The translations under genes and the position numbers were made by a program. The notes below the pieces were generated by a model. It worked only from the letters and a program-made list of their open reading frames with translations, made no database searches and was not told the DNA's origin. A DNA stretch of 64,000 bases from Diprion similis (taxonomy: Eukaryota; Arthropoda; Insecta; Hymenoptera; Diprionidae): positions 16,142,001 to 16,206,000 of the forward strand of contig NC_060110.1 in the NCBI RefSeq assembly GCF_021155765.1, read 5' to 3'. Positions 1 to 64,000 of this stretch are shown one piece after another (the first letter of the stretch is position 1; each line of letters starts with the position of its first letter).

Positions 1-140
1 AAAATTACCCAAAATTGTTGACCGGTACGCACGTGTACCGCAGGCGAACAGTTAACGTCGACCACAGTGGACCACAGGTCGCACAGGTGCTGTACTTTCT
101 TATTCACTCACATCACGTTGCGTCATTACTACCCTCAAGT

Positions 141-240
141 GTGAGCCAATCAGAAAAATTGACGGTTTCAACGAGCTTAGTTTCATGGTTGCGTTCGCAC
201 GAGTTGAGTCGCGGCGCATCGTGTGACGTCATCTAGATGT
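141..240 (+). promoter_or_regulatory. Candidate promoter with CCAAT box and CRE palindrome
   Basis: A good NF-Y type CCAAT box (AGCCAATCAG, 144-153) lies about 70 bases before a perfect CRE palindrome (TGACGTCA, 224-231). This pairing is typical of TATA-less housekeeping promoters. The next gene on this strand is the zinc-finger gene starting at 732, so a transcript start near 240-300 is inferred. A possible 5' UTR splice acceptor (ttgcag, ending at 651) would leave the start codon at 732 in a second exon. The motifs are seen; promoter activity is inferred. Confidence 0.4.
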
Positions 241-731
241 TGGTGTTGTGTTGTGTTATGGAAATAGTGTGTTACATACCACATACATACGTACTAAATA
301 AAATCTTACTCCAATTTGGTTTTTAATGTACGTGTTAAGTGTTTATTAAAGAATGGCGGGTTAGTATTTTTATAGATTCGTACCAAAATATTTTTCCGCC
401 CAGAAACGTACCGAGTTTCACAATTCATTGTATCCCCTACTCTTCGCCTCGAAATAAAAATCATTTTCTGTCCTAACCCCAATCTTCAATTCCGTAGAAT
501 AAATCAGATATATCTTCCAGCTCTTCATTTGTCGTTATTGTCCCGATATATTGCTGAAGAAATTCTAGCAAATTGTTGGATTGTTTATATTCAGGAAAAC
601 CGTCTTGTTTTGCATCCGCTGTTTTGTTCTATCCCTTGATTGCTGTTGCAGGTCGACATAGATGAGTGCATAACCCATGTCTTTGGTAGAAATGGTTTAA
701 CCCGAAGACACCAGCTGTTCTGTAAATAATA

Positions 732-3700
732 ATGTCCCTGAATTCAGAAAGAGAAGTTTGTGGTAATATGATCGACGTGGGAATGGACCATAAAGAAAAT
801 TTTCTCGAGTGTCAAAAATCCTCAGATTATTTATTCATCTCAAACGACGAAAAAACCATAGAGAACTCGATGGTAAGTTAACATAACGCACTGCTGAAAA
901 ATTAAGAAAATATTTACATTGTGCTTTCAAGAAAATGCAACAACTGCTAAGTTATTAAGACAAGTCCAGAAATTTGAATGTAACTTTAAAATTTAACCTC
1001 ATTTGAAGTAATTGGTCAACTATTATAAGAAATGTTCTCCTTTATCAATACTTTCTTGTCAATTGTTTCAATGTTTTATGATTTGCAGATTGTATTCAGT
1101 TAAAGACATAGGTGAAAACTGACACATCAATTCACAATGTCATAGAAAATTGATGTGGCTCAGAGTTTATGTGGAAATAAAAGTTTGCAGTAATCTGGTT
1201 TTTACCTTAACTTCTAATGATCTGATATAATCTGAATTGGAATGTAAAGTATTATATGCAATAAATAACATTAGAATTGATTAATTGTCTGAAAACATGA
1301 AGTTTTAGTCGAAAGGATCTGACATATTTAGCAAACACAAGATGTAAAACTTTGTCAAACCGTGAAAGCTGTGAAAGCAGAATTTGTAGAAAATATAGAT
1401 TTCCCTTTAAAAAATCTAACTTTCTGTTTTTCACCAGATTGAAGAACATTTTGAAATGGTGAGGCAAGTTAAAACTGAATTGGAGGAACCTCAAGTTTAC
1501 TTTCAAGAAGCTCTTGAAACTTGCGAAGAAGTAACCGTTGATTATAATGATTCTTCTGTGTCTGTCCCACTTTCACCTCCGATGTCCCCTAGATCTGCAG
1601 CAAACGACAAAGACAAATTGTCTATGGTAATTAAATCTTTCGTTTGTTCATGCCCTTAACAGAGCATGTCTCTGGAGAATTATGTCTAATCTTTGTCACT
1701 GAAATATTGTAATTTTTTGGTTTTATCAGATATACTGATAACGCTAAACGACCTTGAACACAAAATGTTATGGTCTGGCTCCTAAAAAATTCAAGTACTC
1801 AAGTTTTAATTTTCGGTATTGTGATTATTATTGCATAGCATTTGGATTGTGAAGACGCCAAACGGTATTACGTGGGAGAACGAGAAGCTGTACAGGATGT
1901 AATGGATGAGGATGAGGAAACAATAGCAACATTCATAACAGCTGCTGGACAGCAACTTGCTCTTTATGCTGTCGAAGACTCCGAAGATGTATTCGCTGTC
2001 GCCGTCTACGATGAGTCTGGAGAACCACCCACAAATTTTCAATTTCTGATGAAGTATACAAAACTTTGATGATACTATAGCTCGCCCTCTAATTATCCAG
2101 AAAATTAAAATCGTACATTGAGAATTTTTTCGAGTCAAAGAAAAGGTAACCAATAATGCAAGTTTTGCTTGGGAATTTCCAAATTTGCTTTTGAATTTGA
2201 ACGAAGTATCTACTAAAAAAGTGAGGAATTATTCCAGTAAGTTCAAAATTTAGTACTCCAATGCCAGCATTTAATGTTTTACAAGATCTTTAATTACAGA
2301 TCCGATGTAGAGAGATTAATAGGGGAAGGTGCTGTGAGAACAGTAAAAAAGCCTAATCAAATCAAAAGGCAGTTACTAACAACGCAGACGCCAGTATTCA
2401 CATCCAGACAACAGCAAATTCAGCACACTTCAAACCACGATGAATCTATATCTGAAGTGAAATTTCGTCAGCAAAAAGCCTTACAACGGGCTTGTAACAA
2501 TAATGCAGTAATAAATGAAAACTGTCAAACACTACTAGATTCGAATCGCGTCAGAGAAAATTATTCTCCGAAGCAGCCAAATAATGTTACTTATCTTATG
2601 ATGGATGACGCTGCAATGGGTGTGGGTAAGTGTGTTTGTAAAATATATTTCAACTGTTTCAATACAATATTTTTTTTTCTTCTAAATATATTCACGATTT
2701 GACATACTATAAAGATTCATTTGTCTGTTTCTTATCAGTAAGCAAATCAGGAGGTAGCCAAGAGTCTCTTGCAAGTGAGAGTGAAATAGTTGAACAGTCG
2801 ACAGTGCAATATATTCTTTTAGAAGGCGATCAGTCGGATTCTGAATTGACGTTTGATGAAATTCAAGCCACACTACAGGGTTTCAATTTATCGAAAAATG
2901 GCAACAAATCAGTTAAAAAGAAAATATTCGGTCACAAATCTCCAGTGACTCAACGAAGTGAAATACAACATGTAGATAATACAAATGACATAATCAAATC
3001 TGAGACACAACCAATTTTTAATTCAATTAAAAATTGTTTGAACACATCAAATTATAATACTCCCACCATAGAACGACAAATTGAAACTAGAGTTAGCGAA
3101 AACTTTGAAGCATTTGGAGAGGTTGGTTCAAGTACACTACCACGCAGTGTAACATCTGATACACCAGAACTTGGGCCAGGTGTAAGGGAAAATACAATTG
3201 ATAAATTATTAGAAAACACGTCCACCGCATTTGTTGGCCCCAAAATAAATTCAAACGGTATTGATGGCATTCAACAGTCAATGAGTACATTAGAACCAAA
3301 CGTGCCTAATCAAAATATTGAAATACAACCTAGAATAAAAAGGCCAAGAAAACAGCAACTTACCTCAGTCAACCGTGGTGACTCAGAGATAATTATTCAA
3401 CCGGCTCTAATTGGAGCAGAAGAAGAAAATAATAATAAAAAACGAGGGCGGCGGAAAAAAAAACCTGCACCAGACCCTGATTATAATCCGCGGCCTATCA
3501 GATTAAAGAAATCTAAAAAGGCAGCAAGGAATCCCAAAGTGGAAATAATCGAAATTGACATAGATGAAGAACACAGCTTGTCACAGGCAAAAAACGACAT
3601 TATTGAGATTACTATTGATGATGGGAAAGAGAAAGGCTCAAGCGATAAAGAAAACGAAATTATAATGGTCAGAGACTCCGATGATGAGTCTCACGATGCT

Positions 3701-4732
3701 CAGACAAAACCAATACCTCCCGCTATGCAGTGTGTACATTGCTCACGAAACTTCCGGCAAAAAAGAGCACTTGATACACACTCTAGGGTCTGTCCAAAAT
3801 TACGAAATAAACTAAACAAGGCAAATATGAGCACACTTGAAATGTCTGACTTATTAAGTAAGGATGATTCGGACGTTAAACAAGTCGTTCATAAAGAGTA
3901 TACATGCAAAGTGTGCCAGGAGAAGTTCAATGCCGTAGTTGTATTAGCGAGGCACACACGTATGGAACATCCAAAGGCATATCGAAACAAGAGCAGTAAG
4001 GCTAGCGTAGAGGTGAAATCAGTTGAAAAACCCATCGACACGATAAAGGAAACTATTGATAAAAGAAGAGTAACCCGAGTGAGTCAGAAAAAGAAAATCC
4101 AAAGCTCAAACCAAACATGGAGATCAAAGAAACTGAATTGCGACGATTGCGGCCGATGGTTTCCGAGTACCGCAATACTCGCAGCGCATTGTTTGCAACA
4201 TGCTACAAAAAATTCTGGTGAGTTAGACTTTCAGATAATCTCCGTATAAGAATAAAATAAACTATTTTATTCGAGCTTTTACTCTGTGAGTACTACAACT
4301 TTTTCTTTTAAATATACGTCTAAATAGTATGGGAATAAGAATGTAATTTGTTGAGTTATTTCTATTGTACGAAGTATTATCACCAAGTAGACTTCACAAT
4401 GTGGTGTTTTATGACCATCGAAGTGAAACGTGATCGAAATATTAAATGATAGTGAATTTTTTTGCACTTATCAATTAACTTTGACATCATACCACTATAA
4501 TTTTATATTCACCCTATTCGTATTTTCAGAAAAACAAATCCGTCAGTGCCACATCTGTAAAAAGCTGATTAAAACACGTTTATTGTATATTCAGCACATG
4601 AAGACGCACATTAAATCAACGAGAAATACAAAACCTCCAACAACCGTACTACAGAAAAAATTACGACAGCCAAGACAAGTTACAAGTAAATTGACACCCG
4701 TTAAAAAACGAGGCCGTCCTCGGAAATTTTGA
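732..4732 (+). CDS. C2H2 zinc-finger and AT-hook protein, six coding exons
   Basis: Exons are 732-872, 1438-1626, 1839-2053, 2300-2625, 2739-4217 and 4530-4732; phases agree at each junction and give 850 residues. The start at 732 has an in-frame TAA at 723-725. A dense, probably conserved block (about residues 111-185, YYVGEREAVQDVMDEDEE onward, ending LIGEGAVR) precedes a long polar, acidic middle. The C-terminal part has a C2HC-like finger (about 620-642, CVHC..HSRVC) and three C2H2 fingers (about 677-699 CKVCQEKF, 756-778 CDDCGRWF, 790-812 CHICKKLI). A basic RGRRKKK patch lies before the fingers and an AT-hook (KKRGRPRKF) ends the protein. It is probably a nuclear DNA-binding regulator. 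I do not recognise the family and give no symbol. Exon structure is firm; function beyond DNA binding is not. Confidence 0.85.
4251..4261 (+). terminator. Intronic poly(A) signals just after exon 5 of the zinc-finger gene
   Basis: Two overlapping AATAAA hexamers sit immediately after the in-frame stop (TAA, 4247-4249) that is met if the exon 5 donor at 4218 is not used. Reading through adds only GELDFQIISV before the stop. The signal could produce a shorter transcript lacking the last zinc finger and the AT-hook. The hexamers and stop are seen; use of the site is inferred. Confidence 0.35.
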
Positions 4733-4923
4733 TTCAAGTTTTAGTGTTACCATCAACTTTACGCAGTTCGGAAAGGAAGTGTTTTCATATAAGAGATACG
4801 TAACAACACTCCCCAAATGCTGAATTGCTAGTTACCTTGAATATCAATTTGATGCAATTAAATTCTACTTATGTACAAAATATATAGGTATAGTAATTTA
4901 TGAATTCGAATTGTTTGATAACT

Positions 4924-4929
4924 AATAAA
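4924..4929 (+). terminator. Poly(A) signal of the zinc-finger gene
   Basis: AATAAA lies 192 bases after the stop codon at 4730-4732, in AT-rich sequence, and is the first canonical hexamer I found after the stop. Confidence 0.5.
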
Positions 4930-7387
4930 ATAGTGGGACGTAGTTGCCCTGCAATATGTTGAAATTTTTATTCAGTATAATATTCGCCTGAATTTTGAAT
5001 TTTAAAATATTTATTTGAATTCAGTTCAAAATTCAATGTAAATAACCAACTACAGTTTGGGTCTTTTGAAATAAATGTAGTTGGCACTTCAATTGAAACA
5101 TTAAACTTCTGAGCTACTCGACTTAGAATCGTCAGACTGATAGAATAAATCAAGCTATCCTGTTTATTCACTTCAAAACGAATCCTCATTATAACATAAC
5201 TAACACCGCTAATAAATCATACATTCTATATATAATTGTTCAGTGTATAGATTTACAAGTAGGGTTTACTTTTACACAGCATAATGATTTGAGATTCATC
5301 TGGCTGAGGGATGATGTACAATAGATACGATCAAGCATGAAAAGAGGTGTTTTCATTATTAATTATATCTAGTCACATCAACACAAGCTTTCAATGTCGA
5401 GAACAATGGAATTCAGCATTGGAATAACATCAGATTTATACTAACAATTTGTATCAATTAGCTCGTTTGGCATTTGGTATTAAAGTTCAAATCATTCAAT
5501 GATTAATGCATATTTATATCTGTATAAAGTTTCGAAAGTAGTTATGTATCTCTCTTACGAAAAAAGTCAGTTTTCTTTAACCTTCAGATGTTTCACCAAA
5601 TTCTGTGGAACTATATTTCTGTTCTTTAGTTTACTGTCATATAAACAAGTACATTAACAGGTAAAGTAAGTAATTATCTTATGCGTGATGAAGTTATGTT
5701 TTCACATTAGTTTGATATTGATGAGCCGAACGGAGAATTGCAATACATAGGAAAATGAAAAAATCAAGATAAGAAAAATATGATGGATATAAATTGACTC
5801 GTTATTTTACATAAAAAATCGTACAGAATAAATATATTATATTGATAAAAATGCGAAAACAAAATAAAGAAAGTGCATACGTTGTAAATGATGCTATTAT
5901 TTTGATACGATCTCGTGTATGCACTCTATTCATATGCATACCTGTATACACGCGAAGTCATCAGATGTGACAATAAAGGTCGACCTTTTGAAATGGTTAA
6001 ATTTTTTGAATACTTTGCCCGTGATGAACCATATGTCAGTTTTCAGAAATCAATGGTAATACTAATCTAACAAAATAGTATCGCATTTTGTTAAATTGTA
6101 ACCTACTTATTATTTTTAGCAAATTAGTATAACATTTTGGAGGAAAAAATCATGCATAATTAAAAATTAAATCAACATGCAGTGAATAGAATATGCAGTT
6201 TAAAATAGTTTATTCTCTATCTTAAATATAGTTTATTATACAAATACACTGTTACAATTAAAAGTACAGATGCTTACACCAAAACTGATTACTTAGTACA
6301 GGTGAGACATTCAGCGTCTTATTGTATCGGCTAGATAATCATTTGAATTCTGATAGCAGAGGGAGCAAATAATGTTAAATAGATTTATTACGACTAGTGA
6401 ATATACTGAATAGCGCAAATTCTCAGTCAACCATTTTAAGTCAACTGGGCCGGATAAGCGTATTATGAGGCTATTGTTGATTGTACACTGACTAAGAGTG
6501 CACAATTGTCCTTTGAAATGCTATGGTAAAGGCAAAACCCGACGTCAACTATTATTAAGTTTTCAGTTGACTGTGAGCAGTCAAGACATAAAGGCAATAA
6601 TTTGCAAGTAGTCTAATTACGTGGACTAATAGTCAGTTAGCGTCAATTAGGAGATAGCGATTAGTAAGTCTGACTGCCTCTAGAGGTTGACGTTCATTCG
6701 GCATATGGATGCGCTCACATAAACAATTATTTGTTTGAAAAACATCAAAAATTTTTGACTTGACTTTCTAGTGGTAATTAGAATAAGGTGATAACGGGTT
6801 GTCTAGTCGAATTGCCTTATACCTGGTATTTCAGAGGACATTCGTAAACATGAAGTACACTGCATTTCAACTTTGAGTCAAGTTTTTTGACGATCTATAG
6901 CGATTCAAAAAGCCAACCTTTCGTCTATTTTTTGCCAATAATGCATCGACATTTTTATAATTGGACAAAACGTCAACTTTTTGTAGCTACCTGGGAAAGT
7001 TGTCCATTCTGTTTTCGCACTTCACTGAAGTGATATTAAATTATTTCGGTTAAATAATATTGAGGTACCTGTGCAGCGTATCATTGAAATTTATCGAATA
7101 TCAATCAGTCAAACCTATCATATTTGATGACATATCGTTAGTACCTGGTAAATTTCACAATATAGCACATACGGTACTGCATAAATATTTCGTCATAATG
7201 TTCACATCAAAAATGAATTGATACATCGAGCATTCGCATTTACAGCAGTTTTTCTTTTTTCGAATCGAAAATTTTATGATAGTCCAACAACGAATACCTA
7301 CAGCTATGATAGACATACATAATAATGTTCTCGTAAGATACATACTACGTTAGAATATTGCTTAATTTGCACCGGCTGATAGATATA
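4930..7387. other. Intergenic AT-rich stretch, no gene seen
   Basis: This 2.4 kb between the zinc-finger gene and Naam holds only short open frames with no splice-compatible partners or recognisable protein. It is AT-rich. The promoter and any untranslated first exon of Naam should lie in its right part, but I saw no clear core promoter. Confidence 0.5.
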
Positions 7388-7391
7388 ATGG

Positions 7392-9193
7392 ATGAAAATC
7401 GTGCATGCAGGTATGGGGAGTAATGCGGAATCCAAGTCCTCGCAGTATCGATTAAACAAACGACCTGGAAACGAAGAACGCAAGATAAAAGTGATGGACG
7501 CGTGTTTTACTGCTTTTGACAAAGATGAGGACGGATTTCTATCCCTTTCTGAATTCGAGCTTATTTGCCGTGCGCTCTTTCGTAACGATCGAGGGAAGAT
7601 CTACGGTCTGGAGGAAAATCAATTGAATGAGATCTACGCTGTGTTCGACACGAATGGGGACGGGCTCATCGACAGAGGGGAGTTCGAGGTGTGCAATATG
7701 TATGTGTGTTGTGTGCGCGCGTGCACGATCGCAAGTGATCACGATCGGAGGACAATTATTTGTTCCGTCTCCGGCCAATTATTCCTGAAACGAGAGGAAT
7801 TCGAAGAGCACTTATATAGACGACAATCCTGAACTGCAATACTAATTTAATTTCTTACTGCGCGCTTTCCGTTCCATTTGGCTTATGCGAGTTATATTCA
7901 TTCGCAACCAGTTTATTAAAAATTAACATTTGTTTTACATCCCTGGCAATAGGGCTACGTTAAAATACGTCAATTTTGTCCACAACCGACTCACAACTGC
8001 TCAATGCTAAAGAAATGTTTTAAATTATACCTAAGCAAGGAGGACGAGAACCCTTCGATGGCAATCATTTCATATTGAATGTACCGAGTGTTCCAATAAT
8101 CGCAAAAAAACGCGCACTTGAATTTTGAATGAATTCATTAATTCACTGCAATGAAAAAAATTGTCAATTGAATTGGCATGTCGATATAATAAAAAACAGT
8201 TTATCAATATTGAAGTATAATGAGATCAGAATTACAAATAAATTGACATGAGATACACTTGTGTATTTTCAATTTAAAATGGAGAAAACATAGTCAATTA
8301 TTCTTCCAGGTTTGTTGGAATCGCTGGATCAAAGTGTGTACAAGACCTCGAAGCGCATTTCTAATTGTTGATGTTCAGAATGATTTCATATCTGGGTCCC
8401 TCAACATTACGAAATGTGCGGCTCAGCAGGACGGTTCCGAAGTGATTGAACCGATCAATCAACTTTTGAAAACAGTACCTTTCGATGCGGTATTTTATTC
8501 CCTTGATTGGCATCCCGTGGATCACGTATCTTTCGTCGATAATCTTCATCTACGGTGAGATTTATACTAGCCTCGTTGCAAAGCGCATCTTGATTGGCAT
8601 TTTTTTTTTTCTTTTAATTTCCCAGGGATGTAGACGCATCCAGCAGCGTGTCAAAGGAGGATGCGAAGGTTTATGACACGGTTACGCTAACTGGTCCACC
8701 TCCCCAGAAGCAAAGACTGTGGCCCCGGCATTGCGTCCAAGATTCTTGGGGTGCGGAGCTCCACAAGGATCTGGTGGTCGTGAGTAATGCCGTTAAAATA
8801 TACAAGGGTACAAATCCTGACGTGGACTCGTACTCCGTATTTTGGGACAACAGAAAGCTGACGGAGACGACACTCTTTTCCCAACTGCAGAACAAAGGCG
8901 CTACCGACATTTACATATGCGGATTAGCGTACGATGTGTGCGTTGGAGCAACCGCCGTTGATGCTCTAGCAAGCGGTTTCCGTACTATTTTGATTGACGA
9001 TTGTAGCCGTGGTGTGGATCTAGTTGATATTGAAAAAACAAAATCAACGGTGATCGGTAACAATGGCGTGATTGTCAATTCAAGTCAAGTCAGAGCTATG
9101 GTCGAGGGAAGAGACCGCAGACCTGAGCTAGGGTACAAACTGGCTCTTGAAATTAAGCACAGTATACGCTCAGTCAGAAAGAGTAGTCAATGA
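7392..9193 (+). CDS. Naam: EF-hand nicotinamidase (nicotinamide amidase)
   Basis: Exons 7392-7688, 8310-8554 and 8626-9193 join in phase to 369 residues, close to the fly protein. Nicotinamidase hydrolyses nicotinamide to nicotinate and ammonia for NAD salvage. The N-terminal part has two canonical EF-hand loops (DKDEDGFLSLSE and DTNGDGLIDRGE). The isochorismatase-type domain follows: catalytic Asp in VDVQNDF (about D120), metal ligands in DWHPVDH (about D166, H168, H172) and WPRHC, the Lys in IYKGTNP, and the nucleophile Cys in LAYDVCVGATA. The C-terminus keeps the EGRDRRPELGYKLA block. Start is uncertain: ATG 7392 is preceded by an overlapping ATG at 7388 that stops at 7423, and a possible acceptor at 7409-7410 would favour ATG 7413 (362 residues). 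The fused EF-hands suggest calcium responsiveness; that is inference. Confidence 0.95.
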
Positions 9194-9281
9194 TGCAATG
9201 AGTAGTTGTTATAAGATGATTGAGTAGTTATATTAATTATTATGTGCAGTATACAATTTAGCATATGTGTATAATAATCTA

Positions 9282-9287
9282 AATAAA
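9282..9287 (+). terminator. Poly(A) signal of Naam
   Basis: AATAAA 89 bases after the Naam stop codon, followed by AT-rich sequence. Confidence 0.55.
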
Positions 9288-9982
9288 AACAGTATTTAAT
9301 CTAAGTTAAAGTAAATTAATCAATCAAACATATTAATGTTCTTTGCAAATCGTACATCCAAAGATGGTAGTGTTGTATCTATACTCCTGTGTACTGCAAC
9401 CATACCAACTGCAATGCAATGCTGGTATCCACTGGTGCATCTGCGCAGGAGTATTTCAGGTATGAAACGTTATTAATCGCGCAGTCACTGGATACACACT
9501 CGCGTTCTATGCCTAACCGTGAATCAGAAATTTATCGTTTCCGAATTACCTCCGTTTCAAATAATATAAATTGGCTAGTCCGTTAGCATCTGATCACTCA
9601 GAATAGGGCTGACGGATCGTCATTTAACAATATAATGAAACGGAAAATTGCTGCTGCGGACCCGACTGCCAGCACAGGTATCATTATTCGATAACATCAG
9701 TATCGTTGTTAGGTGCTCCCATAATTTTTTTTTAGAAAGTGTTTTTGACTGATTATATGTTGACATTAATTCTTCAGTCAACGCATTAACTTTTGTGTGG
9801 ATACAAACTGTTCCGAAAGGAGCCTTAGATTTTCGCGGGTGGTGGATTTTTGGCGCATGCGACACCTGCACTCAACTAGTGAACTTAAGCAAAACAATCA
9901 CACTCTGGATTCTGAATGCAGCATCGCTATTCATAAGATGGGCATATAAAAGTTTACAATTTCTACTGGATTAGTAGAAATA
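9288..9982 (+). promoter_or_regulatory. Naam-IntS4 intergenic region with NRF-1/EWG-like site
   Basis: Nearly 700 bases separate the Naam poly(A) signal from the IntS4 start. At 9853-9862 the sequence GCGCATGCGA matches most of the palindromic NRF-1 (fly Erect wing) consensus TGCGCATGCGCA, about 120 bases before the IntS4 ATG, a usual distance for a housekeeping promoter. No coding exon was found here. The motif is seen; factor binding is inferred. Confidence 0.35.
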
Positions 9983-12900
9983 ATGGCTGCATTAATGAAG
10001 AAACGAGTACTGGCGGAATTCAGCCAAAGTCAGGTGCGATCCATAGTACTTCAGATCGTTCAAATTACGTGTAACCCTGTTCGTACTTTGGAGGTTGGGG
10101 TTACGCGTACATGCTAAGCAAAAGAATATTCAGAACTAAATTGAAAAATATATTTCTTATTATTCCGGTTTCTAATTTCTAATGATGACGTACATATTCA
10201 TACCCATTTTATTTTTACAGGTATTGAACGAACCACCAGTGAAAAAAATTCGTACACTTCGTCGCTCTACATCGGTGAGCAATAAGAACAGTGGTGCAAG
10301 TGGTGATAGTAGTTCTGCGTTAGCTTACATAGAACTACTTGATAAATGCAAAGCTGGGAATGATGCATTACAGCTGCTTTTGCGAATATCTGATTCTCTC
10401 GCACAAGTGCAATCAGAAGATGTTTCATTGGCGGCAAAGCGACTTGCCGAACGGTTTGCTAATGAACCGGAAGCAGCCGTCCGTGCAAAGATTCTTTGGG
10501 TGCTAGCAGAGTTAGGGGGAGTTGCTGAAGACCCAGTAGACAAAGCTGACATCGTGGAAGAAACAGCAAATTTATTAAAAAACGAAGAGTCTCACAGAGT
10601 CAAAAGTCAAGGCTTGGCTACTTTGTTAAAATTGGGGAGTTTTCACAGGTATTTAATCATAAATGAAACTGTGATTGCAATCTTAAAATGGGGAGGGGGT
10701 ACTTATAAATGGGATTTTTTGTCTAAATTAAATTTATCAAATGTCTTAACATTGTTATGTTTTTATTGTTGTCTAGAAGTGTGGCACTACAAGCAGCTCG
10801 CGATCACTTACCAGACACATGGCATGGCGTACAGACACGGTGCTTATCTATAATTGGACGATTTCTGACTGCTAATACTTCAGATGAGATGTTGAAATTT
10901 GTTGGAAACTATGCTCATTCGCAAGATCCGCGAGTTAGGGCCCAAGCATTCGAGACTATGGCAGAATTACATTCGCGAAGGGGATGTCGTTTACCAGCTA
11001 GTCTATTTTCAGGAACATGCGACGCCCTTCGTGACGATTATGAGATTGTACGCCGAGCTGTATTGAAACTAATATGGCTGTTAGGTGTAGAATATCCTGA
11101 TAAGTAAGGGATATTAATATTATTTCTTAACTAGTCGTGCGACATGCAATACCGTGATTATACAAAATTTTGTATGCAGCATTTATCAGTTTCTTTTCTA
11201 ATTGAAAACTGTTCTTTTATTTATAGCATCATGGTAGGAGATGGCGAAGAATTGCGGATGATAGATTGTGCATTCTCAAAAATCTGTGGTCTGATGGGTG
11301 ACCTGTCACCTCGAGTTAGAGCTGCAGCAATGTCTTTATTGGGAATGATGAAAGGTGTTTCACGCAGATTTGTGGAGCAAGCATTGGATAAAAAGCAAAA
11401 GAGAGGCGGGGACGAAGGGCCAGAAGTTGAAGAAAGGAGCGGTTCTTGTGGAGCATTTATTCATGGACTGGAAGATGAATTTTTGGAAGTAAGTATAAGA
11501 TTCAATGTACTCGGTAAATATTCTCTATTTCCGAAAATAATTTTTTACAGGTACGTACAGCTGCTGTTGAAGCCTTGTGCTCTCTGTCTCTCGAGCAACC
11601 CAACATCGCGCGCACTTCACTTGATTTTATGGTGGACATGTTCAATGATGAAATTCAGGATGTGCGATTGAGAGCAATCGAATCATTGCGTAAAATGTCT
11701 GCCAGTGTCACTCTTAGGGAAGATCAGTTGGAAACTATACTTGGAGCTTTGGAAGATTTTTCCGGGGAAGTAAGAGAGGGGCTTCATGCCACTTTGGCTA
11801 CAAGTAGATTGGCCACTCGCAACTGTCTTCATATGTGTGTAAATAGATTATTGGATAATCTGGCCCGATATCCACAAGACAAAGAAAGTATTCGAGCTTG
11901 TTTAGCATCTCTCGGAGCTTCTCATCCATACCTTACTCTCCCCCTTGTGCCTCAGCTGCTCGGTCGGCATCCATTCTTCGATACACCTGAACCTGATGTC
12001 GATGAACCTTCTTGTATCCTTTGTTGTACTAATTATGTGAAAAATTTTATAGATTAAAATTGAACACAGTTGGTCGTGAAGAAAATTTAATATTTGACTA
12101 TCAATAAGTTTCAGTCAAGATTTCTGGAAAAACGTGTTATTTGAAAGTTTTCAATGATTCTTCTCATTAACAGAGAAATGATATATGATTTATGGTAAGA
12201 TATCCTTATGTGGTACAAATAGATGCCAGTGTATTGGTGCTGATATTCAATGCAGCGTTACACTGTCCAAGTATGCCGGCACTCTTCACAGAGCATGCTG
12301 CAAAGCATTACCATTACCTCAGAGACACTATGCCTCATCTCGTACCTCGGTTAAGACCTAATCCTACACCATTTCCCAGTCTTGGAAAAGATAACATTGA
12401 GGATGATGAATCCAGAGATCGAAGAGGTCGGGAGTTTTTGGAAAGAATGGTCGTTGGAGTGGAAAGAGCGAGGCCATACGGTAGAGTTCACACGCAATTG
12501 TTGGAAGTAGCAGGTGTTGAATTAGATCGATTGGCAGAGATGGATTCTGGAATGGAAGGAGCAGCGCGATTCACTGCTCTTTACATACGGTGCCTTCTTC
12601 TACTTAGGTCGATTATTCAAGAGCTTTCATCTCCTCCAACAAGTTCGTCGCCAACTATTTCTGGGTCAAGCGCAACCAACAATGTTGCTGTGTTACTACA
12701 GCATGCCCAAAAGTAAATATTACTTTCATATTGGTTGATAAATGCCATAGTCATAATAAGTTTTGGGATCTTGTAATTATTTCATTAGTTTTCACAAATA
12801 GAAATGAGCTTCACTGAATAATCTCTAAATATTTTCAGGCTGCAAAGATTGTTCACAGGCTTGGGTGCAGAAGAAATTTCTTTGGCCAATGATATGCATT

Positions 12901-13577
12901 TGAAAGCACTGGCAGTAGAATTGATACGTGTGACACGTGGTGCAACCGGAAGTGCGTTACCACTGGCTCGTCACTTCCTTTCACAGGCTGATGCTCTTCC
13001 ACCTGATTCTAGAAAATTACCACCATTCTCTAGGGCTTTGGTTCTTCAATTACCTTCTCTTGGAGAGGCGAAACCTGGAACTTTAACTCGCCTCTTGATA
13101 CCCCTGTTGCTAACACCTCCTGCACAAGGAGAGGAAAGGTTACCGAGACCATCTACAATGACTCGTGTTTGCCGTGCTATTATCGAAGAGCCGAGAGGAG
13201 ATGCAGATGCTGCCTTGAAATTTACGGGTGGTTTGCTATTAGGCATTCCTTTGTCAGCAAAGATTCTAAATCTTCGAGATCCGGGAATGTTACGTATTAA
13301 ACTACGCCACCCTGATCAACAGATACAATTACTACTACCACGACAATCTGACTTACGTTCTCAAACCACTAATCAAAGTGACTACAGGCTTAGGACTACT
13401 GTACTACTTTCGCATCAAGTTTGGATGGAAGCTTGTAACGTGGAGGTTTCATTATCGCTTCTTGTTCCTTCATCGCCTATTTGCACGCATCCTCCACTTG
13501 ACGATCCATGTGTCATTGACTTGTGCAAACCTGTCAAGGTTTCTGTCTCTCCCAAGCCAATCAAAAGAGGTATCTGA
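9983..13577 (+). CDS. IntS4: Integrator complex subunit 4, seven exons
   Basis: Exons 9983-10033, 10221-10648, 10777-11103, 11227-11488, 11551-12013, 12223-12712 and 12839-13577 join in phase to 919 residues (human INTS4 is about 960). The N-terminus MAALMKKRVLAEF matches the family. The body is HEAT-like repeats with the characteristic blocks CGAFIHGLEDE, VDMFNDEI, ITLREDQL-like TLREDQL, PLVPQLLGRHPFFDT and VLVLIFNAA. The C-terminal domain contains RFTGGL-like and TEACNVEV-like segments and ends KPVKVSVSPKPIKRGI. IntS4 is the scaffold that works with IntS9 and IntS11 in the Integrator cleavage module, which processes snRNA 3' ends and terminates paused RNA polymerase II in the nucleus. The exon 5/6 junction restores a Tyr codon across the intron (EPSYASVLVLIF), although the acceptor at 12221-12222 has a weak pyrimidine tract. 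Confidence 0.96.
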
Positions 13578-13601
13578 ATGAATACGATATTTTGGACAGT
13601 C

Positions 13602-13607
13602 AATAAA
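13602..13607 (+). terminator. Poly(A) signal of IntS4
   Basis: AATAAA 25 bases after the IntS4 stop. It implies a very short 3' UTR and would end IntS4 before the convergent Nup214 stop at 13856. Confidence 0.55.
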
Positions 13608-13855
13608 CATATATGCTTTGCACAGAAAAGCATGATTATTATTTAAAGACCATAATAATGATTTCATAACATCTGACACTAAACTTAATACAAAATCTTA
13701 TATATATAGTGATTAAAAATATAGTCTCAATTTGCAACAATGTCATACAAATATTTTACTACATGACTTTCATACATATTATAAAAAGAGACTTATCGGA
13801 TTGACTTCTACTGGGATAGTCTTGATGAATCTTGATGTGGTCACAGTAGATTTCA

Positions 13856-16800
13856 TTACCTCCAACTCTGGAAGGAGCTTCCTCTGGAAAAGCAACCAAT
13901 TGATAAAACTAATGGATTTATAAAATTATGTGTACAATATTCAGATCATAGAATTCTTCGATTATTGTTTAATTTTGATCTAAGACAATACAAAGTTAAT
14001 TGCTTAAATTTCATCAGACTATGCGACCCAAGTTAATTATATTCTAAGGTATCTACTCTCAATTATGCCTCAATGTTATCAAAGAAGTTTCAAGACATCA
14101 GCATTTTATATACGATACTCTTCTTGGTACAAATCAAAACACTTCGGTGAGTAAAAGATGTTGATTTTTCTATTGATATCTTTGTCAGAAATGTATGAAA
14201 TATTTTAAAGATAATTTGCTCACCCTGAAAAGGGCGGTGGGGCTGCTGGTTCTTGTTGCTTCTGAGCTAGATTGCCAAAAGTTAACCCGCCTTCCTGAGT
14301 GGCAAGATTTTCAAAAGTACTACTTCCACTGCTTTCACCAAATACTTTCTGCATTGAACTGCTGCCGATACTACTGGAGTTAGCTCCTAATGGGGATGGC
14401 GTACCAAAAACACCGAAAGCAGCTGAAACACATATTTTTACTTGAAAGAAATTGCTCGCTAATAAAATATCTCTTACAAATATTCACAAAGTAACTAGCA
14501 AGTGCTTACTTGTAGGTTGTGTAGCGCCTGAAAATGCAGTATTTGCAAATCCACCGCCAAATATAGGTTTTGATGTTCCAAAAGTGGATCCAAATGCTGG
14601 CTTGGCACCAAAAGTTGCTGTTTGGCTAAATGCTGGTGCGGTAGCAGTCAGTGTAGGTGAAGTTGACCCGATGTTAGTAGTAGGAGTAGGGATTACAGGT
14701 GCCCCTCCGAATGTTGATTGATTTGAGGGTGTAACTGTACCAAAGACTGATGAGGTAGGAGGATTTGATGATGTACCACCAAAAACTGATGCAGTTTGGG
14801 GATTAGAAATAGCTCCACCAAACATTGATGGACTCGTGGAAATTGTGAGACCACTTCCGAAAGCTGGTAGTGGTGGAGAACTAGCTGGAATAGCACCAAA
14901 CGTGAATGATTCAGCATCAGGAGGTCTCCCAAAAATGGAGGATGTCGGAGAAGTGACAGAGTCACCAGCAAATATTGGTGGTTTAATGGGATTGGTAGTA
15001 GCTTTGCCGAAAATTGATGCTGGTGAACTGGTAGTTCCTCCCAAAGCAGGTGCACTTGAAAATTGAGTAGAATTACCCCCAAATATTGATGGAGCGTTGG
15101 AAGTGGTAGAAATATCACCAAAAACTGAAGCTGAAGTTAAATTAGCGGAATTCTCAAATCCTGATGTAGCTGTGGATACAGCCGATGTTTCACCAGAAAC
15201 AGACTTCAGTGGATTGGCAGCAGATCCACCAAAAATAGATGTAGTTAGGCCAGTGGAGCTACTACCAAAAACTGGTAGCTTTGGTGTGCCAGGTGTTACA
15301 CTTTCACCAAATGAAGACACTATGTTACTACCCGCTGAGACCCCGCCAAACAGTGAAGACCCAGGAGGATTGCCAAAAATTGGATTTGCTGGCTTATCTT
15401 TCAAGATAGTTGAAGTTCCACCAAATATTGATCCAGGAGACGACGTCCCAGCAGATCCAAAAAAGCCACCAGTTGCCATTGTTGTTGTTGGTGTCACATT
15501 TTTGATCGAAGTATTGGAAGAAGTTTGTAGACCCAAGCCCATAGCTGACAGATCTAACGACTGAGCTGCGCTCGATGTTGGGCTGGCTACTGGTTTTGAG
15601 GCGAATGAAAAAGGAGTATTACTTGCAGATTTAGATGCAAAAGAAAAACTCTCTATCAGTGACGTTGATACATTTATCGAAGTTGTAGTCGTTAATGCTC
15701 TTTGTGTTGTGACTGGACTAGATGAGGTTTTTAGTGTGATAGGATAAGTCGGCGTTTGGCTAGCTTGTGTTTGAACTGTTGACATAAAACTAACAGTGGA
15801 TTGTGGGATGGTTTGTATAGAAGTGGAAACTACTATTGGAGTGATTGTTGGGGTAGATGTTGGAAGTATTGATTGTGCCTCAGTTTTAGCAATAACAGAA
15901 TTGAATGGAGGAGAGTCAATTTTTGGTAAAGGCTTATTAATAGCTGCGACTGTAGTTGGCATCAGTGCAGGAGGCAACAATGGCAATACTGATGATCTAG
16001 AAGTAGAAGAAGTAAATGGAGAAACTTCTGATATTGTCACAGATTTCATTCCACTGGGGATGCCACTTATGGGTTTTTGAGGTGTAGCAGGTGTGCCGAA
16101 TAGTGCAACTGAAGTTGGCTTGCTTTGTACAGACTGTGGTGTTATTGGGGTTTGCGATGCTACTAATGCAGCAGCAATTCGTGCTTTGCCATCCACTTGT
16201 GGTACTTTGATCGATGGAAGAGAAATGGATGCTGTAGACTTGTTCTGTGTGTTATTAGGTTGTACTCCAACTTGCGATGTTTTGATTGGTGGGGTGGAAG
16301 CAGATGTGGTGATCAAGGCTGGCGCTTTATTCTGTATATTGAGGTTGGGCTGAATTCCAACAGATCCAATGTTGGCGACAATTTGATCCAAAGATGCTAA
16401 GGGGCTTTTTGCAGCTGGGATAGGTGGAGGTGCAGGTAGTGCTTCTTCCCGCATCAGCTTTTCCATTAAGTTATTTTTACGTCGCTGTACTTCTTTAGGT
16501 GGACTTTGCATTGCCAGAGAAGATATTGTTGCCTCCAAGCGATCCTGAATTGCTGAAGGGGTTGCAGTTTTGATTACCTTTATCGTGGTTTGATTCAACA
16601 AATTCCTCAAAGTGCGTTGTTTCTTACAGCTGAAGCTACAATTTCGCTGTGCTATTGCTCTACATTTGTGCTCTATAGCACCACTCGGAGCTTTGTTATT
16701 CACAGATGAAGCCAGAGACATATCGGCCAAGGATTTATTTAATGAGGAAGTAATATCTCTACGTGTAAGACTTTTCCATTTCTTAACCTGAGCTTGAATC

Positions 16801-19195
16801 AAATTTTCCACCTTGGCAATATATTGTGAATGCTGAAGCATGATTTGATGAACAAACTCAAGTCTCGGTACCTTCATTTTATTTTTTTCTTTATTCATAT
16901 GCTCGAACCATTCGTAATCTAGAGCTCTAGCAGCTTGCTCCAATTGAGACTGAATATAATAGACAAGATTTTGCAATTCTTTCAACTTATTATTATTTCC
17001 TCGATTTTGGGGATTACTCGATGCATTAGAAGAACATTTGGATTTCGTTTCTTCCAGCCAGGCAAAAGTCTGTAACAACAAAGCTTTCAAGTAATTCATG
17101 TCACTGGTCAAACTAGCAGTTGTTTCCTGTAAATCTGTTAAGAAGCGTTCTATATTTTCAGATTTATCAATAAGTTGTGTACGTTCGTCTGGTGAGCCGA
17201 TATCAACGGACTGTATTTCCCTACGACTACTCAGTTCTTTTTCAAACTCACTGCATACTTCCACATATGTCCAAACACATAAATTACTGTCGATGCTGAC
17301 TTTCTCAGTCTCTTTTATTTCCTTGCTGGGTATTAGTGATGTGTCCACTTTCGATGATACTTCGATCTTCTCAATAGGGCAGTTTCTTACAAACAATTCA
17401 GTTTTCGATTGTGGAACAGAAATTTCCGAGGCCTTCAGTGATATGTTTGTGGTTACAGCTGATGTTGGTCGATCCATGATTGGCTCAATTTGTTTAGGTC
17501 GTGGAGTACTGGTGACTCTGCCATCCAAATTAAATGATATTTCAGTAGGAGCAAGATTCGGGCGTATTTCACTAAACGATGGAAGAGTTTCAGTTGGAGG
17601 AGAGCAGACTGGCGGAATTCCTGGCATTAAATTTACCATATGGAAACTACAGAGCTGCCCTGAAGTTCCAAATATGTGAAGTAGGGGTACAGGGTAAGGG
17701 AGCGTTGAACCCTCTCCACCCCACGGCAGCTTGTTTACAGATGTTCTATCTACTGCCAGGCCAACAGGAAAGGTTTCATTAGTTCGCACGAGGGGTAGCT
17801 GAGCTCTTCCACTGTCAACTAACTGCCATTGCTGCCATGTTGTTCCATTATCTGGCGAGCCAAGCACAGCAATTTCACTGCTGGTACTACTGGCAGCAAT
17901 AATTAATCCCCATTCCGCAATATGTTCAAAATAGTAACGTGGCGGATTGCCTTCTTTTCCTTCAACATCAGGCAAGCTATAAGTTATATCTTCGTAACAA
18001 GTGAAGATGCTCTTAGATTCACCTTTGGGGGCATCGATAATGAGGACATTAATTTGTAAGTCTTGTGGATTTAAATAGGCAGCGCAAAATTGGTAACTGC
18101 TGATCCATAAAAGAGCAATGACACTCCCGATGCTGGGATCAGGACCTGCAATGATTCTGGCTGCCTTCAAATCTGGTTTGAGCTGTAGTAAACTTCCATT
18201 CTTGCTTCCCACTACTAATTGTTTTCCCTTCGGACTCCAAGCCACACAGAGCACATCTAACTTTTCTAATTTTTCCAATATTGTTAGGACTGCTGAATTT
18301 TTGTCAGATGTTATATTAAAACTGCCTATAGCGTGATCACTTGTTACTGTACACAGCATCCCAGGGATGCAAGGGTTCCATCGAAGATCCAAAACGTGGA
18401 CATTATATGAGGACGATAATTTGATCTCTCGTAGGAGCTCCAATTGCTGTAAGTATGTGAAATAGATAGATTATTATTGCAACCTCAGATACAATGTATT
18501 CTCAATTCATATTTGAATAATGTGGAGAAAATGACATTATTTTTAGATTTTAAATATACCTGTTGTACAACTGAAGCAGCATTATAAATGTAAGCTGTAG
18601 GAGAATCAAAAACGATAGCTAAAAATGAACAATCGCAATTAAATGCAATGCGAGTAACTTTTGCTGGCAGAACAAATTCTTTTTTCCACTCCTTGTCTGG
18701 ATTGTCGCCACTTTTCAGGGCCGTGATTTTCTGGTCGCAAGCCGTATAAATCAATCCACGTTTCCCATCTATCGCAACTAGGCTACAGGCTACGGGGATT
18801 GAGCTGAATCCGTCTGATATTTTCTGATGAGTGGATTGTTTAAATTGAAATTCCTGCAAAAGATTCAACATGACAACTGAATATGCTACAGTAATAGATG
18901 TTAATTACTACACATGTATCATTAAAGTTGATGACTCCGAATTGTAGTAATTTGAATGAGTAGTTCATTGTGTAGAGTTACAGTTAGGGTACACAATGAT
19001 TGCAGTTAAAATTTCATTAATGTTGTCAATTAAAACTTTTATTTATATTTATTTCATCGATCTAAGTAGAACCAGAAATCAAAACAAACTTAAGGTTATG
19101 ACTGACAAGTTGTAGATTGATAAATGAATTGTTCAAAGAAATAAACAGTGGAAAAAGCGTACCAGTATATCCTTAGACTCCGGTGCCGCCTTCAT
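13856..19195 (-). CDS. Nup214: Nuclear pore protein Nup214, five exons
   Basis: On the minus strand, exons 19195-19163, 18853-18560, 18446-14510, 14422-14224 and 13883-13856 join in phase to 1496 residues. Exon 1 encodes only MKAAPESKDIL, matching the segment before the propeller in the human protein. Residues to about 400 form the N-terminal seven-bladed beta-propeller (CVAWSPKGKQLVVG, RYYFEHIAEWGLIIAAS), which binds the DEAD-box helicase Dbp5/DDX19 in human. A coiled-coil region (about 540-635) would contact Nup88/Nup62. From about residue 1040 to the end lies Ser/Thr/Pro-rich FG-repeat sequence (many IFGG, VFGG, AFG), which binds Crm1 and other transport receptors. The last exon is 28 bases and gives GGSSFQSWR, resembling the conserved GGWRS end. 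The protein sits on the cytoplasmic face of the pore and serves mRNA export. Antisense open frames here are shadows of the low-complexity coding sequence. Confidence 0.95.
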
Positions 19196-20017
19196 TTTTT
19201 ATAATCTCATTAATTCACCGACTTAGGAATATTAAAGTTTTCAAGTGTAAAGTTACGGCGCTCTTCAGTAAAAAATGAGACTAGCCAACCAATGAGGAAA
19301 AAGCCGTCGCGAGTGAGGCTAGCCTGGGTCGGCTCTGGAGTCGCTGCGGGCAACGGACAGATCAGAAGTGACAGCCGAAAAATTGCCAAATAGTATGGAA
19401 GTGGAAGGCAAAAGACGATAAGCTGCAAAACAGTATTACAGTGATAGACAAAAAGTGAAAATATCTACACATTAGATAAGACGTCTGACTATTATGAGAA
19501 GAGAAATGTGCAATATAAATACCTTAGGCAGAATGTAAAAAATGTTATATAAAATACTTATTTTTGTAATTTTTGAGTATACTTTGAGTTCCGGCTTGCG
19601 CGCAGGTGCAGTATGCATCTGCGGGAAACGACATATTATACCTATGTATATTGTATTTTTACTACTCCATGTGGTCTGGATTGGAATAAATAATGAAAGA
19701 AAAACTTTCCTATATTTCTTGGGGTACAATGCGTCTCAAAGGGGTCATTTGAATCAGATCAGATGCAAAAAGTTTTTCGCTCCTGATCACCATTTTTCCA
19801 ACCGAAATTTGTCTGTTAGGAAATGATGGTGATATTATTTCTCCGATGTACTATATCGCCGTGAATTTGCAAGTATTATCGTTGGACGCATTCCGGAATC
19901 CAGAGCAACAGCCGAAAAATCCTTCATTTCCTTAGCTGATGGACCTACGTTGATCAGAATATCTTTTTTGCATTGTTGAGGGTTCCGTAAGTCAAGACGG
20001 GTCGCCGAAATCAACTA
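19196..20017. other. Nup214 upstream region and left flank of the satellite
   Basis: The first 150 bases or so upstream of the Nup214 start (about 19196-19350) are locally GC-richer and should hold its promoter. The rest has no believable gene. Part of it (19501-19685) is a diverged copy of sequence found on the far side of the satellite, so much of this stretch belongs to the repeat locus. Confidence 0.45.
19501..19685 (+). repeat. Left diverged copy of a satellite-flanking direct repeat
   Basis: The core CCTTAGGCAGAAT (from 19532) is shared exactly with the right flank (from 28331). About 50-60 bases on, a second matching block begins: cgcgcaggtgcagtatgcat here against cgtgcagatacaatggcggc there, then gggaaacga against agaaaacga, and atattgtatt in both. 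Both copies are in the same orientation and about 8.8 kb apart. Identity is moderate by eye and broken by indels. Confidence 0.6.
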
Positions 20018-23000
20018 TGATATCGATGCTCCGTGTCTGAGGGCATGCCTGGTTGCTTGCGATCGCTTGTAATCGCTTGCTTACATGCTCCTGACATATA
20101 GAATTAAGAAAATCGGAGAAATTTCAGCACAAAATTACTCCTGGTATCAGGAGAACATCTGAGCCTAGGAGGTCGATCAAAAACAAGGACTGATTGATGG
20201 ACTGCTTGTGATATCGATGCTGTGTCTCTGAAGGCATGCCTGCTTGCTTCCGATCGCTTGTAATCGCTTGCTTACATGCTCCTGACATATAGAATTAAGC
20301 GAATCGGAGAAATTTTTGCGTAAAATTACTCCTGGTATCAGGAGAACATCTGAGCCGAGGAGGTCGATCAAAAACGAGGACTGATTGATTGACTGCTTGT
20401 GATATCGATGCTGTGTGTCTGAAGGCATACCCGCTTGCTTGAGATCGCTTGTAATCGCTTGCTTACATGCTACTGACATATAGAATTAAGCGCATCGGAG
20501 AAATTTCAGCGTAAAATTACTCCTGGTATCAGGAGAACATCTGAGCCGAGGAGGTCGATCAAAAACAGAGACTGATTGATTGACTGCTTGTGATATCGAT
20601 GCTGTGTCTCTGAAGGCATGCCTGCTTGCTTGAGATCGCTTGTAATCGCTTGCTCACATGCTACTGACGTATAGACTTAAGCGGATCGGACAAATCTTAG
20701 CGTAAAATTACTCCTGGTATCAGGAGAACATCTGAGCCGAGGAGGTCGATCAAAAACAGAGACTGATTGATTGACTGCTTGTGATATCGATGCTGTGTCT
20801 CTGAAGGCATGCCTGCTTGCTTGCGATCGCTTGTAATCGCTTGCTTACATGCTACTGACATATAGAATTAAGCGGATCGGAGGAATTTCAGCGTAAAATT
20901 ACTCCTGGTATCAGGAGAACATCTGAGCCGAGGAGGTCGATCAAAAACAAGGACTGATTGATTGACTGCTTGTGATATCGATGCTGTGTCTGAAGGCATG
21001 CCTGCTTGCTTGCGATCGCTTGTAATCGCTTGCTTACATGCTACTGACGTATAGACTTAAGCGGATCGGAGAAATCTTAGCGTAAAATTACTCCTGGTAT
21101 CAGGAGAACATCTGAGCCGAGGAGGTCGATCAAAAACAGAGACTGATTGATTGACTGCTTGTGATATCGATGCTGTGTCTCTGAAGGCATGCCTGCTTGC
21201 TTGCGATCGCTTGTAATCGCTTGCTTACATGCTACCGACGTATAGAATTAAGCGGATCGGAGAAATCTTAGCGTAAAATTACTCCTGGTATCAGGAGAAC
21301 ATCTGAGCCGAGGAGGTCGATCAAAAACAAGGACTGATTGATTGACTGCTTGTGATATCGATGCTGTGTGTCTGAAGGCATGCCTGCTTGCTTGAGATCG
21401 CTTGTAATCGCTTGCTTACATGCGGCTGACATATAGAATTAAGCGGATCGGAGAAATCTTAGCGTAAAATTACTCCTGGTATCAGGAGAACATCTGAGCC
21501 GAGGAGGTCGATCAAAATCAGAGACTGATTGATTGACTGCGTGTGATATCGATGCTGTGTGTCTGAAGGCATGCCTGCTTGCTTGCGATCGCTTGTAATC
21601 GCTTGCTTACATGCTACTGACATATAGAATTAAGCGGATCGGAGAAATCTTAGCGTAAAATTACTCCTGGTATCAGGAGAACATCTGAGCCGAGGAGGTC
21701 GATCAAAAACAGAGACTGATTGATTGACTGCGTGTGATATCGATGCTGTGTCTCTAAAGGCATGCCTGCTTGCTGGCGATCGCTTGTAATCGCTTGCTTA
21801 CATGCTACTGACATATAGAATTAAGCGGATCGGAGGAATTTCAGCGTAAAATTACTCCTGGTATCAGGAGAACATCTGAGCCGAGGAGGTCGATCAAAAA
21901 CAAGGACTGATTGATTGACTGCTTGTGATATCGATGCTGTGTCTCTGAAGGCATGCCTGCTTGCTTGCGATCGCTTGTAATCGCTTGCTTACATGCTACT
22001 GACGTATAGACTTAAGCGGATCGGAGAAATCTTAGCGTAAAATTACTCCTGGTATCAGGAGAACATCTGAGCCGAGGAGGTCGATCAAAAACAGAGACTG
22101 ATTGATTGACTGCTTGTGATATCGATGCTGTGTCTCTGAAGGCATGCCTGCTTGCTTGCGATCGCTTGTAATCGCTTGCTTACATGCTACCGACGTATAG
22201 AATTAAGCGGATCGGAGAAATCTTAGCGTAAAATTACTCCTGGTATCAGGAGAACATCTGAGCCGAGGAGGTCGATCAAAAACAAGGACTGATTGATTGA
22301 CTGCTTGTGATATCGATGCTGTGTGTCTGAAGGCATGCCTGCTTGCTTGAGATCGCTTGTAATCGCTTGCTTACATGCGGCTGACATATAGAATTAAGCG
22401 GATCGGAGAAATCTTAGCGTAAAATTACTCCTGGTATCAGGAGAACATCTGAGCCGAGGAGGTCGATCAAAAACAGAGACTGATTGATTGACTGCTTGTG
22501 ATATCGATGCTGTGTGTCTGAAGGCATGCCTGCTTGCTTGCGATCGCTTGTAATCGCTTGCTTACATGCTACTGACATATAGAATTAAGCGGATCGGAGG
22601 AATTTCAGCGTAAAATTACTCCTGGTATCAGGAGAACATCTGAGCCGAGGAGGTCGATCAAAAACAAGGACTGATTGATTGACTGCTTGTGATATCGATG
22701 CTGTGTCTCTGAAGGCATGCCTGCTTGCTTGCGATCGCTTGTAATCGCTTGCTTACATGCTACTGACATATAGAATTAAGCGGATCGGAGGAATTTCAGC
22801 GTAAAATTACTCCTGGTATCAGGAGAACATCTGAGCCGAGGAGGTCGATCAAAAACAAGGACTGATTGATTGACTGCTTGTGATATCGATGCTGTGTCTC
22901 TGAAGGCATGCCTGCTTGCTTGCGATCGCTTGTAATCGCTTGCTTACATGCTACTGACGTATAGACTTAAGCGGATCGGAGAAATCTTAGCGTAAAATTA

Positions 23001-26000
23001 CTCCTGGTATCAGGAGAACATCTGAGCCGAGGAGGTCGATCAAAAACAGAGACTGATTGATTGACTGCTTGTGATATCGATGCTGTGTCTCTGAAGGCAT
23101 GCCTGCTTGCTTGCGATCGCTTGTAATCGCTTGCTTACATGCTACCGACGTATAGAATTAAGCGGATCGGAGAAATCTTAGCGTAAAATTACTCCTGGTA
23201 TCAGGAGAACATCTGAGCCGAGGAGGTCGATCAAAAACAAGGACTGATTGATTGACTGCTTGTGATATCGATGCTGTGTGTCTGAAGGCATGCCTGCTTG
23301 CTTGAGATCGCTTGTAATCGCTTGCTTACATGCGGCTGACATATAGAACTAAGCGGATCGGAGAAATCTTAGCGTAAAATTACTCCTGGTATCAGGAGAA
23401 CATCTGAGCCGAGGAGGTCGATCAAAAACAGAGACTGATTGATTGACTGCTTGTGATATCGATGCTGTGTGTCTGAAGGCATGCCTGCTTGCTTGCGATC
23501 GCTTGTAATCGCTTGCTTACATGCTACTGACATATAGAATTAAGCGGATCGGAGGAATTTCAGCGTAAAATTACTCCTGGTATCAGGAGAACATCTGAGC
23601 CGAGGAGGTCGATCAAAAACAAGGACTGATTGATTGACTGCTTGTGATATCGATGCTGTGTCTCTGAAGGCATGCCTGCTTGCTTGCGATCGCTTGTAAT
23701 CGCTTGCTTACATGCTACTGACGTATAGACTTAAGCGGATCGGAGAAATCTTAGCGTAAAATTACTCCTGGTATCAGGAGAACATCTGAGCCGAGGAGGT
23801 CGATCAAAAACAGAGACTGATTGATTGACTGCTTGTGATATCGATGCTGTGTCTCTGAAGGCATGCCTGCTTGCTTGCGATCGCTTGTAATCGCTTGCTT
23901 ACATGCTACCGACGTATAGAATTAAGCGGATCGGAGAAATCTTAGCGTAAAATTACTCCTGGTATCAGGAGAACATCTGAGCCGAGGAGGTCGATCAAAA
24001 ACAAGGACTGATTGATTGACTGCTTGTGATATCGATGCTGTGTGTCTGAAGGCATGCCTGCTTGCTTGAGATCGCTTGTAATCGCTTGCTTACATGCGGC
24101 TGACATATAGAATTAAGCGGATCGGAGAAATCTTAGCGTAAAATTACTCCTGGTATCAGGAGAACATCTGAGCCGAGGAGGTCTATCAAAAACAGAGACT
24201 GATTGATTGACTGCGTGTGATATCGATGCTGTGTGTCTGAAGGCATGCCTGCTTGCTTGCGATCGCTTGTAATCGCTTGCTTACATGCTACTGACATATA
24301 GAATTGAGCGGATCGGAGGAATTTCAGCGTAAAATTACTCCTGGTATCAGGAGAACATCTGAGCCGAGGAGGTCGATCAAAAACGAGGACTGATTGATTG
24401 ACTGCTTGTGATATCGATGCTGTGTGTCTGAAGGCATGCCTGCTTGCTTGAGATCGCTTGTAATCGCTTGCTTACATGCGGCTGACATATAGAATTAAGC
24501 GGATCGGAGAAATCTTAGCGTAAAATTACTCCTGGTATCAGGAGAACATCTGAGCCGAGGAGGTCGATCAAAAACAGAGACTGATTGATTGACTGCGTGT
24601 GATATCGATGCTGTGTGTCTGAAGGCATGCCTGCTTGCTTACGATCGCTTGTAATCGCTTGCTTACATGCTACTGACATATAGAATTAAGCGGATCGGAG
24701 AAATCTTAGCGTAAAATTACTCCTGGTATCAGGAGAACATCTGAGCCGAGGAGGTCGATCAAAAACAGAGACTGATTGATTGACTGCGTGTGATATCGAT
24801 GCTGTGTCTCTAAAGGCATGCCTGCTTGCTGGCGATCGCTTGTAATCGCTTGCTTACATGCTACTGACATATAGAATTAAGCGGATCGGAGGAATTTCAG
24901 CGTAAAATTACTCCTGGTATCAGGAGAACATCTGAGCCGAGGAGGTCGATCAAAAACAAGGACTGATTGATTGACTGCTTGTGATATCGATGCTGTGTCT
25001 CTGAAGGCATGCCTGCTTGCTTGCGATCGCTTGTAATCGCTTGCTTACATGCTACTGACGTATAGACTTAAGCGGATCGGAGAAATCTTAGCGTAAAATT
25101 ACTCCTGGTATCAGGAGAACATCTGAGCCGAGGAGGTCGATCAAAAACAGAGACTGATTGATTGACTGCTTGTGATATCGATGCTGTGTCTCTGAAGGCA
25201 TGCCTGCTTGCTTGCGATCGCTTGTAATCGCTTGCTTACATGCTACCGACGTATAGAATTAAGCGGATCGGAGAAATCTTAGCGTAAAATTACTCCTGGT
25301 ATCAGGAGAACATCTGAGCCGAGGAGGTCGATCAAAAACAAGGACTGATTGATTGACTGCTTGTGATATCGATGCTGTGTGTCTGAAGGCATGCCTGCTT
25401 GCTTGAGATCGCTTGTAATCGCTTGCTTACATGCGGCTGACATATAGAATTAAGCGGATCGGAGAAATCTTAGCGTAAAATTACTCCTGGTATCAGGAGA
25501 ACATCTGAGCCGAGGAGGTCGATCAAAAACAGAGACTGATTGATTGACTGCTTGTGATATCGATGCTGTGTGTCTGAAGGCATGCCTGCTTGCTTGCGAT
25601 CGCTTGTAATCGCTTGCTTACATGCTACTGACATATAGAATTAAGCGGATCGGAGGAATTTCAGCGTAAAATTACTCCTGGTATCAGGAGAACATCTGAG
25701 CCGAGGAGGTCGATCAAAAACAAGGACTGATTGATTGACTGCTTGTGATATCGATGCTGTGTCTCTGAAGGCATGCCTGCTTGCTTGCGATCGCTTGTAA
25801 TCGCTTGCTTACATGCTACTGACGTATAGACTTAAGCGGATCGGAGAAATCTTAGCGTAAAATTACTCCTGGTATCAGGAGAACATCTGAGCCGAGGAGG
25901 TCGATCAAAAACAAGGACTGATTGATTGACTGCTTGTGATATCGATGCTGTGTCTCTGAAGGCATGCCTGCTTGCTTGCGATCGCTTGTAATCGCTTGCT

Positions 26001-28118
26001 TACATGCTACTGACGTATAGACTTAAGCGGATCGGAGAAATCTTAGCGTAAAATTACTCCTGGTATCAGGAGAACATCTGAGCCGAGGAGGTCGATCAAA
26101 AACAGAGACTGATTGATTGACTGCTTGTGATATCGATGCTGTGTCTCTGAAGGCATGCCTGCTTGCTTGCGATCGCTTGTAATCGCTTGCTTACATGCTA
26201 CCGACGTATAGAATTAAGCGGATCGGAGAAATCTTAGCGTAAAATTACTCCTGGTATCAGGAGAACATCTGAGCCGAGGAGGTCGATCAAAAACAAGGAC
26301 TGATTGATTGACTGCTTGTGATATCGATGCTGTGTGTCTGAAGGCATGCCTGCTTGCTTGAGATCGCTTGTAATCGCTTGCTTACATGCGGCTGACATAT
26401 AGAATTAAGCGGATCGGAGAAATCTTAGCGTAAAATTACTCCTGGTATCAGGAGAACATCTGAGCCGAGGAGGTCTATCAAAAACAGAGACTGATTGATT
26501 GACTGCGTGTGATATCGATGCTGTGTGTCTGAAGGCATGCCTGCTTGCTTGCGATCGCTTGTAATCGCTTGCTTACATGCTACTGACATATAGAATTGAG
26601 CGGATCGGAGGAATTTCAGCGTAAAATTACTCCTGGTATCAGGAGAACATCTGAGCCGAGGAGGTCGATCAAAAACGAGGACTGATTGATTGACTGCTTG
26701 TGATATCGATGCTGTGTGTCTGAAGGCATGCCTGCTTGCTTGAGATCGCTTGTAATCGCTTGCTTACATGCGGCTGACATATAGAATTAAGCGGATCGGA
26801 GAAATCTTAGCGTAAAATTACTCCTGGTATCAGGAGAACATCTGAGCCGAGGAGGTCTATCAAAAACAGAGACTGATTGATTGACTGCGTGTGATATCGA
26901 TGCTGTGTGTCTGAAGGCATGCCTGCTTGCTTGCGATCGCTTGTAATCGCTTGCTTACATGCTACTGACATATAGAATTGAGCGGATCGGAGGAATTTCA
27001 GCGTAAAATTACTCCTGGTATCAGGAGAACATCTGAGCCGAGGAGGTCGATCAAAAACGAGGACTGATTGATTGACTGCTTGTGATATCGATGCTGTGTG
27101 TCTGAAGGCATGCCTGCTTGCTTGAGATCGCTTGTAATCGCTTGCTTACATGCGGCTGACATATAGAATTAAGCGGATCGGAGAAATCTTAGCGTAAAAT
27201 TACTCCTGGTATCAGGAGAACATCTGAGCCGAGGAGGTCGATCAAAAACAGAGACTGATTGATTGACTGCGTGTGATATCGATGCTGTGTCCACAAAGGC
27301 ATGCCTGCTTGCTTGCGATCGCTTGTAATCGCTTGCTTACATGCTACTGACGTATAGAATTAAGCGGATCGGAGGAATTTCAGCGTAAAATTACTCCTGG
27401 TATCAGGAGAACATCTGAGCCGAGGAGGTCGATCAAAAACAAGGACTGATTGATTGACTGCTTGTGATATCGATGCTGTGTCTCTGAAGGCATGCCTGCT
27501 TGCTTGCGATCGCTTGTAATCGCTTGCTTACATGCTACCGACGCATAGAATTAAGCGGATCGGAGAAATCTTAGCGTAAAATTACTCCTGGTATCAGGAG
27601 AACATCTGAGCCGAGGAGGTCGATCAAAAACAGAGACTGATTGATTGACTGCGTGTGATATCGATGCTGTGTCTTTAAAGGCATGCCTGCTAGCTTGCGA
27701 TCGCTTGTAATCGCTTGCTTACATGCTACTGACATATAGAATTAAGCAGATCGGAGGAATTTCAGCGTAAAATTACTCCTGGTATCAGGAGAACATCTGA
27801 GCCGAGGGGGTCGATCAAAAACAAGGACTGATTGATGGACTGCTTGTGATATCGATGCTGTGTGTCTGAAGGCATGCCTGCTTGCTTGCGATCGCTTGTA
27901 ATCGCTTGCTTACATGCTACTGACATTAAAAATTAGCAAATCGGAGAAATCTTAGCGTAAAATTACTCCTGGTATCAGGAGAACATCTGAGCCGAGGAGG
28001 TCGATCAAAAACAAGGACTGATTGATTGCTTGCTTGTGATATCGATGCTGTGTCTCTGAAGGCATGCCTGCTTGCTTGCGATCGCTTGTAATCGCTTGCT
28101 TATATGCTACTACCATAT
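20018..28118 (+). repeat. Satellite array, about 42-43 monomers of 191 bp
   Basis: The landmark GATATCGATGCTGTG recurs every 191 bases (for example 20210, 20401, 20592, 20783, 20974, then 21163 after one 189-base unit) until 28038; 8019 bases cover 42 intervals. All monomers are head-to-tail on one strand. Each carries a short dyad (CTCCTG-gtat-CAGGAG), and most contain GCGATCGC. One monomer counted by eye is about 46% GC, above the surrounding DNA. Edge monomers are the most diverged (20018-20400 and 27840-28118), as expected when unequal exchange homogenises the centre. There are stops in all frames and 191 is not a multiple of 3, so it is non-coding. Monomer types recur in a regular order (see findings). 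It lies between Nup214 and Cfp1. I do not recognise the family. Confidence 0.97.
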
Positions 28119-29027
28119 TCGCACCAATTTTTTAAAGAGGGGAAGATTCAATACAAGCTCATAGGTTGAAAGTTCAGTTCCAGTTTAATCAACATGCGTT
28201 AATTGTAGTACAAGTGTTTTGGTGTCAGTGTATAGTATTTTAACAAGTTGTCAAATCGTATTGTGGTCGAAATATTATAACATAAGAAATCAAACTAGTA
28301 TATGATATTGATGAAGTGCAACATACATAACCTTAGGCAGAATATGAAATGTTATTGTTATGCGAGATAGTTATTATGGTTATTATCGTCATTTGTAAGC
28401 AAGTGTGAAGCTCTGATCTGCGTGCAGATACAATGGCGGCTGTCTGCAGAAAACGATCATAATTGATATTGTATTATTACCATTTCATCTAACTCCCGAA
28501 GTTAATTAATAAATTTATTGATACCTTCCAATTTTTTCAACTGTTAGTGCTACGATTTTTGAAATCCCTCTGTCTATTCTCGGGTTTCAAATGGTCTCCC
28601 GCGGAAAAGCGTTACTGGAATCACCATAAAGGCGAAACGTTATTCGCCCCAAGATGAAAGAAAAGTAAATGCTTTGGATTATTTCTGAAAATTTTGACGA
28701 TTCTGAAACATGATGGAATGAATTTTTCCATGCACCATATCGATGTAATTTTGCAAGAGCAATAGTTGCGTGCAGTCCGAGTACACTGCGAGCGACGGAT
28801 CAAGAATTACAGTCTATACTGTAGAAAGAAATACTGTATTACCGGAAAATTAACCGTATCAACAGGTTCATCTTATGTACAATAACTATCAATAAGCTCT
28901 GAAATAACATGACTAGGTCGTTGAGTAATTCATGTATAACAATCTGAAAATTACATAATGAAAGCAGCCAACTTATCGTTGATTCACCAAGTTCTTTACA
29001 TTCAATTCGATTATATTTAAAAGTTGT
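28119..29027. other. Right flank of the satellite and Cfp1 downstream region
   Basis: No gene is supported. The stretch contains the right flanking repeat (28316-28500). A second stretch (about 28735-28800) is weakly similar to left-flank sequence around 19845-19905; on the minus strand both read as loosely similar short peptides, possibly remnants of an old mobile element. The Cfp1 3' UTR should start at 29027 and run leftwards. Confidence 0.4.
28316..28500 (+). repeat. Right diverged copy of a satellite-flanking direct repeat
   Basis: Same orientation as the left copy at 19501-19685: it shares CCTTAGGCAGAAT (28331-28343), an atgttat block soon after, the cgtgcag...ctgcagaaaacga block, and a gatattgtattattaccatt block. 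The two copies bracket the whole array. Confidence 0.6.
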
Positions 29028-32000
29028 TCAATTTTTAGTGTGTTGCTTCTGGAACTGGGTATTATATCTTCGTTGTAACTCTTCCTCCATTGCCTCAATC
29101 TGTTCCCTACTTTGTTCTTGCGTCATTTGTTCCATTAACTCATGATTGTATGTCGAATGCAGCATCAGGGCCAAAACACCAGCTCGCGTTGCCATGTTTG
29201 ATCGGATTTGTCTCTCTTGTTCCACCAATTCATCGATTTTCAACCACTCTCGCACTCGTTCCATGTCTATTTCAGCACGTCTCAGTTTTTCCCATACATA
29301 GTGCTTTAGGCAGCTCTTTTTCGGCGCGCGACAAAATTCACCAGTAGTGTCGAACACATTTGTGACCAATGGGCAGCCACATACTTCAGTTTCACTTATT
29401 TTCGGATCCTTGCAGTGTTCAGGACATAAGACCCGCAATCGTTTGCAATATGTTCGATTGATAGGATTGTAAAAGTCGCAAAACATCACTTGACCCTCAA
29501 TACGTGTTTTGAACATGGATCCGAATGATGCTTGAGATTCATACTGAAACAAGTACATAAATATTTTAGACAAATAAATGTAGAGTCTAACCGTACCGTT
29601 ACTAACCCAGTGATTTGTAGCTTGGTTATTTTGGGTGCATATTATACATTACACTAAGATATTCTCAAGGTGGTTGAAAAATATTATGAATGTCATATTT
29701 CAAGTATTTTGTAGAATCGTAGAAATCATTTAGAACAATCTTTTTTATGACAAATGCTTAGAGTTGTATGGTATCTAACTACATGAGGCTACGTATAATA
29801 AGTTCCATATCGAAACTGATTCTAGCACAAAAAGTTGTGAACTTGCTTAATAAGAAAATTATTATTCAACAATTCATATAAGGCACTCCGAGACATCATA
29901 AAATCTTTCAACAGTATGGAATCACAGTAAAAACTCCACAAAAAGTAAGCAATTACCTTGTTAAAACATTTCTCCATATGTTTAATGGCAGTCCGAGAAT
30001 GGATTTCATGTCCACACGTAATGCAGTACATGCTCATTTCCGTATCATCCAAATCGTCAACTTCAGTTTTTGGATCAATAGTAGCTTGCTTAGCCCTTTC
30101 TAAAATACGATCAAGTTCCGAATGCCGCTTGTCCAATTCTTGCAGGATCCTTCTAACATCGTTTTGCTGTTTTCTAACCATCTCTAATGCTCGCCTATTA
30201 TTTTGTTCAGCAACACAGGATGTTAATGACCATTCTTGAATTCTCTGTGGTAGTACCTGGTATATTCTATTCGTAGCCAATTTCATTCCGCACTCATCTG
30301 AACAATACTTGCTACCGAGCCGAGATTGTTTTGTACATGCGGGACCGTAACATTGCCGTGGCTGGTCCAAATGCTCAGCTCTTTCGTTGCTAGAGTCCCT
30401 TTTTCTTTTTCTACCGGGCTTTGAACCTTTATTATATCCTTTCAAGGGTTTGGGTGGTGCACCTAGTACTCTGCATGTTCTCTGAATACATCTCAACTTT
30501 AATCTGATAGAAGGACCAAATTTTTTCAAGTGTCTACAAGCATCGCATTTGCCACAGTTCTCTGAGCGAAGACAGCCTGAACATTCGCCACAACGTTTTG
30601 AAGATTTCTTCACAATAGTAGGATCCCAAGGAGCATCATATTCGTATCGAATGGCTCTTTCTTTCTCTTTATGCTTCTTGTATTTATGATCATCCTGTTC
30701 GGATCTACGGGGTTTATAACGTGTTATGAGTGTCGAGTCCTCTTCCCGACATCGCTGGAATAGAAATGAAATTTTCAGATTTGTTTTTAATTACAGAAAC
30801 AAATAAGGTCAAGTATGTATTCACTGAAAATTTCTAATTCAACTTTTGTTCATCAATGTATGTACGTCAGGGTGGTCGTTATTTGGGGTAAAAATTAATT
30901 TTACCCTTTTTGCCCCCTTAATTGGTTTGTAATAAGTAAAAAGTGCTTGTAAAATAATTTCTGAAAATTTCAATATTTGACAAACATATTTAGGTCCACA
31001 GTAAAATAGTGACTGCAAATGCAGGAAAACCCCATGTATTTTAAATGGAAAACTTCAACACCTGTGGTCAAGGGTTAAACATTTTTTTTTTAAATCCGAA
31101 AAAATTACAGCGATACTTTTTACGTATTTCGAACTGATTTACTTGACGAAAAGGGTAAAATTAATTTTGACTCCAAATAATGTCCACTCTAATGTGCATA
31201 CATGTAGTATAGTGTAATAAAATGAAACAATCTGTATTTTTTGTATTGAACTGCTTATTGTCAAACTTTGTTGTCTAAAAAAAGATTTAATATCTCAATC
31301 TCTACCAACAAATTCTCTGAGAAATGTTCATATTATGATGTGATGATTATTTGATACATAAATAGACTTACAACACAGAAAAACTGCTTGATATGTTTCG
31401 CTTCTTTTTCTGTAATGTTGATGCAATCGCCATGGTACCATTCCTCGCAAGCATCACATCCGCTATAATTAATTGTATAGTCTTGGTTACAAAATGTGTA
31501 ATAAAGGGTGACATGAATAAAAGTTATTCTATTCGTAATAATGACATCTACTATGTAAGTAAGTTATTGAGAACAGTCCAATTTGCCTATTTAGCTATAA
31601 AATAGTAGAATATATCAAAATCATTAAGTGAAAATCTATCACATAAAGAAAACCTACTTTTACACAATTCACGATTTAACCAATAAATGATTCAGAAATT
31701 TAAATTCAAGTACTTTAGGTGTTAGCTTTAGGTGTTTTGAAAAGGCAAGAAATGATGTAAGAAAATTACAGTCAACCACAGTGACTACATTATTGGCAAC
31801 TTGCATCCGACCATTAATGTATTCAGAGAATAAGAATTAAGACTTACATCATGAAGCGGGAGCTATCAGAGCTACGACATATGCAATAAGCTTGACCATC
31901 TTGCTTCAGTAATGTTGCAATTTTACTTTTCCTTTCCGGTAACATAAATTGCTTTGCAATCTCTTCTTTCTGTATAAAACAAAGTATTTATACAGATATA

Positions 32001-32822
32001 TATATACATGATGAATTTCGTGACCAGGAAGATCGTAGAGGATAAAAAATTTTCCACGATTGATGGCCAATATAAATAAATATTCTTTAATATTTCAACG
32101 TTTCAACTCATATATATATGAGTACAGTAATTCATTGATGTGTCTGTTTTTTAAATAATTACACAGAATACTAGAGCATATAAAATTGTTTCAGGATTGT
32201 TGCCTCCTTAATTTAAAATTCTAACTTCTGTTAGCGATGATGCGAGCAATCAGAAATAAAAGATGCACGTCAAGCATCCACGATACTTTTTCGAGTATTG
32301 TCAAGTGGCTCACTGTCAATATAATGTGCATTTACATGATGGTTCCATTCAAAAATAATGAAACTATGAAGTAACTATTTAAATTATTCACACAAAATAT
32401 CTTGTGTAATAACGGCTTGATAGTTCCACTGTCGATACTACATTCAATATTGGAGTTCAGTATTCAACCAATTTTAACTGGACCATTTAGATGTTATTAC
32501 GAATAATTTGTTATTTCTGTATTTGCATTCTGAGCACCTTGACAGTACACTTTTCAAAAAATGTGTGAAATATACGAATATTCTTTGAATGTTGAATAAA
32601 AAATGAAAATGGTAAAAAAATGTTATCGCATATATTTCATGTGATGTGTCCTCAGAGAGTTCTGTTGCTTCAAAACTCAAGGGTAATAATGCAGTATATA
32701 AACTGCAACTTAATATCGAGAGGTTAGAACACAGTAATAGATTGTAGTGACGAATAAATAGTACGAGCTGGAAGCGGTGTTATACTACTTACTGAAAGAC
32801 CGTGCCGCCTCTTATCACCCAT
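29028..32822 (-). CDS. Cfp1: CXXC-type zinc finger protein 1 (Set1/COMPASS subunit), five exons
   Basis: Exons 32822-32793, 31969-31848, 31462-31372, 30754-29957 and 29543-29028 join in phase to 518 residues. The N-terminus MGDKRRHGLSKEEIAKQF leads into a PHD finger (about 38-84: YCICRSSDSSRFMI, CDACEEWYHGDC, FFCVRC) that in the family reads H3K4me3. A basic linker precedes the CXXC domain (about 134-175: CGECSGC, CGKCDAC, CIQRTC), which binds unmethylated CpG. A KRKRD nuclear signal and a coiled coil (RKQQNDVRRILQELDKRH) follow. The C-terminal Cys/His-rich Set1-interaction domain keeps KYESQASFGSM, YCKRLRVLCPEH, CGCPLV, KHYVWEKLRRAE and RAGVLALMLH. The protein targets Set1 H3K4 methylation to promoters in the nucleus. 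Intron 3 holds a MITE (30868-31191). Downstream the satellite begins about 900 bases away. Confidence 0.96.
30868..31191. mobile_element. hAT-like MITE in Cfp1 intron 3
   Basis: A 324-base non-coding element with terminal inverted repeats of about 43 bases. Left end CAGGGTGGTCGTTATTTGGG; right end read inwards TAGAGTGGACATTATTTGGA; both continue through AAAATTAATTTTACCCTTTT. The 8 bases outside each end, ATGTACGT on the left and ATGTGCAT on the right, agree at six of eight positions and look like a decayed 8-bp target duplication. Such ends and duplications are typical of hAT elements. No transposase is present. Confidence 0.8.
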
Positions 32823-32979
32823 GATTAGGCGTGTATCCTGATAACGATTATAGGCCAATTACACTACAATCCAAAGATTCAACCTGCGTCTCAAAGAGTC
32901 AATTATCAATCCATCGTTTTCCCAAAGAACGCGAGTTTGTACAGTAGCAGCCTACAGTCATAGCTACAGTAGAAGGCTG

Positions 32980-33022
32980 ACGCCATCTTGAATTACTTCT
33001 ATTATACCCAGAATGCAGTGCG
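32980..33022 (-). promoter_or_regulatory. Cfp1 promoter motifs: YY1/Pho-like and Staf/ZNF143-like sites
   Basis: About 160 bases upstream of the Cfp1 start, CAAGATGGCG (minus strand of 32981-32990) matches the YY1/Pleiohomeotic core. Next to it, TACCCAGAATGCAGTGCG (plus strand, 33005-33022) matches the long Staf/ZNF143 consensus YWCCCRNMATSCMYYRCR at 17 of 18 positions. Both motifs mark housekeeping promoters in animals. The match is seen; binding in this species is inferred. Confidence 0.5.
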
Positions 33023-35555
33023 CGTACCATATACGCGCCTTTTCTTTAAGCATACGTCAAAAAGTGTACTTTATTGTAACAGAAAAGAGGCCAGCGAATG
33101 ATCGGTTAATAATTATTAAGTATAAAAGAAGGTGAGCCTTATAAGTAGGTTTTATCTTCAAGGGTTCGCTTTGTTTTGATTTAGAGTTCTGGCTCTAAAC
33201 CTAGAACTACGATGTCGAAAATTACGAGTAATAGCTACAGGAAATCCAAGCAAATAATAACTTGTAGTTTGACAATATTCTAACGTATTATATATAGTTT
33301 GAAAAAAAAATCGCAAAAGCATGGAAACTGTATAGTGTAGATTTTTGATTCACCCTGGATCTTTTCGTATCTACATGCTTGTGTTTTAATTTTTTCAAAA
33401 GGAGCTAGTTCAGGGTTTCAATAACTAAATTTAAAAAACGTCACGTATTTAAGTGTACCACAATCTTACTATAACTTAATAATTTTAATCAAGCGAATTC
33501 CGCTCTACTTACCATATTTTTTTTTTTTTTGTCTCAACCACAATAATGTGTACAATGTAACTTGGATATGTGTATGTATGTGCAGATATTGCACAAAAGA
33601 TATTAGTTTCACTATCAAAATCATGTATATGCTGAAAGTAATTTTTTAAATTGTTTCCTTTATTGTCTCTATTTTACAAAAACAAAGAAGCAATCCTAAA
33701 ATATTGCTTGACTGGGAATAACAGGTTTTTTTGGAAATATCTAACTGCGTTTATACTATGTATATGTGTGGGTGTGTATGTGTGTGTAGGGGGGGGTGTG
33801 GCGGGTGGTTAAAAATAGTGGTATCCTTTTGCAGTTAATTTTTGGAAAAAATAACTTTCTGCCAATGCAACACTTCATCGGTGGTTTCAGTTAAAATATT
33901 CAGTAGCAACCCGAAATCTGTACGCTTATACATCATTATTCATAAGTTAACATCACATCACAAAATAAAAAGCTTTTTATCAAAGCATAAACAATAATGA
34001 ATAGCAAATTAATAACTTGAGCAAATTAAGCCTTCTACAAGCTACTTAGTGGCATCAGTGAATATTATATTATACCGTGATACCTATCACCATTTTGATA
34101 ATAAATTATTATTTCGTATTCTAAAACTGAAACGAAGATTTAGATTATGGAAAGCAATATTATTAGTGTTAAATATATTTTTTGCGCATCCAGGCTCAAT
34201 ATCACATAGCTTTTAACATTAGAATTCTGAATCCAGATGACAGGATGAATTAAATTTGCAAATAAGGACTGTTCTTTGAGCAGTGAATCAGTGATCTGTG
34301 TTTTTTTCGTGGTTGTCCCTCTTTTGTCTTGTTTTCATACATATTACATTCTTTGGTATTCGATCATTTCCGTTCCGTTGCACATCGATAGAGTTTCAAG
34401 CAGATATAAACTAGAACAGTATAAACGCAGTTCGTATCGCAATATATTATGTTTATTCCAGACCATCACCATTTTTACCTTTTTGCTACTGTATCATTAC
34501 CACAAAATGATGTTGATCTCAAATGTTATAACAACTTAAAGTGAATTAAAAATGACAAAGATTATTTAAGAAATATCTTTTACTCAATATGTAAAGAAAT
34601 AAAATCATGCATACAGAAGAAAAGGAAAAGGAATGTAGATTATTTCGAAACACCTCAAATCATGAACAATCTTACAGGTTGTAGTTACAAATATTACAAA
34701 TACATGAGTATTTTTATTTGAAGCAATGCTAACAGAAATAAGAAAGAATAACTTTTCGCCCTCAGGTCCATTACTGTCAAGATCGAAAACATATCTTCAG
34801 TTTTATATTTATGTGCATAACAATTGACGAATTATGCATTACATTAACATATTTCTACTTGTGACATAATGTTTTAATATTATGACAATTATAGTATAGT
34901 TTTAGGTGCAAGCAGATTGTAACGAAACACATGTCAAAAAATAAAGAAAAATAAAGAACAACAATATATCACAGTATCCCATATTACCTTGAATAAAACT
35001 TGTACGAATTGCGATAGAATAGCATAAAGGTAAAATGGCGACTTATTTTAATTTTGTCTTTTTTTGTAGTTTGTTCGCATACAGGATGACATATGTTCTT
35101 GCAGTATTACATTTTTCATTTCTTGGTCATGATTTATTATTATTATTTTCCAGTTTTTTGTATTCATATAAGCTTATTTTGAATCTGAGGTTACGATATA
35201 TTAATAACAAAGTAATGACGGTCAAGGCATTATATATTTTGTACACATATCAGCCATTTGGTTGTCAATTTTACAAATTCTTGATAAATATCTGTGTGTG
35301 AAACATGTTAATTCGTACACGTTACCAAAGACAGAATTTTTCACTATTTTGCGCAGTTATGGATCAGTTAAGCAACAGTTCACTATCGTTTAAAGTAATC
35401 GTTTCATTTTCGAGGAAAAATTTGATCACGAACAACAAAAGGAATTGATGCTGCTGGTTGAGAAAATACGGATGAGTGCAAAGGCGGAGAAAAGCTCAAG
35501 TAAAGAGGTATGCGGGAAACATACCTATGTAAGATAGAATATACAAGTATATATG

Positions 35556-35909
35556 GGGTATTCATGTCAACTCGACCAGGTCCTGACCTCATATTTTTTG
35601 TTTTTCCGAAATTTTTCTTGGCGTAGTAGTGGGTCCTGAGTAACACGTGAATTAATTTTGTAACGTTTCGCTCTGAAAAATACCTGACGAGCGATGACTG
35701 TCGAAAGACGTGAAAAACCTCTCTGATGGGAAAATCTGACAAAAATACCGAAAATGCTGCTTTTGTCGCAACTTTCGACAGTCATTACTCGTAAAGAATT
35801 TTGCCGAAAACTGTAAAAAAAAAATGTAGGTGTTAGTAAGGTCCTACTAGACCCATGAAAAATTTTGAGTTACACAAAAAATAGCAGGTCGAATTGACAT
35901 GGAATACGC
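35556..35909. mobile_element. Foldback MITE-like element
   Basis: A 354-base element with inverted ends: GGGTATTCATGTCAACTCGA from the left against GCGTATTCCATGTCAATTCG from the right, one indel and a few mismatches, with further matching T-rich sequence inside (TATTTTTTGT, AAATTTTTC). Inside it a second inverted pair, CGAGCGATGACTGTCGAAAG (35688-35707) and its near-exact complement at 35772-35791, would form a 20-bp stem around a 64-base loop. Flanks are (TA)-rich, so the target duplication cannot be resolved. No transposase. Confidence 0.7.
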
Positions 35910-38900
35910 TATATATATAATGCTCAGAATAGAACGTTCTTTATTAGTGCTAAACTAAAGATCTAAGGCATGTTTGAGAGATGCGTAATTTTTTTTCTCT
36001 GCTTACTTGTAATACGGTTTCAAGTCAACTTATTGTTAATTCAGCCTCTGACAATTATCCAAGTTATTAATATTTGTACAGAAAAAAAATATTTTTACAT
36101 TGCAACACGATTTCTGATCAACTTTATTAACGACATTGAAATTTATGTTATGAGGTTTCACCCTCTGCTTCATGCTTTATTCAGTGCGATGTGATCAACG
36201 ATAAATATTTTATGCAGGTTCGGTGGCATGGTTAAATTTCACCTCTTTTTTGTTGTCAAATTTAATGATCATCCTCGCTTGATTTGTATTGACGAAATCT
36301 CTTGTAGGAACCAATATCGCATAAAAAATGAATTATATCACGTTGAGTAAGCTTTGGCAGCTTCATTTCCTTATCAAGTAGCCAACTTTATAAATAAAAT
36401 CTGTATCATAAGATTGAGACTATGCTCTGTTTGGTATTGGTATATTCAAAGGGGTTGACAAATAATCTTAATAATTAGTCAATTTAGTGTTTGGATAGCA
36501 TGGAGCCTGCTCTTCCGCTAAACAACTGAAGACCTCGATTCCAAAACTTTGAGGCACATGAGCTAACATTTCGTTTAGTTTAATATTGGGGATAAATTGT
36601 TGACCCATGTGGGCAGTGTATAAATAATACGTAATGTTCTTTTTTTTAGAACATTGAGAAAAAAAATTGACTTGAAATGGCTGTTAGGTTTACTTTATAT
36701 TTTTAGTAAACATAAATATATTAAAGTAGAAAAGTAATACGCGACAGTTTTCCTATTATTATGTTAAATGTGAAGTACAGTTAATATAGTACCATTGATT
36801 ATATGAATTGATAATATATGAAGAATTCTTCGGAGTATGTTAATTTTAAAATAAGCTGCAATACAATTTTTCATCCGCGTCTACGTCACGTATTACTTTT
36901 CATCATACATACGTACATAGATATATACATATATAAGTATTACTTCACGTATATATACATAGACATATATGTATATATGTATGACACCTGTTAAGGGACT
37001 TTGGCAACAAAATCGTTTCATTTGCATTTTTTTTAAACATTTTTCTTTTTTTTTTTTTTTTCTTTTTTTTCATAGCTAGGCGGCGCAGCCTCCTGTCATA
37101 CATTCTCACACACTCACTCTCACAATTCGTATTTTTCGTATTTATTCATATTTTCTTCTTTTTTCACTTTAATAATAAAATAATAATTAAATAGACTGAC
37201 ATATTGCTGACACATGACAATCCCATGAATAATAATTAATAGTAGCTGTTTTATATATACATTACAGAAATTTTGTATACTCAGTAACAAATTGTACAAT
37301 AATACAAGGCTACACTGAGATCGTCAGACCGTTTCAACACAACCAATGCTGGCACGCTTTGGCATATACAGGGTAGTTTTTTTTTTGTTCTCTTTCAACT
37401 TGGTTTTTTCGTACTTTTGAAGAGAGACATCTCGAAGTCGAACTAGACGAAAAATAAGTCAAATAAATAATCACAATATTAGAGAAGAAAAGGAAAAAAA
37501 CCGTGACGTACATCTTATTAACATTACACCTGAGATGTCGATTGCAAGTCCGATTACGTTCTAGCATGTTTGGAAAATCCCTGTACATCCAGAAATGTTG
37601 AGTGGTAAATCTTATTTACATTATTTATACACATGAAATCAAAAGTATCTATCTGCGAGTTCGAGCAAACGTGTTGATTAACTTGAAATTGATGGAATTC
37701 TAACGAAATAAACACAGAAGAAAGTTATAGTTTGTTCTAAACAAGATACACGAAGTGACAATGCTGGTTTAAAATAATCTCAAGCAAGTTTCAAAATACG
37801 GTTGTATATTTCAGTTAAATGTAAGGATATTTTATTTAAAAATGGTATATATCGCAATTATATCCATATATGTATGCATACTGGAAGGTGTTTCTTGTTA
37901 ATCAGTTAAAGTTATAGTATCACTCTGTTTTATAAGACGTGTGTATTATGTATTGACGTTTGTTATAATTACTATTATTATTATATACAACTATATTCCT
38001 GTATCGCATTTATTTCAAATAAGCAATTATCTATAAATTTTGACAACTTTGCTTATGTTTAGTGCATGCAATGAAACCGCAGAAAAAACTAAAATGTACA
38101 AGACAGAAGTAGAAGAAGATTGAAGAAAAACTGAAAAAAAAAATTAACAGCAGTAAAACGTTTAAAACAATTTTATGAAAACAATATCATAAGTACGTTC
38201 TGGACATGATTTATCAAAGTATTACCATGTTATACCTTAACTGTGCCAGCCATGATACAAAATATACAGCCCAAGATATTTTTCAAGTATTTATGCGCTA
38301 TATTTTACAATCTTTTTGTATAATATTTGCGTATGTATGTATAGTCATCAACTGACTGTACCTGATTAAGTGAGTCTAATAGCTCGCGGTGTGACAAAGG
38401 ACATACATTTTTTTAACAGTTGTTACGAATCAGATTATGAAAACTTGAAGAATACGATTATAACGATGAACTTAAATGACGGGATTATCAAATAGTGTGC
38501 AAATTATGGTATTACTTCAACGTAGAATACATGAGTGATTATTAGTTTTGTAGATATTACAAAAGTTCAGTGAACTTGATCTTTGAATGAAGTGATATAA
38601 TAAAAAAAAAACGAATTTTTTTTACATCTTGATTACCTGCATTGTTCGACCCAATGATGTTTTCTGATATAAAATAATTGGATTACAAGACCGCAAATCA
38701 TAACTTAAATTTTCACCCACTTTACTCGAAATTGTCAACTCTATACACGTAGGTGTTGACTTTGATTGTATGAACTGGTTACAGTTGACATATTACATTA
38801 AAAATGCGAAATTATCAAGGGACATGCTTTTCTTTGCGCCAAGAACCATAAAATTATATCATAATTTATAGAATCAGATACCACCTAAATTTTTCAACAA

Positions 38901-39027
38901 GTGTACCACTCAAAAAGTAAAGTGGATCGTGACTTATAATGGAGTAAGAAAAATTTTATATTACATCTTTTTTACGGATGAGAGTCTGATATGTGACAAC
39001 TGCAAAATATCAATGAAACTTTAATTC

Positions 39028-39028
<1 letters not shown>

Positions 39029-39080
<52 letters not shown>
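39029..39080. repeat. (TA)26 microsatellite
   Basis: An uninterrupted run of about 52 bases of alternating T and A in the long non-coding region. It needs no other explanation than slippage. Confidence 0.97.
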
Positions 39081-39083
<3 letters not shown>

Positions 39084-42000
39084 GTTTTTTTTTAAATATA
39101 TTTGTTTGACTAAGGCTACACCGCCAGCCTAGTACCGCTCTTGTGCTGTCGCGGAAAAGCCAGGAACAAAAAAAAAAACAACGAAGAGTTAGCTTCTCTT
39201 CATACTTAATTTTGAGATTGCAAAAGAGGAACAGAAAAAAAAAAATTAAAAACAAAGTACAACAAAACTTTACCTATTTCAAATAATTAATAATGATTAA
39301 TTATTATTAATACTAGACAGACAATACATCATCATGCGTCCAGGTAAACCCATCTAAAGTAGTCTATAATTTTCTTCCATTTCACTTTTTTATGGAGACA
39401 TTCACATCACTCTCAAAATTATGTCATTTTTATTAACTTTTTCATTTTCTTTTTTGTTGATTTTTTTACTTATATTTTACTTTACCTTACAAGGTTGCTG
39501 TTTGAATAAATTATACGAAATCTGTTTCAAAACATCACAACCAGTCAACACAATTAAATTCTGATCATCAAGCTCTGGAATGATCATACATGGCTCATTT
39601 TGCAGAATTAATTCAGCTACTTGAAGTATCGCACATGTACTTATTTCTGAAGCATACGATCAATAGGATAAACGGCAGTTTTATACTGCTGAACGAATAT
39701 TCTGATAACTGTGAAACAATACGAGAAAATCTAGTACGAAGCACGGTATATACAGCAATTGACCGTTGACAAAATATTTTTTCTAGGTGCAATAATTTAT
39801 AATGGATACCGATTGCTCTTTGGCTTTTAGGTTGTTTGTCCAAAATTTATAGTGATATTCAACATTCGAAACGAAGAGAAAAAAAAATAAAAAAATTCTG
39901 TGAGCCATGTAATCAGAGCCTAGATATACCTTACAGATGATAATGTAAATTTGAGATGTATCATGGAATTTGTCAATTTTAATTAAACGATTCAATGTAT
40001 AAACTATGCCATAATTTTTAATATGTTTGACGTAATCCAATACTTAGTAAAGATGTAAGGATAAAGTTCAAATTGATTGAATTCAAAATAAAATGAACCA
40101 GGGATTAGCAGATACATAGAAATTATGTAACAGTATATAGTTAAACATATTGTAGTTAAGCTCTTTTTCGAATAACATCACCTCTATGTTTTCAGGTGAT
40201 GATGTTACGGCATTTTTTTCTATCAAACATGTTTCGCGTTGAAGAACAAAATCGTATGACAAACGTTAGATGCGTTAGATCTCTATTAGTAGCTGGAGGC
40301 AATCAGTTTTCAATGGAGTGTTTGTATCACAAAATATACCGGCAATTTTCAATCGCATTATACCATTTTGTAATATAAAGCGTGTTGCAGTAATCTTGAT
40401 GAGTTATTGAGAGCCTTGAACTCTGCTATCCTGATATGTGTTGTGTTCTTAGTTAGAGACTGATGATAAATTGGAGTATTATTACAAGCGCAATGAATTT
40501 TACTACGTAACAGAAGTCAATCCGACGGTAATTAGTAGTGTGTAATAAATTATTTGTCCGACTTTCGTGAAAATACTAAATGTTTTTATCTGTGCTAGTT
40601 GAAGGTCGGCAGATCGCACTAAGCAAGTAATTTAGTAATCAAAAGTTCTTAATTAAAATCACAGATATAAAAGAATAATTATTTACATTTTTACATTTAA
40701 TGTTATAAACACTGTTATGTCTTCTTAAGCGTTGCGAAACACTAATTTCAATTAAAATAATAATGCATTTGAAAAACTTAATATCATATTTTTAATTGCA
40801 TACTGAAATTCCCCACATGTCAATTAGGTATTGTTTTAGTAACGAGTTGTTAACATTCTCATAGGCAAAGTTAAGTGTCCAAATAAAAATTTGAACACCA
40901 TATAAGTGTTTGTCTGTTTTCTTTGAAATCGTCTTACTTCACACAGAAAAGTGACACAAGAAAATATTTGAAATTTGGAAATACTCGTATGAACCACGAT
41001 ACGTACTGCAACTTTTACTCAAAAGATTTCTTTTGGCAATGAAAAATATATCTAGAACTTTGATATACGTATATACAGATATAGATACATATATATATAA
41101 ACGTACGTTTAAAAAAGTTGCTGTCAAGGAATTATAGGATTTACCAAAGACAGTTTACCTTTCAATAAAGACAAATTGTGATTGAATAACGGTTAATCAC
41201 GCCAGAAAAATAATAGAGTAAAGGTTGTATTATAATATTTTTTTGCATAGACATGGTTGATTGCAATAATCGTAAATAGAAATTTACTAGTTTAAATTTC
41301 TATGTACAATTGATAACGTTATTTTATCGAATTGAACCCTACTTCTTAAATAGAATAATACAAATTGTAAACTATAAAAAGCTGAACATGCCATGATAGG
41401 GGGAGAAATGTGTCTTTTGATTTTGAATGCAATGGTACAGAGCTTTAGATTATATAGAACAATGTAAAGAGCATAGTATAAAAGCTGTTCATGAAGTTGT
41501 GATATCAGGAAAAATAAATAGTGGCTTCATTTTCAAGCTGTTTCTTCACTTTGTTCTAATTTTGTAATTTCTTGAATTATTTTCATTGTTTCTCTTGAGA
41601 AAGTAAACAACTCACAAGGCCTGTAATTTTGGGTATTACAATAAACTTTTCTTCATGATTTTTACGGTATCGATGCTTTAATACTTTGTATTCAAACAGC
41701 AACCTCTATATCGGATTAAACATTTCTAAATGGACTACAGACATCCCATCTTTCACACATCACAAGCAAGTACTTTTAAATCAATTATTATTTATGATTT
41801 TTTTTTTGTTTTTTCTTTTACCAATAACCAATAATTAGTTATTTAATATTTATTAAATAAGCGGGTCTGTGTAAAAATTTAGCGCTCTTTAACACTTGGT
41901 TTAACATTACCCTCATCTAACTTTATTTTATATGTCCAAAAACAACTTGCTTATCATTATTATTATTATTCGTCATTTTCTCCAATGGAAGAAACTGTTG

Positions 42001-42458
42001 GTTGTCAGCAAATTTTTCTTTCACACGACTCACAAGCTCTCTACCACTCCTTTAATCCCATGAGGTTTATCACACTAATTATTATTACTTTAATTAATAA
42101 TTTATACAAATTCTGCCTGGCACACGTTATCCATACATTGTTCTCGTGTTTCTTCGGGAACCAGCGAATATATGGCGGCTGTATTTTCTATCACACTGTA
42201 GTATCATTCGTGTTTTGAGTTCTGATTAATCGTGTATCAAAGCGTTACTCGTATTGCAAACACTTTGTTTTAATGAAGCATCAACATCGCACTGCCTTAT
42301 TTTATTGTAACAATTGTTTGTTGTCCACATTGTGTCACCCGAATGTACCCGAGTAATAGAGAATGTGATTAGGGTGATTTTCACGTTTTCATTAGTTTCA
42401 CAATATTTAAGTGTCATCGACTGGGATCTCACTTTCATTTCACACATAAACGCATTAG

Positions 42459-42480
42459 TTTTTTTTTTTTTTTTTTTTTT
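42459..42480. repeat. Poly(T) tract of 22 bases
   Basis: A pure T run read on the plus strand, that is poly(A) in the sense of the neighbouring minus-strand gene. It could be a slippage tract within its 3' UTR; no retrotransposon body was recognised beside it. Confidence 0.9.
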
Positions 42481-43299
42481 AAGAAGTATCTTAAACTTTT
42501 AAGAATCCATATTGCCTCATTATTATTCAACGACATATTTTTCAATACAATACAATGTTGTGAATTTAACAATACAATATCAAAGTCTTATTGGGTCGCT
42601 GTATTTCCATTCGTTTTTAGTTCGAAACATAGAGTAGATTAAGTTTACCATGTTCAATTTAAAAAAAAAAATTTCTTCCTTATTATTGAAAAAATTTCGA
42701 ATAATTTTCAAACTATATACACGCCAGTCTAATTTCAAAGTATTGTTACTTTACTTTATAACGGTCTTTTTGGAATTTTCACTGTTTCGTTTTCTGCGAC
42801 ACGGATTCAACAGTATCATTTTCTTTATGTAACTGCTGCTCTGTGTCGTTATAAAATTACTACTGCTACCGTAATCTATATGCGCAGTAGTGCGACAGAC
42901 ATCTGAAAAGTTTGTTTTTTCTTGTGTTTTCGATTTTCATTTCCCATTTGTTTTTTAATTTTTAAGTTTAAACGACTATATACACTTTTGACTATCTCCT
43001 TAGGCACAAATTGCGCCTCCCGGCTTTACTGATTTTTTACTTAAATCAGTATTTAATTGTCCATTAACCTCACTTCAGCGGCAAAGCATATTATATAAGT
43101 TTTTAAGTTATGTTAAGCTGTACAAGTACAATAATATGTTTCATTCATTCACAGTACTTTATGTTTAGGAAGTGGAACTTGCATTGGCAATCGGCAGTGT
43201 TAACCATATTTTTTTGTTTTCTGCCTCATACAGCTTGTTGTACCACCAAGGATTACCATATTTCAAAAAAATATTGATTTCTCTTCATCGCTATTTATC

Positions 43300-46200
43300 T
43301 CACTGTCCACTGTAGTACTGTACTCGACCAGTTGACGCAGTTACAGGCATTTCTCGCATTACATCTTCCCATGCTGTGTAGAGAAATCAGAAATAGTTAA
43401 CAGCAAAACATTAAATTTCTATATTATTAGATCCCCGTGTTAAACCAAACATAATATCGATTCACGATAAATCGGTAAATGAACGTGTCACCTTAAAAAC
43501 TCGACTTCAATTTAATTATCATCTTTTATATGGGTATGCGACATCATTATTTAATAAATATCCCTTATACGATAGTTTTCAATACTTGGAATCGACTTCC
43601 AATCACTATTAGAACGTAATAATGTTTAATTACTGTATCACTCTACTGATAGGTAAAATGAAATAAGAAATGACAGCATTTTCCAAGGCCACACTCATAA
43701 TGCAAAATATCTAAAATATCATTGGAAGTTTTCACGATACATCTATCACGGAAAATAGGGAAATGTGACTTACCCGATCCAACAAATGTAACAATTTTGT
43801 CATGATTGTAGTTTTGGACGTTTACAGATTCTTCTGGTGCAACGTATCGTGCTGAAAAATCTTCCATTGGCTGCTGGTGATACTTTTCCATTATACCTGG
43901 AGGTGGTGGAGGAGGTAAATACGTAGGTGGAGGAATAAACCTCGGGGGACCATAACTCAAGTATGGCAGTTGTGGTACCATCACGTGATGCATAGGATGA
44001 TGATGAAGTTGAGCATGTGCAGGATGCATTTGAAAGTTTGGTGGCGGTTTGTCATATCGTAAATGTTTGTCGAACATCGGCGGGGGTCTGTCAAAATTTG
44101 GGGGTGGTTTATCAAATAGTGGAGGAGTTGCCGTTGAAAATACCGAACTAGCTTCCGGCGTTTCGTCAGAATCATCGGACAGTAAAAGTTGTTCGTTTAT
44201 TTCAAACCCAAAAATCAATTCGCTAGGGGATTCACTATTCCTTAATAAGTCAGAGGTAGCTTCATCTAACAGTATCACAGCTGGTCTTGACGATGAATTC
44301 TTTTTATTCGATGATTGACTCTCCGTAGATTTTTGGGATTGTTCTTTGTTACTCTTTGTTAACTGTTTAGTCTTTTTCACCCCATTATCTTCACGATGGT
44401 CTGTTTTCACATTCTGATTTTGAATACTTCCCACTTTTAGAGAATCATGTTTCAAATTAGTTTGCTGTTCTTTCGACAATTTTGAATTTTTTTCCGATTC
44501 GGTAGCACTTTTCGTCGTTTCACCATCCAACATATTCTGTGTTGGTATTTTAGGATTATTTTGCGATTTCAACTTTGAAGCGTCAGAATCTTGTTGTTGA
44601 CCACTAATTATATTCTGAGGATTTCCTGGTCGTTTCGACTCCTTCTCTTCAGAGTGCGTTTGACTTTGTCCGTTTCCTGATTTCCGGTTTGATTCTTCCT
44701 GTTGCTGGGTAACAGATTTTTTCAACTCTTTAGAATTCTCTATTTGTGACTGACTGGAGGAGTTTTGAATATTTTGTTGATATGCCCTTCTTGGTCTCGG
44801 GATATTAATTCTTGCATTGAAATTTGCATCCTTTAGATTTGTGTTTTCTGGAGAAGTAAAGTTGTCTGTTTCCGGAGAATAGTAATTACTAATAGAATTG
44901 TTTGATTTTGGTGGGGTCTGATTCGTTTGCGTTGTAGTCTCAGTTGAATTTGGGTTAGAATTATTCAAGTTCATGATTTTGGTTTCCTGGGCTAATCGTT
45001 GATGCATTTTTTCAATATCCCGAACATACTTGAATACTTGAATGTTTTTATTAATTGCTTCCTCGTGGGCTTCAGCCTTTTTATTATCCGGCGAAGACTT
45101 CACTTTTGATAATACAGGCGATGGCGGTTTATCGAAACTTAAACTTAAACTATGTACATGGTTCGAGTGTGCAAAATTATGCTGCTTTATTTTTCTGTCG
45201 GAGTGCTGCAATTCGTCCAAACTTGGATAATAGTCTTGAGGTATTTTATCTGATTCGGACGGCGTCTTGGAAGGAACGCTAGGCCAGCAAGCAGCATTCA
45301 ACATCATTGGTCCGATCTCTGTCATTTTTAGGACAGAGCTGGTAGAAATGTTTATTGTGGCCGTGCGCGCAATATCAGCGTAGCTAGCCTGAGGGGTGCC
45401 ACCGGAGGAGGTAGTATTTTTAGTAAGATTATGCTTAGTTGTATTCGAAGTTACAGGGAGAGAATGAACGGAGTCCAGGTCACTGCTATCTGATTTGTCA
45501 CTGAAATGCCAAATAAAAATATATTCATTTACATTGAATATAATGTAATTGTTTTAATGAAACTTTGAAGCAAGCTATTACATTGATAAGCTTATGGAAC
45601 AACTTTACTAACTGGCTATTTTCGATAAATCTATAGTTACTTTTGTCATTGTGCATTGTTGCAAAGTCAGCAAACAAACTCTCATTGATCAGGACTCGGC
45701 ATAAAAATGGAACTGTAATTTTCTTTGTCTTTTATTTGGATCATTATAAAATAAAATTGTGAGTATTACTGTAAGTAAGTTTGAGACCGGGTTGCATATA
45801 ATGTTACACAAACGAATTACCTAGGTGGCATACTGCTGGCAGATTTTCTCCTAAGTTCTGGAGATAATGGCGTTCTATACTCGTTGTTGAATCCTCTAGA
45901 TCTTTGTAAATATGATCCCGTGGTAGACAAATTTTGTGCTCGACCACCACTGGAACTTCTTCGTCTCTGCTTCTTGCTTTTTTTCTTTTTTGTTACCACC
46001 AAAAAATCTGGTTCAGGTTCTGGTTCTGGGTTGATCTTCTTTATTGAGTTTCGGCGAGTTGTATAATCGTCACCAGTATCATTGCAATATATAGATTGCC
46101 CTTCTTCCGTACCCCAAGATCGTCGATCACCACGACAATCGACCGGTGTATCCCCAATACTGCGCTGCTTGGCGCGACGGAGAGCCACGTTTGTAGTACC

Positions 46201-49200
46201 TGCACATATTGTTTATGTATTTTTAATGTTACCTATTCAAAGTACAAATATAACTTTAACCGAGTAACAAGATATGTGACTAAGAAAAGAAACTAGTCAA
46301 GCAAAAACAACTTTTCGAAGGTCTGAAATAGTTAAAGTATTGCTAACAATAAGACATGACATAATGATAAATAAAACAGTAGCAGCTTACCATGTTGACT
46401 TGAAATACTGCTAGCACCACTGGAACTTATACTCTTTTCTGCGGTGAGATCTTCCAGCTTGGTTTTAGATATTTCCTCTAGTGAGTTAGATTTTTGTAGC
46501 TTGGCTGGCAACTGCTCTCTTTTTGCATCTTTTTCTCTGGGTCGTGGTTTAGCTCCTGAACTTGCTTTAACTCTAACTGTATTGGTCATTTTACCTTTCT
46601 TGCCCTTTGACTCTTTGCTTTCGATAAAATTAATCAAGCTATCAATATCCATGTTGCGGTGACCCTCTATGGTTTCTGCTTTATATACTTTATATATATT
46701 CGGTTCCTGTGCATGCTTTCTGCGTGACTTTTTGCGTTCGTTGCCATATCCCTGTACTGCGTTCCCATTTTCATCCAAGGACTTCTTTTCACCAGAGCCG
46801 GATGATTCCTTCACTGGAATGTGATGAGTCGCAAGCCTGGACACTGTTTCTGTGCATAGAGCACGCAATGTTCATTCAACGCAATTATTTCTTATCAGTT
46901 TATTGATTTTAAATTTTAGATTATTTACTTTGAAAATATCAGCTTTTTCTACAATATTTTACTTTTCTTAACCAAATACAGATTACTCATATTATATTCA
47001 TTGCACATGTTGCATATTAAAAATTCTCTGACATTGTAATGATCGTGTGTGATTTTTGAATGCTTTTAGACAATGTTAGTGTACAGAAATTCGCTTATCA
47101 AATGCTTTTGTCAGTAAAAAATGTCCAACTTCAGGAGCCAAAATTTAAAATGTCACCATTCTCTGTTGAATTCAAATTAGAGGGTTAGACAATGTTCTTT
47201 TAAAAATAATTAGGCTAAGTCTCCTTTTATTCATGTGTACGGAAAACGGAAAATTGACAATTTGTTTTTCTCTACAAGAAAATAACACGGGTAATTATGT
47301 TTTTACGTAATAGTACCAGTTCATAGTCTAATCATTGCTTCTCAATATTGACATTTAAATATTTCACGACAAATAAATACAGCTATTTACTCATGTGTAG
47401 AGTCCGTTGTAAATATTCGCAAAATGGCAAGAATGGAAGGAAAAAAAAGAAACAAAACACTCACCCATGGCAAGGTTTGGATTTGTCGTTGACCAATTAA
47501 CAGGCATCATAGAGTAAACATTGGACACTGGAACTTTGCCCTGCTGAGAATTAGTGCCACCCGAAGTACCGCCAACAATACATTTCACAGTATTGTATGT
47601 TTGAAATTGTCGAGTACTCGTTGCCTCCGTGCCATTGACAGTTACTTTTGACTTTTCTTGTTTGCCATTGTGTTCACGTATTGGAAATTCTATACTACTG
47701 TCAACTGGTGTCTGTGCAATGTCAAATGTGGCATGAGTAATAAATTGCACCGGTAAACGTGGTTCGATAACTTTCATTTCTGTTCCCTCGTCATCTTCCG
47801 CTTCGATAGCATGAGGGCGCTGTGTGCCACCCCCTGCCCCTGCCGCATTATGCTCTCCAATTCCACCTACCTGTATAATGATAAATATTTACATTTTTAA
47901 AGTAGTTTGGACAGATCACAGTAACACAATATGGATATTAGGATAGCTCTTAAAAAGGTCATTTTTGAATTTTGACCCGGCCATCCTCCAAATTAGTTCC
48001 AAGTAAAAAAAAAATAATTTGTGTAAGAATTGAAGGTGGTAACTTAACTGGAAAAGCTGCCTGTAAACATATACCCATTTTTAGTGTCGAATTTCGGGAA
48101 AAAACATTAGTTATACTTAACGATGAAAAGTCACTGTGCAGAATGAAATATTACAGCAGCTATTTGCGTAGTACTTCCATTGCAGCAGCGAAATGGAGAA
48201 CAAAAACACGATTTTTCATCAGTGAAAATTACTAGTGGTTTCTGTTCACAATCGAAACTGGATTTATGCTTACCGGCACCACTTCTAGTCGAGTTACAAA
48301 TGCTCTGGTTTCATGCAAATTATTTTTTATTTATTTGGAACCAATTTGGGGAGGTGCTGTGGTCGAAATTAAAAAATGAACTTTTTCAGAACCACCCTAA
48401 TGGATATATCTAGAAGCTAAGTATTTTGGAAATTAAGTGTGAACGATTCTATAGGAATACTAAAGTGATTGTGTTGTATTATAGAGATTTTGGTCATTAT
48501 TTGGCGTCACGATTAATGATACTGATCAGTGCTAACCTCGACATCACTGAGATCAATCACCATGTAGTCTGGTTTGGGTTCTGGAGGTGGAGGATCCGAT
48601 TCGACCATTTCATTTGTAATTTGCTTCCCTCTGCCTCCTCTCTTACTATCTTTTAACTCTCTGTCTCCGTCAGCAGCCTGTCCAATGTCGATTTCCCGCT
48701 TGTTTTCTTTTTTTTCTTTATCTTTTTCTTCTCGTTTCAAACCGCTGTATGACGGTTTGTCCAGAGATTTGGATTTGTCTTTATTGGCCCAATCGTACGC
48801 TGCCCTCTTGTCTGAGAAACCCTTTTCAATAAACACACAAGAAACTATAATAATTGTACACATGTCATCGCATCAATTTTGTTGAATATTAAAACAATTT
48901 GAAAAATTTCGTACAGATTGGGCCATTTATGTATCCTCAATCAATAAAACAACATATTATTGTGATTAAGGCAATTTTTTGTGTGGATTTGTTTGTACTT
49001 ATAGGTCTAAATAAACTTATCTTGAATCTGAAAGTATGATTGGGTGTTTACTTTCATGCAGACATGAATCACCGACATTGAATACAAGACAACTTATAAA
49101 AGTAAAAATAGTAGTTTAATATTAAATGAGTATGATGTAAAAAAAAATTAAGGATTGTTACGGCAAAGATTAGCTACCTTTTTGTCGAAAAGTATATCCA

Positions 49201-52200
49201 AATTAGCTAGCGAAGCTAAACTATGGGATGCATTGACATTTGACGGTAGGGATCCACCTTCTCTTTGCCTTGCGGAAACACTAGGACCTGTATGTTTTTT
49301 ACCCTTTCTTCTACCCCCACCGTATATGTGGCTGCAACCGGAAGTTAAATACGTGAAACTACTGTCAAATTCAGAGCTGATTGGCTGGGCCAAATTTTGT
49401 AATGACCCTCCGTGGGTAAGGCGCTCAGACACTGAATCACGTTTGTTTCTTCGTCGGTTAGAACCAGGGAGGCAGCGGGAATTGGTTACCACTCGACGAC
49501 CTTCTTCTGTTTCATCGGCTTCTGCCTCTTGAAGAAGTTCCTGATAATAAAGGACAAAAATTTACCATTTGCCATGTAATTGTGATAGAAGAATTATGTA
49601 AATTTCTCATTAGTTTCAAATTTATTAAAAGTGCATGAGTATCAAAAAAGAATTCCATTCTACTATATAAATTAAATTCTATTCTGCTAGGACGTATTCT
49701 TTAATATCTCGTTTCGACCTAAAACATTTTTTTTCACCCAAAACTTGATACCGCAAATCTGATAGAACTATAAAAATTCAATATACAATCGTGAAGAAAC
49801 ATGAGAAAAAAAGGTATTGGTTCAGTAGTGCATATTTCAAAGGTTATTTCTTAAACCAAGCCATTCTGATGCAGATAATTTCACTATACCATCGTCATGT
49901 CATGACCATCTTTACTCGAGCATCAATCTAGGACTACTGAAAGAAATATATCGCCAGTTAGAATTAGCTATTTCATTTAGACGTTATATTATTTATGACG
50001 AAAAATATTAGGGGAGAATGTCTCATCTCAACCGGAAAAAAAATATTAGTGGAATTCCCTAAAGTTGTATAAATCAGTTCATAGAACTGGATAGACAGAA
50101 GATTATTTGATGTACTGCCAGAACGGTGGGGGTAGTTTGGCGTTGGTCCCAAATTCGATAAGGATAATTTATTAAAACCAATATGAATGTATGAAATTCA
50201 ACTGATGTAGTCCAAAATTGATGATAGTGCGATAACATTTGTCACAAATTGCAGGGGTGGTAAAGTTGAGCAGCAAGGTAATTTTTATTGAAATTTGTCA
50301 CATTTACCTGACTGATATTGCTATGAGTATGAATATCGATTTGTGAATATTGGATAAATCAGCAACACATTGGTTCCTTATATTACGAAAAAAAAAAAAA
50401 AAAAATGTATCATCTACAAACGAAAAAAGATTAATGTAGAATTAGGTTGACAAATGTTATCTTTATGAAAGAAATGAGTTGTTTTCATCAGTACTAAACT
50501 ATATCATTCATATAATACAGGATAATGATTCTGCATTCAGCTGATATCTAGCAAGTTATTTGTATACATTCAGCTATATATCATGATTCCAAATGTTTTA
50601 AGAAATTCAACATGTTATTCTAGTCAAAATGCGCTAATGCAACTCTCTGAAGAGACAGTTCTGAATCATAGTTTAGTGATGGATACAAAAAGGACTTTGT
50701 GAAACTGTGTGGAAGATTAAATAATTGCAAAGAAAAAGAAAAATTATTGTTACCTTGAATAGGTTGGATTTTCCTTCACGATCTTTAGGACACTTGTAAG
50801 TTATAGCTTCATCCAATAAAGCTCGCAGTTCACCTTCGTTGAGGGTAGATAAAGTTGCGGGTTCCTCCTGAAAGTAAAAGCAGAAATGCGAAAACGCTGT
50901 AGTATCAAGTGCAAGCTATACACAGATACCGGTAAATTCGATAAATTATATAAATAGTGCAGTTTCCTAGACTTCATGATCATAGCTAATTGTGAATGCT
51001 TCATTGCGATAACGTCAACGATGAGAATTATATTACCTACACTAACTGTTAATAACTATAATTAGCAATGGCCCTAACAATAACTGATGTGCAAGCTTGC
51101 AAATGGACACATCTAAGTCCAAAGGTGAGAAGTATATTAAATTAGAAAACTATTTATTGATATACGTTCATTGCTGAAGTGTTTCAGGCAAAATTTATGT
51201 TGAACTATTCGGTTTGTTGTGAAAAAATTTGTAAATTTTGCTAACATTTGATGACAAACTTTAAAAGTGCAAGCAGCAAAATTTACATTTAAGCATGAGA
51301 TAGCCAAACGTATAATTAATTTAGTTAACGCAATGACGGTTCGGTAATTGGAAATAAAACAATACAACGTGTTACATTATAACTGATGTGAAATCTAAAG
51401 GCCAGGCGGTATAATAAAAGTATGTCTTTGGAAGCTGATAATGAGAACGTCAAAGTATTTTCAGAATTTTTAATAGATTTATGATTACTAAGTGGGAAAA
51501 CTCATTACTGAAAATTGCTGTGTAACGACAAAATTGATTGTAGGCATATGCAGCAGGTAAAGTCACGTTTGTTTCTGTGGATGCGGCGAGTCTCAAGGTC
51601 GCATGATCGTTGCTTTGTGTATCTATTTCTACATTCTTGCTACAGATGAATACAAATTTGTACAAAGGTTTTTTTGAATAATAATTTTCGAAACTCCTAC
51701 ACTTAAAAACTCGACGATGTTAGCTGATTCGGTGAAAAAATAAAACGGCAGATAGAAGAAAAACAAACCTAGCAAGATGACGAATGTCAGATGTTCAACT
51801 AAATGTGATTAAACTAGGTAATACTATTTTACGAACGTCACTTTTTCAAAAAATTTTGAAAAGGAAATATAACACAAATTAAACCTTTTGTATGGTCAAC
51901 TTCGACATGCGTATGTTTTAAAAATAATTTCAGAAACAAAATTCAGAAATTACTTTGTGAAGACGAAAATACATTTTCTTTGTTCAAGCAGAGACCAAAC
52001 TCATATATCGTAGAATACGGGCTGAATTTTTAAAATAGTTTCACTACTTGTCAGTCGTCATGCTTTCTGAACTTACATCACAACCTGACTCAATGTTTTG
52101 AATGCACATTTGTTTATTATTCATCACGGCATTAACAGTTCAGGTGCTTTTTAATCTAAAGTAACTGAGGCCAAATAAAGTCAATAAACTTACCACCATG

Positions 52201-55200
52201 TGAATTGTACCGATAGCTATCAGAATTGGACAACAAGATCCATCGCCGCAATATTTGTCAGTACAATTTCTGAATATGGTCGCAAGAACACGTTCTGGTG
52301 TGGAATAACAAATAAGGAAAGTATGTCAACTCAATATTGCTAAGTTTAGGGCCTCCCCGGCCTTAATAGGAACATTGAGCGAAATTTCTTTTCGATGACC
52401 TTCAACTAACTGCACACATTTTGCGAATTGTATGAAAAGTTAGTTCGTTGGAATTAGATAGTTGATAAATATTCCTTTTAATAAATAAATCGACAAAATT
52501 ACCAAACGCGTTATAATCCAATTGTACTTGTGACTAGCATAGAAGTAGTTCACGACTAGATAAGTACGGATATACGCAGATTTGTAAAGTAAATTTAAGG
52601 TTTCACTTATTGGATTCTGTGCTGGGTGGATATATTGAAACTATCTGGTCTACCACGCATTGTATACACCATTATAACAAGCCTACTTGATATCACCTGA
52701 ATCAATTAATTTTCATTAATTATGAACCACTATCGGAAAATTAAATTGTTTTACAACTCTACAAACTCTACAATATCGTTGATTCAATAGAATTTCAAAT
52801 GTCTACAATTTCTTTCTACAAAATAATAAAATATCACCTTACTTATCGATCAAGGTTAAACATGAAAAGTAAAGTTAGAAGTCCCCATTTATGCAACGGA
52901 AAAATGATCAAATCTGGATGACTTGCACTTTACTATTGTTTGTTTTTTGAAATTATTTTTATAGACTTGTCATCACATAGATGCTACGCTTAAATAATTT
53001 TATTCCTAGCTTAAGATTTGGAGTTCAAGGTCATGTAAGTATTTCAGAGAAGTTGTCAATATTTGCTTTCAAAGAAAAAATAATGATTAATAAATTGAAC
53101 ACTACAAGCTGCTTCATGCGTATGTATAGTATTCAGGTGAAATGACTGATATCGTTTTCTAGAGTAGCCAGGAACATTGGATATAATGGTTTTTAATGAG
53201 TTCAACTAATATTTAAAGTGTGGTTTGTATTTGAGCTCGAAGAGAAAAATTTTAGAGGATATTTCTTCAAATAATTTATTTTTTTGTAATATATTTACCT
53301 ATAATCGAACAACAATCGATTGAAAAGTGACTGACAATTGGATTTTTTTTATTAATAGAGTCAACAAATATTTCACGAGAAAGACACAAATAGCATGGCG
53401 AGAAACGTCTGAAATAAATCAATATTTTACAGGACCATCTTGCACTTATTAAAATTCATTCATCTGTCTTGAAACAGTGAATTTTTATGCAACGTGCAAG
53501 GTTAGTGTAAATAAGTAAAATGTGGTATTGACTTAAAACAAATTTGTATAATTAACATTGGGAGCTATATATTAGAAGCTTATCATATTGTACTGCCACT
53601 GGTACTGCCTATATTTAACTAACACATCATTTATCTACGTGTAATGATGATACCATTAGTCTGGTTAGCTACAGAATATTCTCTACATGGTATTCCACAC
53701 CCACATCAACAGATACTTTTACGATTAGTGCAATTGTAAAAGTTACTTATAAGGCATAATATTGAGGTGAATAATGCGAAGCTATGTCTGATATGCAACA
53801 CATTCCTACATGGGTATCTCTGAATTCATATCAGTCTTTCGACGCGTGTAAGGACTCGTGCACGGAAATGGACGATTCGTGCATTTCAAAATTTAATGAG
53901 AATTTTAGGATTTCTGTAAACATGTCATGCAAAGTAAAGATATTTATATGTTAATGCGTCGCTGAAGGTGATAGAGTGTGCATATTCCACTCAGATTGAT
54001 ACAAACTACTGTTTACAAAATTCCTTTACTCTGAAATATGATTTTTGCTTGCATGATTGTCAAAGCGCTTACACACACTATTAAAAATAAATGATCATAC
54101 AGTTATTTATGACACGCTGCGATCAGTAATACAGCAAAATAATCTTTGATTAATGTATTGTATAGAATCTGGCATGAAAAACTGTCTAGTAGCTGAGTTT
54201 AAGTCGTCGAAACTGGGTCGCTGTTCGATAGAATGTCAATACTACGATAAAAAAAGCGAAACTTCAGTGAATTATCCCAACTGTTTGAGGAAAATATGGA
54301 GCAAGAGGACAGAGTAGCGCTTATGACAAGATGCACCTTAACGAGTATCGGAAATCTAGTCGACCCAATTGAAGAATCAATTATCTATTAGAACGATTGA
54401 TAAAACGTGACCAATTGCGACGTGAAGTGTGACTGGTGAAAAACTGTATTCAGGGTGTTTGAAAATACGGCGAAATCATTCGGGTGTTAAGAAATCGTGA
54501 CAACTGTTGCAAATCAAGGTATTGGAGTGAAAAGTGTTTCCTCATGAAAAAGTAGTTAAAACAATAGAAGATTTACTTACAAGTTACAAGCGAAATTATA
54601 TGCAGTGCTGGGCAGTACCGGCTGCGGAATTTATATTTTTAGAGGGCACCTGGGTCGGTGTACAGTAAAACATTCGTTCATTCCTCGCACCGTTTCAGGA
54701 CACGGATACCCCGCAAAACAGTAAACGTTAAATCCACCGACCGCGAGAAACGAAGGTAGTAAATGAACCGCGATGAAAATAATTAAAGAGATAACAAATT
54801 CGCGACTAATTTATCGGTCATTTCGACGAGCGGGCGCGGCGAGCTGTTAACTCTGGCCGCCGCCATTAAACCCAGAGCGCGACCAGATCAGGGCCGGCTT
54901 ACTGGGTGGCCCTACGACATACAGAGAAGTAGGTGTCCATCTATTTGCAATTTTTCACGTGCTTTGATATTTTCCATCGAGAAAGAGACATTCCTGCGAG
55001 AATTGGAAACCTGGGTTATCGCTTAAGGGAGGGTAAAAAGTGACCGAGTTCGAAACAACTCATCCGGTTCGTTCCAAATTTGAATCTTTAAACGAGAAGG
55101 TACGTTAACGGGAACGGATCGAATTGAATAAATAGGAGGAAATTTCAGCGATTCATTATACAGTATTTCTACGGAAATAAGAAAATACGGCGCATGCTTT

Positions 55201-56587
55201 TGGGGGGAGGGGGAGGGGGGTAAATAGGCGTGTTGTAAATACGCAGCCTAGAACGGGAACGGCTAGCAATCAATGGTTCTTCGACGGCGTAGAGCGAGTT
55301 GCATTTGAGGATGTAGGTATACAGTTAGTCAACTACGGCCCTGGCTCTGCACAACAAGGCAACTTGCCAAGAAGCAGCAAGCAAGCAAGCTATTCGCAAG
55401 TCGCAATGCTCCCTATACACACCACTTTGATGTCTCTGCGTCAGTAGCGCCACATAGGTATCTTCGAAATTCAATTCACCCTCCGGCGGACAAAGGATTT
55501 TTTGAAATTTTTTTTTTTAGGTCTCAGATTTGCCCGTCATCGCCTAAGGCCACAAAAAAAATTATCCCGAAAAATGAGCAGGTACGAGAGTAAAAACGTA
55601 GATCAATTCCCGTAAAGTGGTGCAGGTTCGCGATAACCATTACCTTGCATTTTTCGCCACGTACAAGTATCTGATAAATGCATGTACACGTTTAGCGTGA
55701 ATATATGTGCGCAAGAAATGCTCATGCAAAGGAGAAAAGAGATTACAGAATATGTATTCAATTCTAGCGAACGGTTTAAAGCGTTAATTTCAAATATTGA
55801 AACCCGAGATAGATGGTCTCGAATTTCAAACGTCCTCGCCACCACCACCACCACCACCAGCACCTCCGTCGTCGCCAGGACAACTACGCACGGCTTGAAA
55901 AGACCTCCCCGTAAGTATTATTACTGCGCATCCGATGGTGAACTTGTTGGAGAGGGTTGAAAACAGCCGATTTTTAAGCGACTTCACACGGACAAATTTC
56001 GCCAAAATATCACGGCTGATCGGAGGTTGTTTTCACTTCTAGGTTATCCTAATGTTGCGAGTTATACAACGCAGGAGGGGTAGTGTAAGTGTCTAATAAA
56101 AACCTAGACAACGTACGGTGCGGAATGACAAAGATTAGAGAGAGAGAGAGAGAGAGTATCCCCGACGTTTGAACGGGTGTTCAATAAAATAGCGAGAATT
56201 CCAGGGTGACAAACGATATAAATCCTTGTCACGTGATAGCGTGATCAGCATGCATACCTGATTACCTACATTGCGAAAGAACCGTCAAGGGATTAGGGAA
56301 TTCATATAAACAGGTGAGGGCGAAATGCGGACGCAGCTTACCTGCTTGTTTTCCAAGCCTGAATTACCAGGCACACTTTGGGCCGTCGAATTAGAACTTA
56401 TTTCACTAGTTTCGGTGGTCACAGTCACGACGGTATTAGCTTCATTTATCGTGGGAGCCTCTGTGCTCGTGTCGGCTGTCCCTACGCGGTTTTCATCGGT
56501 TTTATCGGGGGCTACAGGTTCTTGATGATGCTCCGGCCATGGGGCCATCTTGCTGGAGCTTGACAGAGATATATCTTCTGTGTTCAT
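43300..56587 (-). CDS. Large low-complexity protein of unknown family, nine exons
   Basis: Exons 56587-56342, 50867-50754, 49540-49178, 48821-48537, 47870-47465, 46849-46391, 46199-45821, 45500-43774 and 43373-43300 join in phase to 1350 residues. The first in-frame ATG is 56587, after an in-frame TGA upstream. I do not recognise the family. More ordered-looking blocks are residues 83-120 (LNEGELRALLDEAITYKCPK), about 242-255 (GFSDKRAAYDWANK), the N-terminus of exon 8 (QASYADIARTA ... CWPSVPSK ... YYPSLDEL), about 1100-1160 (PAVILLDEATSDLL, IFGFEINEQLL) and the last 35 (DKIVTFVGSAWEDVMREM ... VQYYSGQ). Between them lie basic, Ser/Gln/Asn-rich and proline-rich stretches: KKKKSKKQRRRS (likely nuclear signal), PEPEPEP, tandem DKPPPNF/DRPPPMF, a His-rich run and PPPPPP. 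No membrane segment is seen. Exon 4 has a GTTAGC donor. The in-phase model and non-random blocks support a real gene; a role in RNA or chromatin regulation is only a guess. Confidence 0.82.
47939..48399. mobile_element. hAT-like MITE with perfect 8-bp target duplication, intron 4 of the unassigned gene
   Basis: A 461-base element bounded by the identical octamer ATGGATAT (47931-47938 and 48400-48407). The ends are inverted over 39 bases with seven mismatches: TAGGATAGCTCTTAAAAAGG from the left, TAGGGTGGTTCTGAAAAAGT from the right, both ending in a GACC. An 8-bp duplication with TAGGG/CAGGG-type ends is typical of hAT elements. The interior is non-coding. It sits 68 bases upstream of the exon 5 acceptor. 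Confidence 0.9.
52194..52294 (-). other. Candidate alternative exon carrying an alternative start codon
   Basis: A 101-base stretch on the minus strand with a strong acceptor (ttccacaccag before 52294) and a consensus donor (GTG then GTAAGT at 52193). It ends with ATG GTG (52199-52194), in frame with exon 2 (EEPATLSTLNEG). Spliced after the main exon 1 instead, it would shift the frame to a stop within about 25 codons. It therefore fits either a transcript from an internal promoter starting at Met-Val, or a poison cassette. No transcript evidence is available here. Confidence 0.4.
54581..54930 (-). promoter_or_regulatory. Candidate internal promoter and untranslated first exon
   Basis: A CpG-rich patch inside the long intron, rich in CGCG and CGGC words, with the YY1/Pho-like AATGGCGGCGGCC (minus strand near 54856-54868). 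It ends, in minus-strand direction, in a consensus donor GTAAGT (54580-54575). The next minus-strand exon candidate is 52294-52194. Inferred from base composition and splice signals only. Confidence 0.35.
55839..55860. repeat. (CCA)7 microsatellite
   Basis: CCACCACCACC-type triplet run of about 22 bases in the long intron; not in a supported coding frame. Confidence 0.9.
56137..56156. repeat. (AG)10 tract
   Basis: Twenty bases of alternating A and G, about 200 bases into intron 1 of the unassigned gene. GAGA-factor sites look like this in insects, so it could be regulatory; slippage is the simpler reading. Confidence 0.9.
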
Positions 56588-58339
56588 TGCCTCATATCTC
56601 CGAGGTGTTTTAGGGCCGCAAGGCCGATAATTCACGGTATACCGTCACCATTTAGGTCGGCTAATACGTCCAGCGCACGAAACCGGAGCCACAACACAAA
56701 TTTTATTTACAAATCAATCGAATTACATGGAAATACGGCATTATATCGAGGCTCTGGGGGTCCCTCGCCCGACATGCTGGACGTTGTGGGCTAGTTTAAT
56801 CGCTCGAGGTAGACATATCGAGACGGCGAGCATCGATTAATCGAAAACCCAGCTCCCGCACGATGTTCAGCTTGAAATTCAACCGAGGGGAGGGAACGAG
56901 TGCTTTTCTCGGATTTCTCCCCTTGTCAACGGGAATTTCGAACCACCCCGTTTACCCATGTGAAAACCCAAGGCCTATTCGAGCACGAAAATGGTATCGT
57001 CCGCTAGAAAAAAAAAAAATCGAAACACACAAGACGACCGTCGTCGATTGGTCGAAATTAAGAACGCGTAAACGCCGTTTTATTCGTATGCCGTTATTGC
57101 TACACTTTTACCTCACTCGCCACTTTGTAACAAAAGTCTAATTAACCTTGAAAACGTTTGCCGTAACATGACACGTTCGGGTAATCATACGTTTACCCCT
57201 GCAGAATGCGATACCAACGAGTCAACTTGAATCGTCACTGCTCCGTTATCGATCGCTCGAAACAATGCATATCCTAACCACAAAAACAAGAGGTTGTCAC
57301 TTGGCGATTGTTCCTCTGAAACTAAAATCTCCGGTTCGTAGAGGCAAATCAATTCGATATTTCCCGACCAGTTTTATCCGTTGACAGTGTTCATTGAGTT
57401 GCGTCAGTTGCAAGAACAATTAAATCTTTCACCATTTGGTCAGTTTTCAGTTTTGTTTAATGAAAATAAGAAGAAGAAAAAACACATCTATGCGTATTTA
57501 ATTCACATTGTTCCGATCGACAATACTGATGCACCCACTCAAGTTCGCAGAGTACTTATCCTAACGATTATATGACAACTAATATTATTTACACATAAAT
57601 ATTGGAACATCGACGACACAATTTATACGTAGAATTATCGTCTTTCACCATTTTCCCAACACAATAGCAACACGGCTGCTGTTGCTCCGCTTTTGCGCAT
57701 ACGGAGGGACAGATAAATTGCAATGGCCTCGCAGTTCGCATGTACATACATACGTCGTCTGGTATCAGTGCCGAATAAAGCTGTCATGGGGCCCAAGCTC
57801 TCGAAATATTCAATACTTTGTCATCTCTAGATAGTCTCGAGCTGCAGCGATTTGCACAAAATTCACCTAAATTTATCGCTAAGAGCAGATTAACTTCGAG
57901 GAGAAAATTAAACGTTCGCGAAATGATTTACCACACTTAGCATTAGCCTCTCGAATTATACGGCCCTGTTGGCTGTGTGCGTCATTGAAATCGATACGAG
58001 ACCTCGAACGGCTCTCGAAGCAGCCCCTAATCGACCCTGACTTTTCTCTCGATCCATTGACGTATTATACGGCAAATACACAGAATTACAGAAACGCATC
58101 TACGTCGCGAAGTGACGTCCAGTCTCGTCAAAGCCGGGCGGAGGTGGCTACTTGGGTCAGTGTTGTTCTCAGACGGTAATTAATACCGTAAGTTCTGATA
58201 AACGAGGTTAAAGTTGACACCAGTGGATAGCGGTTATTGATGCATCGATTACTGTTTTCCAGACGATAAGTTTTACCCCGCTTTGAGGCACGATCTTGGG
58301 ACCAACGCTACGTAGTCGGCGTCGATAAAACACGTTAAA
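56588..58339. promoter_or_regulatory. Divergent promoter region between the unassigned gene and Pis
   Basis: About 1.75 kb separates the start codons of two divergently transcribed genes. Both ends are CpG-richer than surrounding DNA (56640-57070 and 57640-58340). An NRF-1-like half site (TTTTGCGCATACGGAG, near 57690) lies inside. Open frames in this stretch have no splice partners or recognisable protein. Confidence 0.45.
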
Positions 58340-60076
58340 ATGACGGAAGCCGAAAACATCTTTATGTTTGTGCCAAACATTATTGGTAAAGCGTTTATTT
58401 ATATCGTCTATAATGCTGGTTCGAATGTTGTGATTGTCATTCTTTTTGTCTGTAGTTGTTTGCAGCGTGTGGATTTAAGCTAGTATAATTACATCATCAA
58501 ACAGGTGTGATTGTTTCAATAAATGCAGTATAAGGAGTATTGCTGCGATCGACAAACTCCAACTACAGACAGAATGTCGCAAACCCACCTGAATTCCAAA
58601 TTTTATAACAATCCGCTCATAGGATTAGCACAATTTGGAGCACTGTGGCATCTAGATGTATTTCACAGTCCTCCATCTGTGTGTTGGTATTAGCAAAGCC
58701 GAGCATAATGTCTAAGCATTACAGAGGTTTCATTTATTGATTGGAATTGGAAGGTATTCAGCCACAAAAATTTCACGTAATAAGTAAGAAGAAAATGAAA
58801 GCTTACAAAACTGATTCGGATAAAAAATTCATCCAGTCAGATTGACAAGGCATATACGAAAAAATTTCAGGTAATCAGAGATTTCCTCGGAAACTGTGGA
58901 AAGTGTAATGAAATTTCGCATATTATGCTTAAAATTTGAATTTCAAAATTGAATAACGAATACAATTCAATTAGTGATATTTAGTGAGAATGCAGCGACA
59001 GGTTTGCATGTTTGTAGGAATTTAAAATCACCTAAGGGAATTACAGAAAGCATAATATGAATGTCTTTTCCTAATATATTCTACTTTGGAATTCTATTTG
59101 CAGGTTACGGGAGGGTGATTCTGGCCTTGATATCATTCTATTTTATGCCAACAAACCACATAATTGCATCATGGTGCTATATAATCAGTGGATTATTAGA
59201 CGCAGTAGACGGTCATGCGGCAAGATATTTCAATCAGAGCACAAGGTTTGGTGCAATTTTGGACCAACTGACTGATCGTGTTGGCACCATGTGCCTCTGC
59301 GTAACACTGAGCCAATTTTATCCAGCTTATACATTTTGGTTTCAACTAAGCATGGCCATCGACATTGCCTGCCACTGGATTTACTTGCACACGTAATAAA
59401 ACAAATCTTTCATCAAAATAAGAGGAATTTTTTTGAGAAGCTGATTTGTGTTAAGTTTCAACATACGATATACCTAGTAAGTGATATATTTATCCCTCAA
59501 AACTCACTAGTTTCTGATTTCGATTTTTCAGGACGCTATTGCAAGGAAAAACGAGTCATAAATTTATAGATATGTCTGAAAATCCCATAATGCGTGTTTA
59601 CTACACAAATCGTCAGGTTCTTTTCTTTATGTGCGCTGGAAACGAGGCATTTTATGCCGCTCTGTACCTTCTGCATTTCACAGAAGGACCCATATGTAAG
59701 TATATTTAAATTTTTAATCATTTACTAATAATCTACATTACTTTCTAATAGAAACTGGTTCTTCAGATTAATTAGTCTGAAAAATATCGGGACACGTTGA
59801 TTATGACAAATGACTTTCTAGGGACAATTCTTATAATATTTCCATTTACAAAATAGTAGCTCAAAGTTTTTATAGATTGAAAATAAATTAATTTATAATC
59901 GAATAAATTTGTGTGTTACAGTGGCTGGTATAAATATATTCAGAGCGGTTCTCTACGTCTCAGCCCCAATTGCAATAGTGAAGTCTCTGATCTCTGTTTT
60001 GCATGGGTATGTGGCATGCATTAATCTGAGTATTATCGATGTGAAAGAGCGAGAGGCACTGCGCAAAGCGCACTAA
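58340..60076 (+). CDS. Pis: Phosphatidylinositol synthase (CDP-diacylglycerol-inositol 3-phosphatidyltransferase)
   Basis: Exons 58340-58385, 59104-59392, 59532-59695 and 59922-60076 join in phase to 217 residues (human CDIPT 213). It condenses CDP-diacylglycerol with myo-inositol to give phosphatidylinositol in the ER membrane, feeding all phosphoinositide signalling. The CDP-alcohol phosphotransferase signature DG-x2-AR-x8-G-x3-D-x3-D is complete (DGHAARYFNQSTRFGAILDQ followed by LTD, about residues 51-73). Conserved MTEAENIFMFVPNIIGYGR, HKFIDMSENPIMRVYYT and MCAGNEAFYAALYLLHF blocks match the family, and several hydrophobic segments fit a multi-pass membrane enzyme. The protein ends in a charged tail (KEREALRKAH). 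It is divergently transcribed from the unassigned gene. Confidence 0.96.
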
Positions 60077-60399
60077 TTTTCCTTCCATCCTTACCCTGGT
60101 ACTAGTCAGTCAAGGAATCTAGCTTTAATGACCTGTCTCTCAAAACAAAGAGGATGAATTCCCGCTGATTTTTCATTATCTTCCTCGTTATAATTACCAT
60201 GTGGTTAAATACATTATACAGATATGTCTGTTCGTGGTAACTGTCTATAAAGTTCGAAGGATAAAAACTTGTTACCCGATGTGAACAAAATAGAGTGATA
60301 GGTGGCAGTGTTGTGTTCGAACTTTGAACTCGACATTGACAACACATGATAAAATTAACGAACCGAAATCAATCGATATGTTTATAATATATATATATT

Positions 60400-60405
60400 A
60401 ATAAA
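60400..60405 (+). terminator. Proximal poly(A) signal of Pis
   Basis: AATAAA 323 bases after the Pis stop, in a TA-rich stretch. Confidence 0.45.
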
Positions 60406-60825
60406 TGTTATCAATTGTAATTGAGTGGCATTGACTTTGATGTATGACTTATTTTAACGCATGTTGTTACAAATCAAATTTTACAGTTTCAAATACTGTA
60501 TACGTGGCTGTATTTTCTTTTGTTAACCTTGTTTTTACTCCAAGATTAAGAAGATCCTGGTATCATGCATGAACGGACGATCATCAATTGACCATCGTCT
60601 ACTATATGTTGGCATGTTAATTCAAACATGAGTATCTAATGTTATTGTTTCATAGCATCTTAATATATGTGTAAGTCTAGTCAATTTATTTCCATTTATT
60701 ATTAGTATATCGTTTATACCTGTGCACAGAATGTACAAGCTGTATTCAAAGATTTAGTTACAACTCTGTTACATTGAAGAACGATATTGTTGGTCATCTT
60801 TGTGCAAAATTACAAATATTACAAG

Positions 60826-60831
60826 AATAAA
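60826..60831 (+). terminator. Distal poly(A) signal of Pis
   Basis: A second AATAAA, 749 bases after the stop; alternative 3' ends are possible. Confidence 0.4.
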
Positions 60832-61672
60832 GTATCAAAACAATGATTATTGCAATCTGCTTCAAAAAATCTATACGTTGCAATTGGTTCCATAGCAACA
60901 CAAGCGTGTGTGATGACATTACAAGAAATATTTATCCACATACACATGTTGAAAAGTAAAATGTGAAGGATTATATTTTTCACTGACAGAAGTCAAGTTT
61001 TAATATGTGTAGCTGAATACATTGAAAATCAAATTTGAATCTATTGGAGTCTTTGTTTTGTATCGAGAAAATGTCTATCGAACTGAGCTTATAGCCATAC
61101 CAAACCGTATATAAGTGCATGTGACCAAGCGGACAAAATGTTTCTAGTACATGGCGCTTGGTGCTGAGAACATATTGTTTCTACTTTTGAACAGTTGTGT
61201 AATGGAATTATCCAGTCGTTATACAAACAAGACCGATTTCAATGGCAGTGTGAATTTCATGCGCATAAAAGGTAAAAAAAAGAGAGTTACGTCTAACTAT
61301 CTGCATATTTTTTGTACTGCCAATGCTGTACCCATCGATATGATGTAACATCAAGTTCAAAATTGTTTGAAAAATGGTAGTATTCAATCTTAATTTTAAT
61401 AAAAACGTTATTCACATAATTATGCGTTTACCGGAGTAAATATAGCATATTTATAGCTTGCAGTCTAAAAAATTTTCATAACAACATGAATACATAGGAC
61501 TGAAATTAGTTTATAAACGTTAATTTAAATGCGGTATAAACATAATATTATACGAGAAAAAGTGAATCTAAATGGAAAAAATGTATGTATATGTACGATT
61601 TACAATAACAAAAATAAATGTCTAGAGCTAACCTTAAAATTTTATCCTTGATTTCCCTCATCACGGCCAGTC

Positions 61673-62035
61673 ACGTTTGGGCGCCATTTTACGACTTCAA
61701 ACATATGCAAAATCACTGCTAAGTTTTCACGCCAAACAATAAACTAACTTAAAGTATAGAATATACGAAGTATACCGACTCTTAATATAACTATCGAGCA
61801 TTTTAGACAAGAGTCAACCACTTGTTAGGAACTTTGATCACCTTACAGTACTAAAGAAAATATTTGACCAGCTGAAAAAAAAGAGAATCGGAAGTTGCAG
61901 TAGGAGAGAAGAAAACAGAAAATTCACTGCCGGCTTAGGCTATTCGGGGATCAAGAGTTTAACACCGAATCTCAAAACAGATACCCAGACGTGGTACGAG
62001 CGCCAGCTACGATTTAAAATGGTGGCGGGACGTAA
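61673..62035. promoter_or_regulatory. Possible divergent promoter: inverted ATGGCG/ATGGTGGCGGGA motifs
   Basis: The minus strand of 61673-61693 reads CGTAAAATGGCGCC and the plus strand at 62012-62031 reads TTTAAAATGGTGGCGGGACG. Both resemble YY1/Pho sites, and the second also contains an E2F-like GGCGGGA. The segment between has local CpG and GC bumps. No first exon was found on either side, so this is tentative. Confidence 0.25.
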
Positions 62036-63216
62036 CAATTAGCGATTGATTTGAATTGCAAGGAATGTATCAGAAATTCAGTTATTTGCGATTGAATTGA
62101 CTGAAAATAAATATGTCATATGGTTACTCAAATGTTTTTAACGACACAGTTTAGGTGGGAATTTGAAATTACGGTATTAAAACAATAAATAAAGGAATAA
62201 ACAACTTCGAACATCATTTTATTTATTTCGGAAGAAATGAACTATTATTAATTATAAGGATGTATAATAGCGTTAAGAAACTGGAAAATAAATATATAAT
62301 TTAAATCACATATTGTGTATATGTATACATATCAAAAGTTAATATCACTATTGTCCTTTGTGAAGAGTCTCTTGACTCAAACAGTAGAAGAAACCAACAT
62401 TTTGCTCTTGGTTACATTGAAAAAAAATATTTCAATAAAAAAATAAAAGCATATCGTGTAAAAGTGTAAATTCCAATTCCTGGATTTTGTTCACCTGATT
62501 TTATGTTTTGGTTCAGCTGTGTTTTTCCGTTTTTTCGTCAAACATACATTTACTCTATGAATTAGGAATATATATTCATTTGAAAGACTGAAAAATTTTC
62601 ATCTCTTCGTATCGCAAATCAGTTATTATAGTGTATTTGACTGTGGTATTGAAAAAAAAAAAAAAATTCAATTTGCAAATAAATTGGTTACTTGGAAAGG
62701 TTCGAACCATGTAAATCATGAACATCATTTCTTCCATATTTCAGACCGAACAATCGGTGTAAGAAAGTAAGCTGTTTAGATAATAGGATAAAATAAACTT
62801 ACGATGTGAGAAAAAGAAAGGCGACGTTTTAAGGAAAAAAAATTTCAAACGGGAACGACACCATAGTTTCAGATAATCTACACCGCATACCCAGTAAGTT
62901 TTAGTCTAATCGTAGCAAGAGTTTTCTCATGACTACGAAGCAAAATAAAACTTACGCGAAGTTTTTACGTGTCACATTTTTGCCAGATATTGTGGTAATA
63001 ATTACTGTTTTCTATTCTCTGTGAAGAAAAAAAAAAATCATGCCTAGATTAACATCAATTTCAACTAACAAAATAATCATTACGTTTTTAAATAACCAAA
63101 TTCGGGTATCCACTGTCTCAATGTAAAATGATTCATGTTTAACGTTAGAAATCTTAGTAGTACTTGTTGTGCATTTGAAGATTTGTACGTACCTAGTTTC
63201 TGTCTGGTAAGTATCA

Positions 63217-63418
63217 TCATTCACGAATTATTGTTACGTTACTATTTTCAAAAATCAAATCTGATCTTGATGGATATACTAGTTTCATATTTCCTTCCAA
63301 GTCAACCACTTTTATTTGTTCAACTAATAAATTGTGGTAATCTTCACTGTTGTCAGTTTCCGTGGAGCAGCCAAGTCCCAGCATCACGAGTTCATTAAGA
63401 AATTGGTCAGCAACTTTT
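63217..63418 (-). CDS. Possible coding exon of an unknown gene
   Basis: On the minus strand, after an AACAG acceptor at 63419-63423, the frame KVADQFLNELVMLGLGCS continues for about 65 codons with balanced composition (TETDNSEDYHNLLVEQIKVV, MKLVYPSRSDLI), unlike the AT-driven frames nearby. It stops at 63217. No partner exon or family was recognised; a chance frame is possible. Confidence 0.2.
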
Positions 63419-64000
63419 CTGTTATTTAACAATCTTAGATTTGATTACAGTTCAAAAATCAAACTCCTTCGTCAATAAGAATTCTATAAAATTCTTGGGA
63501 TTGTTTTATGACACGATTTTCAGCAAATGATAAAGATTCATTTCAAGGAAACCACACAGATGTTTCATTTCAAATATTACGCGGCAAAGAAAGAAGGAAT
63601 ATTAATTTATTCAAATATACTATATTGAAAATTTTCCATTCGCACATGATTTTCATCACATATACCAACAGAATGTAACGGAAATATTGATTCCAAATGA
63701 AATCTGCTAAGGGTAATGAGAAATTACCTATATTTGCATTTTGCATGTTAAAGATTTTTTCATTTAAAGAAAGCATGGAGTTCTTTTTGTAGATCATAAC
63801 ACAACCAAAGTTACTAGATAAGTGCGGGATAGAAATAATTATTTTTTGTTACAGTTGAGCTGTTATCATTAAATCTTTCAGGGATCAATTTGTAGCTTAG
63901 TTATTGTCAATTATCATAGCAATAATATTTCATAACTATAAAATTGCAAATATCACATTATAAAATATAAACTGAAAATTGTTTTGGATATTACCTGCAA

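What the first reader, a model, noticed from the sequence alone, without database searches (positions are those of the whole stretch)
20018..28118. Irregular higher-order repeat structure inside the 191-bp satellite
Monomers fall into types by linked variants: gacgtatagactt with cagagactg (A), ctaccgacg with caaggactg (B), ttgagatc with cggctgac (C), and ggaggaatttcag with caaggactg (D). They recur in the order A-B-C-D. The B marker appears at about 21231, 22186, 23141, 23905, 25242, 26197 and 27534, so the spacing is 5, 5, 4, 7, 5 and 7 monomers. Blocks of 4-7 monomers have therefore been amplified together, as in centromeric higher-order repeats, yet this array sits between two housekeeping genes.
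Basis: seen in the sequence. Interest (0 to 1): 0.7.

Follow-up and report, generated by a model that had tools for sequence, protein, structure and literature searches.

The report
Dispersed satellite with block duplications
A stretch of 42 near-identical 191-letter repeats between two ordinary genes has grown by copying blocks of several repeats at a time, and it is one of more than thirty similar satellite islands found on five chromosome-sized sequences of what is probably an insect genome.

Summary
Window 20018-28118 is a 191-bp array (42 full monomers, 23 distinct). Marker order A-B-C-D and block duplications far exceed shuffled monomer order. The longest block (7 monomers, 21354-22690 copied at 24410-25746) differs by 2 of 1337 bases.

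The array is not a single locus. It sits in a composite island of a kind that I placed at 34 sites on contigs C1, C4, C6, C7 and C13. Markers A, B and D occur in none of 19 other fetched array loci, so the higher-order pattern looks local. Only 5 of 19 tested arrays exceed all shuffles for collinear blocks. The C6 arrays form a chromosome-specific subfamily.

Outside a conserved 44-bp core, monomer consensuses are more alike between islands than their flanks in 32 of 33 comparable pairs, which suggests exchange between islands. Islands in some clusters are spaced more evenly than chance (post hoc, mixed).

Best reading: a low-copy (about 0.1% of the genome, estimated) dispersed satellite evolving by in-array block duplication plus exchange between islands. 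Centromere function is unsupported and largely untested. The species is unknown.

The parts
20018..28118 (+). 191-bp satellite array, 42 full monomers plus a partial one, A-B-C-D block structure
21354..22690 (+). 7-monomer block m08-m14, copy 1 (1337 bp)
   Evidence: 2 differences from copy 2
24410..25746 (+). 7-monomer block m24-m30, copy 2 (16 monomers downstream)
22882..23645 (+). clean A-B-C-D tetramer (m16-m19)
19476..19701 (+). left shared spacer piece of the island (homologous to spacers of other islands)
28119..28671 (+). right shared spacer of the island; long matches beside other arrays are 64-69% identical
28672..28812 (+). piece of the 312/342-bp satellite that borders many islands
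14484..18904 (-). Nup214 gene (two reading-frame pieces), 5' side towards the island
   Evidence: 14484-18470 matches Nup214 at 5.2e-42; 18485-18904 is the adjoining frame, no Pfam match, assigned by position
29028..30790 (-). CXXC1/Cfp1-type gene exons (zf-CXXC, CpG_bind_C), 3' side towards the island

Best explanation
This is one island of a low-copy, dispersed satellite family lying among genes. Within the array, blocks of several monomers are duplicated, most likely by unequal exchange or repair slippage in register. This has built an A-B-C-D unit on an older two-state alternation and then copied longer blocks (displacements of 5, 11, 12 and 16 monomers among the longest). Between islands, monomer sequence is exchanged or re-seeded (gene conversion or re-insertion of excised arrays), so the satellites stay alike while their flanks drift apart. 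A 44-bp core is kept, perhaps because a protein binds it. Shown: block duplication, private variants, chromosome-specific subfamily, flank-versus-monomer contrast, conserved core. Inferred: the exchange mechanism and the reason for core conservation.
For: Block structure exceeds shuffles. The four longest block pairs differ by 11 of 4393 bases, about 0.25%. For 509 of 536 monomers from 20 arrays the nearest relatives lie only in the same array (518 with ties). A 24-mer found in four C6 arrays has 103 copies genome-wide, and all 100 listed lie on C6 (3 not listed). Consensus identity is 86-96% among the eight C6 arrays with 15 or more monomers, against 81-90% to arrays of other contigs (L014 with 2 monomers left out). 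Non-core monomer identity exceeds flank identity in 24 of 24 C6 pairs (means 0.887 and 0.724) and 8 of 8 C1/C4 pairs (0.956 and 0.832) that had a comparable flank. The core varies at 4 of 44 sites against 61 of 146 elsewhere across 19 array consensuses (P 0.0012 after allowing for choice of window), and within arrays it deviates 1.2% against 3.4%. Island anatomy is shared.
Against: Only 5 of 19 tested arrays show more collinear blocks than every one of 500 shuffles, so block duplication on this scale is not general. On C13 the one pair with a comparable flank goes the other way (L020/L021: flank 0.915, non-core 0.876). Of 48 pairs examined 15 had no comparable flank (4 of 28 C6, 2 of 10 C1/C4, 9 of 10 C13), and L014 and L023 were left out of that test. 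Flank values use the best single aligned piece per side (108-1246 bp in all), which may pair non-orthologous spacers. The core is not invariant: 5 of 20 arrays (L010, L011, L013, L014, L016) hold no exact copy of its 28-bp part, and its limits were chosen after seeing the data. Identity does not fall significantly with distance along C6 (28 pairs, P 0.21). Assembly error in the array cannot be excluded without reads.
Confidence: 0.7

Rival explanations
1. The islands are copies of a non-autonomous transposable element (Helitron/Helentron-like) whose central tandem repeats have expanded after insertion.
For: Both flanks are shared in the same order in the fullest islands: 312-bp satellite, about 400-bp spacer, [191]n, 39-bp minisatellite, spacer, 312-bp unit. 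In C1/C4 pairs the flanks are 78-89% alike. Such a carrier is documented for dispersed satellite-like arrays in the Pacific oyster (PMC7492417, passages).
Against: No transposase-like match among the 10 flank reading frames scanned or the 10 window frames. No inverted repeats at the island ends in two 30-kb stretches (blastn, E 0.001). Islands there end in satellite rather than sharp common termini. Three C13 arrays (L017, L018, L019) have sequence unique in the compared set right outside the array, which an element with fixed flanks would not give.
Confidence: 0.2
2. The 191-bp satellite is the centromeric or pericentromeric satellite, or a unit of a repeat-based polycentric or holocentric centromere, and the window holds one unit.
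For: Nucleosome-scale monomer, conserved core, higher-order blocks, islands gathered in one or two internal zones per contig (C1 8.1-11.8, C4 11.6-14.0, C6 15.8-21.5, C13 0.7-1.1 and 6.5-6.9 Mb), and quasi-regular spacing in some clusters. Rhynchospora holocentromeres use a 172-bp satellite evenly distributed in about 20-kb domains (PMC11538461, passage).
Against: Arrays are short, lie beside genes where that was looked at, and make up an estimated 0.1% of the assembly. They were met on only five contigs, though listings are capped and not all 1167 core copies were placed (one search lists 100). No CENP-B-box-like motif (TTCGNNNNANNCGGG) in the window array or 19 fetched loci. No CENP-A or chromatin data.
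Confidence: 0.06
3. The order of variants or the array length is an assembly artefact.
For: Tandem arrays are prone to collapse or misjoining; no reads were available.
Against: A random misjoin would not be expected to give ordered blocks up to 7 monomers with 2 differences, the largest departure from the consensus in the first monomer (15 differences in m01; 9 in m03, m41 and m42), and shared anatomy in other islands. An array-length error remains possible.
Confidence: 0.05

Closest known systems
Drosophila 1.688 (359-bp) X-euchromatic satellites, and Rsp-like
   Same: Satellite arrays dispersed in euchromatin and enriched on one chromosome (about 1% of X-linked euchromatin in D. melanogaster, X enrichment about 15- to 50-fold; PMC7919458, passages), near genes, with less efficient homogenisation among distant, shorter arrays (PMC10048060, passages).
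   Different: No sequence comparison was made. Arrays here are longer (9-47 full monomers in 19 of 20 arrays, against mostly up to six, PMC10048060), lie on several contigs and often sit in a shared composite island.
[quoted passage not shown]
   Same: Blocks of monomers amplified together; an underlying two-state alternation, like the dimeric pattern with a CENP-B box in alternate monomers (PMC8122249, passages).
   Different: Array is 8 kb, intergenic and irregular; no CENP-B-box-like motif; no centromere evidence.
Tribolium castaneum euchromatic satellites
   Same: Insect satellite families with short arrays in euchromatin, some near genes (PMC10048060 and PMC12692304, passages).
Oyster Cg_HINE Helentron-borne tandem repeats
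   Same: Tandem arrays between two conserved flanks, dispersed in the genome (PMC7492417, passages).
   Different: No element termini found here; some arrays lack the shared outer flanks; the outer flanks are partly satellite themselves.

Membership tests
Higher-order-repeat satellite array | Collinear runs of monomer types repeated more often than in shuffled order | tested here: met
Higher-order-repeat satellite array | One fixed unit length repeated regularly | tested here: not met
   B spacing 5, 5, 4, 7, 5, 7 monomers; best lags 16 and 5
Dispersed (euchromatic) satellite DNA | Non-coding tandem arrays of one family at many loci among genes | tested here: met
   34 placed islands; neighbouring Pfam matches such as Med18, DNA polymerase B subunit and carbonic anhydrase; no frame of 130 aa or more in the window array. 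Chromatin state itself was not testable.
Centromeric satellite | Enrichment of CENP-A or kinetochore proteins | not testable with these tools
   no chromatin data
Centromeric satellite | Large arrays on all chromosomes | tested here: inconclusive
   arrays seen were about 0.7 to 9 kb on C1, C4, C6, C7, C13, degenerate on C2; search listings are capped
Mammalian-type CENP-B-box satellite | CENP-B-box-like motif in monomers | tested here: not met
   0 matches in the window array and 19 loci (degenerate motif typed from recall)
Helitron/Helentron non-autonomous element | Constant element termini (subterminal inverted repeats, 3' palindrome) | tested here: inconclusive
   no inverted pair at the island ends in two 30-kb stretches; short subterminal repeats were not searched systematically
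Drosophila 1.688-like dosage-compensation satellite | Confinement to the X chromosome and a role in its recognition | not testable with these tools
   sex linkage of C6 is unknown; the family is on five contigs

The most novel reading that the evidence does not exclude
The islands are units of a chromosome-scale system: short satellite arrays with a conserved 44-bp protein-binding core, placed at quasi-regular intervals of about 0.1-0.45 Mb within cluster zones and kept chromosome-specific by exchange, acting as distributed chromatin or pairing sites, or as a polycentric centromere region, in an insect.
Probability: 0.1. Interest if true: 0.75.

Novelty: new member of a known kind. Interest (0 to 1): 0.42.

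Why it matters
It gives a clear case of higher-order repeat formation in a short, gene-flanked array, where the steps can be read off the sequence and sister arrays with known positions and flanks act as controls. The contrast between alike monomers and divergent flanks makes exchange between dispersed arrays testable. If the even spacing and the conserved core survive independent testing, they would point to a function for dispersed satellites.

Tried and rejected
Structured-RNA reading: no Rfam family at gathering score in the window. One monomer (21163-21353) folds only slightly better than shuffles (z -1.62 plus strand, -0.76 minus). Rejected.

Coding reading: no frame of 130 aa or more lies inside the 191-bp array. 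A 1308-codon frame through the neighbouring 312-bp satellite of L014 is open in 14 of 15 units there but in only 3 of 46 units in eight other loci; taken as chance. It draws three Pfam matches, two of them over the curated cut-off for the whole protein but none with a single stretch that passes on its own, as summed weak repeats would give.

Organism: a 269-Mb assembly in 60 contigs with TTAGG repeats at the right end of C6 and the left end of C13, so probably an insect. Two family probes for order (Lipoprotein_11; SDP_N) rang nowhere, controls included, and say nothing. Paper searches aimed at a 191-bp, chromosome-specific or hymenopteran, bee or sawfly satellite gave listings in which I recognised no description of this repeat; only titles and abstract openings were seen, so this does not show absence in print.

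Distance decay of identity along C6: not significant (28 pairs, Spearman -0.24, P 0.21). The impression that I noted is dropped.

Spacing: on C6 eight islands give P 0.001, but adding the ninth at 21.5 Mb gives P 0.78. C1 is not significant (P 0.06 with 7 islands, 0.56 with 8). An earlier, incomplete list of six C4 islands gave P 0.09; the nine give 0.0009. Leave-one-out P rises to 0.058 on C4 and 0.105 on C6. The pooled result (0 of 20000, 3000 and 2000 shuffles as regular) is post hoc and rests on clusters cut at 0.75 Mb, which drops one island each on C1 and C6.

Two attempts to find a k-mer that would sample every array once for a full census gave nothing usable.
Full report
Observation. 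The 191-bp array at 20018-28118 is real. Cutting it at its GATATCGATGC start gives 42 full monomers, 23 of them distinct, 95.8% alike on average. The order A-B-C-D-A accounts for 25 of 41 neighbour steps; 5000 shuffles gave at most 16. Beneath it lies a two-state alternation (cagagactg / caaggactg): 27 switches against a shuffled mean of 17.2 and maximum of 26. Repeated blocks reach 7 monomers (m08-m14 against m24-m30, 2 differences in 1337 bp), then 6, 5 and 5. In 1000 shuffles the longest run was 6, and the number of runs of 3 or more was at most 6 against 16 observed. The four longest block pairs differ by 11 of 4393 bases, so the copying is recent relative to the 4% spread among monomers.

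Surroundings. The array lies between Nup214 and a CXXC1-type gene, both on the minus strand. It is bordered by sequence that recurs beside other arrays: a left piece at 19476-19701, a right spacer at 28119-28671 and a piece of a 312/342-bp satellite at 28672-28812. The island thus spans about 9.3 kb, and beyond it (to 14001 and 34000) the window shared no sequence with the other loci compared.

Family. I fetched twenty 10-kb loci. Nineteen held full monomers and with the window gave 536 in 20 arrays, each array in one orientation. Array length ranged from about 0.7 kb (L014) to about 9 kb (C4 13.41 Mb). I placed 34 islands: 8 on C1, 9 on C4, 9 on C6, 1 on C7 and 7 on C13 (tally); degenerate ones lie on C2. 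The exact 28-bp core has 1167 copies genome-wide and none of the reversed control. With 397 of these in the fetched loci and window, which hold 536 full monomers, I estimate about 1,600 monomers, or 0.3 Mb (0.1% of 269 Mb). Search listings are capped, so contigs without listed arrays are not shown to lack them. Two islands with longer flanks (C1 11.39 Mb, C4 12.44 Mb) show the fullest anatomy: 312-bp satellite, spacer, [191]n, 39-bp minisatellite, spacer, 312-bp satellite, then sequence unique in the set. The minisatellite motif is also present in three C13 loci and the C7 locus, and absent from the C6 loci and the window. Of 10 flank reading frames scanned, 7 had a Pfam match, two of them weak: Med18 (L012), a DNA polymerase B subunit (L019), carbonic anhydrase twice (beside the C1 11.39-Mb island) and actin-like beside the degenerate C2 locus L028. 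So genes lie within a few kilobases of at least three other islands; the rest were not examined for genes.

Local origin of the higher-order pattern. Markers A, B and D occur in none of 19 other loci, C once. For 509 of 536 monomers the nearest relatives are only in the same array. Among 19 arrays with at least 9 monomers (L014 dropped), collinear blocks exceed all 500 shuffles in 5 (window, L010, L017, L021, L025). In the lag test three (window, L009, L010) were beyond all 1000 shuffles, L009 at lag 1 only, i.e. neighbours alike. L024 shows another outcome: a unit of about 2.4 kb that takes in the 39-bp minisatellite is repeated within the array (94% over 2384 bp).

Exchange between islands. 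C6 arrays form their own subfamily. Non-core monomer consensuses are more alike than flanks in 24 of 24 C6 pairs and 8 of 8 C1/C4 pairs that had a comparable flank, against 0 of 1 on C13; 4 of 28, 2 of 10 and 9 of 10 pairs had none. Conversion between islands or re-seeding by excised arrays would both give this; the C13 arrays without shared outer flanks (L017-L019) favour some re-insertion. Identity does not fall significantly with distance along C6.

Conserved core. AAAATTACTCCTGGTATCAGGAGAACATCTGAGCCGAGGAGGTC varies at 4 of 44 sites between 19 array consensuses, the rest at 61 of 146 (scan-corrected P 0.0012). Within arrays it also deviates less (1.2% against 3.4% on average; in L021 only 3.9% against 6.0%). 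It is not invariant: 5 of 20 arrays have no exact copy of its 28-bp part. It holds the inverted repeat CTCCTG-GTAT-CAGGAG, seen directly. Binding of a protein is inference.

Spacing. Within clusters, gaps are 0.16-0.44 Mb on C4 (9 islands, P 0.0009), 0.31-0.68 on C6 (8, P 0.001; with a ninth, P 0.78), 0.13-0.63 on C1 (7, P 0.06; with an eighth, 0.56), and 0.09-0.12 and 0.17-0.18 on C13. Pooled, no shuffle was as regular (0 of 20000, 3000 and 2000 under three nulls). This is post hoc and depends on the cluster rule; I keep it as unexplained.

Comparison. Dispersed satellites in euchromatin are well known in insects (passages of PMC10048060, PMC12692304, PMC7919458), and block amplification is the accepted origin of higher-order repeats (passages of PMC8122249). 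The present case joins the two. It lacks the fixed unit of a regular higher-order repeat, shows no CENP-B-box-like motif, and has no chromatin evidence for a centromere. A transposable-element carrier is not excluded but lacks termini and a transposase-like neighbour in what was scanned. I therefore class it as a new member of a known kind.

Noticed in passing
L024 (C4:13955001-13965000) about 2787-9994: The 39-bp minisatellite flank has been taken into the 191-bp array and amplified with it as a unit of about 2.4 kb, another higher-order form.
   Followed up: partly
L020 and L021 (C13 6.67 and 6.85 Mb): Flanks 91.5% alike while array consensuses are less alike (non-core 87.6%), the one pair against the general trend; may be a later segmental duplication followed by array turnover.
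   Followed up: no
L034 (right end of C4): The contig end carries TTAGG units alternating with TCAGG (TTAGGTCAGGTT-like) followed by other sequence, unlike the plain TTAGG at the C6 and C13 ends.
   Followed up: no
L014 978-4901, minus: 1308-codon open frame through a 312-bp satellite array; other 312-bp arrays are mostly not open in that frame (3 of 46 units), so probably chance.
   Followed up: yes
C1:5.59-5.63, C8:2.94 and 4.73, C11:2.57 and 2.61, C2:11.67, C12:5.18 Mb: Repeated matches to the 312/342-bp satellite, over 43 kb on C1, where no 191-bp arrays were listed beside them.
   Followed up: no
window 12001-20000: CpG observed/expected falls to 0.54-0.68 over this gene-coding stretch against 0.85-1.22 in the other 4-kb steps, as gene-body methylation would give.
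   Followed up: no
window 39029-39080: Perfect (TA)26 microsatellite.
   Followed up: no
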